NCBI GenBank assembly: GCA_020445785.1
Contig: JAGRFZ010000083.1
Location: forward strand, 10,653-54,192
Source of the DNA: Rhodocyclaceae bacterium
GTDB lineage: Bacteria; Pseudomonadota; Gammaproteobacteria; Burkholderiales; Rhodocyclaceae
Length of the DNA stretch: 43,540 bases
Reading direction: 5' to 3'
Numbering within the stretch: position 1 is the first letter of the stretch; each line of letters opens with the position of its first letter. Position numbers and translations under genes: made by a program. Below are positions 1-43,540 of this stretch, piece after piece. Below the pieces are notes generated by a model. The model made no database searches, was not told the origin of the DNA, and saw only the letters and a program-made list of their open reading frames with translations.

Positions 1-647
1 TCGGCCAGATTCGTGAAGCAAGGTGCCTGGCCGGATCGTCGCACGAAGCGCGCCAGCGCAAGTGGGTCGTTCGAAGCCGTGGCATAGCGCCGTGCCGGAC
101 GCTGGTAGGGGTTTTCGCCTTCGCTCAGTTCCTCGGCGAAGTCGGCGAACACCGCGCGACGAACGCCGCCCGGCGGTGCCTGGGCCGCAAAGTGGCCCGC
201 GGCTTCCACGCAGACCTCGGTGGCGAGGCGTACGCGCAGGGCGTCCGATACCCGGCCCTCCGACGCCAGTTCGTCGAGCACGTCGCACATCTGTTCGGTC
301 GTCGACGCGGCCACCCGCTCGCCCTTGACCGCCAGCATCAACAGCGTGCGACCGCCGACGTCGTTACCGATTCCGGCCGGGTAGGGGCGGACGAAGACCA
401 ACTCGATGCGCGGGCCGGCGGTGCCGGTCAGCGCAGCTTCGATGCGGGGATGCAGGGTCGGCGGGAAGCCGAAGTCCTCGTGCTCATCGGTGAACTCGGC
501 GATTCGCGTGACCGCCAGACCGGCGGCGGCGATCGGTGTGGCGGACTCGTCGCTGGCGAGCAAGTCGAAGCCGGCGCCGACCAGTGCAGTTGCAATGCGC
601 TCGATGCCGGTCGGTGCGTAGCAGGAGATCAGGGCCAGCGGCTTCAA
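1..647 (-). CDS. PurH-like protein (AICAR transformylase/IMP cyclohydrolase paralogue), C-terminus beyond window
   Basis: About 215 N-terminal residues are visible; the gene runs off the left edge. The start is a TTG at 647 overlapping the TGA of the previous gene, so it is translationally coupled as the last visible gene of the sugar operon. The N-terminus (LALISCYAPTGIERIA) matches the MGS-like IMP cyclohydrolase domain of PurH. A TLHP motif, a YP pair, a DVGG segment and an AVKG lysine follow in the same order as in PurH. Around residues 185-200, SEGENPYQ matches the conserved GENPHQ at the start of the transformylase domain. The lysine normally just before TLHP (Lys66 of human ATIC) is Pro here, so cyclohydrolase activity may be lost. 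A housekeeping purH would not normally sit at the end of a glycan operon, so I read this as a repurposed paralogue, perhaps a formyl- or nucleotide-handling enzyme. Family assignment is fairly sure; role is unknown. Confidence 0.72.
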   Translation of the reverse strand, partial: MKPLALISCYAPTGIERIATALVGAGFDLLASDESATPIAAAGLAVTRIAEFTDEHEDFGFPPTLHPRIEAALTGTAGPRIELVFVRPYPAGIGNDVGGRTLLMLAVKGERVAASTTEQMCDVLDELASEGRVSDALRVRLATEVCVEAAGHFAAQAPPGGVRRAVFADFAEELSEGENPYQRPARRYATASNDPLALARFVRRSGQAPCFTNLA

Positions 648-1204
648 GTGCCGCCCTCGTCGCGGCGATGACCTTCGGGTATCGCGTAGTAGATGTTCTC
701 CTCCCAGTCCGGGCAGCGCAGGCGCTGCGGGTTGATGCACGACGGCGTTTCGATCTTCAGGAAGGGGAAGATGTTGTTGAAGCCGGCCGGGCACATGTAC
801 TGGGTGCGCATCGAGCGGGTGGTCGGGAAGACGATGCGGTCGCCGACCTGGTGGCCGTAGTCGCAATGGCCGTGGACCGCCATCACCTCGGCGTGGATCA
901 CGTCGCGCCAGTCGGCGTCGACGCCGGCCTCGAACTTGCCGTCGTTGGGCCGCACCCGCACCAGCACGTCGACCCCTTTCTCGGCCGGGCAGCACACCTG
1001 GCAGTCGCCCTCGTCGTTGTAGGCGTATTTCGCGCCGAACAGTGCGCCGAGGAAATACGGATACAGCGTGTGGTACATGATCGGGCAGACCTTGCTCGGC
1101 AGGATGTTGATCGCGCTGTATTCCTTGCCGGTCTGCTTGTGCTCCCGGTGCCACACGCACTCGGTCTCACCGGGCAGGTGCTTGACGCATAGTTCGCAGC
1201 TCAT
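644..1204 (-). CDS. Cys-rich TIGR04076-like protein with two similar halves
   Basis: A 186-residue soluble protein rich in cysteine. Its ATG overlaps the TGA of the radical SAM gene by four bases, so the two are translationally coupled. The C-terminal half (HGHCDYGHQVGD, then CPAGFNNIFPF, then RCPDWEENIYY) resembles the small Cys-conserved TIGR04076 family. The N-terminal half carries a related pattern (CPIMYHTLYPYF followed by VCCP and a hydrophobic beta-like stretch), so the protein looks like an internal duplication. There is no signal peptide or membrane segment. The clustered cysteines suggest metal or cluster binding, or a substrate or partner of the radical SAM enzyme; this is inference. 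The longer reading frame that begins upstream at 1351 lies inside the radical SAM gene, and its extra residues look like a frame shadow. The family match is from memory of the motif and not a search. Confidence 0.6.
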   Translation of the reverse strand: MSCELCVKHLPGETECVWHREHKQTGKEYSAINILPSKVCPIMYHTLYPYFLGALFGAKYAYNDEGDCQVCCPAEKGVDVLVRVRPNDGKFEAGVDADWRDVIHAEVMAVHGHCDYGHQVGDRIVFPTTRSMRTQYMCPAGFNNIFPFLKIETPSCINPQRLRCPDWEENIYYAIPEGHRRDEGGT

Positions 1205-2310
1205 ATCAGGAAATTCCGGAACCTGTTGTCGTCGCCGTAGCGCGCAAGGATGTCGTTGAGCTTGGAGATGCCGCACACCGCGCATTCGTCGCCGTCGGGC
1301 GGTGTCGTCATGATCACCGCCTCGATCTCGCGCCGCCGCGTGCTGCGCCAAATCTCCTCGAAGCTCTGTTCGTAGAGGCTGCCGAGGGCGAACTCCGGCT
1401 TGCCCCAGGCGCGATAGCAGGAGTAGACGCGTCCGTCCGCGGCAACCACCGGGAAGAACTTGATCCCCTGGCAGAAGCGATCCTTCCAGCAGTCCTTGTA
1501 GACCCCGACGTGGTAGGTGGCGTCGTCGATCGGAAAGCGCACCTTGACGGTGAAATCTTCGCTGTTCAACTCGGTCACCGATTGCTTCATTTCGGCGATC
1601 TGGGCTTCGCTGTAGCCGGTCGAGGTGTTGTTGGCCTGGCGGCCGGGCGTGAACTCAGTGTAGGTCGCCTCCTGGACCACCACGTAGTCCATCCCCAGCT
1701 CGCGCAGAAAGCCGACGATGCGGGCGATCTGGTTGAAATTGTTGCGCTCGACATAGACGGTGCCGAGGAGCGCCACATCGAGGCCTTCCCGTTCGCGCAG
1801 TTCGGCTGCGTCGGCGATGTTGCGCACCAGTTGCTCCCACTGCTTCTCGGAGCAGCCGTGCATCATCGCGTAGCGGGTCTTGTTGCTGTCGAGTACGCTG
1901 AACTTGACGAAGGTGAGGTGGCGCAGGATCTTCTTCTGAATCTTGGGGGTCAGCACCACGCCGGTGGTGGTCAGCGAGAAGCCGAGGCCGCCTTCGGCCC
2001 CGGCGACGATCGCGTCCGGCGTCGCCGGGTGCATCAGCGGTTCACCGGTGCCCTGCAGCGATACCGCCTTGACGCCGATTCGCGGCAGTTCGCGGAACAG
2101 GCCGACGAGCACCTCGTCGTCGATGCGCTGCCCTTTGGTGTCGACCTTGTCCGAATAGCAAAAGCTGCAGTTCTGGTTGCACGACCCGGTCGGGCTGACC
2201 TCGACGATCACCGGCGCGAAATAACGGTCGTGCTGCCAGGCGTGCAACGCGTCGATCTGGAAGATCGTGCGTGGCGCCTCGTAGCCAGCCATGTGGATCT
2301 TGTAGCTCAT
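1201..2310 (-). CDS. Radical SAM protein with SPASM-like C-terminus
   Basis: A 369-residue protein. The [4Fe-4S]-SAM motif CNQNCSFC (C44, C48, C51; CX3CX2C) follows a beta strand, as in canonical radical SAM enzymes, and GTGEPLMHP matches the SAM-binding GGE-type motif. The C-terminal third has further cysteines (CWKDRFCQG, VYSCYRAWG, CAVCG) typical of a SPASM or twitch auxiliary-cluster domain. The ATG at 2310 has an AGGAGAG ribosome binding site and lies 15 bases after the upstream dehydrogenase. SPASM enzymes often modify peptides, proteins or sugars; in this sugar operon, with a coupled Cys-rich neighbour, the substrate could be a sugar nucleotide or that neighbour. I cannot choose. The radical SAM family assignment is secure; the reaction is unknown. 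Confidence 0.88.
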   Translation of the reverse strand: MSYKIHMAGYEAPRTIFQIDALHAWQHDRYFAPVIVEVSPTGSCNQNCSFCYSDKVDTKGQRIDDEVLVGLFRELPRIGVKAVSLQGTGEPLMHPATPDAIVAGAEGGLGFSLTTTGVVLTPKIQKKILRHLTFVKFSVLDSNKTRYAMMHGCSEKQWEQLVRNIADAAELREREGLDVALLGTVYVERNNFNQIARIVGFLRELGMDYVVVQEATYTEFTPGRQANNTSTGYSEAQIAEMKQSVTELNSEDFTVKVRFPIDDATYHVGVYKDCWKDRFCQGIKFFPVVAADGRVYSCYRAWGKPEFALGSLYEQSFEEIWRSTRRREIEAVIMTTPPDGDECAVCGISKLNDILARYGDDNRFRNFLI

Positions 2311-2325
2311 GTGCTCTCCTGGGGC

Positions 2326-3495
2326 TCAGCGGGCGGTGGCGAGGATCGCGCCGACGTCGTCCGCCGTCAGACGGACGAAGTTGCCGATGGTCCCGCTCGG
2401 GTTGCGACGTGCGCAGAGGTTCGCGATGCGGTCGATGGCCTCGTCATCTAGCGTGATGCCGAGGGCCGACAGCCGCGTCGGCATGCCGCTGGCGGCCACC
2501 CGCCGCTCGAACGCATCGACCGCGGCCGCCGCTGTATCCGGACCGATCGGCAGGTCGAGGACGCGCCGGCCGAACTGGACGAATCGCAGCGGATTGCGTG
2601 CGCAGACCGTTTTCATCCATCCGATCATCACCACTGTGACCAGCGGCCCGTGGGCGACGTCGAAGCGGCCGCCAATGGCATGGGCGATGGCGTGCGAGGC
2701 CCAGTCCTGCTTGCGGCCGAGGCCGATGAAGTCATCCTGGGCGAGCTTGCAGGCCCACATCAGCTCGGCCCGCAGCGCGTAGTCGCCGAGTCGTTCGGGC
2801 ACCGCCTGTACGCAGTCCAACAGGGTCAGCAGCAGGGCCTCGATCAGGCGGTCGCTGCAGTCGGTGTGTTCGGTATTGCTGAAATAGCGCTCCAGCAGAT
2901 GGCAGCTGGCGTCGAATGCACCGGCCAAGGTCGCGGCGCCGTCCAGGCCCAGGGTCAGCGTCGGATCGAGGACCGCGATCCGCGGACGTAGGTGCTCACT
3001 GGCGAAGTCGATCTTGAGGCTACGCGCCGGATCGGTGATCACCGCGGCCGGGCTCGATTCGCTGCCGGCACCGGCGACCGTCGGCATCGCACAGATCGGC
3101 AGCGCGCCGACGATCGGTGCCGCCCCGGTCATCAGCGCGAGAACGTCCCCGTCGAAGCAGGCGCCGGCGGCGATCGCCTTGGCCGAGTCGATGACGCTGC
3201 CGCCGCCGACCGCGAGGATGCGATCGACGCGGAGGTCGCGGCACAGCGACACGCCTTCCCGCACCAGCGCCAGTTGCGGGTTGGCGCTGACCCCGCCGAA
3301 TTCGACCCATTCGACGTCGTATGCCCGCAACTCGGCGCGCAGCCGTGCGAGCAGACCGGCGGCCTCGGCGCTGGCGCGACCGTGGTGCATCAGCACCGGT
3401 CCGTCGCCGAGCCGTGTGATTTCGTCGATCCAGTGGCGGGCTGCGTCGGGGCCGAACAGCACCCGGGGCGGGCTCGCGCAGATGCCGTCGATCAC
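2326..3495 (-). CDS. Iron-containing alcohol dehydrogenase family protein
   Basis: A 389-residue NAD(P)-dependent dehydrogenase of the group III (iron) family. Visible signatures are the nucleotide-binding GGGSVIDSAKA, the following PT(V)AGAGSE, a D-x3-H pair in FDASCHLLE, and two later histidines in HAIAHAIGGRF and VAHGPL, which together form the usual metal site. The start is a GTG at 3495 overlapping the TGA of the FkbM gene; no in-frame ATG lies at a sensible place. Within the operon it could reduce a carbonyl on the sugar, for instance the keto group left by the YerE-like enzyme, which in Yersinia is reduced by the unrelated YerF. That role is inference; the family may also act on small aldehydes or on glycerol-1-phosphate-like substrates. 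Confidence 0.85.
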   Translation of the reverse strand: MIDGICASPPRVLFGPDAARHWIDEITRLGDGPVLMHHGRASAEAAGLLARLRAELRAYDVEWVEFGGVSANPQLALVREGVSLCRDLRVDRILAVGGGSVIDSAKAIAAGACFDGDVLALMTGAAPIVGALPICAMPTVAGAGSESSPAAVITDPARSLKIDFASEHLRPRIAVLDPTLTLGLDGAATLAGAFDASCHLLERYFSNTEHTDCSDRLIEALLLTLLDCVQAVPERLGDYALRAELMWACKLAQDDFIGLGRKQDWASHAIAHAIGGRFDVAHGPLVTVVMIGWMKTVCARNPLRFVQFGRRVLDLPIGPDTAAAAVDAFERRVAASGMPTRLSALGITLDDEAIDRIANLCARRNPSGTIGNFVRLTADDVGAILATAR

Positions 3496-4682
3496 GGCCG
3501 GTCGCTCCGCTGGGTGCTGGCGTAGAGTACGGTCTCGGAGACCATGCCCGAGTAGTTGCGCAGATACAGCCGATAGCCGACGCCGAGTCGATCGACGAAC
3601 AGGGGCAGTCGCCACAGGTGGTCGACGCAGTGGTAGGCCGACAGCGCCAGCTCCGGACGGTGGCGCCGCAAGGTCTCGCGGGCGCCGGCCAGCGCGTCGA
3701 GTTCGGCGCCCTCGATGTCCATCGTCAGGTAGGTCGGGCGGAAGTTGAACAGCACTTGATCGAGTGCAACGCAGTGCACGACGGCGTCGCCGGCCGGATC
3801 GATCGAGCTGTTGGTGCTGTGGGCGCTCGAGAAGCGCAGTCGCTGGTTGCTCCGGTGCAGGCCGCAGGGGAACGAAAAGAGCATGTCGGCGATCTGGTCG
3901 CTGTGCTGCGACAGATAGGCGGTCAGCGCGGCGAAATTGCCCGGGTCGGGCTCGAAGCAGGCCACCGCCTGCATCCGCCCGACGTGGCGGCGCGCCTGCT
4001 CGACGGTGTCGCCGGTGAACGCGCCGCAACTGATGTAGCGCGACAGATCGCAGGCCATCGGCAGGTCGCTTGGGAAGTACTGCTCCCGATAGGGTGAGGC
4101 GGGCACGTCGGCGACGCCGTCGGCGTAGGTGCCGAGCACCGCCGCAAAGATGCGTTGGCTGGCGGCGTCGTGGGCGAACAGGGCGAAGGCCCGCTCGATC
4201 TCTTCGGCATGGCTGCGGATGTGGCCGCCGATGTCTTGGAGCAACCCGGCGGGCGTGTAGTGGGTGTGATACTCATAGACGTCGTAGGCGCTGAAGACGA
4301 AGCGAAAGCCGTTTGCCTCCAGCCGGTCGGCGATCTCGGCGCGTACCGCGGCGTCGCCGATGGTGATGAAGACCGCTGCTTCGCGTGCCCACGGCGCTTC
4401 GGCGAGCAACGCCTGCGGGCCGCAACTTGGCCGGCCGGCGAAGCGGCCGTGGCCATCGAAACGCCGATCGACGACGAGCCGCGCTTCGACGCCCATCTTC
4501 TGCAGGCAGAAGCGCTGGAACGTAAAGAACCCGCGTCCGGCCCCGTAGAGCACGACGTCGCGCCCCTGCAGCATGTCCAGCAGGCGGTTGGCGGGTCGCC
4601 AGCGCGAAGCTGTCGGCAGGCGCGACAGTACGCCGGACGTGCGTGCCCGGGACTCGCAGGCGGCCAGGGCGTCGGCATTCAT
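3492..4682 (-). CDS. FkbM-family SAM-dependent methyltransferase
   Basis: A 396-residue protein. The C-terminal half carries the FkbM (Methyltransf_21) hallmarks: a CFEPDPGNFAAL strand-loop, and later LTMDIEGAELDALAGA followed by LALSAYH. The N-terminal ~150 residues form an extra domain with a Rossmann-like start (VVLYGAGRG) and an FITIGD strand, as often found ahead of FkbM domains in polysaccharide loci. The ATG at 4682 overlaps the TGA of the TylF-like gene. FkbM enzymes O-methylate sugars or polyketides; here methylation of a sugar or glycan product is likely. The exact acceptor is not deducible. Confidence 0.85.
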   Translation of the reverse strand: MNADALAACESRARTSGVLSRLPTASRWRPANRLLDMLQGRDVVLYGAGRGFFTFQRFCLQKMGVEARLVVDRRFDGHGRFAGRPSCGPQALLAEAPWAREAAVFITIGDAAVRAEIADRLEANGFRFVFSAYDVYEYHTHYTPAGLLQDIGGHIRSHAEEIERAFALFAHDAASQRIFAAVLGTYADGVADVPASPYREQYFPSDLPMACDLSRYISCGAFTGDTVEQARRHVGRMQAVACFEPDPGNFAALTAYLSQHSDQIADMLFSFPCGLHRSNQRLRFSSAHSTNSSIDPAGDAVVHCVALDQVLFNFRPTYLTMDIEGAELDALAGARETLRRHRPELALSAYHCVDHLWRLPLFVDRLGVGYRLYLRNYSGMVSETVLYASTQRSDRP

Positions 4683-5449
4683 GATTTGACGAAGTAGCTG
4701 ATGTAGGGGTCCTCGCGCATCCGCTTGAGGGGCGGCAGCGGGCCGAGTTCGCGCAATGCCGAGGTCTCGCCCGGATAGTCCTTGCTGTTGAGTTCGTCGA
4801 ACACCACGAGGCCGCCGGCGACCACCCGCGGCAGCAGATGTTCGAGGGCGGCCCGGGTCGGCGCGTAGAGATCGAAGTCCAGATAGAGCAGGCTGATCAG
4901 CAGATGCGGGTTCTCGTCGACGAAGGTCGGGATGGTTTCGCAGGCGTCGCCCTCGATCAGTTCCATCTTCGGTACGTGGGACAAGGGCCGGTTCTGGTCG
5001 TGGAGTTCGCGCAGGAATTCGAGCTCGTCGCGCATGCTCGCGTGGGTGGACAGGGCGCCCACTCGCAGGTCTTCCGAGTTGCCGATGGCGTCGCTGGCGT
5101 GAATGCTCGGGAAGCCGGAGAAGGTGTCGAAGCCGATGATCTTGCGGGTATGGTTGTACGGCTCGAAGATCGTCGAGAAGTGATACCAGGCGAACAGTCC
5201 GCCGCCGGAATAGACGCCGCAGTCCACGATGCTGCCATTGACGTCGAGGATCTGGCGGAACAGCTCGTAGCGCACCAGGAAGCGGGCGATGTCCTGCCGA
5301 CGCACATGCCGCGGGAAGGCATTCAGGCGCGACGTGACGTCGAGCGGAGACTCGAGGAAAGCGCGGGACAGGTCGGCGTACATCCGATGCTCCCGCTCCG
5401 AATGGTTCTTGGTGTAGATGCGCTCGACCGGCGCTGCGTTGTCATTCAT
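4679..5449 (-). CDS. TylF/MycF-type O-methyltransferase
   Basis: A 256-residue methyltransferase of the macrocin O-methyltransferase (TylF) family. Key segments are IVDCGVYSGGGLF (SAM-binding glycine motif), GFDTFSGFP, and LLYLDFDLYAPTRAALEHL with a downstream VVFDELN, which supplies the acidic metal-binding residues of this Mg-dependent family. TylF and MycF methylate deoxysugar hydroxyls, which fits a deoxysugar operon. The ATG at 5449 overlaps the TGA of the ThDP-enzyme gene. Together with the FkbM gene it predicts at least one and probably two methyl groups on the final glycan. Confidence 0.85.
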   Translation of the reverse strand: MNDNAAPVERIYTKNHSEREHRMYADLSRAFLESPLDVTSRLNAFPRHVRRQDIARFLVRYELFRQILDVNGSIVDCGVYSGGGLFAWYHFSTIFEPYNHTRKIIGFDTFSGFPSIHASDAIGNSEDLRVGALSTHASMRDELEFLRELHDQNRPLSHVPKMELIEGDACETIPTFVDENPHLLISLLYLDFDLYAPTRAALEHLLPRVVAGGLVVFDELNSKDYPGETSALRELGPLPPLKRMREDPYISYFVKS

Positions 5450-7338
5450 CGGTGGCTCGCTTCGGCAGGGGTGGCCGCGGCTGGTTGGGCGTCGGTGGGT
5501 GGCTGGTGCTCGCCGCGGGCTTCGAGCGATGCCGGCGACAGCGCGATCGACATTTCCCGGCGGAGCGTCTCGAGCGGCAGCAATGGGCTCATGTCCTCGA
5601 GTGGCATCGAGCGCATCGAGCCGTCGGGCAGCGGAATCGCCGCGCATTTGGGCGCCAGCGTCTCGTCGCGCAGCAGCCGCACGTCGATCACGCAGGGGCG
5701 CGGCAGGGCCATGGCGCGGGTGAGGCCATCGGCCAGTGTGGCGGCGTCGTCCAGGCAAAGGTAGGGGAGCCGGTAGGCCGCTGCCAGTCTTTCCAATTCG
5801 GGCATCGCCAGCCCGGCCTCCGGGCCGGTGCCGAGATAGCGGCCGTCGAAGTAGTTGCGCTGGGTGTTGCGGATCGAGCAGTAGCCGTCGTTGTTCATCA
5901 CCAGCAGACAGATCGGCAGACGGCGTCCGGCCAGCGTTGCCAGCTCCTGCAAATTGAGTTGCAGGCTGCCGTCGGACTCGACCGCGACCATCGGTCTCGA
6001 ACCGTTGCCGAGGCAGGCGCCGATCGCGGCCGGCAGACCGTAGCCCATCGCGCCGAGTCCGGAAGTCAGAAACATGCGCTGGCCGGCCTTGTTGCGGAAG
6101 GCGGTGTAGAAGGCCTCGACCGCGAGGCCGGAGCTGCCGGTGGCGATCAGCGTGTCGGGCGCAATGGCATCGGACAGGGCGTCGGCGAACTGGAAGTGGC
6201 CGATGCGTCCCGAGCTCGGCGCCGTGGCGGCATCGAACACCGGATAGCGCTGTTTCCAGTCGGCAATCCGGGCACGCCATTCGGCCAGCGCGGGCGGCAG
6301 TGCCAGCCCTTCGCTGGCCGCGTCGAGCGCGTCGGTAAATGTGCCGGCGTCCATCGCCAGTGCCAAATCGAGCGTCATGTCCTTGGCGTCGAGTTCGTGC
6401 GGGTCCACGTCCACCATCACCTTGCGCGCCGCGCGTGCGAAGCCGCGCGGATGGTAGGCGGTGATGATGTTGTCGAGGCGGCAGCCGACGCTGATCAGGA
6501 GATCGCAGTTCTGCACCGCGAAGTTGGCGCCGCGGGCTGCGACGACGCCCGGCCTGCCGGCATTGAGGGGGTGATCCCAGGGCAGGATGTCGGTTGCGTT
6601 CCAGGTGGTGGCCAGCGGGACGCCGAGGCGTTCGACCAGCGACCGGAGCCGGCCATCGGCACCGGCCAGGCGTACGCCGTGCCCGGCCAGCAGCAGCGGC
6701 CGTCGGGCTTCCGTCAGCCAGGCCGCGACCGGCGCCAGATCGGGGGGCGCGCCGGTTGCGGGCTGCGGCAGGAGCGCCGGCGGCAGCGTGTCGGCATCCA
6801 CCGGCGCGGCCTGGACGTCGAGCGGCACGTCGAGCCATACCGGCCCCGGCCGCCCGCTGCTCATTGCGTGCAGTGCGGAATCGAGGTGCCGGCGGATGTC
6901 GGCGGGGTCGGTGACGGTGGCGGCGTATTTGGTGACCGAACGCACCATCGGCACGATATCCACCTCCTGCACCCCACCCTGGCGCAGCGGGCGGCCGTTC
7001 AGCCGGTCGGCCCGCTTGGCCTGGCCGGAGATGACCAACAGCGGGATCGAGTCGATCCAGGCGCCGGCCACCGGCGTGATCACGTTGGTGGCGCCGGGGC
7101 CCGTGGTCACGAGGGCGACGCCAAACCCGGGGTTTCCGGCGTGGCCGGTGCGGCCGTAGGCTTCTGCGGCGATGCCGCAGGCCTGCTCGTGGTGGCACGG
7201 TACGGCGGTGAGACGCGGTTCGCAGGCGAGGCCGTCGTCCAGGTGCATGGCACCGCCGCCGGGGAGCACGAAGACATGGCGCAGCCCCTCGTCGGCGAGG
7301 CGTTGCATGATCCAGTCGGCGACTCTGATGCTTGCCAT
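5446..7338 (-). CDS. ThDP-dependent acetolactate-synthase-like enzyme (YerE-like candidate)
   Basis: A 630-residue three-domain thiamine-diphosphate enzyme. The PYR domain has the catalytic Glu51 in PCHHEQACG and the TTGPGATN loop; the middle domain spans roughly 195-350; the PP domain has the cofactor motif at 455-483 (SDGS...NN). The first residue of the usual GDG is Ser here. Size and architecture match acetohydroxyacid synthase large subunits, but there is no small subunit nearby and the gene sits directly in a CDP-sugar operon. In Yersinia, YerE, an enzyme of this family, transfers an acetyl unit from pyruvate to C4 of the RfbH-pathway product to start yersiniose. By context this is the best functional hypothesis. 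Alternatives are another sugar ThDP lyase or a decarboxylase. It starts two bases after the NeuB-like gene. Confidence 0.8.
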   Translation of the reverse strand: MASIRVADWIMQRLADEGLRHVFVLPGGGAMHLDDGLACEPRLTAVPCHHEQACGIAAEAYGRTGHAGNPGFGVALVTTGPGATNVITPVAGAWIDSIPLLVISGQAKRADRLNGRPLRQGGVQEVDIVPMVRSVTKYAATVTDPADIRRHLDSALHAMSSGRPGPVWLDVPLDVQAAPVDADTLPPALLPQPATGAPPDLAPVAAWLTEARRPLLLAGHGVRLAGADGRLRSLVERLGVPLATTWNATDILPWDHPLNAGRPGVVAARGANFAVQNCDLLISVGCRLDNIITAYHPRGFARAARKVMVDVDPHELDAKDMTLDLALAMDAGTFTDALDAASEGLALPPALAEWRARIADWKQRYPVFDAATAPSSGRIGHFQFADALSDAIAPDTLIATGSSGLAVEAFYTAFRNKAGQRMFLTSGLGAMGYGLPAAIGACLGNGSRPMVAVESDGSLQLNLQELATLAGRRLPICLLVMNNDGYCSIRNTQRNYFDGRYLGTGPEAGLAMPELERLAAAYRLPYLCLDDAATLADGLTRAMALPRPCVIDVRLLRDETLAPKCAAIPLPDGSMRSMPLEDMSPLLPLETLRREMSIALSPASLEARGEHQPPTDAQPAAATPAEASHR

Positions 7339-7340
7339 CG

Positions 7341-8831
7341 TCACATCCAGTAGGTGAGCCAGGTCTTGCGCCGTGGATTGCTCGCGATCGCCGGGTCGGT
7401 GTAGTGGGAGTCGTCCTTGACGTGGGTGGATGAGATTTCCTCGAACACCGTCCCGTTCTTGCTGTGGAAGCGGTGCCGTACGCCGCGCTGCACCGTGACG
7501 ACATCGCCGGCGGCGACCCGCTGGTGTGCACCGTCGAGCCAAAGATCGAGTTCGCCATGAAGCACGACGAAGGTCTCTTCCTTCTTCTCGTGGTACTGCT
7601 CCGGATGGGCCTGGCCGGGCAGCATCACCAGCAGCTTCTTGCAGTATTCGCGATTGACGACGGTGACCATGGTCAGCCCGAATTCGTCGAAGCGCTCCAT
7701 GCCGTAGTGGTGGGAGAGTTCGAGATCGGACTTTCCCGGCACGACGATGTTGCCGGCCGACAGCAAGGCCTTGACCCGGGTCACCGCGTCGAGCACGCGG
7801 CCCCGCAGTTGTCGTTCCTCGACCGCCGAGTGGCACACCGGCGCGCCGGCGGCAATTGCCTGGCGGGCGGTGAAGCGGGCGTATTTCGACCAGTCGTTGG
7901 CGGTCAGCTGCCCGTCGTCCGGGGGGAAGGCGAACACCACTGCTGCATCGTCGATCTCGCTGCCGGCGGCGATGTCGCGCGCGGCGAAGACGCCGCGGCG
8001 CAGCGAATGCAGGCTGTCGCGCTCGCCGGCCGACGGTTGGTAGCGATCCGGCCGTCCGCAGATCCGGCGGGCGCGTTCAGCGGCCGTCAGCCAGGCCCGG
8101 ACCTGATCCGGATCGGCCGAATAGGCATTCGCGGCATAGCGCTCGGTCGGTAGTACGACGTGCTTCTCGAATACCGTTGCGCCCTTGGCCAGCGCCATCA
8201 TCACGGCTTCGGTGTTGTCCGGCGACTCGTGGGTCGAATAGCCGATGCGGCAATCCGGGTAACGCCGGCGCAGCAGGTCGACCTGGTTGAGCTGCAAGGC
8301 CTCGTCGGGGGTCGGATACTCGGCGACGCAGTGCATCAGGGTCAGCGCCTTGTGACGATGCAGAAAGAAGCTCACGACCTGGTCGATGAGTTCCTCACTG
8401 GCGCCGGCGGTGGAAGCGATCACCGGCTTGTCGGTGGCGGCGATGCGCTCCATCAGCGGCCAATCGCCGAACGAACAGCTCGCGATCTTGATCGTGTCGA
8501 TGCCGTGGGCCTCGATGCGCGCCACCGAGTTCTCGTCGAACGGGGTACATACGGTGCCGAATCCCATCGCCCGCATTTCCGCCACCAGGGCGCGGAAGGC
8601 GTCGTCGTCGAGCCGGGTCTCCTCGAAGCGCTTGATGTACTTGATGTCGGTGCGGCCCTGCATCGACGGGTGGATGAAGGTGTCGAGGTCCCGGTATTGC
8701 AGCTTGAAAGCGAAGTCGAAGGCCTGTTCGAAGCCACTGCAGGCTTCTCGCAACGCGCGGATCGTGCGAATGCCGTGCGCCGGGTCGCCCATGTGGTTGT
8801 TCGCCATCTCGAATACGAAGAGCGGTTTCAT
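7341..8831 (-). CDS. NeuB-type sialic/nonulosonic acid synthase fused to a cupin domain
   Basis: A 496-residue fusion. Residues 1-260 are a NeuB PEP-condensing barrel: FEMANNHMGD at the start, FKLQYRDL, IKIASCSFGDWPL, GYSTHE and EKHVVLP in family order. Residues about 278-335 match the SAF/antifreeze-like domain (LRRGVFAARDIAAGSEI). Residues about 370-475 form a cupin with a likely metal set around YHEKKEETF, GDVV and H452, resembling lyxose-isomerase-type cupins. NeuB enzymes add PEP to a hexosamine-type sugar. No NeuA-type CMP transferase or NeuC epimerase is visible, so the partner enzymes may lie left of the window or the substrate may be unusual. The ATG at 8831 lies nine bases after rfbH. 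Confidence 0.88.
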   Translation of the reverse strand: MKPLFVFEMANNHMGDPAHGIRTIRALREACSGFEQAFDFAFKLQYRDLDTFIHPSMQGRTDIKYIKRFEETRLDDDAFRALVAEMRAMGFGTVCTPFDENSVARIEAHGIDTIKIASCSFGDWPLMERIAATDKPVIASTAGASEELIDQVVSFFLHRHKALTLMHCVAEYPTPDEALQLNQVDLLRRRYPDCRIGYSTHESPDNTEAVMMALAKGATVFEKHVVLPTERYAANAYSADPDQVRAWLTAAERARRICGRPDRYQPSAGERDSLHSLRRGVFAARDIAAGSEIDDAAVVFAFPPDDGQLTANDWSKYARFTARQAIAAGAPVCHSAVEERQLRGRVLDAVTRVKALLSAGNIVVPGKSDLELSHHYGMERFDEFGLTMVTVVNREYCKKLLVMLPGQAHPEQYHEKKEETFVVLHGELDLWLDGAHQRVAAGDVVTVQRGVRHRFHSKNGTVFEEISSTHVKDDSHYTDPAIASNPRRKTWLTYWM

Positions 8832-8840
8832 GGCATGGTC

Positions 8841-10244
8841 TCAGTCGAAATCCCGCCCGAGAAAGAGGCGGATGCGGTCGGCGGCGTAGTCCAGCATCGC
8901 CTCGTCGAGGCCCGGCCAGACGCCGATCCAGAAGGTGTCGTTCATGACCCGGTCGGTGGTCTCGAGGGAGCCGGCGATCCGGTAGTCGCGTCCGGCCATG
9001 TAGGGCTGGCGGGTGAGGTTGCCGGCGAACAGCAGGCGGCTGGCGATGCGGTGCTGGTCGAGCCAGCGCAGCATCTCGACCCGGTCCAACGCAGCCTCCG
9101 GTTTCAAGGTCAGCGGAAATCCGAACCACGACGGTGTCGAGCCTTCGGTCGCACGCGGCAGGATCAGTGCGTCCTCGCAGTCGGCGAGGCGCTGCGACAG
9201 GTAGTCGAAGTTGTGGCGGCGGGCGGCGATGAAGCCTTCGAGACGGTCCATCTGGGCGAGCGCGCAGGCCGCCTGCATGTCGCTGATCTTCAGGTTGTAG
9301 CCGAGGTGCGAGTAGGTGTACTTGTGGTCGTAGCCGCGCGGCAGCTCCCCCAGTTGCCAGTCGAAGCGCCGACCACAGGTATTGTCGCAGCCGGGTGCGC
9401 ACCAGCAGTCCCGCCCCCAGTCGCGGATCGACTCGGCGATCCGCGCCAATTCGGGTTCGCCACTCAGCACCGCACCGCCTTCGCCCATCGTGATGTGGTG
9501 GGCGGGGTAGAACGACACGGTCGCGAAATGGCCGAAGGCGCCGACGTGGCGCTCACGCAGTTCGGCATCGTCGTGACGACGCCACAGCGATGCGTCGTCG
9601 TCCGGCATGCGCGCCTGCCAGAGCGGCGCGCCGTCGGCGACGCGGTAGCGCGAGCCCAGCGCGTCGCAGCAATCTTCGATCAGCCACAGCCCGTGGCGCG
9701 CGCAGAAATCGGTCACGGTGCCGAGGTCGAATGGATTGCCGAGGGTGTGGGCGAGCACCACCGCTCGGGTGCGTTCGCTCCTGGCCGCTTCGAGCCGATC
9801 GACGTCGACGTCGTAGGTGGCGGCGCGGATGTCGACGAAAACCGGGATCGCGCCATTCTGCAGAATCGGGTTGACGGTGGTCGGAAAGCCGGCGGCCACC
9901 GTGATGATCTCGTCGCCCGGGCGCAGCGCGGCGGCACCGAGGCGGGGCGAGAACAGACTCGACACCGCGACCAGATTGGCCGACGAGCCGGAGTTGACGG
10001 TCAGCGCGCGGGGCAGGGCGAACCATGCGGCCAGGCGCTGCTCGAAGGCCTGGTTGAAGCGTCCGGTGGTCAGCCAGCCGTCGAGGGCGGCCTCGACCAT
10101 GGCCAGACGCTCTGCCGTGCCGACGACCTTGCCCGAGACCGGCACGGGGGTCTGTCCGGGGACGAACTCGTCTGCTTCGGGCTGGGCGTCGCTCCAAGCG
10201 GCGACTGCGGTGCGGACCGCTTCGCGGCTCAGCGATTGCGGCAT
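8841..10244 (-). CDS. rfbH: CDP-6-deoxy-4-keto-glucose-3-dehydrase (RfbH/AscC, E1)
   Basis: A 467-residue PMP- and [2Fe-2S]-dependent dehydrase that removes the C3 hydroxyl of CDP-4-keto-6-deoxyglucose. It has the aminotransferase-like fold ([27 protein letters not shown]). The lysine usual in aminotransferases is replaced by histidine in [14 protein letters not shown] (H249-H250), the hallmark of E1. Cysteines C280, C282 and C290 reproduce the CxCx7C part of the cluster motif, with C193 the probable fourth ligand. About 30 extra residues lie between C193 and the HH pair (roughly 201-232), which explains the length above the usual ~437. The ATG at 10244 overlaps the end of rfbG by 16 bases. 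The E3 reductase gene that normally regenerates the cofactor is not in view. Confidence 0.93.
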
Positions 10245-11287
10245 TGCTCGAAGCGAGCGATGCGCTCGATGCACAGTTCGCGCGGGTTCTCGCCGGCATC
10301 GAAGCGGGCATACCAGTCGCCGGTCAACTCGATCGCTTCTTCCAGTGTGAAGCGGGGCCGCCAGCCCAGGCGCATCATCGCCTTGCTGCTGTCGAGCCGC
10401 AGCATCGCTGCCTCGCGTGGCTGGGGCGAGCCATCGTAGCGCCAGTCGACACCGAGTCGCGGGCACATCAGTTTGCACAACTGCTCGACCGATTCCATGT
10501 CCGCCAGGGCCGGCCCGAAATTCCAGGCGTCGGCTGCCTCGGCATGCCCGCCGAGCAGCCGCTCGCCGAGCAGCAGATAGCCGGACAAGGACTCCAGCAC
10601 ATGCTGCCACGGCCGTACCGCAGAAGGATTGCGAATCAACGCCGGCCGCTTCGAGCGGGCGGCCCGCCACAGGTCGGGGATCAAGCGGTCGCAGGCCCAG
10701 TCGCCGCCACCGATGACGTTGCCGGCCCGCGCGGTGGCGATCAGTGCGGCGCCGGGGCTGTTGCCGAAGCTGGCGCGCCAGGCGTTGGTCGCCAGTTCCG
10801 CAGCGGCCTTGCTTGCCGCATAGGGGTCGTGTCCGCCGAGCGGGTCGGTTTCGCGGTAGCCGAAGGAACTGGTGTCCTCCCGATAGCACTTGTCGCTGGT
10901 GACCACCACCACGGCCTTCACCGAGCCGGTACGCCGCACCGCTTCGAGCAGGTTGGCGGTGCCCATGACATTGGTGCCGAAGGTGCGCAGGGGTTCGGCG
11001 TAGCCGCGCCGGACCAGCGGCTGGGCCGCGAGGTGGAAGACGATCTCCGGGGCGAAGCCCGCCACTGCCTCGGCCACCAGGTCCGGATCGCGGATGTCGC
11101 CGATCATCGATTCGATCCGCTCGTCGAGGCGGGCCTGGACGTACAGCGAGGGTTCGGTGTCCGCCTCCAGGGCGAATCCGCTGACCCGGGCGCCCATGCG
11201 GGACAGCCACAACGCGAGCCAGCTGCCCTTGAAGCCGGTGTGGCCGGTGATCAATACGCGGCGTCCCGCGTAGCTCGAAAATTTCAT
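10229..11287 (-). CDS. rfbG: CDP-glucose 4,6-dehydratase
   Basis: A 352-residue extended short-chain dehydrogenase. The NAD-binding [11 protein letters not shown] is the typical CDP-glucose dehydratase N-terminus, followed by [13 protein letters not shown], the catalytic YAASK and [12 protein letters not shown]. It converts CDP-glucose to CDP-4-keto-6-deoxyglucose, the substrate of RfbH. The ATG at 11287 overlaps the TGA of rfbF. The order rfbF-rfbG-rfbH is the standard CDP-3,6-dideoxyhexose module of Salmonella and Yersinia O-antigen loci. Confidence 0.95.
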
Positions 11288-12057
11288 TGCCAGATCTTCC
11301 AGGGCGCACGGCCACTGAGCCACAGCCGTTCGAGGTTGTGCTTGTCGCGCAAGGTGTCCATCGGCTGCCAGAAGCCATGATGAACGTAGGCGCGCAGTTG
11401 CTCTTGTTCCACCAGGCGCTGCATCGGCGCTCGCTCCCAGTGCGAGCCGTCGCCGTCGATCACGTCGAGTGCGCGCGGCGACAGCACGAAGAAGCCGCCA
11501 TTGATCAGATTGCCGTCTCCGGCGGGTTTTTCCTTGGCACGGGTGACCACGCTGCCGGCCAGGTCGAGCGCGCCGAATCGCCCCGGCGGTGCCACCGCGG
11601 TGACCGTGGCGACCCGGCCGTGGGCTGCGTGAAAGCGCCGCAATGCGCCGAGGTCCACGTCGGCGAGGCCGTCGCCGTAGGTAAAAAAGAAGGACTCTTC
11701 GTCTTCGACATAGGGCCGCACCCGGCGCAGGCGACCGCCGGTCTGGGTTTGTTCGCCGGTATCGACCAGGGTCACCCGCCACGGCTCGGTGTGTTGTTCG
11801 TGCACTTCCATGCGGTTTTCGCGCATGTCGAACGTGACGTCCGAGGTGTGCAGGAAGTAGTTCGCGAAGAACTCCTTGACGACATAGCCCCTATAGCCGA
11901 GGCAGATAATGAACTCGTTGACGCCGTGGGCCGTGAACACCTTCATCAGATGCCACAGGATCGGCCGCCCTCCGATCTCTACCATCGGTTTCGGCTTCGA
12001 CTGAGTCTCCTCGGACAGCCGGGTTCCGAGTCCACCGGCCAGGATCACGGCTTTCAT
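11284..12057 (-). CDS. rfbF: Glucose-1-phosphate cytidylyltransferase
   Basis: A 257-residue nucleotidyltransferase. The N-terminus [18 protein letters not shown] with the signature [11 protein letters not shown], plus [10 protein letters not shown] and [11 protein letters not shown], is diagnostic for RfbF. It makes CDP-glucose from CTP and glucose-1-phosphate. I chose the ATG at 12057 because it gives the conserved N-terminus; an in-frame ATG five codons upstream is possible. A 110-base gap separates it from the HAD gene, so a second promoter may lie there, although I see no convincing -35/-10 pair. Confidence 0.95.
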
Positions 12058-12167
12058 CGCGCTAAGCTCCATTCCCCACGATGCCCAATCTAAGCTTTCG
12101 GGGCCGCGCCTGATCGTCGGAAGAGGGCCGCAATTTGCCGCCAATTCCGGCGCCGCCCGGCCTGGGG

Positions 12168-12824
12168 TCATGTCAGCAACCGCAGCAGTTCGGCCGGGTC
12201 GGCTGCCGCACGCCAGCCGTGTTTGAGTTGTTCGTGGGGCAGGCTGCCGTAGCCCCAGGTGGCGGCGAAGAAGGGGAGTCCGTTGGCGTCTGCCGCCAGC
12301 CCATCCTCCTCTCGGTCGCCGACATAGACGGCATCCGCACGGTCGATGCCGTGGTCGGCGAGCAGGCGCGCGATCATCGCCGGCTTGTCGGCCAGCCGGG
12401 TGGCGAACAGATCGAGGGCATAGACCGCCGCAAAGCACGGCGACCAGCCGAGGTGCTCGAGGATGAGTCGGGTCGGATGGATGCGCTTGTTGGTAGCGAT
12501 CGCCAGCCGGCAACCGGCATCGTTCAGGCTGGCGAGCATGTCGGCGACACCGGCGTAGGCTTCGGTGGCGCGGTAGCCGGTGCTGTCGTAGCTGGCCTTG
12601 AAGGCCTCGGCCAGGGCTTCGACGCGCGAGGACTGGTGGTTGCCGCACAGCAGTGCGAGGGTTTCCAGCAGCGGAGGGCCGATGATGTTCTCGTCGATCG
12701 GCCGCACCGGTTCGATGCCGCAACGTGCGAAGGCATCGGCGAAGCTCGCGAGAATGGCCGGCGCCGAATCGATCAGGGTGCCGTCGAGGTCGAACAGGAC
12801 ATGAGGATAGGGTGGGGCGCGCAT
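12168..12824 (-). CDS. HAD-family phosphatase, phosphoglycolate-phosphatase-like
   Basis: A 218-residue HAD hydrolase: nucleophile motif FDLDGTLIDS near the N-terminus, ATNK (motif II) near residue 110, KPAMIARLL (motif III lysine) and VYVGDREEDGLAA (motif IV). A Gph-like helical cap occupies about residues 20-90. It is the first gene of the sugar operon in transcription order and could remove a phosphate from a sugar-phosphate precursor, for instance the product of the NeuB-like enzyme if that takes a phosphorylated substrate. Its HAD class is secure; its substrate is not. Confidence 0.87.
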   Translation of the reverse strand: MRAPPYPHVLFDLDGTLIDSAPAILASFADAFARCGIEPVRPIDENIIGPPLLETLALLCGNHQSSRVEALAEAFKASYDSTGYRATEAYAGVADMLASLNDAGCRLAIATNKRIHPTRLILEHLGWSPCFAAVYALDLFATRLADKPAMIARLLADHGIDRADAVYVGDREEDGLAADANGLPFFAATWGYGSLPHEQLKHGWRAAADPAELLRLLT

Positions 12825-13032
12825 GCAATGATGATAGCGTCAAGCGGCGATGCGCGGCCACGGCCGACAGGTGCCAGTGGACCGCTTCGTCGATCAAGGG
12901 CCACGACGCAAGCGATCCATCGGGCCGGCAGGGCGCGAACCACAGCGATAGCGAGGCCTATCGCGAGGATGAGCAACGCCGCCACGGTGCGCGAGGCGCG
13001 CTTGTCGGTTGCGGCATTTGCGAAGCAGACCA
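12825..13032 (-). other. Intergenic region ahead of the sugar operon
   Basis: These 208 bases hold no convincing gene. They contain a perfect inverted repeat, GCGATAG and CTATCGC separated by six bases (12945-12964), which could be a weak terminator for the diguanylate cyclase or an operator. A promoter for the operon is expected here but I cannot point to a clear one. A GTG-started frame overlapping the cyclase stop codon and encoding one hydrophobic segment is considered and rejected elsewhere in this report. Confidence 0.4.
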
Positions 13033-14862
13033 CTAGGCCGTCATCACCCGATTCTTGCCTGCACGCTTGGCCAGGTACATGGCGCGATCGGCCCGTGCGA
13101 TCGCCGCCTCGGCATTCTCCTCGTCGGCAATGCGGGTGATGCCCGCGCTGAAAGTGATCAACAGCTTGCTGTTGCCGGCCAGGAAGTAGCGTTTGGTCAA
13201 CGCTCGCTGAAGACGGGTCAATGCCACCATCGCGTCTTCGCTGTCGGTGTCCGGCAGCACGATGACGAACTCCTCGCCGCCGTAACGGGCCACCGAATCC
13301 TGGGGGCGCACGTTTTCGCGGATCACTGCGGCGAGGTGGCGCAGCGCGTCGTCACCGGCGTGATGTCCGTAGGTGTCGTTGAGCTGCTTGAAGTTGTCCA
13401 CGTCGAGCAGGCCGATGCACAGCGGTGTCCCGCGCCGGCGGGCGCGGCTGATCTCGCGCGCCAAAGCGTCGTCCATGCCCTTGCGGTTGAGGGCGCCGGT
13501 GAGGGCATCGTGGCGCACCATTTCGCTGGCCTGGTCGAGCTCGTGCTGAAGGCGGCCGATCTCGACGTTGGCGGCCTCGACCTGGTCCTTCAGGGCGTTG
13601 ATCTCCCGGTGCGAGCGCTCGGCCGAGCCCTGGGCGATGCGGGTCTGCTGCAGGATCTCCTCTACCGCGTCCGATATCTCGGTGATGTCCTCGGCCTTGG
13701 CCACGCGCTCGGCGCAGCGGCCGATGGCGTCGTGGTACTCGCCGGTGGTGGCGCTGAATTCGGCGAGCCGATCGACAAAACCCGCCAGCATCGTCTTGAG
13801 TCGACGCTGGGCTTCGCTCAGTTCCTGCTTGAGGTGCCCCTGCTTGTCGATGACGTCGCGCAGGCGGCGTTCGACGTCGTCGAGCGTGCGCACGTCGATG
13901 GGCTTGTCGGCGAAGGCTTCGTTCAGGACGGAGAGCTGGCCGTGCAGCCAGCGATCGTCGAAAACCAGTTGGCTGATGTTCTGCAGGATCAGCCGCAGCA
14001 CCCCCACCAGTCCGCTGCGCACTGCGACCTGCTCCTCGGCGACCCATTCGAGCCGCTTGACCACCGCATCGAGGCGGTGACGACAGCCCTCGTCGCGCAG
14101 CCGGGCCGGCGTGTCGCGTAGCTCTCCGGCCAGCGCATGCAGCTCCCCGACCAGATCGGGGACGTCGACGATCAGCGGCGACAGGCCGTCGTCGAGCAGT
14201 TGGGCGATCAGTGTCGCGAGCCCGCCGTCGGTCGCTTCGGAGACCGGCTCCTGCACCGCGGGCGGCGTCGAGGGCTCGCCGGTGCGATCGACCGGCGCGG
14301 CACTCGGCACCGGTCTGGTGGCTTCGTCTGCCACCGCCGGCTGCCCGCCCGGGTTTTCGCTGTCGGCGTCATCGACGGCTGCGTCCGACTGGTGGTGCCG
14401 CCAGCCCTTGATCAAACCGCCGACCCGCTGGTGAAGCGTCGCGGCGTCGGCGGTCGACGTCAACACGTGCTGCAGCGCTTCGCGCTTGCGGGCGGCCGTG
14501 AGGCCGTGGTGCACGCGTTCGTATTCGCCCACCAGGTCGCGGATCGCAGGGCCCCATTGCAGGGGCTCGCGGTCACCGCCGGAGCACAGTTCGGTGATCA
14601 ACGCGGCGAATGGATCCCACTCGCCCTTGGCGACGCACTGCTCGAGCCGGCGGGCGCTGCGCGCCGCCTCCGGGTTGTCGCGCGGCAGGCTGGCTGCCAG
14701 ACTCTTGAGTCGGCGGGACGGGAAGGCCTCCTGGGGCGTGCTGCCGGCCACTTCGTGGTAGAGCCGTTCGAAGTTGGCCGGGGTTGGTGGCACGCGCCTT
14801 TGTGCCAGCAGCCGGAAGGTTTCGCGCGCGATCTCGGTGGGGTTGTTACGGTCGACGGCCAT
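13033..14862 (-). CDS. Diguanylate cyclase (GGDEF) with long N-terminal coiled-coil region
   Basis: A 609-residue cytoplasmic protein. The C-terminal ~165 residues are a GGDEF domain with active-site GGEEF at 528-532, and RPQD at 519-522 exactly five residues before it, an intact allosteric inhibitory site. It therefore probably makes cyclic-di-GMP and is product-inhibited. Residues 1-150 are helical and residues 150-205 are a low-complexity, Pro- and acid-rich linker. Residues 205-430 are mostly helical or coiled coil without a recognised sensor domain. No membrane segments are seen. The layout resembles cytoplasmic cyclases with N-terminal helical repeats found in beta- and gammaproteobacteria. 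Confidence 0.92.
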   Translation of the reverse strand: MAVDRNNPTEIARETFRLLAQRRVPPTPANFERLYHEVAGSTPQEAFPSRRLKSLAASLPRDNPEAARSARRLEQCVAKGEWDPFAALITELCSGGDREPLQWGPAIRDLVGEYERVHHGLTAARKREALQHVLTSTADAATLHQRVGGLIKGWRHHQSDAAVDDADSENPGGQPAVADEATRPVPSAAPVDRTGEPSTPPAVQEPVSEATDGGLATLIAQLLDDGLSPLIVDVPDLVGELHALAGELRDTPARLRDEGCRHRLDAVVKRLEWVAEEQVAVRSGLVGVLRLILQNISQLVFDDRWLHGQLSVLNEAFADKPIDVRTLDDVERRLRDVIDKQGHLKQELSEAQRRLKTMLAGFVDRLAEFSATTGEYHDAIGRCAERVAKAEDITEISDAVEEILQQTRIAQGSAERSHREINALKDQVEAANVEIGRLQHELDQASEMVRHDALTGALNRKGMDDALAREISRARRRGTPLCIGLLDVDNFKQLNDTYGHHAGDDALRHLAAVIRENVRPQDSVARYGGEEFVIVLPDTDSEDAMVALTRLQRALTKRYFLAGNSKLLITFSAGITRIADEENAEAAIARADRAMYLAKRAGKNRVMTA

Positions 14863-14933
14863 GGCACCGGAGCGAAGTCGGGACAGTGCCCGGTCAACGG
14901 CCCACCGGCGGGCGACTTGAGCGGTTCAGGCCC

Positions 14934-15575
14934 TCACTCGACGAGGCCGTGCTTGAGCCCGTAGTGGGTCAGTTCGGCATTGTTCGACAGCCGCATCTTC
15001 TCCAGCAGGCGGGCGCGGTAGACACTGACCGTCTTGACGCTCAGATTGAGTTCCTCGCCGATCTGGGTGAGGGTCTTGCCGGAAGCGATCAGGCACAGGG
15101 TCTGGTACTCGCGGTCGGACAGTCGCTCGTGCAGGGGGCGGTCGTCGTCGTCGGTGATGGCGTTGGCGAGTTCCTCGGCGAGGGAGGCCGACACGTACTT
15201 CTTGCCGCTCGCGACCTGACGAATCGCGGTGACCAGTTGCTCGGGTGCGCTCTGCTTGTTGAGGTAGCCGGCGGCGCCGGCCTTCAGGGCGCGGATCGCG
15301 TATTGCTCTTCCGGGTACATGCTCAGCATCAGTACCGGCAGCCGCGGAAACTCCTTGCGGATCAGCTTGAGCGCGTCGATGCCATTGCGATCCGGCATCG
15401 ACACGTCCATCAGCACCACATCGTAGCTGTCCTGGCGGAGCTGTTGCAGCGCCTCGACGCCGTTGGCCGCCTCGCCGGAGACCGCCAGATCTTCGGTCTC
15501 GGACAAGATCTGGCGCAGGCCCTGGCGGACGATCGAGTGGTCGTCGGCGATCAGGACGCGAATCTGCTTGTTCAT
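14934..15575 (-). CDS. NarL/FixJ-type response regulator
   Basis: A 213-residue two-domain regulator. The receiver has acidic residues at 11-12, the phospho-acceptor Asp57 in VVLMDVSMPD and a lysine in YLNKQ. The C-terminal LuxR-type HTH is LSDREYQTLCLIASGKTLTQI followed by LNLSVKTVSVYRARLL. The ATG at 15575 has an AGGAGAG ribosome binding site. It lies 85 bases after the HisKA_3 kinase gene and is its natural partner. That gap contains GC-rich palindromes (for example GGTGGCGCCACC at 15621-15632) that may tune expression. Target genes are unknown. Confidence 0.93.
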   Translation of the reverse strand: MNKQIRVLIADDHSIVRQGLRQILSETEDLAVSGEAANGVEALQQLRQDSYDVVLMDVSMPDRNGIDALKLIRKEFPRLPVLMLSMYPEEQYAIRALKAGAAGYLNKQSAPEQLVTAIRQVASGKKYVSASLAEELANAITDDDDRPLHERLSDREYQTLCLIASGKTLTQIGEELNLSVKTVSVYRARLLEKMRLSNNAELTHYGLKHGLVE

Positions 15576-15660
15576 GGGTCTACTCTCCTGCTGCTGGGCG
15601 AGACCCCCCATCCCACAGGGGGTGGCGCCACCTGATCTTCGGGCGGCCGTGCCGATCTGC

Positions 15661-17217
15661 TCACGGTGCGCCCTCTTCGTCTTTCAGGTCCATGCCCGCA
15701 TGGACCGGCAGCCGAGCCACCAGGCGAGAGCCTTTGGGCTTGTTCGCAGCGTGGTCGAAGCCGCCACCGAGGCTGGCGAGCCGCTCACGGATGCCGCGCA
15801 AGCCGAAGGAGCGCGGCTTGTTGAGGTCGTTCGGCGCGATGCCGCACCCGTTGTCGGCGATCTCGAGGATGACGTCGTCGCCCTCCTCGGTGAGCCGTAC
15901 TTCCACCTGGTCGGCGCCGGCGTGCTTGCTGATGTTGGTCAACGCTTCCTGGAAGATCCGGAACAGCGCGATCGACGCGCTCTCGGCGAGTTCGATGTCG
16001 TGGTCGGCGCACAGGATGCGGCACGGGATGCCGGTACGCTGGGTGAAATCCTCGGCCTGGCCCTCGATCGCCGCGGCAAGGCCGAAGTCCCGCAGGATGC
16101 CCGGGCGCAGTTCGCGCGTGACGCGGCTGACGGTCTCGATCCCCTCGTCCACCAGCTTGCCCAGCGACGCCGCGCGCCGGGCCAGCACTTCGGGCGGTGC
16201 GTCGAGCTTGCCGGCGAGCATCGCGATCTCGAATTTCATCGCCACCAGGTGGCCACCGAGGACGTCGTGCACATCCCGGGCGATGCGTTCGCGCTCTTCT
16301 TCCTTGACGTGTTGGAGGTGGTTCGACAGCTCGGCCAGTTGGCGTTGCGACTCGCGCAGCTCGGCTTCGGCCTGCTTGCTGTGGGTAATGTTCCACATCA
16401 CGCCTTCCCACGCCATGTTGCCGTCCGGCAGGACCCGCGCCGAGGCCCGCAGGTTGACCCACTTGATGCCGCCGCGGGGTGTGCACACGCGGCCTTCCCA
16501 ATTGATCCGGGCGCCCGGATGGTCGGCTTCGCCGAGGGCGACGATGAAGCTGTCGCGGTCCTCCGACAAGATCCGCTTGGTGAACCCGTCCGGATTTTCG
16601 GCGAGCGTCGCTGCCGGCACGCCCAGCAGCATTTCGCTGGCCTCGCTGGCGAACGGGAACAGCAGGCCGCCGCCTTCGCCGCGCACCATCTGGAACACCA
16701 GCCCCGGGGTGTTGGAAGCCAGCGATCGCAGCCGCGCCTCGTTCTCGCGCAGGGTCGCCTCGGCGGCGCGCCGGCTGCGGCGGTTGGCGGCCTCGCGCAA
16801 TTCCCGCTCGACGGCCGGTAGCAGGCGCTCGAGGTGGTTCTTGTTGAGGTAGTCGTGGGCGCCGGCTCGCATCGCCGAGATCGCCATGTCTTCCTCGATC
16901 TGGCCGGAAACGATGATGAAGGGCACGTCGAGGCCGAGGCTCTTGACCACGTTGAGCGCGGCCATCGCATCGAAACCGGGCATGCGGTGGTCGCACAGGA
17001 TCAGGTTCCATGGTTGGGCGCCGATCGCGCGCTGCATCTCGGCTTCGGAACATACCTGCTGGCTGATCACCTCGTAGCCGGCGAGCCGAAAGCGTCGCAG
17101 CAGCAGGAAGGCGTCGTCGGCGCTGTCCTCGATCAGCAGGACCCGCAGCGTCGGCTTGCTCGATGCCTGCTCGCGCAGGTTCGTGGCCTCAATCGTTTCC
17201 ATCGCTCGATCCGACAT
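15661..17217 (-). CDS. Receiver-PAS-HisKA_3 sensor kinase (NarX-like, cytoplasmic)
   Basis: A 518-residue soluble kinase. Order: receiver domain (about 24-140, Asp76 in [10 protein letters not shown]), PAS domain (about 160-285), HisKA_3 dimerisation helix with phospho-acceptor His317 in [14 protein letters not shown], and a HATPase with NGCGIAP and [10 protein letters not shown] near the C-terminus. The N-terminal receiver means it is probably itself an output of another kinase, giving a relay to the NarL-type regulator. The start could be ATG 17217, overlapping the DUF808 gene by 29 bases, or ATG 17202; GGGAG about 12 bases before 17217 slightly favours the longer form. Confidence 0.9.
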
Positions 17218-18151
17218 GTCGTTCGTCCGCTCCCGATCCGTGGGCGGTGGCCGGGCGCAGGCGACGTACGCCCGTGACCACGGCCAGCAGCAGGGCCCCG
17301 GCCAGGACGCCGACCAGTGCGTTGAAACCCATTTCCGCCAGCGTCCCCACCACCCCTGAAAAATCTTCGATGTGCGCTGCGATCCAATGATGCAGCGGCG
17401 TCAGCCCGTGCACCAGGATGCCGCCGCCGACCAGGAACATCGCGGCGGTGCCGGCCACCGACAAGGTCTTCATCAGCCACGGTGCGGCGTGCAGGATGGC
17501 ACGACCGACCGCCTGGGAAAGGTTGCCGGGCCGCGCGCTCAGGTAGAGACCCAGGTCGTCGAGCTTGACGATCGCCGCGACCAGACCATAGACACCTGCG
17601 GTCATCACCAGCGCGATGCCGGAGAGCACCAGGACGCGGGTCATGAGCTCCGCCTCCGCGACGGTGCCGAGGGTGATCGCGATGATCTCCGCGGAGAGAA
17701 TGAAATCGGTGCGGATGGCGCCCTTGATCTTGTCCTTTTCCAGGGCCACCAGATCGACCTGGGGGTCACCGAGGGCGCGTGCGAGGTCGGCTTTGTGCTG
17801 GGCCTCTTCGGGGTCGTGGAAAAACTTGTGGGCGAGTTTCTCGAAGCCCTCGAAGCACAGGAAGGCGCCGCCCAGCATCAAGAGCGGTGTCACCGCCCAG
17901 GGCGCGAAGGCACTGATTGCCAGCGCCAGCGGCACCAGAATCGCCTTGTTGATGAACGAACCCTTGGCAACGGCCCAGACCACCGGAATCTCGCGTTCCG
18001 CGGAAACGCCGGTGACCTGCTGGGCGTTCAACGCAAGGTCGTCGCCGAGTACGCCCGCGGTCTTCTTCGCCGCCACCTTAGTGAGGATCGCGACGTCGTC
18101 GAGCACGGTCGCGATGTCGTCGATCAGTGCCAGCAGACTCGAAGCCGCCAT
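17189..18151 (-). CDS. DUF808 (YedI-type) inner-membrane protein
   Basis: A 320-residue membrane protein whose N-terminus ([20 protein letters not shown]), followed by the [20 protein letters not shown] region and [15 protein letters not shown], is typical of the DUF808 family that includes E. coli YedI. Several hydrophobic helices follow, including residues near 75-105, 165-200 and 225-255, plus one at the C-terminus. Function is unknown in the family. Its end overlaps the start of the two-component kinase gene, so the two may be co-transcribed, though a functional link is not established. Confidence 0.88.
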
Positions 18152-18210
18152 AGGGATTCCATTCGATCGGGTTAGCGGATCTTAGCGGTCGTCGGAAATT
18201 CGCTCAATCC

Positions 18211-18236
18211 GCCACCGGGCGAAGGCGCCCGGTGGC
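18211..18236 (-). terminator. GC-rich hairpin after the aminotransferase gene
   Basis: A perfect 11-base inverted repeat, GCCACCGGGCG and CGCCCGGTGGC with a four-base loop, starts a few bases downstream of the aminotransferase stop on the minus strand. No T-run follows, so it is either a weak intrinsic terminator or an mRNA 3'-end stabiliser that separates this gene from the DUF808 gene. Confidence 0.5.
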
Positions 18237-18240
18237 CGTC

Positions 18241-19365
18241 TCACAGCGCCGCCAGCGCCTGTTCCAGGCGGGCGACCGTGGCCGCGCCGTCGTGCAGCTT
18301 GTCGAGCCCGAAAAGGCCGACCCGGAAGGTCCGGAAGTCGGCCGGCTCGTCGCACTGCAACGGTACCCCGGCAGCCGTCTGCAATCCCTGAGCGACGAAC
18401 TTGCGCCCGCTGTGCAAGTCCGGGTCGTCGGTGTAGCTGACGACCACGCCCGGTGCCTGAAAGCCCTTCGCGGCGACGCTGACGAAGCCGGCACCTTCGA
18501 GCAGTTCGCGAACCTGTCGGCCGAGTGCGAGCTGCTCCTCGCGGACCTTGTCGAAACCGTAGGCCTCGGTTTCGAGCATGACGTCTCGGACACGGCGCAG
18601 GGCATCGGTCGGCATCGTGGCGTGGTAGGCGTGCCCGCCGTTTTCGTAGGCCTGCATGATCTGCAGCCATTTCTTCAGATCGCAGGCGAAGCTGGTGCTG
18701 GTGGTGGCGTCGATGCGCGCGAGCGCCTCCTGTCCAAGCATCACCAGCCCGGCGCAGGGCGAACCGCTCCAGCCTTTTTGTGGGGCGCTGACAAGGATGT
18801 CGACGCCGCATGCCTTCATGTCGACCCAGACCGTACCGGAGGCGATGCAGTCGAGCACGAAAAGACCGCCGACGGCGTGCACCGCATCGGCCACGGCGCG
18901 CAGGTAATCATCGGGCAGCATCATGCCGGCGGCGGTCTCGACGTGGGGCGCGAACACCAACTCGGGCTTGAACTCGCGGATCGTCGCCACCACCTCATCG
19001 ATCGGGGGCGGAATGAATGGCGCCTGGTGCTCGTCGGCGATCCGGCGCGCCTTCAGTACCCTTTCCTCGGATGGGATGCCGCCCATCTCGAAGATCTGGG
19101 ACCAGCGAAAGCTGAACCAGCCGTTGCGAATGACCAGGCAGCGGCGCCCGGTGGCGAACTGCCGGGCCACCGCTTCCATGCCGAAAGTGCCCGAGCCCGG
19201 CACCACGATCGCCGCGTCGGCGTTGTAGACTTTCTTGAGGACACGTGAGATGTCGCGCATGACACCCTGAAAGCGCTGCGACATGTGGTTGAGTGCGCGG
19301 TCGGTGTAGACCACCGAGTATTCGAGCAGGCCGTCGGGGTCGACATCGGGAAGCAATCCGGGCAT
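18241..19365 (-). CDS. Class V PLP-dependent aminotransferase (alanine/serine-glyoxylate type)
   Basis: A 374-residue fold-type I enzyme. The N-terminus places a VVPGSGTFGMEAVARQF cofactor loop near residue 60, a FVLDCIASGTVW segment with the cofactor Asp near residue 165, and the Schiff-base lysine in VSAPQKGWSG. Overall length and layout fit the alanine-glyoxylate, serine-glyoxylate and 2-aminoethylphosphonate transaminase group. The ATG at 19365 has GGAG nine bases upstream. It is alone between a divergent gene and a hairpin, so context does not narrow the substrate. Glyoxylate use would be compatible with the malate synthase in the same window, but they are 12 kb apart. Confidence 0.87.
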   Translation of the reverse strand: MPGLLPDVDPDGLLEYSVVYTDRALNHMSQRFQGVMRDISRVLKKVYNADAAIVVPGSGTFGMEAVARQFATGRRCLVIRNGWFSFRWSQIFEMGGIPSEERVLKARRIADEHQAPFIPPPIDEVVATIREFKPELVFAPHVETAAGMMLPDDYLRAVADAVHAVGGLFVLDCIASGTVWVDMKACGVDILVSAPQKGWSGSPCAGLVMLGQEALARIDATTSTSFACDLKKWLQIMQAYENGGHAYHATMPTDALRRVRDVMLETEAYGFDKVREEQLALGRQVRELLEGAGFVSVAAKGFQAPGVVVSYTDDPDLHSGRKFVAQGLQTAAGVPLQCDEPADFRTFRVGLFGLDKLHDGAATVARLEQALAAL

Positions 19366-19506
19366 TGCGGTCTCCAGTTCGAGCGATTGTTCTTCGGTAT
19401 GGGCCGAAGGATACCGCGAAGGCCGGTGCCTGCCGTCCAGGCGTTGGTCGCCAGTGCTGCCTGGGGCACGCCGTTGGGCTCGGCCCGTCGGTTCGAGAGG
19501 AACGAA
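19366..19506. promoter_or_regulatory. Divergent promoter region
   Basis: These 141 bases separate the aminotransferase gene (minus) from the DUF502 gene (plus) and must carry both promoters. A six-base inverted repeat (CTTCGG and CCGAAG around TATGGG, about 19390-19408) lies near the aminotransferase start. GAGAGG precedes the plus-strand ATG. No clear -35/-10 pair is visible. Confidence 0.35.
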
Positions 19507-20103
19507 ATGAAGACGATCGGAAAGATATTTGCGTCGGGCCTGCTGGCGGTGGTGCCGATCGTGGCCACGCTCTACCTGCTGGTATGGCTGGTGACGACGG
19601 CCGAGCGATTGTTCGGCAGCCTGTTGATCGACCTCGTGCCGCAAGGCATGCGCTTTCCCGGCATGGGCGTACTGCTGGGCTTGCTCGGGATCTTCCTGGT
19701 GGGCTTGCTGATGCGGGCGTGGGTGATCCGCAAGCTGTTCCACAAGGTCGAGCAGGCGGTGATGTCGATTCCGTTGGTCAAGTCGGTCTATTCTGCCTTC
19801 AAGGATTTCTTCGGTCTGATCGCCGATGGCGACAAGTCGGATCTGCTGCGGGTCGTTACCGTGACGCTGCCCGGCACTTCGCTGCGGTTGATCGGGTTCG
19901 TCACCCGCAGCGACTTCTCCGCGCTGCCGCCGGGCATAGCCCGCGACGGGGAGGTCATGGTGTATTTCCCGATGAGCTATCAGATCGGCGGCTACACGAT
20001 GTTCGTCCCGGTGGACCAGCTCGAGCCCCTCGACCTTCCGCGTGAGGAGGCCATGCGCTTCGCCGTGACCGCAGGCGTCAATGCGCCCTTGCGGGCCGAC
20101 TGA
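19507..20103 (+). CDS. DUF502 family inner-membrane protein
   Basis: A 198-residue protein. Two hydrophobic segments lie near the N-terminus (about 8-30 and 52-70), followed by a soluble domain. The family-typical stretch includes IPLVKSVYSAFKDF, then VMVYFPMSYQIGGYTMFVP. DUF502 proteins are common in proteobacteria and plants (COV1-like) and their function is unclear; roles in envelope biogenesis or trafficking have been suggested in plants. The ATG at 19507 is preceded by GAGAGG. It is monocistronic by position. Confidence 0.9.
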   Translation: MKTIGKIFASGLLAVVPIVATLYLLVWLVTTAERLFGSLLIDLVPQGMRFPGMGVLLGLLGIFLVGLLMRAWVIRKLFHKVEQAVMSIPLVKSVYSAFKDFFGLIADGDKSDLLRVVTVTLPGTSLRLIGFVTRSDFSALPPGIARDGEVMVYFPMSYQIGGYTMFVPVDQLEPLDLPREEAMRFAVTAGVNAPLRAD

Positions 20104-20146
20104 TGTCGCCGTTCACTGCCGCCGGGTTGCGGTGGGCCGGCCTCGC

Positions 20147-23050
20147 CTATCGTGCTTCGCCGACGTTCGTTGCGTCGTCGATGCCGGCCTCGACGATGGC
20201 TTCGAGCGCCGTTTCCATCGCCGCCCGGATGCTCGCTTCGAAACTGTCGGCCACCGACGTGTCGCCAGCCTTGGCGCGTGTTTCGAGCCCCGCCGCACAG
20301 GCCGAGAACGCGGTCAGGCCAAGGTTGGCGCCGCTGCCCTTCAGAAAGTGGGCGCCGCGCGCGAGGGCCGCGCAGTCTGCGTTGGCGAGACTGGCCGCAA
20401 GTTCGGCCAGCTTTTCCTCGGTCGATTCGACGAACAGCCGCAGACTGCGTTCGATCAGCGCCTGACCGCCGATTTCACGCAGTCCTTCGAGGCGGGAAAC
20501 ATCGAGAATCTGGCGCTCGGGCACGGCCGGTAGGCCGATGTCGGTGCGGCTCACGACGACCGCATCCACTTCACCGCGCACGCGCTGCAGGACCTGGGAC
20601 AGATCCTGCATCTCGAACGGCTTGGCCAGATAGTCGTCCATGCCGGCGGCCAGGCAGCGTTCGCGGTCCCCCTGCATGGCGTTGGCGGTCAGCGCGATGA
20701 TCGGCAGGCGGCCACGGCCTTCCCGCCACCCGCTCTGACCGGTCTCCCATTCGCGGATCAGGCGGGTCGCCTCGAAGCCGTCCAGGCCCGGCATCTGGCA
20801 GTCCATCAGGACCGCGTCGAACGGTACCGTGGTCGCCGCCGCGACGCCTTCCCGCCCGCCGGGGGCGACCTGGACGCGGCAGCCCAGGCGCACCAGCATG
20901 GCACGCGCCACGTCCTGGTTCACCGGGTTGTCCTCGACCAGCAGCACGGTCAGATCGAGCGCGTCGTCTGTCTCTGGTTCGCGCGTGTCGTCCGCGGCCC
21001 CGCAGTCGGCAATGCCGAGTACTTCGCGCATCGCGCTGAACAACTGCGACTTTCGAATCGGTTTGGTGAGGTAGCGGTCGACGCCGGCTGCGCGGGCCGC
21101 CTGGGACACCGAGGCGCGAGAGATCGATGTCAGCATCACGATCGGCCTGCCTTCGAAGCCGGGCTGCTGGCGTAGTCTCTCGGTCAGCTGGATGCCACTG
21201 GTTCCCGGCATGTGGAGATCGAGGAGGGCGATGTCGAACTGGTCGCCGCGCTCGGCGGCTCGGCGCACCGTGACCAGGGCATCGGAGGCGTTGCCAGCGA
21301 GCTCGGCGCGCATGCCCCAGCTTCGGGCGTGGTTGTTGAGGATGCGCCGGTTGGTGGCGTTGTCGTCGACGATCAGCACCTGCAGGCCCCGCAGACCATC
21401 GCCGTCCTGCTCCCAGACGCTGCGTTCGCGGGGGGCGGCAACACGTAGCCGGACGGTGGTCCAGAAGGTGCTGCCGACGCCCGGTGTGCTCTCGGCGCCG
21501 GCCGCGCCACCCATCAGCCCGCTGAGGCGGCGGACGATCGCCAGTCCGAGGCCGGTGCCGCCGTAGCGTCGTGCGGTGCTGACGTCCTCCTGCGAAAATT
21601 CCTCGAAGATCGAATCGATCCGTTCGGCCGCGATGCCGGGGCCGGTGTCCCGGATCTCGATCCGTAGCTGCAGTTCGTCCGCCCGGCGTTCGATCACTGA
21701 GGCACGCAGTTCCACCTCGCCGCGCTCGGTGAACTTGACGGCATTGCCGAGCAGGTTCGAGATGACCTGGCGCAGGCGTCCTGGATCGCCCTGGACCCAC
21801 AGGGGCATGTCCGGCGCAATCATGCCCGCCAGCTCCAGACCCTTGCTCTGGGCTCGCTCGGCGAACAGGCCGACGACGTCTTCGATCATGTCCGGAAAAT
21901 GAAAATCCACTTCCTCCAGGTCGAGCCGGTTGGCTTCGATCTTGGAAAAGTCGAGGATGTCGTCGATGACAGCCAGCAAGGCCTGGGCGGAACGCATCAC
22001 GGTCTGGGCGAATCCGCGCTGCTCGTCGTCGAGACGGGTCGCCAGCAGCAGTTCGGTCATGCCCAGCACGCCGTTCATCGGCGTGCGGATTTCGTGGCTC
22101 ATGTTGGCGACGAACATGGATTTGGCGCGGTTGGCCTGCTCGGCGAGCGCGAGCGCACCGTGGGCATCGTCGGCGGCCTTGGCGAGTTCGCGGTTGATCC
22201 GGGCCAGTTCGTCACCGCGCTCGGCCAGGCTGCGATCGCGTTCCTGGAGCTGGCTCAGCATGTGGTTGTAGCCGGCAGTGAGCTGACCGATCTCGTCGTG
22301 CCCCGGATTGTCGACCCGCAGGCTGAAATCCTGGTCCCGGCTCACCCGACGCATCGAGTCGGCCAACGACAGGATCGGATCGACGATGCGGCGATGCAGC
22401 CGGTCCGACAAGCGCAGCGCGATCGCACCCGCCACCAGGGTGGCGGCCAGGATCACCAGCAGGCTCTGCAGCAGCGCGCGGTACATGCGTTCGAGCCCCG
22501 CCCGCACATAGACGAAGCCCAGGGTGTCGCCGTGCATCTGGACCGGTGCCAGCGCTTCGGCGTGGGTCCAGGAGAAGCGGTGCATCGGTGCCCCCGTCTC
22601 GGGGGGCGGGCCCCAGGCCGAGGCATTCGTCAGCGCCGCCACGTCGGCGCTGGCCGGTGCGCCGAAGCGGGCCAGCACGTCGCCATCGGCGGTCAGCAGG
22701 AGTCCCTGGCGGATGGATGGTTCCGCCCGCAGGGATTCGAGCAGACGGGTCGCCTGCCGGTCGTCCTCGAATTCCAGCGAGGCGGTGGAATTGCGTGCCA
22801 CCATGCCGGCGACGAGGCCCATGCGCTCGATCGTCGCATTGCGGAAGGCAAAGGTCTGGAGGGCGACGACAGTGACCGCCGCGCCGAGCAGGGCGATCCC
22901 GAGCACGATCAGGATCACGCGCCGCAGGCGCAGCCGCATCGAGTCGTGCGGGTCGCCCGTCGCTGCCGCGGGGCCCGCTCCTCCGGCCTTTCCGCGCCGC
23001 TGTTGCGCAGGAGCCGCTGCCGACCTTGGGCGTTTCGATGTCGAATTCAT
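20147..23050 (-). CDS. Hybrid histidine kinase: CHASE8-HAMP-HisKA-HATPase-REC-REC-HPt
   Basis: A 967-residue membrane kinase. A disordered N-terminus precedes TM1 (about 44-66). A periplasmic segment (about 67-190) resembles the CHASE8 domain of YfiN, with an [16 protein letters not shown] stretch and an RDQDFSLRV segment after TM2. TM2 is near 195-213, followed by HAMP. The kinase core has His319 in [10 protein letters not shown], a LLGNAVKF N-box, DTGPGIA and TGLGLAI. Two receivers follow with Asp611 and Asp750, and a C-terminal HPt has His901 in [11 protein letters not shown]. This is a complete BarA-like phosphorelay in one chain. It is the last gene of the TonB-YfiR operon; its ATG overlaps the yfiR-like stop codon. 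No output regulator is adjacent, so it must signal to a regulator elsewhere. Confidence 0.93.
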
Positions 23051-23610
23051 TCCAGCACGTTCGCCAGTTCGAGAAGCGGCGCCGCGATGTCGATGCCGAC
23101 GGCGCGGGCCGCACGCAGATTGATTTCGAAGGTCACGCGATTTTCGCCGCTGACCAGACCGACCATGCCTCCGCGGGCCGCGAATCGTTCCGCGTCGCCG
23201 ACCGTCAGCGTCGCATGCCCGACCGCCGGCACCTGCGATCGGGGCGCGCCGCCGGGCACCCGCGAAAGATAGAGCACCTGGCTACCGCGGGCGGCATCGT
23301 CATCGAGCGCCTCGAGCCGGCGATAACGTGCCCGGAAGCCGCGGACCTCGCGGCCGTCGACTCCGGCCAGGGCGGTGGCCACCGGCGAGTCCCCGTGGGT
23401 GCAGATGGTCAGGGTCCGGTCGCGAATCGACCCGGGCGGCCACTCGATGAACTTGGCGATCTTGAACACCAGCGCCGCCTTGATGCGGTCTTCGCGTGTG
23501 GGCTCGCCGGCACCGGCGGACACGGGGGCCGCCAGCAGCAGGGCCAGCCCGGTGCACAGCAACCATGCCCTGACGGCTGGATGGCGGGGGAGTACGCGTT
23601 GCGGGCGCAT
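23047..23610 (-). CDS. Periplasmic YfiR-like protein (DUF4154)
   Basis: A 187-residue exported protein. A signal peptide ([20 protein letters not shown]) precedes the family core: [20 protein letters not shown] near residues 40-60, [12 protein letters not shown], a central QVLYLSR strand, and [18 protein letters not shown] followed by a Leu/Ala-rich tail (ISSKLL-like region replaced by [10 protein letters not shown]). YfiR in Pseudomonas binds and represses the CHASE8 sensor of YfiN. Here the next gene, overlapping by four bases, is a CHASE8-type kinase, so this protein very probably controls that kinase. The ATG at 23610 starts ten bases after the receptor gene. Confidence 0.9.
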
Positions 23611-23620
23611 CGGCGGCCGG

Positions 23621-25744
23621 TCAGAAGTCCAGCCGAAGCTGGCCGTAGAGTGACCGTTCGACGTCCAGCGCGGGCATGTCGCCGAGCTCGGAGACGAATT
23701 CGGGATGGCTGGCGTGGAGCAGGTTGCGGCCGGCCAACGCCAGTTCGAGGTCGCGCCGCGGACGCCAGGCGAGGCGCAGGTCGAGTTCGGTGTAGGACGG
23801 TATCTCGACCCCCGGCGCCGGTGCTTCGAGCCGGCCGACATGGCGCACCACGAGGTCGGCGTCGGTGTCGGGGCGGGGCGACCAACTCGCCCGCACGAAT
23901 GCCTGGTGGCGTGGCGACGCACCCTGGCGGTCGGTCGCGAACAAGTCGCCGGGTTCCACGACCGAGAGCTTGAGGAAACTGTATCCGCCGCGCAGGTGCC
24001 AGTCGCGGTGGGCCCGCCAATCGGCCGAAATTTCCAGACCGCGGCTGGTCGCGCGTGCGCCATTGCCCATGGCCGCCGGTTGCACCACGTGAGTCGTATC
24101 CGGGAACAGGAACAGGCACTGGGGGGCCGGGCTCCCCGACGGCGCACACACCGGGGCGAGGAAGCGGCCGGCGCGCAGGTCACGGTAGCGATTGTAGAAG
24201 AAGGCGAGTTCGGCGCTGAGTCGATGGTCGAAGCGCTGCTTGAGCCCGGCCTCGAAGGCCGTCAGACGCTCGGAATCGACGCGCCCACTGGCCTCGATGG
24301 CGACGGCGACCGGCAACGGATTCCGATCGCCGAGGGGCGGCAGTACGGACTGATTGATCACCCCGCCGCGATCGACGCGACTCGGTGTGCGCACCGCCCG
24401 TGCGGCCGAGGCCCACATCGTGGTGCGGCGGTTCGGGGTCCACAGCAGTCTCAGATTGGGTTGAAGGTCGTCGCTGCTGTCCTCGTGGATCTCGATCTTG
24501 GTACCAAGGGTGAGCACCAGCCGTTCCGGCTGCAGCGTGATGTCGTCCTGGACGAAGGCGCTGCACATCCGCAGGCTGTCCGAGGCCGTGAGCGACGCAT
24601 ATTGGCGCGTATCGGGTGGCACGCCGCCGAGTGCGGGGCGTATCGAATCGTCGGTGTAGCGGTAACCGAAGCCGACAACGAGGTCATGCCCGGCGAAGCG
24701 CTCGCTGCGAAGCTGGAAGTCCGCGTCGTAGGTGTCCCGCTGCTCGTCGAAATGGGCGGGCCAGTCCCGTTCGGTGTGATCGAAGTAGGCCTGCAGCGTA
24801 AAGCTCTCGGTCTTGGAGAGGTGGTGCTGCCACCTCGCCAGGAGGCTGCCGCCCGACACGCGGCGTTCGGTCGGAATGGCGCCCGTGTACGGTGCCGAAA
24901 GCGTGTTGGCGATCACCGTTTCCCCCGACCGTCCCCGGTAGTAGTCGCCCTGGACGGTGAACGCGTCCCGTTCGTCCGGCGCGAGGTCGACACGGAAGCC
25001 GGCCCGCGACTGGTGCCAGTCGTCTTCGCCGTCGATCGAGCTGCCGGCCAGCCTGGTGGCGTCATTGCGACGGGTCTTGGCCGACACGCGCCAATGCCCG
25101 ATCGCGCCGACGGTACCACCGTGGCGTGCGCTGACAAGCACCTTCTCCTCGGGGCCGGCGAGTGCGGTGACCTGGGTTCCCTGGGTCGCGGCCGCCGATT
25201 TGGTGATGATGTTGATGACGCCGTTGACCGCATTGGCGCCCCACAGGGTCGCACCCGGCCCGCGGATCACCTCGATGCGCTCGATGTCCTCGAGCGCAGT
25301 GTCCTGGACGTCCCAATAGACACCGGAGAATGTCGGCGAATAGACGCTGCGGCCATCGATCAGCACCAGCAGCTTGTTGGTGAAGCGGCCGTCCATGCCG
25401 CGTGCGCTGACCGCCCACACGTTGGCGCTGATGCTTGCCACCTGCACCCCCGGGATGGTCCGCAGCAAGTCGGGGATCGTCGTCGCGGGTGAGCGGCGGA
25501 TGTCTTCGGCGGTAAGGACGGTCACTGCCGCAGCGGCCTGGGACACGGTCTGCGGCTTCTTCGAGACGGTGGTGATCTCGAGCTGCAGGACTTCCTTCAG
25601 GTCGAGATCGAAGAAGGCGTCGTCGGTGGCCAGGCTCGGCCCCGCGAGCGCGGCCGCGGTGAACAGCGCGGCAAGTCTGAAACGTCGCCGCGCGCGACCG
25701 CTGGGGCGGCCGCGGCTGTCGGGCAGGGTTCGGTCGTGGCGCAT
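23621..25744 (-). CDS. TonB-dependent outer-membrane receptor
   Basis: A 707-residue protein. After a signal peptide ending near SLATDD, a plug domain follows: VSKKPQTVSQAAAAVTVLTAEDIRRS, TIPDLLRTIPGVQV, and RIEVIRGPGATLWGANAVNGVINI, all standard for BtuB/IutA/FepA-type plugs. The rest has barrel-like alternation and ends in an aromatic-terminated strand (LRLDF). The stretch around residues 40-55 may be an energy-coupling or signalling segment. It heads the operon with the YfiR-like protein and the CHASE8 kinase, so it may be a transporter whose occupancy is sensed, or a signalling receptor. I see no riboswitch or Fur-like box upstream that would reveal the ligand. Confidence 0.92.
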   Translation of the reverse strand: MRHDRTLPDSRGRPSGRARRRFRLAALFTAAALAGPSLATDDAFFDLDLKEVLQLEITTVSKKPQTVSQAAAAVTVLTAEDIRRSPATTIPDLLRTIPGVQVASISANVWAVSARGMDGRFTNKLLVLIDGRSVYSPTFSGVYWDVQDTALEDIERIEVIRGPGATLWGANAVNGVINIITKSAAATQGTQVTALAGPEEKVLVSARHGGTVGAIGHWRVSAKTRRNDATRLAGSSIDGEDDWHQSRAGFRVDLAPDERDAFTVQGDYYRGRSGETVIANTLSAPYTGAIPTERRVSGGSLLARWQHHLSKTESFTLQAYFDHTERDWPAHFDEQRDTYDADFQLRSERFAGHDLVVGFGYRYTDDSIRPALGGVPPDTRQYASLTASDSLRMCSAFVQDDITLQPERLVLTLGTKIEIHEDSSDDLQPNLRLLWTPNRRTTMWASAARAVRTPSRVDRGGVINQSVLPPLGDRNPLPVAVAIEASGRVDSERLTAFEAGLKQRFDHRLSAELAFFYNRYRDLRAGRFLAPVCAPSGSPAPQCLFLFPDTTHVVQPAAMGNGARATSRGLEISADWRAHRDWHLRGGYSFLKLSVVEPGDLFATDRQGASPRHQAFVRASWSPRPDTDADLVVRHVGRLEAPAPGVEIPSYTELDLRLAWRPRRDLELALAGRNLLHASHPEFVSELGDMPALDVERSLYGQLRLDF

Positions 25745-26100
25745 CGGAGACTCCGGTTCGGATCGTCGGCAGGCGTGTCGCCGCCGACATCACATCGGCA
25801 GCGGAGTGCCCGCGCTTGAATCCCTCCGGGGGCGACGGGGATCGCGACGGACCGGCTCCGGAGCCTCGGTTGCCGCACGGGGCCTGCGGTCCGTCGCCGT
25901 GGCGGTCGTCCCGGATGCCTGGCACCGCGCGGGAAAATTTCGTGTCACCCGTCGAGACGTGCCGAGCGATGCCCGCATTCGGTGTCGGCATCGGGCGCAT
26001 TCCTCGCCTTGCCGCGGTGGTGCGAGGCCCGGGTCGGGTCTGTCCGCAATGGCCGTGGGCGACCGGCGAGTGTGGGCCTGCCGCCGAGCGGGCTTGCGTG
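25745..26100. other. 356-base gap upstream of the TonB operon
   Basis: This is GC-rich sequence between the dehydrogenase stop codon and the receptor start codon, both on the minus strand. I looked for cobalamin, TPP and cyclic-di-GMP riboswitch cores, Fur-like boxes and sigma-54 elements and found none convincing. Frames crossing it on either strand look like shadows of neighbouring genes. A receptor promoter is expected here. An A/T stretch (GAAAATTT) near 25931-25938 is the only AT-rich patch. Confidence 0.4.
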
Positions 26101-27144
26101 CTAGAAGAACTCCTCGGCCATTCGATCGGCGATCTCGCCGGTCGGCCGGCCCTGTTCGCGGGCGCGATGAAAGATCTCGGTCAGGCTCTCGCCGATGCCC
26201 TCGATGTGGCGCGTCACCGCCGCATGGTCGTAACCGCTGCGCTGGTAGTGGATGTCGATGATGCCCCCGGCGTTGATGACGTAATCCGGCGCGTAGAGAA
26301 TGCCGCGGCGGGACAGTTCGCCGTCGTGCCTGGCCTCGGCGAGCTGGTTGTTGGCGGCACCGGCGATCACGGCGGCCTTGAGTCGCGGCAGGCTTCGATC
26401 ATCGATGACCGCACCGAGTGCGCACGGCGCGAACAGATCCACGTCGAGGCCGAAAATCGCCTCGGGTTCGACCACCGTGGCCGCGAGTTCACGGGCCGCG
26501 CGGCTCAGCGCTTCGCGTCGGACATCGGTGATCCAGAGCCGGGCCCCGGCGGCTTCGAGCCGTCGCGCCAGCGCCAGTCCGACCTGACCGACGCCTTGCA
26601 GTGCGATCTTCAAGCCGGCCACATCGTCGCACCCGAGCCGGCTGCGCACCGCCGCACGGATGCCGACGAACACGCCGTAGGCCGTGGCGGGCGACGGATC
26701 GCCACTGTGCACGCCGTCGGCCGTGACGCGCGCCTCGACCCCGGCCACATGCTGCGTGAAATGGCGCATCCGTTGCATGTCTTCGACCGTGGTGCCCGAG
26801 TCCTCGGCGATGATGTACCGGCCACCGAGCCGGTCGACCGCGAGCGCCAGCGCCTCGAGCAGGCCGCGATTCTTGTCGCGCCGTGGGTCCCCGATCACGA
26901 CCGCCTTGCCGCCGCCGAGCGGCAGCCGCGCCATCGCCGACTTGTAGGTCATGCCACGTGACAGGCGCAGCGCATCGCGCACCGCGTCCTGCTCGGTGGG
27001 GTAGGGCCACATCCGACAGCCGCCGAGCGCCGGCCCGCGCCGGCAGTTGTGGATCGCGATCACGGCCCGCAGCCCGCTGGTCGCATCGCTGCAGAACACC
27101 ACCTGCTCGTGGTCGTCGAAATCGGGCGCGGAGAATACACTCAT
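26101..27144 (-). CDS. Glu/Leu/Phe/Val dehydrogenase (leucine/valine dehydrogenase type)
   Basis: A 347-residue NAD-dependent amino-acid dehydrogenase. The dimerisation/catalytic part contains GPALGGCRM, then SAMARLPLGGGKAVVIGD with the catalytic lysines of this family. The Rossmann part has LQGVGQVG and the late NAGGIIDIHYQ. Length and the PLGGGK signature fit the leucine/phenylalanine/valine dehydrogenase branch and not glutamate dehydrogenase. It would interconvert a branched-chain or aromatic amino acid and its 2-oxo acid. The ATG at 27144 has a good AGGAG seven bases upstream. It is divergent from the GST gene across 182 bases. Confidence 0.9.
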   Translation of the reverse strand: MSVFSAPDFDDHEQVVFCSDATSGLRAVIAIHNCRRGPALGGCRMWPYPTEQDAVRDALRLSRGMTYKSAMARLPLGGGKAVVIGDPRRDKNRGLLEALALAVDRLGGRYIIAEDSGTTVEDMQRMRHFTQHVAGVEARVTADGVHSGDPSPATAYGVFVGIRAAVRSRLGCDDVAGLKIALQGVGQVGLALARRLEAAGARLWITDVRREALSRAARELAATVVEPEAIFGLDVDLFAPCALGAVIDDRSLPRLKAAVIAGAANNQLAEARHDGELSRRGILYAPDYVINAGGIIDIHYQRSGYDHAAVTRHIEGIGESLTEIFHRAREQGRPTGEIADRMAEEFF

Positions 27145-27326
27145 GAGGGGCTCCTGCTGACGATTGCGGCCCCGGCGATGGCGAGGCCCTCGATTCAGCT
27201 TGGACAAGCGCACGACACTGCACAAGGTCGATCACCAGCGCGATGCCGAGGCCGCGGGCCGGCGGTGGCCCCGGGAACCAAGCCGGATGGCACCCCGTCA
27301 TTGGGCACACCGAACGAGGAGGCGCC
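27145..27326. promoter_or_regulatory. Divergent promoter region (dehydrogenase / GST)
   Basis: These 182 bases carry the promoters of two divergent units. A TTGGAC hexamer near 27200 could be a plus-strand -35, but no matching -10 is clear. GAGGAGG lies immediately before the GST start codon. Confidence 0.3.
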
Positions 27327-28037
27327 ATGATCGATCTCTACACCGCCGCGACGCCCAATGGTCACAAGGTGTCGATCGCGCTCGAGGAACTGGACCTGCC
27401 CTATCGGATGCGGGTGCTCGATCTCGGCGAGAAGGAACAAAAACAGGACTGGTTCCTGCAGATCAATCCCAATGGCCGGATTCCGGCGATCATCGATCGG
27501 GCGGAGGACGACTTCCCGGTGTTCGAGTCCGGCGCGATCCTGATCTATCTCGCCGAGAAGACCGGCCGTCTGTTGCCGGCGGATCCCAAGGGGCGCTCCA
27601 GGGTGCTGCAGTGGCTGATGTTCCAGATGGGGGGCGTCGGCCCGATGATGGGGCAGGCCAACGTCTTCCACCGCTACCTGCCGGAACGCATCCAGGTGGC
27701 GATCGACCGCTACCAGGGCGAGGCCCGGCGGTTGTTTCGGGTGCTCGACAGCCACCTTGCCCGACATGAATATCTTGCCGGCGACTACTCCATCGCGGAT
27801 ATTGCCAATTGGGCATGGGTGCGTACCCACCGCTGGTCGGGCGTCGAGGTGGACGACATGCCACATCTCGCGCGCTGGATCGGCGCGGTCCGGGCGCGAC
27901 CGGCGGTGCAGCGCGGGATCGTGCGCCCACCGTCTTCGATCGGCGACGGGCAGGACAGCGAGGCGCGCGCCCGACGGTTTGCGGACGAGGCGCGGCGGAT
28001 GGTCGAGACCGGGCAGTCCCGCAACGGCGGGGTGTGA
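27327..28037 (+). CDS. Glutathione S-transferase, YghU/YfcG-like
   Basis: A 236-residue GST. The thioredoxin-fold N-terminus ([22 protein letters not shown]) carries the TPNGHK motif of the disulfide-reductase-like YfcG/YghU group, followed by [10 protein letters not shown] and [12 protein letters not shown] for glutathione binding. The C-terminal helical domain includes [17 protein letters not shown]. The enzyme probably handles glutathione disulfide or organic hydroperoxides. GAGGAGG precedes the ATG at 27327. It is followed after 11 bases by a second GST gene in the same direction. Confidence 0.92.
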
Positions 28038-28048
28038 GGAGGGGTTGG

Positions 28049-28672
28049 ATGAGACTCTACGTTTCGGAGCGGGCGCCGAATCCGCGGCGCGTGCAGATGT
28101 TCATCGCCGAAAAGGGCATGGGCGATATCGAGCAGTTGCGGGTGTCGATCGGCGCCGACGAGCACAAGCGGCCCGAATTCGTCGACAAGAATCCGATGGC
28201 GAGGTTGCCCGTGCTCGAACTGGCGGACGGTCGGTTCCTCAGCGAGACGCGCGCGATCTGCACCTATCTCGAAGGGGTCCAGCCGCTCCCCAACCTGATG
28301 GGGGAGGGCTTCGAGGAGCGCGCCTTCGTCGAAATGGCGGACCGACGCATCGAATGGTATCTGTTTCTCGGCGTGACCAATTGGGTGCGCCATACCCACC
28401 CCGGCCTGGCGCCGCTGGAGCAACCGCAATTTCCCGACTTCGGCAATTCCCAGGGTCGCAAGGTACGCGAGGTCGCGCGTTGGCTCGACGGCGAACTGGG
28501 CAGGCACGACTATGTCGCCGGCGACCGTTTCACGATCGCCGACATCACGGCATTCTGCTGCGTCGAGTTTGCCCGGGGTCTGATGAAGTTCTCGCCCGCG
28601 AAGGAGGGCATGCCCAAGCTGCAGGCCTGGCGCGATCGCATCGCCGAGCGTCCGAGCGCTGCGGTTCGATGA
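28049..28672 (+). CDS. Glutathione S-transferase family protein
   Basis: A 207-residue GST distinct from the previous one. The N-terminus has SERAPNPRRVQMFIAEKG, then NPMARLPVLEL and LSETRAICTYLE, the usual cis-Pro and Glu-Ser/Thr glutathione site. The C-terminal domain ends with YVAGDRFTIADITAFCCVEF. GAGGAGG precedes the ATG at 28049. The two GST genes and the downstream PanE-like gene may be one transcript. The substrate is not indicated. Confidence 0.92.
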   Translation: MRLYVSERAPNPRRVQMFIAEKGMGDIEQLRVSIGADEHKRPEFVDKNPMARLPVLELADGRFLSETRAICTYLEGVQPLPNLMGEGFEERAFVEMADRRIEWYLFLGVTNWVRHTHPGLAPLEQPQFPDFGNSQGRKVREVARWLDGELGRHDYVAGDRFTIADITAFCCVEFARGLMKFSPAKEGMPKLQAWRDRIAERPSAAVR

Positions 28673-28820
28673 TCCGCGAGATTGCGGCCGGCCGCCCGTG
28701 GCGGCACAAGAGGTCGATCATGCCGGAGCGGCGGCGGTATCGAAGATCGCCCGGTGGGCGGCGCGCTTCGCACGCTCCGACATGCCCGATTACATCATTC
28801 AGGTTCAGCGGAGGCAGGTG

Positions 28821-29741
28821 ATGAAGCTCTTGTTTCTCGGCGCCGGTGGGGTCGGCGGCTATTTCGGGGCGCGTCTGATCGAGGCCGGCGCCGACGTCAC
28901 GTTCCTGCTGCGGCCGGGCCGTAAGGCACGGATCGAGGCGGAGGGGCTGCGGGTCGAGAGCCCCTACGGGGATTTCCAGGTCGCGCCGCGCTGTCTGTTG
29001 CGCGAGGAACTGCAGCCGGAATTCGACCTCGTGGTACTGACTTCGAAGGCCTACGATCTCGAGGTTGCGATCGACGCGATCGCGCCGGCGATGGGGGCCG
29101 AGGGACGGGTGCTGCCCTTCCTCAACGGCCTTGCGCACATGGACCGCCTGGATGCCCGTTTCGGCGCCGATCGTGTCGTCGGCGGCGTCGCCCACATCGC
29201 CGGCGAACTCACCGAGGACGGCGTCGTGCGACAACTCAATCGCATCCACAGCCTCGCGGCCGGAGGACGCGACGAGGCGACGAAGCGGGTGGCCGAGCGT
29301 TTCGTCGAATTGTGCGGCCCTGCCCGTTTCGACTGCCGGTTGGTGGCCGATATCGAGGCGACCCTCTGGGAGAAGTGGGCCTTCCTGGCGACTCTCGCCG
29401 GCATGACCACCTTGATGCGTGCATCGGTCGGCGCGATTCTAGCGACCACCCACGGCGAGGTACTGACCCGCCGGCTGTACGACGAATGCCTGGCGACGGC
29501 CGCCGCCTACGGCAAGCCGGTGGCCGCGGAGGGCCAGCACAAGGCGTTGGCGATGCTGACCGAAGCGGGCTCGCGCTTCGCCGCCTCGATGCTGCGGGAT
29601 CTGCAGGCCGGCCACCGCACCGAGCATGAGCACGTGCTCGGCGACCTCGCGCACCGCGCGCAGACTGCCGACGTCGACGCCCCGGTGCTGCAGGCGGCGT
29701 ACGCACAGATGCAGGTGCGTGACCACGAGCGCACCGCCTGA
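28821..29741 (+). CDS. 2-dehydropantoate 2-reductase family (PanE-like)
   Basis: A 306-residue NADPH-dependent reductase. The N-terminal Rossmann motif GAGGVGGYFGARL is exact. A catalytic lysine in LTSKAYDLE and the NGLAHMDRL segment follow, then the C-terminal helical domain with LWEKWAFLATLAGMT. PanE reduces ketopantoate for coenzyme A synthesis, but paralogues act on other 2-oxo acids; this may be a paralogue because it lies near GSTs and not near pan genes. I chose the ATG at 28821 for the conserved MKLLFLGAGG start and the GGAGG-like site before it, although the frame stays open upstream. Confidence 0.88.
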   Translation: MKLLFLGAGGVGGYFGARLIEAGADVTFLLRPGRKARIEAEGLRVESPYGDFQVAPRCLLREELQPEFDLVVLTSKAYDLEVAIDAIAPAMGAEGRVLPFLNGLAHMDRLDARFGADRVVGGVAHIAGELTEDGVVRQLNRIHSLAAGGRDEATKRVAERFVELCGPARFDCRLVADIEATLWEKWAFLATLAGMTTLMRASVGAILATTHGEVLTRRLYDECLATAAAYGKPVAAEGQHKALAMLTEAGSRFAASMLRDLQAGHRTEHEHVLGDLAHRAQTADVDAPVLQAAYAQMQVRDHERTA

Positions 29742-29887
29742 GCCGGTGGGCGAACAGGCGCTCGGTGCCATGCGCAGGAGGTCGTCGGCACCGCCGTCGT
29801 GCACGGATGCCCCGGCCGTGCGCCGTCGGACCGTGCTCTGCCGCCGCCCGCATGCGTCGGCGCAAGCATCGCTGGGCGGCTCTCGCG

Positions 29888-30085
29888 TCAGCGGCGCAGG
29901 GAGATCGACCACAACAGCAGGAAACTCCCGGCGACCAGCGCCGCGATGCCCAGTTGCAGCAGCGTGATCGACTGGACGCTGCCGACGGCGTAATAGCCGG
30001 CCAGCCGGGCGACGCAAGCCAGCATCGAAATCAGCAAGCCGAGCACTCCGGCGGCGCGACCCGCCACGGCAAGAAAATCGTTCAT
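29888..30085 (-). CDS. Small two-helix membrane protein, unknown function
   Basis: A 65-residue protein with two hydrophobic segments (about 10-30 and 40-60), a short charged start (MNDFLAVAGRAAG) and a basic C-terminus (SISLRR). AGGAG precedes the ATG at 30085. It is convergent with the PanE-like gene and about 330 bases from the divergent lectin-like gene. I do not recognise the family. The ribosome binding site and paired membrane helices make it a plausible real gene. Confidence 0.65.
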   Translation of the reverse strand: MNDFLAVAGRAAGVLGLLISMLACVARLAGYYAVGSVQSITLLQLGIAALVAGSFLLLWSISLRR

Positions 30086-30414
30086 CGGGGCTCCTATCGA
30101 TTGGCGGAGAGTTCGGCCCTCCGATCGACAGAGCGTACCCGAAACGAACCCGTCCGCGTACTCGTCAATGGCCGTAGCATCGATCGCCGGGTGGCGCTGC
30201 GAACGATGGCCGCCGGGGTCCGCATGCCGCTGCCCGGTCATTCGCACCATTGTGGACCCAGTCTGTCGATGGGGGCGGAGGGGACAGGGCGCAGGCGGAA
30301 CGCCGGCGCCGGCAAGCGTGGTGGCTTTTCGCGTCGGCAAATTTCGCGGGTAGCGGCGCGAACCGATTCACGCTGGCGTCATCCAACGACAGTCCCCAGT
30401 GAGAGGAGAGCAAG
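30086..30414. other. 329-base intergenic region with inverted repeats
   Basis: No gene is convincing here. Two symmetrical elements are visible: the 12-base palindrome GCCGGCGCCGGC at 30302-30313, and TTCGCG-N8-CGCGAA at 30343-30362, about 50 bases before the lectin-like start codon. The second is placed like an operator. Promoters for both flanking genes are expected in this gap, but no clear hexamers are seen. Confidence 0.35.
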
Positions 30415-31098
30415 ATGAACAATCGCATGGTGGTCGGCTGGCTGCGTCCGGGTTTCGCGTTGGCGGCGACGATGGTCTTGTCGCTACACGTGGGCGCCGG
30501 GGAAATGTCCTTCTTCGTCACCAGCGCCGGGCCCGGTCAGGGCGCGGACCTGGGCGGGCTGGCCGGTGCCGACGCCCATTGCCAGCGGCTCGCCGAAGCT
30601 GCCGGTGCCGGCGGACGGACCTGGCGCGCCTACCTCAGCACCCAGGGCAAGACCCTGACCGACAGCGACGTGGTACATGCACGGGATCGGATCGGTAGCG
30701 GCCCGTGGACCAACGCCAAGGGGACGATGATTGCCAAGGACGTCGCCGCGCTGCACTCGGGGGATGCCATGCTCGGCAAGACCCATCTGCTCGACGAGAA
30801 GGGCAGCCCGGTCCACGGGCGCACCGAAAAGCCCAACCGCCACGACATCCTGACCGGATCCCGCCCCGACGGCACCGCATTTCCTCCGAGCCCACCATTC
30901 GGTGACACGACCTGCGGCAATTGGACCAAGAGCGGCGACGACGGCAGTGCAATCATCGGCCACCACGACCTCGCCGGCCCCACCGGCGACGCCTGGGCGA
31001 CGTCGTGGAATTCGGCCCATCCGACCCGCGGCTGCAGCCAACAGGCGCTGCGCAGTACCGGCGGCGACGGACTGTTCTATTGTTTCGCCGCCGATTAG
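30415..31098 (+). CDS. Secreted lectin-like protein
   Basis: A 227-residue protein. A signal peptide (hydrophobic FALAATMVLSLHVGAG) leads into MSFFVTSAGPGQGADLGG and ADAHCQRLAEAAGAGGRTWRA. That segment, with the later TTCGNWTKSG, GCSQQ and FYCF, is the pattern of small secreted C-type-lectin-fold proteins widespread in proteobacteria. Four cysteines suggest two disulfides. GAGAGGAG precedes the ATG at 30415. Its likely place is the periplasm or outside the cell; ligand and role are unknown. Confidence 0.8.
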   Translation: MNNRMVVGWLRPGFALAATMVLSLHVGAGEMSFFVTSAGPGQGADLGGLAGADAHCQRLAEAAGAGGRTWRAYLSTQGKTLTDSDVVHARDRIGSGPWTNAKGTMIAKDVAALHSGDAMLGKTHLLDEKGSPVHGRTEKPNRHDILTGSRPDGTAFPPSPPFGDTTCGNWTKSGDDGSAIIGHHDLAGPTGDAWATSWNSAHPTRGCSQQALRSTGGDGLFYCFAAD

Positions 31099-31133
31099 AC
31101 GCACAGGCGGGCCGCGGCAGTCGCGGCACCGGG

Positions 31134-31164
31134 AAACGAAAAACGGCCCCTGGGCGAGGCCGTT
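31134..31164 (-). terminator. Intrinsic terminator of malate synthase G
   Basis: On the minus strand, AACGGCC and GGCCGTT form a seven-base stem (31142-31148 and 31158-31164), and a T-rich tract (TTTTTCGTTT) follows immediately. It lies about 25 bases after the malate synthase stop codon and also sits between two convergent genes. Confidence 0.85.
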
Positions 31165-31188
31165 CGGTGGCGCCGGGCGGTTGCGTGA

Positions 31189-33366
31189 TCAGCCCTGGCC
31201 CTTGAACTTGCGGCGATAGCCGTGCAGCAGCGGTTCGGTATAGCCGCTGGGCTGGGCGCAACCGTCGAAGATCAGCGCGCGGGCTGCGGCATACGCGGTG
31301 CTGGCCTCGAAGTTGCCCGCCATCTTGCGGTACAGCGGGTCGCCCGCGTTCTGCCCGTCCACCACCTCGGCCATGCGGCGCAGGGTCGCCTCCACCTGCG
31401 CCTCGGTGACGACGCCGTGGCGCAGCCAGTTGGCGATGTGCTGGCTCGAGATGCGCAGCGTGGCGCGGTCTTCCATCAGGCCGATATCGTTGATGTCGGG
31501 CACCTTCGAGCAGCCCACACCCTGCTCGACCCAGCGCACGACGTAGCCGAGGATGCCCTGGCAATTGTTGTCGAGTTCCTTCTGGCGTTCGTCGGCGCTC
31601 CAGTCGGCGCTGGCGACCACCGGGATGGTCAACAGGTCGGTCATCAGCTTCTCCGCCTCGCCGTCCAGGTCGAGCTTCTCGATTTCCTGCTGCACGGCGG
31701 CCACGTTCACCTGGTGGTAGTGCAGTGCATGCAGCGTCGCGGCGGTCGGCGAGGGCACCCAGGCGGTGTTGGCGCCGGACTTCGGGTGGCCGATCTTCTG
31801 CTCGAGCATCGCCGCCATCAGGTCCGGCATCGCCCACATGCCCTTGCCGATCTGCGCCTTGCCGCGCAGGCCGCAGGCCAGGCCGATCAGCACGTTGCGA
31901 CGCTCGTAGGCCTGGATCCAGGCGCTGGTCTTGATGTCGGCCTTTTTCATCATCGGGCCGGCTTCCATCGCAGTGTGCATCTCGTCGCCGGTGCGGTCGA
32001 GGAAGCCGGTGTTGATGAACACCACCCGTGCCGGCGCTGCCGCAATGCAGGCCTTGAGGTTCACGCTGGTGCGACGCTCCTCGTCCATGATGCCCATCTT
32101 GACGGTGTCGGCCGGCATGCCCAGCAGTTGTTCGATGCGGCCGAACAGCTCGTCGGCGAAGGCCACCTCGGCCGGGCCGTGCATCTTGGGCTTGACGATG
32201 TAGGCGCTGCCGGTACGGGAGTTGCCTTTCCGCGTCAGGTCGCGCTTCGAGATCAACATCGTCACGACGCCGTCGATGATGCCCTCCGGCACCTCGTTGC
32301 CGTCGGCGTCGAGGATCGCCGGGTTGGTCATCAGGTGACCGACGTTGCGCACGAACAAGAGCGCGCGGCCGTGCAGCTTGACCGAGCCGCCGCCCGGGGC
32401 GGTGTATTCGCGGTCGGCGTTGAGCCGGCGCTCGACGGTCTTGCCACCCTTCTGGAAGTTGTCGGCCAGCTCACCGGTGATCAGGCCGAGCCAGTTGCGA
32501 TAGACCAGGGTCTTGTCCTCCGCGTCCACCGCGGCGACCGAGTCCTCGCAATCCATGATGGTCGTCAGCGCCGACTCCAGCACGATGTCGTTGACGCCCG
32601 CCGCGTCGGTCTTGCCGATGGCGCCGGCGCGGTCGATCGCGATCTCCGCGTGCAGGTCGTTGTTGCGGATCAGCACCGCGCTCGGCGCGCCGGCCTCGCC
32701 GCGGTAGCCGACGAAGCGGCCCGGGTCGGCGAGGCCGACCGCGCTGCCGTTGGCCAACGACACGGTGAGCTCGCCGCCGACCACCGCGTAGCCGGTGGCG
32801 TCACCATGGGAACCGCTGCCGAGCGGGGCTGCCTGATCGAGGAACTGTCGGCCGAAGGCGATGACCCTGGCGCCGCGGGCCGGATTGTAGCCTGCGCCGC
32901 GCTCGGCCCCGCCGTCGTCGCCGATCGCGTCGGTGCCGTACAGGGCGTCGTAGAGGGAGCCCCAGCGCGCATTGGCCGCATTCAGCGCGTAGCGGGCGTT
33001 CATCACCGGCACCACGAGTTGGGGGCCGGCCTGGATCGCAATCTCGGCATCCACGTTTTCGGTGGTGATGGCGACATCGCCGGGCACCGGCACCAGGTAG
33101 CCGATCGACTCGAGGAAGCCGCGATAAGCCGCCATGTCGCGGATCGGACCCGGGTTGGCGCGGTGCCAGCCGTCGATCTCGGATTGCAGGCGGTCGCGCT
33201 CGGCCAGCAGCGCCTTGTTCTTCGGCGCCAGGTCGTGCACCAGCGCGTCGAAGCCGCTCCAGAACGCGGCGGCATCGACGCCGCTGCCCGGCAGAGCTTC
33301 GTTTTCGATGAACTGGTGCAACTGGCTGGACACCTGCAGGCGCCCGCACTGGATACGGTCGGTCAT
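31189..33366 (-). CDS. glcB: Malate synthase G
   Basis: A 725-residue enzyme that condenses glyoxylate with acetyl-CoA to malate. Family signatures include the catalytic Arg in [33 protein letters not shown], the acidic [21 protein letters not shown] and GVGCSKVPD, all placed as in E. coli GlcB. I chose the ATG at 33366, which has GAGAGAG upstream and gives the standard N-terminus; the frame extends further but without support. It stands alone, ended by a clear terminator, with a LysR gene divergent across 201 bases. It serves glycolate/glyoxylate use or acetate growth. Confidence 0.97.
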
Positions 33367-33567
33367 GGCTTGAACTCTCTCTCGTTTGCGATTCTGCGGC
33401 CGGATGTGCCGTCGCCCGTCCGCAGGCGGCGCGGGCGCAGACTCATCATAGTTGGCGAGGCCCGGGGTTTCCGGAGCGACGATGCCGCAGCAGTCTAATA
33501 GCTCAACCAAAGTTCAGAAATACTCGTCTTGTACTTTTTGAATATACCTCTGGTTTAGAATCGGCTG
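33367..33567. promoter_or_regulatory. Divergent glcB/LysR control region
   Basis: These 201 bases contain the most AT-rich patch nearby (33500-33565). An inverted repeat AACCAAAG (33505-33512) and CTCTGGTT (33548-33555), seven of eight bases matching with 35 bases between, lies close to the LysR start codon. That suits autoregulation by the LysR protein. Exact promoter hexamers are uncertain. Confidence 0.4.
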
Positions 33568-34473
33568 ATGGACAAGCTCAAGCAGATGCAGGCCTTCGTC
33601 GCCGCGGTCGAACTCGGCAGCCTCAGCCGGGCAGCGCAGGCGGTGGGCGTTTCGCCGGCCATGCTCGGGCGCCGGGTGGACGCGCTCGAGCAACGCCTGG
33701 GGGTCAAGCTGCTGCACCGCTCGACCCGCCACCAGGCGCTGACCGACGAAGGGCAGCTCTTCTTCGAGCGCTGCCGGCGGGTCTTCGCCGAAGTCGAGTT
33801 GGCCGAGGAGTTGATGAGCAGTTCCCGTGAGTCGGCGGTCGGCCATTTGCGGGTGACGGCGCCGGCCGGTTTCGGCCGCCGCCACGTGGCGGTGCATGCC
33901 GCGAGTTTTCTCGCAGCGAATCCGCGGGTGCAACTCTCGTTCGATCTCACCGACCAGGTGGTCGACGTGGTCCGCGAAGGCTACGACGTGGGCATCCGCA
34001 TCGGTGCGGTGGCCGATACCGATCTCGTCGCGATCCGATTGGCGGCCAATCGCCGTGCCGTGTGCGCGGCGCCGGACTATCTCGCCCGCCATGGTACGCC
34101 GCGGGATCTCGCCGACCTGCAGCAGCACAACTGCCTGGTGTTTACGCCCCAGGGCGGGCAGAGCCGCGGCTGGAGCTTCCTGCGCGACGGCAAGGCGGTG
34201 ACGGTGCGGGTGCATGGCAATCCCGACTGCAACGACGGCGAAATGCTGCATCGCTGGTCGCGCGCCGGGCTCGGGCTGGCGTGGCGGTCCACCTGGGAGA
34301 TCCAGCGCGAGTTGAACCGCGGCGAGCTGGTGACCGTGCTCGACGAATTCGCCTTGCCCGACTACGACATCCGGGCGGTATACCCGCAACAGCGCCACAT
34401 TCCCGCCAAGGTGCGCTTCTTTGTCGAGCACTTGAAGCGGATCTACCGAAGCACAGGTTACTGGAACGCCTGA
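33568..34473 (+). CDS. LysR-family transcriptional regulator
   Basis: A 301-residue regulator. The winged HTH is at residues 1-60 (MDKLKQMQAFVAAVELGSLS, then LGRRVDALEQRLGVKLLHRS). The periplasmic-binding-like effector domain follows, with VGHLRVTAP, FLAANPRVQLSFDLTDQ and GYDVGIRIGAV typical of the CrgA/AaeR-type branch. It is divergent from malate synthase G. Members of this branch often control nearby efflux or oxidoreductase genes, so regulation of glcB is possible but not shown. Confidence 0.93.
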   Translation: MDKLKQMQAFVAAVELGSLSRAAQAVGVSPAMLGRRVDALEQRLGVKLLHRSTRHQALTDEGQLFFERCRRVFAEVELAEELMSSSRESAVGHLRVTAPAGFGRRHVAVHAASFLAANPRVQLSFDLTDQVVDVVREGYDVGIRIGAVADTDLVAIRLAANRRAVCAAPDYLARHGTPRDLADLQQHNCLVFTPQGGQSRGWSFLRDGKAVTVRVHGNPDCNDGEMLHRWSRAGLGLAWRSTWEIQRELNRGELVTVLDEFALPDYDIRAVYPQQRHIPAKVRFFVEHLKRIYRSTGYWNA

Positions 34474-34740
34474 CGTACGGCGGGATGCGTTTCGACCGCG
34501 CGCCGTTCACCGGTTGCTTGAGGAGTCCGGCAAGGCGTGCGGTCGGGCCATGGCCTCGTTCTTACCTCCGGGGTGTCGCTCGGGCGCAAGCAGGCGCCGG
34601 CGCTCTGCCGTTTGCTCCAATTTTCCTGCCGATCATCGGTATAGTCGATAAAATCGATAATGGCGTTTGTGTGGCGATAATGATGAATATCCAATGGAGT
34701 CGTCATCATCACCGACCGCCTCAGGGCGGCGGAGGCCATC
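34474..34740 (+). promoter_or_regulatory. Leader of the signalling island: TCGATA repeats and a hairpin by the RBS
   Basis: This 267-base gap holds TCGATA direct repeats (34645-34650 and 34654-34659) and a related GCGATA at 34675-34680. Two GATAAT hexamers (34656-34661 and 34676-34681) could be -10 elements. A five-base GC stem with a TCAG loop (34716-34729) ends one base before the GGAGG ribosome binding site at 34731-34735, so translation could be modulated. Confidence 0.4.
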
Positions 34741-35877
34741 ATGAATCCGCTGATGCAGCGACTGTTCCATACCGTGCGCGACGGCCTCTTCATCATCTCG
34801 CGCCAGGGGCAGGTGCGCTTTGCGAACGAGGCTGCGCTGAGGCTGATCCCGTCCCAACCCGGTGAGCCGATCAAGAACAATCAGATCGCCCGCATGGTGG
34901 GCGGGGCCACCGCCGGCCACATCGCGGTCCCCCACATCGAGCGTATCCAACTCGGTGACGAATGCCTGGTGGCCGACGCCGACACCATCCAGGCACATCT
35001 GCTGGCCAGCCCGGTCGGAACCGACTTCGTCGTCGTTCTCTACAACCTGACGGCAGAACAGTTCTACTCGGCGGCGATCGAAAATCTCGCCCATCTGATC
35101 GACCGCGAATGCCGTGCGCCGATGGACCAGCTCGACGAGGCCCTCGGTGAGCTGGTGGCGTCGGTGGAGGACGGTGACGAACAGCGCCGCATCGGCTCGG
35201 CCCGCGGGCGGGTGGCTGCGCTCGGCCAGCAGTTGGCGGAGCAGCTCGCCCGACTGTCCGCGCTGGCGACGCTGTCCCACGGCCATGCCATCTGCGCCAA
35301 CGACCGGATCGTCGTGCGCGAATGGTTGGCGGCCGAGTGCCACCGACTGCGCGACCTCGCGTTGGAGCGCAACGTCACGTTGCTGCCGCTGGCGGGCGAC
35401 GACCTGCCGCCGCTCTACGGCAGCGAGCGTTGGCTCGGGCGGGCGTTGCGCGAGGCGCTGGACAACGCCTTGAAGTACGCGCCGTCGCGCAGCGAGATCG
35501 CCGTCAAGGCAGTCCACCTCAATGGATTTGTGCGGCTCACGGTGCGCAACGAGGGGGCGGGCGTGATGGCGCCGGCGCTCCGTCAGCGGCTGATGCAGCC
35601 GCTGTATCGCGGTCGCAATGCGCGAGAGCGGAAAGAGCAGGGCTTCGGCATCGGACTGCCGGTCGCGCGCCAGATCGTCGAGCTGCACGGGGGGCGGATG
35701 AACGTCGAACAGCAGGTCGAGAACGATTTCACCTGCGTCATCGAACTGCCGGCGGGCGCGCGAGCTTCCGCCGACGCCCAACTCGACGTCGAGCAGGCCA
35801 AGCGCTACGCGCGCGACCTCGCTCGCCTCATGGAACGCCGCAAGAGTGCGGCCGCCGTCACTGGGAGCACAGCATGA
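34741..35877 (+). CDS. PAS-domain histidine-kinase-like protein lacking the phospho-acceptor His
   Basis: A 378-residue cytoplasmic protein. Residues about 1-105 form a PAS-like domain (DGLFIISRQGQVRFANEAALR). A dimerisation region follows in which the expected HELRTPL-type motif reads RECRAPM, placing Arg122 where His should be. The ATPase part is preserved: ALDNALKYAPS (N-box) and QGFGIGLPVARQIVELHGG (G-box). It may bind ATP without autophosphorylating, or act as a phosphatase or scaffold for the response regulator whose ATG overlaps its TGA. GGAGG precedes the ATG at 34741. The first part of the ATPase domain is short and the Asp of the usual G1 box (DxGxG) reads NEGAG, another degenerate sign. 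Confidence 0.85.
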   Translation: MNPLMQRLFHTVRDGLFIISRQGQVRFANEAALRLIPSQPGEPIKNNQIARMVGGATAGHIAVPHIERIQLGDECLVADADTIQAHLLASPVGTDFVVVLYNLTAEQFYSAAIENLAHLIDRECRAPMDQLDEALGELVASVEDGDEQRRIGSARGRVAALGQQLAEQLARLSALATLSHGHAICANDRIVVREWLAAECHRLRDLALERNVTLLPLAGDDLPPLYGSERWLGRALREALDNALKYAPSRSEIAVKAVHLNGFVRLTVRNEGAGVMAPALRQRLMQPLYRGRNARERKEQGFGIGLPVARQIVELHGGRMNVEQQVENDFTCVIELPAGARASADAQLDVEQAKRYARDLARLMERRKSAAAVTGSTA

Positions 35878-36263
35878 ACAAGATCATCCTCATCGTCGAA
35901 GACCAGGCCGACATCCGCAAGTTGATCCGCATGACCCTCGAGTTCGGCGACTACGAACTGCACGAGGCCGACAACGGCGTCGGTGGCCTGCGCATGCTGG
36001 AGGGCATCAAGCCGCACCTGATGCTGCTGGACGTGATGATGCCGGGCGAACTGGACGGCTTCCAGGTATGCGAACGGGTCAAGCGAGATGCCCGCCTGGC
36101 CACCACGCGGGTGGTGATGCTGACGGCGCGCGGCCAGCAGACCGATCTCGAGGCCGGCACCCGGGCCGGTGCCGACGCCTATCTGACCAAACCCTTCAGC
36201 CCGCTGGAATTGATCGACACGGTGGAGGCGATGCTGGACCAGCAGGCCGCCGAGACTGTCTGA
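35874..36263 (+). CDS. Single-domain response regulator
   Basis: A 129-residue receiver without an output domain. The acidic pair lies in IVEDQADI, the phospho-acceptor is Asp53 in MLLDVMMPGELDGF, the switch threonine is in MLTARGQ and the lysine is in YLTKPFSP. It starts within the stop codon of the kinase-like gene. It may be a shuttle receiver phosphorylated by the large LOV kinase downstream, since the adjacent kinase-like protein appears unable to autophosphorylate. Confidence 0.93.
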   Translation: MNKIILIVEDQADIRKLIRMTLEFGDYELHEADNGVGGLRMLEGIKPHLMLLDVMMPGELDGFQVCERVKRDARLATTRVVMLTARGQQTDLEAGTRAGADAYLTKPFSPLELIDTVEAMLDQQAAETV

Positions 36264-36273
36264 GGAGAACGGC

Positions 36274-37485
36274 ATGAACGTGAATATCCGTCGCCGCCAG
36301 TGCCTGGCGGCCAGCGCTGCCCTCGTTGGTCTCGGGCTTGCCCCGCGACTGGTCCACGCCGCCCGGCCGCGGCCGGTGGTGATCGGACTGGACGCCGAAT
36401 TCCGCGATCGCACCAGTACCTCGGACGAAGCGATCCGCCGCGGCATCGAGTTTGCGATTGCCGACATCGAGCAGGCGGGTGGTGTGCTGGGGGGGCGTCC
36501 GCTGCAGCTGCTGAGCCTCGACAATCGCAGCCTGCCGGCACGCGGCGTCGACAACGTGCGCAGGTTCGTCGCCATGGAAGACGTCGTCGCCTACTTCTGC
36601 GGCAAGTTCAGCCCGGTGGTGCTCGAGTGCCTGCCCATCGTCCATGAGTTCGGCCTTCCGCTATTGGATCCATGGGCTGCCGCCGACCGCATCGTCGACA
36701 ATGGTTATTCGCCGAACTACGCTTTCCGGCTGGGCCTGCGCGACAGTTGGGCGATGCAGGTGCTGATCGACGAGCTGGCCGGTCGCGGCATCCGCGACAT
36801 CGCGCTGTTCGTGCCCAACAGCGGCTGGGGACGCAGCAACGTGGCGGCGGCGACCAAGCATCTGGAGAGCCGGCCCGAGCTGCGGATGTGCAGCATCGAG
36901 TGGCACAACTGGGGTGGCGAGACCGACCTCCTCGACCGCTACCTGACCATGCTCGAGAAGGGTGCCAAGGGGCTCGTGCTGGTGGCCAACGAGGCGGAGG
37001 GTGCCGTGCTGGTGAAGAACATCGCCAGCCTGCCCGCGTCACGCCACATCCCGGTGGTCAGCCACTGGGGCGTGACCGGCGGGCGCTTCGCGGAACTGTG
37101 CGGTGGCGCACTGCAGGAGATCGACTTCTGTGTGGTCCAGACCTTCAGTTTCGCTCGGCAGCGCAACGACGCAGCCCGCCGCCTCGCCGAGCGCAGCGTC
37201 GCCGCCTACGGCGTCGACGATCCGCTCGACATCCCTTCCGCACTGGGCATTGCCCAGGCCTACGACCTGACCCGGTTGCTGGCGCTGGCGATCGACCGAG
37301 CCGGGGTCACCGATCGCGCGGTGGTCCGCGCAGCCCTCGAGGACCTGCCGCCCCATGACGGCGTGGTTCGCAGCTATCCGCGCGCCTTCACGCCGGATTC
37401 GCATGAAGCGATGGCGCTCGAGGACTTGTTCCTCGCACGCTTCGACGCACGGGGTCGCCTGCTGCCGATCGGATCGGAGCAGTGA
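36274..37485 (+). CDS. Periplasmic branched-chain-amino-acid-type binding protein
   Basis: A 403-residue LivJ/Peripla_BP_6 protein. The N-terminus (NIRRRQCLAASAALVGLGLAP) is a signal with an RRRQCL twin-arginine-like motif, cleaved probably after VHAA. The mature part starts VVIGLDAEFRD and shows the two-lobe pattern (GGRPLQLLSLDN, YFCGKFSPVVLECLPI, FVPNSGWGRSN, GAKGLVLVAN, VSHWGVTGG). No permease or ATPase gene is nearby; instead it lies between signalling genes, just ahead of a membrane kinase with a periplasmic sensor region. It is probably a ligand sensor, as in LuxP- or TorT-type systems. GAGGAG precedes the ATG at 36274. Confidence 0.9.
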   Translation: MNVNIRRRQCLAASAALVGLGLAPRLVHAARPRPVVIGLDAEFRDRTSTSDEAIRRGIEFAIADIEQAGGVLGGRPLQLLSLDNRSLPARGVDNVRRFVAMEDVVAYFCGKFSPVVLECLPIVHEFGLPLLDPWAAADRIVDNGYSPNYAFRLGLRDSWAMQVLIDELAGRGIRDIALFVPNSGWGRSNVAAATKHLESRPELRMCSIEWHNWGGETDLLDRYLTMLEKGAKGLVLVANEAEGAVLVKNIASLPASRHIPVVSHWGVTGGRFAELCGGALQEIDFCVVQTFSFARQRNDAARRLAERSVAAYGVDDPLDIPSALGIAQAYDLTRLLALAIDRAGVTDRAVVRAALEDLPPHDGVVRSYPRAFTPDSHEAMALEDLFLARFDARGRLLPIGSEQ

Positions 37486-37487
37486 CG

Positions 37488-40400
37488 ATGGCCGCCAGCA
37501 CACTCGCCCAGCGTTACCAGCGGTGGGTCGACAGCAGCTTGGCGAACCGTTTCACGGTGGCCGCCGTCGGCCTGGTCGGGATCGCGGTGATGTTGCTCTC
37601 GGTGCTCACCTACGCGGTCATCGGCACCCTGCTCAACGATCGCGAACACGCGCGCATCGAGGCCCATGCCGGCGCGGCGGCGCTACGCATGCAGTCCCAG
37701 CTCGAGAACATCGTTCGTGCCAGTCGGGATCTCGCCCGGCGCACGCTGGTGCGCACGGCGCTCGCCGACTCCGCCGGTCGCCAGGCCTACCTGGGACCCT
37801 TCGTGCGCGAATTTCGGGATGGTCTGGACGGCGTGGCGGCGGTCGAGATTGCCGACTTCAAGGGGCGGACGCTGATCCGCAGTGGTGCGTCCTCGGTTGC
37901 CTCCGAGGTCGAGACGCTGGCCGCACGGGTCGCGGCCGATGGGCGCTGGCGGGCCAAGCTGCGGCAGCATGCCGGGCGCCCCCGCCTGCTGCTCGCCTAC
38001 CCGGTGATCTACGCGCCGACCGGCACCTCCGAGGGCGCGGCGCTGGTCGAGGTGGATCTCGCCGGATTGTTCGAGACCACCTTCGGGCCGGTCGCCGGCG
38101 ATTTTCGGCTGCACCTGCGAAACGAGCGCGGCGAAGATCTGCTTGCGCTCGGGCGTGGCTTCCCGGAGAACGGAATCGGGGCGTCGCTGCCAGTGACCTC
38201 GGGACTGGAAGCGGGAATCCCTCGGCTGTCCGTGCGGGCCGAAATCAGCGTGGTCGAGGCCTACCAGCCGCTGCTGGCACTGGCGATGGCCTATCTGCTG
38301 GTGGCCGCCGCTGCGCTGGCGGCGACACGCAGTCTGGCGACCCGCACGGCGCGTCGGCTTACCCGGCCGCTACGTGCGCTGGCGGGCGCGGCACGGAAGA
38401 TCGCCGAACACGGCGTCGGCGCCGGCTGTTGCGTGGCCGCGGACGGCAGCGACGAGATCGGCGCCGTCGGTCGGGCCTTCAACCACATGCTGGATACCGT
38501 GTGCAGCGCCCAGGACAGCCTCGAGCGCGCGGTCGCTCGGCGCACCCAGGCGCTGGCCGAGGCCCAGGCGCGGCTCGCCGGCATCCTCGAATCGATCCAG
38601 GACGTGCTCTATTCGGTGAGCCCCGACCTGCGCCGCACGCTGTACATGAGCCCGAGCATCTACCGCATCACCGGCACCCGCTCGCTCGATCCGCGGGTCG
38701 ATCTCACCTGGTTGCGCTCGCTGGTGCACGAGGCCGACCGCGCCCGTGTGGAGGACGCCCAACGGCGGCTCTTCGACGAAGGCTTCACGGAACTGCGCTA
38801 TCGCATCGTGTGCCCGGACAACAGCCACCGCTGGCTGTTCGAGCGCATCTACCTCGTGTTCGACGAACACGGCGCGCCGGCGCACATCGACGGCATCATC
38901 AGCGACGTCACCACCCAGGTCGAATCCGACGCCGCACGCAAGGCGGCGGAGCGCACGCTGCGTCTGAAGGACCGGGCGCTGGAGTCGAGCCGCAGCGGCA
39001 TTCTGATCATCGCGGTGTCGCACGACACGGAGGAACGCATCGAGTACGCCAATCCGGCTTTTGCGGCGCTGACCGGCTTCGAAGCGCGCGAGGCCGTCGG
39101 CCGCGACTGGCGCTTCCTGCAAGCCGACCGGCGCGATGCGGACGCCGTGGCTACGCTGCGGGCGGCCGTGCGCAGCCGCAGCGAATGCGCGGTGACCCTG
39201 CGGCTGCGCTGCCGTGCCGACACCCGACGCTGGTGCGAGCTGACGATCTCGCCGGTGCGCGACGCCACCGGTGCCGAGGTCACCCACATGATCGGCGTGC
39301 TCAACGACATCTCGGAACGCATCCGCTCGGAGCGTCGCTACCAGTCGGTGGTCGAGAGCGTCAAGGACGTGATCTTCCAGGCCGACGCCGACGGCCGCTG
39401 GACCTTCCTCAACCCGGCCTGGGAAGAGATCACCGGTTTCGGTGCGAAGACTTCGCTCGGCAGACCGCTCGGCGATTTCATCCACCGGGACGACGCCGAC
39501 GCGGCACTCGCCGAACTCGATGCCTTGCACGACGGCACGCGGGACGCCTGTACCTTCGACGCACGCTTGTGCACCGCCGATGGCGGCTGGCGCCGAATCA
39601 AGCTGTACGCCCGTGCCAGCCACGACGAACTGGGCCTGCCGTCCGGCATCAGCGGCACCCTCAGCGACATTACCGAGCGCTACAACGCGGAAGAGGAACT
39701 GCGCATTCGCGACCGGGCGCTCCAGGCCAGTTCGAACGGGATCGTGATCTCGGACATGACCTTGCCCGACCAGCCGATCGTCTATGCCAACGCAGCCTTC
39801 ACCCGTATCACCGGCTACTCGGAAGAGGAGGTGCTGGGCAACAACTGTCGGTTTCTGCAGGCCGGCGAGACGGGCCAGGCCGAGATCGAGACGCTGCGCG
39901 AGGCGATCGCCGCGGAACGGGAATGTCACGTCGTCATGCGCAACTTCCGCAAGGACGGGACGATGTTCTGGAACGAACTGTCGATGGCGCCGGTGCGCGA
40001 CCCCCAGAGCGGGCGCGTCACGCATTACGTCGGTGTGCAGAACGACGTCACCGAGCAGCGCGCGGCCGAAGCCCGCATGTTCGAGTGGTTCGTGCGGCTC
40101 GACACGGTGTTCACCCTCAGCCCCGACGGCTTCGTCTCGTTCGACGACGAGGGCCGGCTGGCCTTCGCCAATCCGTCGTTCGAGCGCATGGTCGGCCTCA
40201 ACATCGGCGACATGGCCGGTATGAGCGTTGCCGAACTCGATCAGGTGCTGCGCGAGCGCTGTGACCCGGCGCAGCCCTTTCCGGCCCTTGCCGACGGCTT
40301 CAGTGCGGTCGACGACGACGAAGGCGACGATGCCGGCCGGCCCGCGCGCAATCACATTACGCTGTTGCAGCCGATCCACCGCGTGTTGTCGAGGCGCATC

Positions 40401-41198
40401 CGCCAGGCCGGCTCGCAGGCCGGCAGCCGGGTGGTCTATTTCCGCGACGTCACTCGCGAGACCGAGGTCGACCGCATGAAGAGCGAGTTCCTGTCCACCG
40501 CCGCCCACGAACTGCGTACGCCGATGGCCAGCATCATGGGCTTCTCCGAATTGCTGCTCAACCGCAGCTACGACGAGGACCGCACCCGTGACCTGCTCGA
40601 AACCATCAATCGGCAGTCGAGTCGGCTTACGCACCTGCTCAACGAGCTGCTGGATCTCGCGCGCATCGAAGCCCGCGCCGGCAAGGATTTCAAGGTGGCC
40701 CGCGTCGGCCTCGGCGCAATCATCGACGAGACCTTGAAGGCGCTGATGATCCCCGGCGACGCGAGGCGGGTGCGTGTCAGCGTGCCGGATCCGACCCCGC
40801 AGGTGACGGTGGACGTGGCGAAGATGCAGCAGGCGCTCACCAACGTCCTGTCGAACGCCTACAAGTACTCGCCGGCCGGTGGCGAGATCACGCTGACCCT
40901 GTTGTTCGATGGCGACGGTTCGAACCGTCGGGTCGGCATCGAAGTCACCGACCAGGGCATCGGCATGACGCCCGAACAATGCGCGCGCGCCTTCGAGCGC
41001 TTCTTCCGTGCCGACACCTCGGGCAACATCCCCGGTACCGGTCTCGGCCTGTCGCTGGTCAAGGAGATCGTCGAACTCCATGGCGGCCAGGTCACGCTGG
41101 ACAGCGCCAGTGGTCACGGCACCCGCTTCGTCCTGTGGCTGCCGGTTGCCGACGAATCGGCCGAAGTCCGTGGCGAGCTGACCGCCGAGGAGTACTGA
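37488..41198 (+). CDS. Membrane multi-PAS histidine kinase with a LOV photoreceptor domain
   Basis: A 1236-residue kinase. TM1 (about 22-46), a ~210-residue periplasmic region, TM2 (about 260-281) and HAMP are followed by five PAS-type domains. Domain 2 (about 495-605) is LOV-like but degenerate: RDWRFLQ with Trp541 at the flavin-Cys position. Domain 4 (about 740-855) is canonical LOV: GNNCRFLQ with Cys787, NFRKDGTMFWNEL and YVGVQNDVTE. HisKA has His1007 in AAHELRTPM; the HATPase has LSNAYKYSPAGG, DQGIGM and GTGLGLSL. It likely senses blue light via FMN and, through its periplasmic region or the upstream binding protein, a ligand. The ATG at 37488 has GGAG eight bases upstream; a GTG at 37482 is too close to it. 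Confidence 0.93.
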   Translation: MAASTLAQRYQRWVDSSLANRFTVAAVGLVGIAVMLLSVLTYAVIGTLLNDREHARIEAHAGAAALRMQSQLENIVRASRDLARRTLVRTALADSAGRQAYLGPFVREFRDGLDGVAAVEIADFKGRTLIRSGASSVASEVETLAARVAADGRWRAKLRQHAGRPRLLLAYPVIYAPTGTSEGAALVEVDLAGLFETTFGPVAGDFRLHLRNERGEDLLALGRGFPENGIGASLPVTSGLEAGIPRLSVRAEISVVEAYQPLLALAMAYLLVAAAALAATRSLATRTARRLTRPLRALAGAARKIAEHGVGAGCCVAADGSDEIGAVGRAFNHMLDTVCSAQDSLERAVARRTQALAEAQARLAGILESIQDVLYSVSPDLRRTLYMSPSIYRITGTRSLDPRVDLTWLRSLVHEADRARVEDAQRRLFDEGFTELRYRIVCPDNSHRWLFERIYLVFDEHGAPAHIDGIISDVTTQVESDAARKAAERTLRLKDRALESSRSGILIIAVSHDTEERIEYANPAFAALTGFEAREAVGRDWRFLQADRRDADAVATLRAAVRSRSECAVTLRLRCRADTRRWCELTISPVRDATGAEVTHMIGVLNDISERIRSERRYQSVVESVKDVIFQADADGRWTFLNPAWEEITGFGAKTSLGRPLGDFIHRDDADAALAELDALHDGTRDACTFDARLCTADGGWRRIKLYARASHDELGLPSGISGTLSDITERYNAEEELRIRDRALQASSNGIVISDMTLPDQPIVYANAAFTRITGYSEEEVLGNNCRFLQAGETGQAEIETLREAIAAERECHVVMRNFRKDGTMFWNELSMAPVRDPQSGRVTHYVGVQNDVTEQRAAEARMFEWFVRLDTVFTLSPDGFVSFDDEGRLAFANPSFERMVGLNIGDMAGMSVAELDQVLRERCDPAQPFPALADGFSAVDDDEGDDAGRPARNHITLLQPIHRVLSRRIRQAGSQAGSRVVYFRDVTRETEVDRMKSEFLSTAAHELRTPMASIMGFSELLLNRSYDEDRTRDLLETINRQSSRLTHLLNELLDLARIEARAGKDFKVARVGLGAIIDETLKALMIPGDARRVRVSVPDPTPQVTVDVAKMQQALTNVLSNAYKYSPAGGEITLTLLFDGDGSNRRVGIEVTDQGIGMTPEQCARAFERFFRADTSGNIPGTGLGLSLVKEIVELHGGQVTLDSASGHGTRFVLWLPVADESAEVRGELTAEEY

Positions 41199-41199
41199 C

Positions 41200-42063
41200 A
41201 TGCCACGGAACATGACGACATTCGGGACCGAAACGGAGATCTTCCTGTCGGACGCGGACGTGCCCTTCGCCGTCTCTTCGAACGGTTCCGCGCCGCTCCG
41301 GCCGGCTTTGGGCGGCGACCGGCTGGAGCGAGTGGCTGCCTTCAAGCAGATGTATCGTTTGATGGACGATTTCCACCGTGTGCGCTGCGAGCGCGATGCG
41401 GCCTTCCGCGAACTGACCCGCGCCCATCACGAGACCTTGTTCCGGCTGGCCTACGCTGCCGAGTTGAAGGCGGGTCGCAGCGGCGGGCGGATCGTGCGCA
41501 TCGGTGCGTTGTCGGCCATTCTCGGCCGAGCCATGGGCCGCCCCCAGGGCTGGTGCGAGATGTTGCTGCTGGCCGCGCCGATGCTCGACGTGGGCACGAT
41601 CGGCGTGCCCGACCGCCCGGCGCCCGACGCCGCGACCACATCCGGCACCGCGCATGAGACTGAGGCGGCCCTCCACCACACCGAACTGGGGGCGCGAATT
41701 CTGGGCGGATCCGACATCCCGGTGCTCAACATGGCCTGCGAGATCGCCTTGTGCCACCACGAGCGTTGGGACGGACAGGGCCGTCCGGGTGGGCTGGCCG
41801 GACGCCGGATTCCGTTGTCGGCCCGTATCGTCGCGGTGGTCGATGCCTTCGACGGGTTCGACCGCAAGGAACATCCGGGCGAGTTCGGCGACGGCGCCGT
41901 GGCGCACCTGCAGGCGATGGCCGGCAGCCGCTTCGATCCGACCATCGTCGCGGCTTTGGCGGAAAACGCTGCGCGGCTTGCGTCGGCGCGCGCGTTCGTC
42001 GACGGGCAGCGGCTCGGCTGCGACGGGAACCCCTGGGAGGGGGACTGGTGGACGGTGTTTTGA
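41200..42063 (+). CDS. Degenerate HD-GYP domain protein
   Basis: A 287-residue protein. Residues about 75-250 follow the HD-GYP pattern but with lost residues. The early H of the TGxHxxR motif is Arg97. The HD pair is Leu129-Asp130 (APMLDVGTIGVPD) with Thr133 for the usual Lys. GYP reads GRP (194-196). His159-160, His186-187-Glu188 and the late DAFD remain. It is therefore unlikely to be a normal cyclic-di-GMP phosphodiesterase and may bind cyclic-di-GMP or act as a partner of the kinase. Only one base separates it from the LOV-kinase gene, with GAGGAG as its ribosome binding site. Confidence 0.82.
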   Translation: MPRNMTTFGTETEIFLSDADVPFAVSSNGSAPLRPALGGDRLERVAAFKQMYRLMDDFHRVRCERDAAFRELTRAHHETLFRLAYAAELKAGRSGGRIVRIGALSAILGRAMGRPQGWCEMLLLAAPMLDVGTIGVPDRPAPDAATTSGTAHETEAALHHTELGARILGGSDIPVLNMACEIALCHHERWDGQGRPGGLAGRRIPLSARIVAVVDAFDGFDRKEHPGEFGDGAVAHLQAMAGSRFDPTIVAALAENAARLASARAFVDGQRLGCDGNPWEGDWWTVF

Positions 42064-42075
42064 TGCTGTCGGCAG

Positions 42076-42711
42076 TCAGCCGCCAGCCTCCTCGGCAGAG
42101 CGCCGCCGCCGCCGCATCAGACGATGCAAGGCCACCACCTTGGCCTGCAGATAGCCACGCAGCTCACTGAACGGGACCGGCTTGCCGTAGCGCGTGACCC
42201 CTTCCGGCAAGCCGCCGCGCTCTTCGATCTCGTCGTCCGGCATGCCGCTGACGACCACCAGATCGGTCTCCTCCAACAGCGGATTGCCGGCCACGCGACG
42301 CAGCATCTCGAAACCGTCGACCAGCGGCATGACCAGATCGGCGATCAGCACGTCGGGGGGATTTCGCCCCAACTCCAGCACCGCATCGACGCCGTTGGAC
42401 ACCATCTTGACGTCGAGCGGCAGCCGCCACGCCTCGAAGTTGTGGGCGTAGAGCTTGCGCATGATCTCGTCGTCCTCGGCCACCAGCACGCGCAGCTTCT
42501 CGTGGGGTTCGGTCTGGGGCGTGCCGCCGCCCGAACGCGCCAGGAAGGCTTCGACCGATGCGGTCAGGATGCGCCGGTGGCCGCCGGCGGTCTTCCAGGC
42601 CTCCAGGGTGCCGTTCTCGACCATCTGCTGCACCGTGCCCGGCGACAGGCCGAGCCGCTTGGCGGCCACCGAGGTGCTGCAATAGGAAGTGAGGTCCGTC
42701 GGTCGGGGCAT
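42076..42711 (-). CDS. Excisionase-type HTH protein fused to a receiver domain
   Basis: A 211-residue protein with reversed order: an N-terminal DNA-binding helix-turn-helix (STSVAAKRLGLSPGTVQQMV, then AWKTAGGHRRI, typical of excisionase/MerR-like HTH_17), then a receiver (about 72-195) with Asp in VLIADLVMPLVDGFEML and KP in YGKPVPFSEL. It is convergent with the LOV-kinase genes, 12 bases away, and is a candidate output regulator for them. A short AT-rich leader (GGAAATTCGGAAAAATC region) precedes it without a clear Shine-Dalgarno. Confidence 0.88.
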   Translation of the reverse strand: MPRPTDLTSYCSTSVAAKRLGLSPGTVQQMVENGTLEAWKTAGGHRRILTASVEAFLARSGGGTPQTEPHEKLRVLVAEDDEIMRKLYAHNFEAWRLPLDVKMVSNGVDAVLELGRNPPDVLIADLVMPLVDGFEMLRRVAGNPLLEETDLVVVSGMPDDEIEERGGLPEGVTRYGKPVPFSELRGYLQAKVVALHRLMRRRRRSAEEAGG

Positions 42712-43005
42712 TGGAAATTCGGAAAAATCGGCAAATTCTTCGAAATCTTACACGATCGCCGTGGTTCCGGGGCGGGGACGGCCGGCATGCCGTCGGCTCG
42801 ACCGGCACGCCGCGTTGAATCGCCTTGCCGCCGGCGCGTCACCGCGGCGCGATGCGGCGAGGGGTGGTTCGGTCCGACGCGACCGGTGGACGCCTTCCCT
42901 GCGGTCGAGAAGCGTGCATGCCGGGCGCGCTCGGGCCCGACCAACGGGCGCACGTGGGCACCCGATTCGAACGCGTTCGGCCGCAGTTTTCAGGATAATT
43001 CTCGG
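42712..43005. promoter_or_regulatory. Divergent region before the ABC exporter
   Basis: These 294 bases lie between the HTH-receiver gene (minus) and the ABC gene (plus). The end near the HTH-receiver gene is AT-rich (42712-42750) and likely holds its promoter. Near the ABC gene, GATAAT (42994-42999) is an excellent -10 whose predicted start point falls at about the ATG, so a leaderless or very short-leader transcript is possible. AGGA ten bases before the ATG is an alternative ribosome site. Confidence 0.4.
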
Positions 43006-43540
43006 ATGCCTCGCGTTTCCTCGACCGGGCCGGACACACCGCGGCACCTATCGCCGCTCAAGGGCCTCTGGCCCTTCCTGCGGCCCTACCGCGCGCGCAT
43101 CGCGCTGGCCTTCGTGCTGCTGTGCCTGGCCTCGGTCACGATCCTGCTGGTGCCGCTGGCCTTTCGCGACCTGGTGGACTTCGGCTTCGGCACCACGATG
43201 CCGGACCGTGACAGCCTGCTCGGGCAGCTCTCGCTGAACGGCCAGTTTCTGGCCCTGTTCGGCCTCGCCAGCTTCTGGGCGGCAGCAGTGGCGGCGCGCT
43301 ACTACACCGTGTCGTGGCTCGGCGAGCGCGCCACCGCCGACCTGCGCAGCGCCGTCTATGCGCGGGTGCTGCGCCAGTCGCCCCAGTTCTTCGAGACCTT
43401 GCAGACCGGCGAGGTGCTGTCGCGCCTGACCGGCGACACCACGCTGATCAAGACCGTGGTCGTCAGCTCGATCTCGATGGGCCTGCGCAGCCTGTTTCAG
43501 TTCGTCGGCGGCATGGTGATGCTGGCGGTCACCAGCTTCC
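43006..43540 (+). CDS. ABC exporter, N-terminal transmembrane part (cut at the window edge)
   Basis: The first 178 residues of an ABC transporter of the MsbA/multidrug type. After a short cytoplasmic segment (SPLKGLWPFLRPYRAR), TM1 begins at IALAFVLLCLASVTILLVPL, a second helix pair follows near residues 80-105, and the coupling pattern ERATADLRSAVYARVLRQSPQFFE and GEVLSRLTGDT is the classic exporter intracellular-loop motif. The nucleotide-binding domain must lie beyond the window. Substrate is not deducible; lipid, lipid A or drug export are typical. Confidence 0.9.
   Translation, partial: MPRVSSTGPDTPRHLSPLKGLWPFLRPYRARIALAFVLLCLASVTILLVPLAFRDLVDFGFGTTMPDRDSLLGQLSLNGQFLALFGLASFWAAAVAARYYTVSWLGERATADLRSAVYARVLRQSPQFFETLQTGEVLSRLTGDTTLIKTVVVSSISMGLRSLFQFVGGMVMLAVTSF

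Follow-up and report, generated by a model that had tools for sequence, protein, structure and literature searches.

A YerE-like carboligase gene and its NeuB-cupin partner in a Rhodocyclaceae operon: a likely donor route to a C4-branched 3,6-dideoxyhexose

The YerE, ErwE and MygE pathways to yersiniose, erwiniose and gastriose have a common CDP-4-keto-3,6-dideoxyhexose acceptor and a YerE-like carboligase, and lead to a C4-branched sugar of surface glycans. Mycobacterium gastri is known for such a C4-branched 3,6-dideoxyhexose. The locus described here shares these features but, unlike those pathways, its ThDP gene is accompanied by a NeuB-cupin fusion gene (often together with a HAD gene) as the proposed donor maker, and its ThDP motif reads ESDGS. 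In the KDO route KdsD, KdsA and KdsC act as isomerase, PEP-condensing enzyme and phosphatase to give 3-deoxy-octulosonate. Our proposal follows the same step logic with other protein families, with isomerase and synthase fused, and with a product that would be decarboxylated and transferred rather than CMP-activated. With sialic, legionaminic and pseudaminic acid synthases the fusion shares the NeuB and SAF domains, the pair of metal-binding His and the Lys of the active site. It differs from them in carrying a C-terminal cupin, in having lost an Arg of the SAF domain, in its ThDP partner and in that a search with one weak query found no CMP-transferase near it. The donors of the carboligases are treated in passages of a review, according to which ErwE favours 4-hydroxy-2-oxo-acid-type donors and JanthE takes plain 2-oxo acids, short to longer, such as pyruvate and 2-oxovalerate (PMC12247030). 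In the sections of PMC5706390 on caryophyllose, its branch is a 1',3',4',5'-tetrahydroxyhexyl group, a pattern that marks a donor of the 4-hydroxy-2-oxo-acid type.

The window analysed here is a stretch of 43,540 nucleotides from a Rhodocyclaceae bacterium (GCA_020445785.1, contig JAGRFZ010000083.1, positions 10,653 to 54,192). All of the operon genes named in the initial annotation were present, on the minus strand like every feature of the window given below. Between RfbF and the PurH-like gene, adjacent genes either share 4-16 bp or leave 2-15 bp between them. The operon reaches beyond both of the ends given previously. Ahead of RfbF lies a gene for a HAD-type phosphatase of 218 aa (12168..12824; Pfam HAD_2 88.8 bits), which is probably an operon member judging from gene order, because L046 and L048 have copies of it, 79% and 66% identical, ahead of the same set of genes. 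It has 31% identity to the HAD protein whose gene adjoins the NeuB-cupin/ThDP pair in M. gastri. At the other end the PurH-like gene is interrupted by an N run that borders the window on its left (contig positions 10542-10652), and left of this assembly gap the operon goes on with a C-methyltransferase, a NUDIX protein, a GT2, an SDR, a second radical SAM protein, a 263-aa protein of unknown kind and a 1209-aa glycosyltransferase. An Rfam scan of the window gave no matches.

The acceptor genes were clear. RfbF (glucose-1-phosphate cytidylyltransferase, 11284..12057), RfbG (CDP-glucose 4,6-dehydratase, 10229..11287) and RfbH (CDP-6-deoxyhexulose 3-dehydrase, 8841..10244) all exceeded curated NCBIfam cut-offs, with 437 bits against 300 for TIGR02623, 450 against 278 for TIGR02622 and 689 against 423 for NF011936. 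By family the three are predicted to yield CDP-4-keto-3,6-dideoxyglucose, upholding the CDP-3,6-dideoxyhexose module proposed initially. RfbH has a His at the position of the PLP-lysine and a C-x-C-x3-C-x3-C cluster, both of which we take to be significant. No gene for the RfbH reductase was seen in the operon; candidates with 35% identity lie elsewhere in the genome.

The 630-aa ThDP enzyme (5446..7338) has three ThDP domains over the Pfam cut-offs. Its closest solved relative by sequence is JanthE (8rph, 377 bits), followed by AHAS II at 275 bits, and both it and JanthE depart from the canonical GDG motif, with CDG in JanthE and SDG here. Against the acetohydroxyacid synthase model TIGR00118 it scored 325.7 bits, below the cut-off of 538. 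In a tree of 101 tips, built without YerE itself, the 96 YerE-like candidates formed a single clade (support 0.926) that excluded the two AHAS-like sequences of this genome. A housekeeping AHAS identity was ruled out by this tree together with the sub-cut-off score, and the grouping with housekeeping enzymes named initially as a ground for refutation was not found. As first annotated, the protein is on these comparisons YerE-like and not a housekeeping acetolactate synthase, and its acceptance of a ketone in carboligation is predicted. A phosphonate pathway, considered for the combination of a ThDP enzyme with an iron-containing alcohol dehydrogenase, was set aside since the ThDP enzyme matched acetolactate-synthase-type models and JanthE best. 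The ThDP partners of NeuB-cupin genes fell into one clade of 85 tips with support 1.0. Partner exchange was considered for the ThDP genes of L105 and L115 and rejected, as both group with L102 inside this clade of the 101-tip tree. A plasmid search with the ThDP enzyme at E<=1e-80 returned no match.

Between RfbH and the ThDP gene lies the NeuB-SAF-cupin fusion of 496 aa (7341..8831), with Pfam NeuB, SAF and Cupin_2 all over cut-off and 3g8r as the closest solved structure by sequence (468 bits). Residues were counted in 85 NeuB-cupin sequences, three duplicate loci being excluded, with 30 canonical NeuB sequences for comparison. H201 and H224, which we take to be the metal His pair of NeuB, and K115, presumably the active-site Lys, were kept in 85/85. 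In contrast, the SAF-domain Arg corresponding to R314 of 1xuu, which we assume binds the N-acetyl group, was found in 28/30 canonical NeuB and 0/85 NeuB-cupin sequences, two of the latter having an Arg shifted by one or two columns. A profile search with the cupin domain gave the D-lyxose isomerase 2y0o as top match (E 1.3e-15). The model of this domain, with a pLDDT of 92.6, also placed 2y0o first in Foldseek (E 2.3e-11, TMq 0.76), and ranks 1-10 were all D-lyxose or related sugar isomerases. Taken from this domain model, to the exclusion of the whole-chain model (pTM 0.55), the cupin half has a D-lyxose isomerase fold. Of the putative metal ligands, H414, E419 and H453 were invariant (85/85), while the first ligand was Gln in 82 sequences and His in three; the ligands of 2y0o are presumably H69, H71, E82 and H137, and these positions agree with the alignment. 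Plasmids searched with the NeuB-cupin protein gave only partial matches below 60% identity.

To assess how regularly the two genes occur together we examined 80 named NeuB-cupin loci, the best 80 of 386 relatives, using tblastn. In 77/80 of these loci a ThDP relative began no more than 1.5 kb downstream, on the strand of the NeuB-cupin gene, and in three it was missing; dropping three loci that share contigs with members of the query alignment left 74/77. Six of the eight sequences in the scan alignment had been found via their ThDP neighbour, which, with the best-80 selection, favours paired loci. Canonical NeuB loci had a ThDP relative in 0/30, in stretches of 2.2-3.8 kb. The same best 80 of 386 contained RfbH in 67/80, RfbG in 59/80, RfbF in 57/80 and a HAD protein of at least 45 bits in 34/80; the core genes are thus shared by many genomes and are not together only here. 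The adjacency was found in records of several phyla. Searching by phylum from the ThDP side, NeuB-cupin adjoined 6/9 other ThDP genes of at least 50% identity and was present elsewhere in the remaining three genomes, and it was absent from the five genomes searched out of eight with ThDP types of 36-43% identity. From gene order, NeuB-cupin is the regular partner of the ThDP gene. The initial annotation had counted it among genes outside any sugar pathway familiar to it, and for this gene that view does not hold. The partners form one clade, therefore the 77/80 are not 77 independent events; a single origin of the pairing, followed by inheritance or by transfer of both genes together, may account for them.

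We consider it likely that the product of the operon as a whole is a 3,6-dideoxyhexose, activated with CDP and bearing a long polyhydroxylated chain at C4, and that the NeuB-cupin protein supplies the donor of this chain. RfbF, RfbG and RfbH would make the acceptor, CDP-4-keto-3,6-dideoxyglucose. The cupin half would act as an isomerase on a ketose, probably a free or phosphorylated pentulose, and the aldose it supplies is thus probably a pentose. The NeuB half would condense this aldose with PEP to a 3-deoxy-2-ulosonic acid of about C8, and the HAD enzyme would strip any phosphate from the product. The ThDP enzyme would then decarboxylate the ulosonic acid, not pyruvate, and the resulting acyl carbanion would attack the CDP sugar at its C4 ketone, a step to which gene pairing, phylogeny and product chemistry point. 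An SDR would reduce the new 1' ketone, methyltransferases would decorate the sugar and glycosyltransferases would place it in a surface glycan. The transferred chain is probably the NeuB-cupin product, a long polyhydroxyacyl group, because NeuB-cupin is the ThDP gene's regular neighbour (77/80, best 80 of 386). The cupin-less NeuB beside another ThDP branch in L009 and L043, and the aldolase-type genes of further loci, fit this scheme with different donor makers. M. gastri has a single YerE-like ThDP gene (643 bits, the next scoring 204), beside NeuB-cupin and HAD genes, and by analogy this points to a product more like gastriose than yersiniose. We take the M. gastri branch to be a heptyl side chain, implying a C5 aldose, and it is from this organism that the chain length is estimated. 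A caryophyllose-type chain, a C6 branch ending in CH3, was dropped for the gastriose-like one once M. gastri appeared among the named loci; the caryophyllose producers Trinickia caryophylli and Mycobacterium marinum fall outside the 80 loci (best of 386).

Two published observations were counted against this explanation. MygE, which serves gastriose, was without ketone activity in vitro according to the review passage that covers it (PMC12247030). The NeuB-cupin set also includes the species record of Pseudomonas capeferrum WCS358 (L076), whose O-antigen is reported, in the part of PMC4509608 that cites this, to consist of glucose and quinovosamine and to lack a branched sugar; the citing authors doubt the report from the gene content. 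The three NeuB-cupin loci lacking a ThDP gene, the HAD match in just 34/80, the Gln at the first cupin ligand, the L008 locus described below and the absence of an RfbH reductase gene from the operon also speak against it.

Among the alternatives, the one that survives best accepts the pairing as real but takes the aldose for something other than a pentose, with a cupin that regulates or epimerises and a branch of some other length. It fits with L009 and L043, where another ThDP branch is paired with a cupin-less NeuB, with the differing first metal ligand (Gln in 82/85) and with the many reactions served by cupin folds, 682 other cupins matching at E<=0.001. Against it, D-lyxose isomerases are the best profile and structure matches, and the assumed heptyl branch of M. 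gastri needs a C5 aldose; we regard this alternative as possible but doubtful. We think it improbable that, as proposed initially, the ThDP enzyme moves a two-carbon unit from pyruvate as in yersiniose while NeuB-cupin serves another branch. Pyruvate is YerE's own substrate in the review passages (PMC12247030) and the enzyme here is YerE-like, but such a transfer predicts no constant NeuB partner, whereas the pairing was seen in 77/80 (best 80 of 386), the three genomes without adjacency still keep NeuB-cupin, and the five tested genomes with other ThDP types are without it. Other ThDP branches moreover carry aldolase genes for longer 2-oxo acids, with 4-hydroxy-2-oxovalerate aldolase and acetaldehyde dehydrogenase over cut-off in L040 and L044 and HpcH/HpaI-type proteins in L040, L038 and L042. 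Given the pairing, the two-carbon claim appears wrong or unsupported. Least probable of the three is that NeuB-cupin makes a nonulosonic acid, activated separately and linked as a distinct sugar beside the branched one. In its favour are the clear NeuB family membership and L008, where a CMP-transferase-like gene and a HAD gene accompany a 43% relative that has the cupin, with no ThDP match in a 17-kb stretch that ends 2.6 kb past this relative. It is opposed by the lost Arg of canonical NeuB, by ThDP adjacency across several phyla and by the finding of no NeuA-like (CMP-nonulosonate synthetase) match of at least 50 bits in 80 loci (best of 386) with a single weak query that found just 3/30 canonical loci. 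The nonulosonic-linked sugar suggested initially is thus less likely, while a branched, methylated sugar remains the likely product.

Downstream of the ThDP gene lie a TylF-type O-methyltransferase (4679..5449; PF05711 42.8 bits), an FkbM-family methyltransferase (3492..4682; PF05050 47.8 bits, TIGR01444 61.6 bits) and an iron-containing alcohol dehydrogenase (Fe-ADH, 2326..3495; PF00465 140.7 bits). Fe-ADH had been put forward as the ketone reductase. An SDR was found in 57/80 NeuB-cupin loci and Fe-ADH in 3/80 (best 80 of 386), and from this recurrence the SDR is the likelier ketone reductase. The remaining genes encode a radical SAM/SPASM protein with a CNQNCSFC motif (rSAM1, 1201..2310; PF04055 50.6 and PF13186 37.7 bits), a TIGR04076-family protein with 11 Cys in 186 aa (644..1204; 35.8 bits, cut-off 33) and the N-terminal part of a PurH (AICARFT/IMPCHase) paralogue (1..647; TIGR00355 43.6 bits), the remainder of which lies past the N gap at L002:9796-10541 and matches AICARFT PF01808 with 52.7 bits. 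Both PurH-like halves are fragments and fall below curated PurH cut-offs (43.6 against 528 bits for the window half and 95.3 against 402 for the other). The paralogue is real, as first described, with a separate housekeeping PurH of 421.7 bits elsewhere in the genome. The Zoogloea copy of the PurH-like protein retains a Lys-His pair, which we take to be catalytic and whose site falls in the N gap here. The radical SAM/TIGR04076/PurH-like block occurred in 1/80 NeuB-cupin loci (best 80 of 386) and is nearly confined to the present genome; a search with rSAM1 at E<=1e-70 found it in 0/397 other genomes. Of the neighbouring genes, it is just this block that comes near the initial ground for refutation, co-occurrence in a single genome. 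Fe-ADH, rSAM1, the TIGR04076 protein and the PurH-like protein may further modify the sugar, possibly with a formyl group.

YerE-like branching is already known, and as far as checked the present donor route is an apparently undescribed variant. The literature covered, which did not include the primary ErwE and JanthE reports or the gene-cluster survey Krug 2024, contained no link of NeuB with these carboligase genes. In the review PMC12247030, 'phosphoenolpyruvate' had no occurrence and the 'aldolase' passages concerned other reactions. A wider claim, for which we see even chances, is that the route is new and widespread, with NeuB-cupin, as aldose isomerase and PEP synthase in one chain, making a 3-deoxy-octulosonate-like acid that loses its CO2 on a dedicated ThDP enzyme, mostly of the SDG motif, and is passed to CDP-4-keto-3,6-dideoxyglucose. 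Donor makers (NeuB-cupin, NeuB, HpcH/HpaI or MhpE-type aldolase) would be swapped beside the same kind of carboligase, with the product here altered further by the rare radical SAM/TIGR04076/PurH-like block, perhaps by formylation.

The structures of gastriose and caryophyllose are known, and their donor acids are without an assigned origin in the portions of the literature examined. If the proposed route is true, the role of a sialic acid synthase relative would shift from nonulosonic acids to production of the chain that is transferred, and ThDP enzymes lacking assigned natural substrates would gain a matched donor maker. Many clusters whose genes would otherwise be labelled sialic acid synthase and acetolactate synthase could be given a definite class of product, and the branch would be predictable from the type of donor enzyme encoded beside the ThDP gene.

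All of the genes named in the initial annotation were present on the minus strand of the window (contig 212, bases 10653-54192, in a draft genome of 4.58 Mb and 231 contigs), and the operon exceeded the unit reported there. A HAD phosphatase gene stands ahead of RfbF. Left of the window, past a run of N (contig 10542-10652), the operon continues with the remaining half of the PurH-like gene and with genes for a C-methyltransferase, a NUDIX protein, a GT2 enzyme, an SDR as putative reductase, a second radical SAM protein and an unknown protein, as well as a glycosyltransferase of 1209 aa. Between RfbF and PurH, adjacent genes either share 4-16 bp or lie 2-15 bp apart, suggesting that they are likely co-transcribed. 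RfbF, RfbG and RfbH passed curated equivalog cut-offs in profile searches, and in RfbH the PLP lysine is replaced by His. No RfbH reductase gene was seen in the operon; with a query from locus L040 of another genome (RfbI-like by eye), three homologues came up elsewhere in the window's genome, the top one 35% identical.

Other genes in and around the operon were also recorded. The unknown protein (263 aa, L002:3859-4650 on the left part of the contig) had no Pfam or NCBIfam match and adjoins the second radical SAM/SPASM protein (L002:4690-5802); among the best 80 of 386 NeuB-cupin loci these were found in 21 and 28 respectively, often near NUDIX and C-methyltransferase genes. Immediately upstream, on the strand of the operon, lies a GGDEF diguanylate cyclase gene (window 13033-14862). 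Farther out, window 15661-42063 carries genes for histidine-kinase and multi-PAS sensors, for a periplasmic binding protein, and for a DUF808 and an HD-domain protein (the scan took in 10 ORFs, the GGDEF region included).

The NeuB-cupin gene (7341..8831) adjoins the gene of the YerE-like ThDP enzyme (5446..7338), and this pairing was evaluated in named genomes using an alignment of eight NeuB-cupins, six of which had been found via a ThDP neighbour and so bias the result. The scan found 386 relatives, and in 77 of the best 80 loci (stretches up to 4 kb) a ThDP match began no more than 1.5 kb downstream in the same orientation, versus 0 of 30 control loci holding the best-scoring canonical NeuB, one per genome (stretches 2.2-3.8 kb). 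The match was absent within this distance in L087, L091 and L097, and leaving out three loci on the same contigs as alignment members (L096, L103, L119) gave 74 of 77. Of the 80 loci, 67 had RfbH, 59 RfbG, 57 RfbF, 57 an SDR, 34 a HAD and 28 a C-methyltransferase gene, counts that are lower bounds because stretches extended at most 10 kb per side and many ended at contig ends. By record title the carriers include Thauera, Zoogloea, Chromobacterium, Pseudomonas, Rhodoblastus, Methylobacterium and mycobacteria, as well as MAGs labelled Chlorobiaceae, Acidobacteria, Nitrospiraceae and Gemmatimonadetes.

In the class sample, matches to the NeuB-cupin at E<=1e-60 were found in 3 of 273 other genomes. 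G160 has the order RfbF-RfbG-RfbH-NeuB-cupin-ThDP, and G068 has the same order but its NeuB lacks the cupin. The third, G227, carries a NeuB-cupin relative (43%) beside HAD and CMP-transferase-like genes (L008:12851-15714), and no ThDP match was found in the 17-kb stretch around it, which reaches 2.6 kb beyond the gene; perhaps this relative makes a conventional CMP-activated product. The G160 cassette (L007:253-5434) lies directly downstream of genes read by eye as flgH, flgI, flgJ, flgK and flgL, and because of this position its sugar may decorate flagellin.

The initial annotation had assigned the ThDP enzyme to the YerE family, and its closest solved structure by sequence was the YerE-like JanthE (8rph, 377 bits, compared to 275 bits for AHAS). 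Of 107 loci, 102 yielded ThDP sequences 450 aa or longer, 104 in all (none came from L087, L091, L097, L135 or L136). After removal of three duplicates these were placed in a FastTree tree of 101 tips, five tips being other ThDP genes of the window's genome. One clade (support 0.926) held 96 YerE-like candidates, separate from the two AHAS-like genes of the genome. Within it, a clade with support 0.735 united the 82 sequences at least 46% identical to the window enzyme; adding L102, L105 and L115 gave a clade of 85 with support 1.0. The usual GDG motif of ThDP enzymes reads SDG in 72 of the 82, the window enzyme included (GDG in 8, TDG in 1, unreadable in 1), while the 14 remaining candidates have GDG in 12 and CDG in 1, with the pattern not fitted in 1. 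The CDG gene (L045:8862-10688) shares this motif with JanthE, and no sugar or donor genes were recognised nearby. As the ThDP partners all fall in one clade, NeuB-cupin and ThDP gene may have become associated once, long ago, and then been inherited or transferred together. Associations separate from this one occur in L009 and L043, where another ThDP branch is joined to a cupin-less NeuB, and in second copies in L047 and L048. These two Rhodocyclaceae MAGs carry a second set after the NeuB-cupin/ThDP pair (L047:6957-13499, L048:10320-16865) with genes for a DegT-type aminotransferase, another ThDP enzyme (39%, GDG in L048) and a NeuB of canonical type, plus, by eye, short-chain dehydrogenase-like and KAS III-like genes; it may be a second ThDP/NeuB cassette, possibly for an amino sugar.

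Starting from the ThDP enzyme, 17 of 397 other phylum-sample genomes gave matches at E<=1e-110, nine at 50-59% identity and eight at 36-43%. In the closer group a NeuB-cupin adjoins the ThDP gene in six (L029-L034) and lies elsewhere in the genome in the other three (57-58% identity), two of whose ThDP genes stand at a contig edge. In the distant group, the five genomes searched at E<=1e-20 (G325, G424, G450, G310, G371) lacked a NeuB-cupin, G325 giving one weak NeuB-type match; in L043 a NeuB lacking the cupin adjoins the ThDP gene. L040 contains RfbF-RfbG-RfbH and an HpaI-type aldolase gene adjoining the ThDP gene (over the Pfam but not the NCBIfam cut-off); acetaldehyde dehydrogenase and 4-hydroxy-2-oxovalerate aldolase genes occur further on in L040 and in L044, all four over cut-off. 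Weak HpcH/HpaI matches were found in L038 and L042 (31 and 35 bits, cut-off 25), and by eye no such donor-making genes were recognised in L039, L041 or L045.

Residues were counted in 85 NeuB-cupins after removal of duplicates. The metal His pair and active-site Lys of the NeuB half were kept in all 85. Of 30 canonical NeuB, 28 retained the SAF-domain Arg (R314 of 1xuu, reading A or K in sibling entries 4ipi and 4ipj), as did the L047 and L048 second copies. This position was F or I in 85/85 NeuB-cupins, two having an Arg one or two columns off; the Arg was missing too in L008, L009 and L043. The cupin half matched PF07385 in 18 of 18 members scanned, its best PDB profile match was D-lyxose isomerase 2y0o (1.3e-15), and Foldseek ranked D-lyxose or related sugar isomerases 1-10 for its model (pLDDT 92.6); many other cupins matched more weakly. 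Of the four cupin metal ligands three are invariant, and the first position holds Gln in 82 NeuB-cupins and His in the other 3. The NeuB half would use a C5 aldose. A putative isomerase fused to the PEP synthase, with an operon HAD phosphatase, resembles the logic of KdsD-KdsA-KdsC, although the protein families differ.

The first radical SAM, TIGR04076 and PurH-like genes were matched, at the cut-offs used, in only one of the best 80 of 386 loci, the Zoogloea MAG L049, which has them with Fe-ADH in the same order as the window; the first radical SAM protein had no match at E<=1e-70 in 397 other genomes. Housekeeping PurH is encoded on another contig and the PurH-like protein is a paralogue. 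It is at most a fair guess that the PurH-like protein transfers formyl to a different acceptor, since the L049 copy retains the Lys-His pair (AKHGNACG) but has GGGPST in place of the housekeeping loop GAGQMSR.

Decarboxylation and transfer of a 4-hydroxy-2-oxo acid leaves oxygen at 1' and 3' and CH2 at 2', and such acids are products of NeuB-type synthases and pyruvate aldolases. According to PMC12247030, YerE uses pyruvate to give yersiniose, ErwE prefers 4-hydroxy-2-oxo acids and gives erwiniose, MMAR_2332 leads to caryophyllose, and MygE of M. gastri leads to gastriose and accepts C3-C8 2-oxo acids with benzaldehyde, ketone activity not being seen. Caryophyllose, whose branch shows this oxygen pattern, is given in PMC5706390 as 3,6-dideoxy-4-C-(1,3,4,5-tetrahydroxyhexyl)-xylo-hexopyranose, and the Gilleron 1993/1994 titles cited there and in PMC7261415 name a C4-branched 3,6-dideoxy-hexopyranose in M. 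gastri. M. gastri DSM 43505 (L123) carries a NeuB-cupin, then a ThDP gene, then a HAD gene; RfbH and RfbG lie upstream on the opposite strand, and downstream are a methyltransferase-like gene (by eye) and an SDR. Its ThDP gene is most likely MygE, since that genome has no other YerE-like one (643 bits, next 204). The branch of the M. gastri sugar is presumably a heptyl chain bearing two O-methyls. For Pseudomonas WCS358, an O-antigen of glucose plus quinovosamine, cited in PMC4509608 and doubted there from gene content, does not help the proposal; the genes of the WCS358 species record (L076) may belong to that O-antigen locus.

YerE-like branching with long donors is already known. The available text of the review PMC12247030 contains no description of a NeuB-cupin donor route and no paper linking NeuB to these genes came up in the literature searches, although the route may already be proposed in the survey Krug 2024 or in theses. 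We propose that the NeuB-cupin would first make a long 2-oxo acid donor, whose chain the ThDP enzyme would then graft onto C4 of CDP-4-keto-3,6-dideoxyglucose, with a surface glycan as the probable destination of the sugar; this donor route is what would be new beside the known branching.
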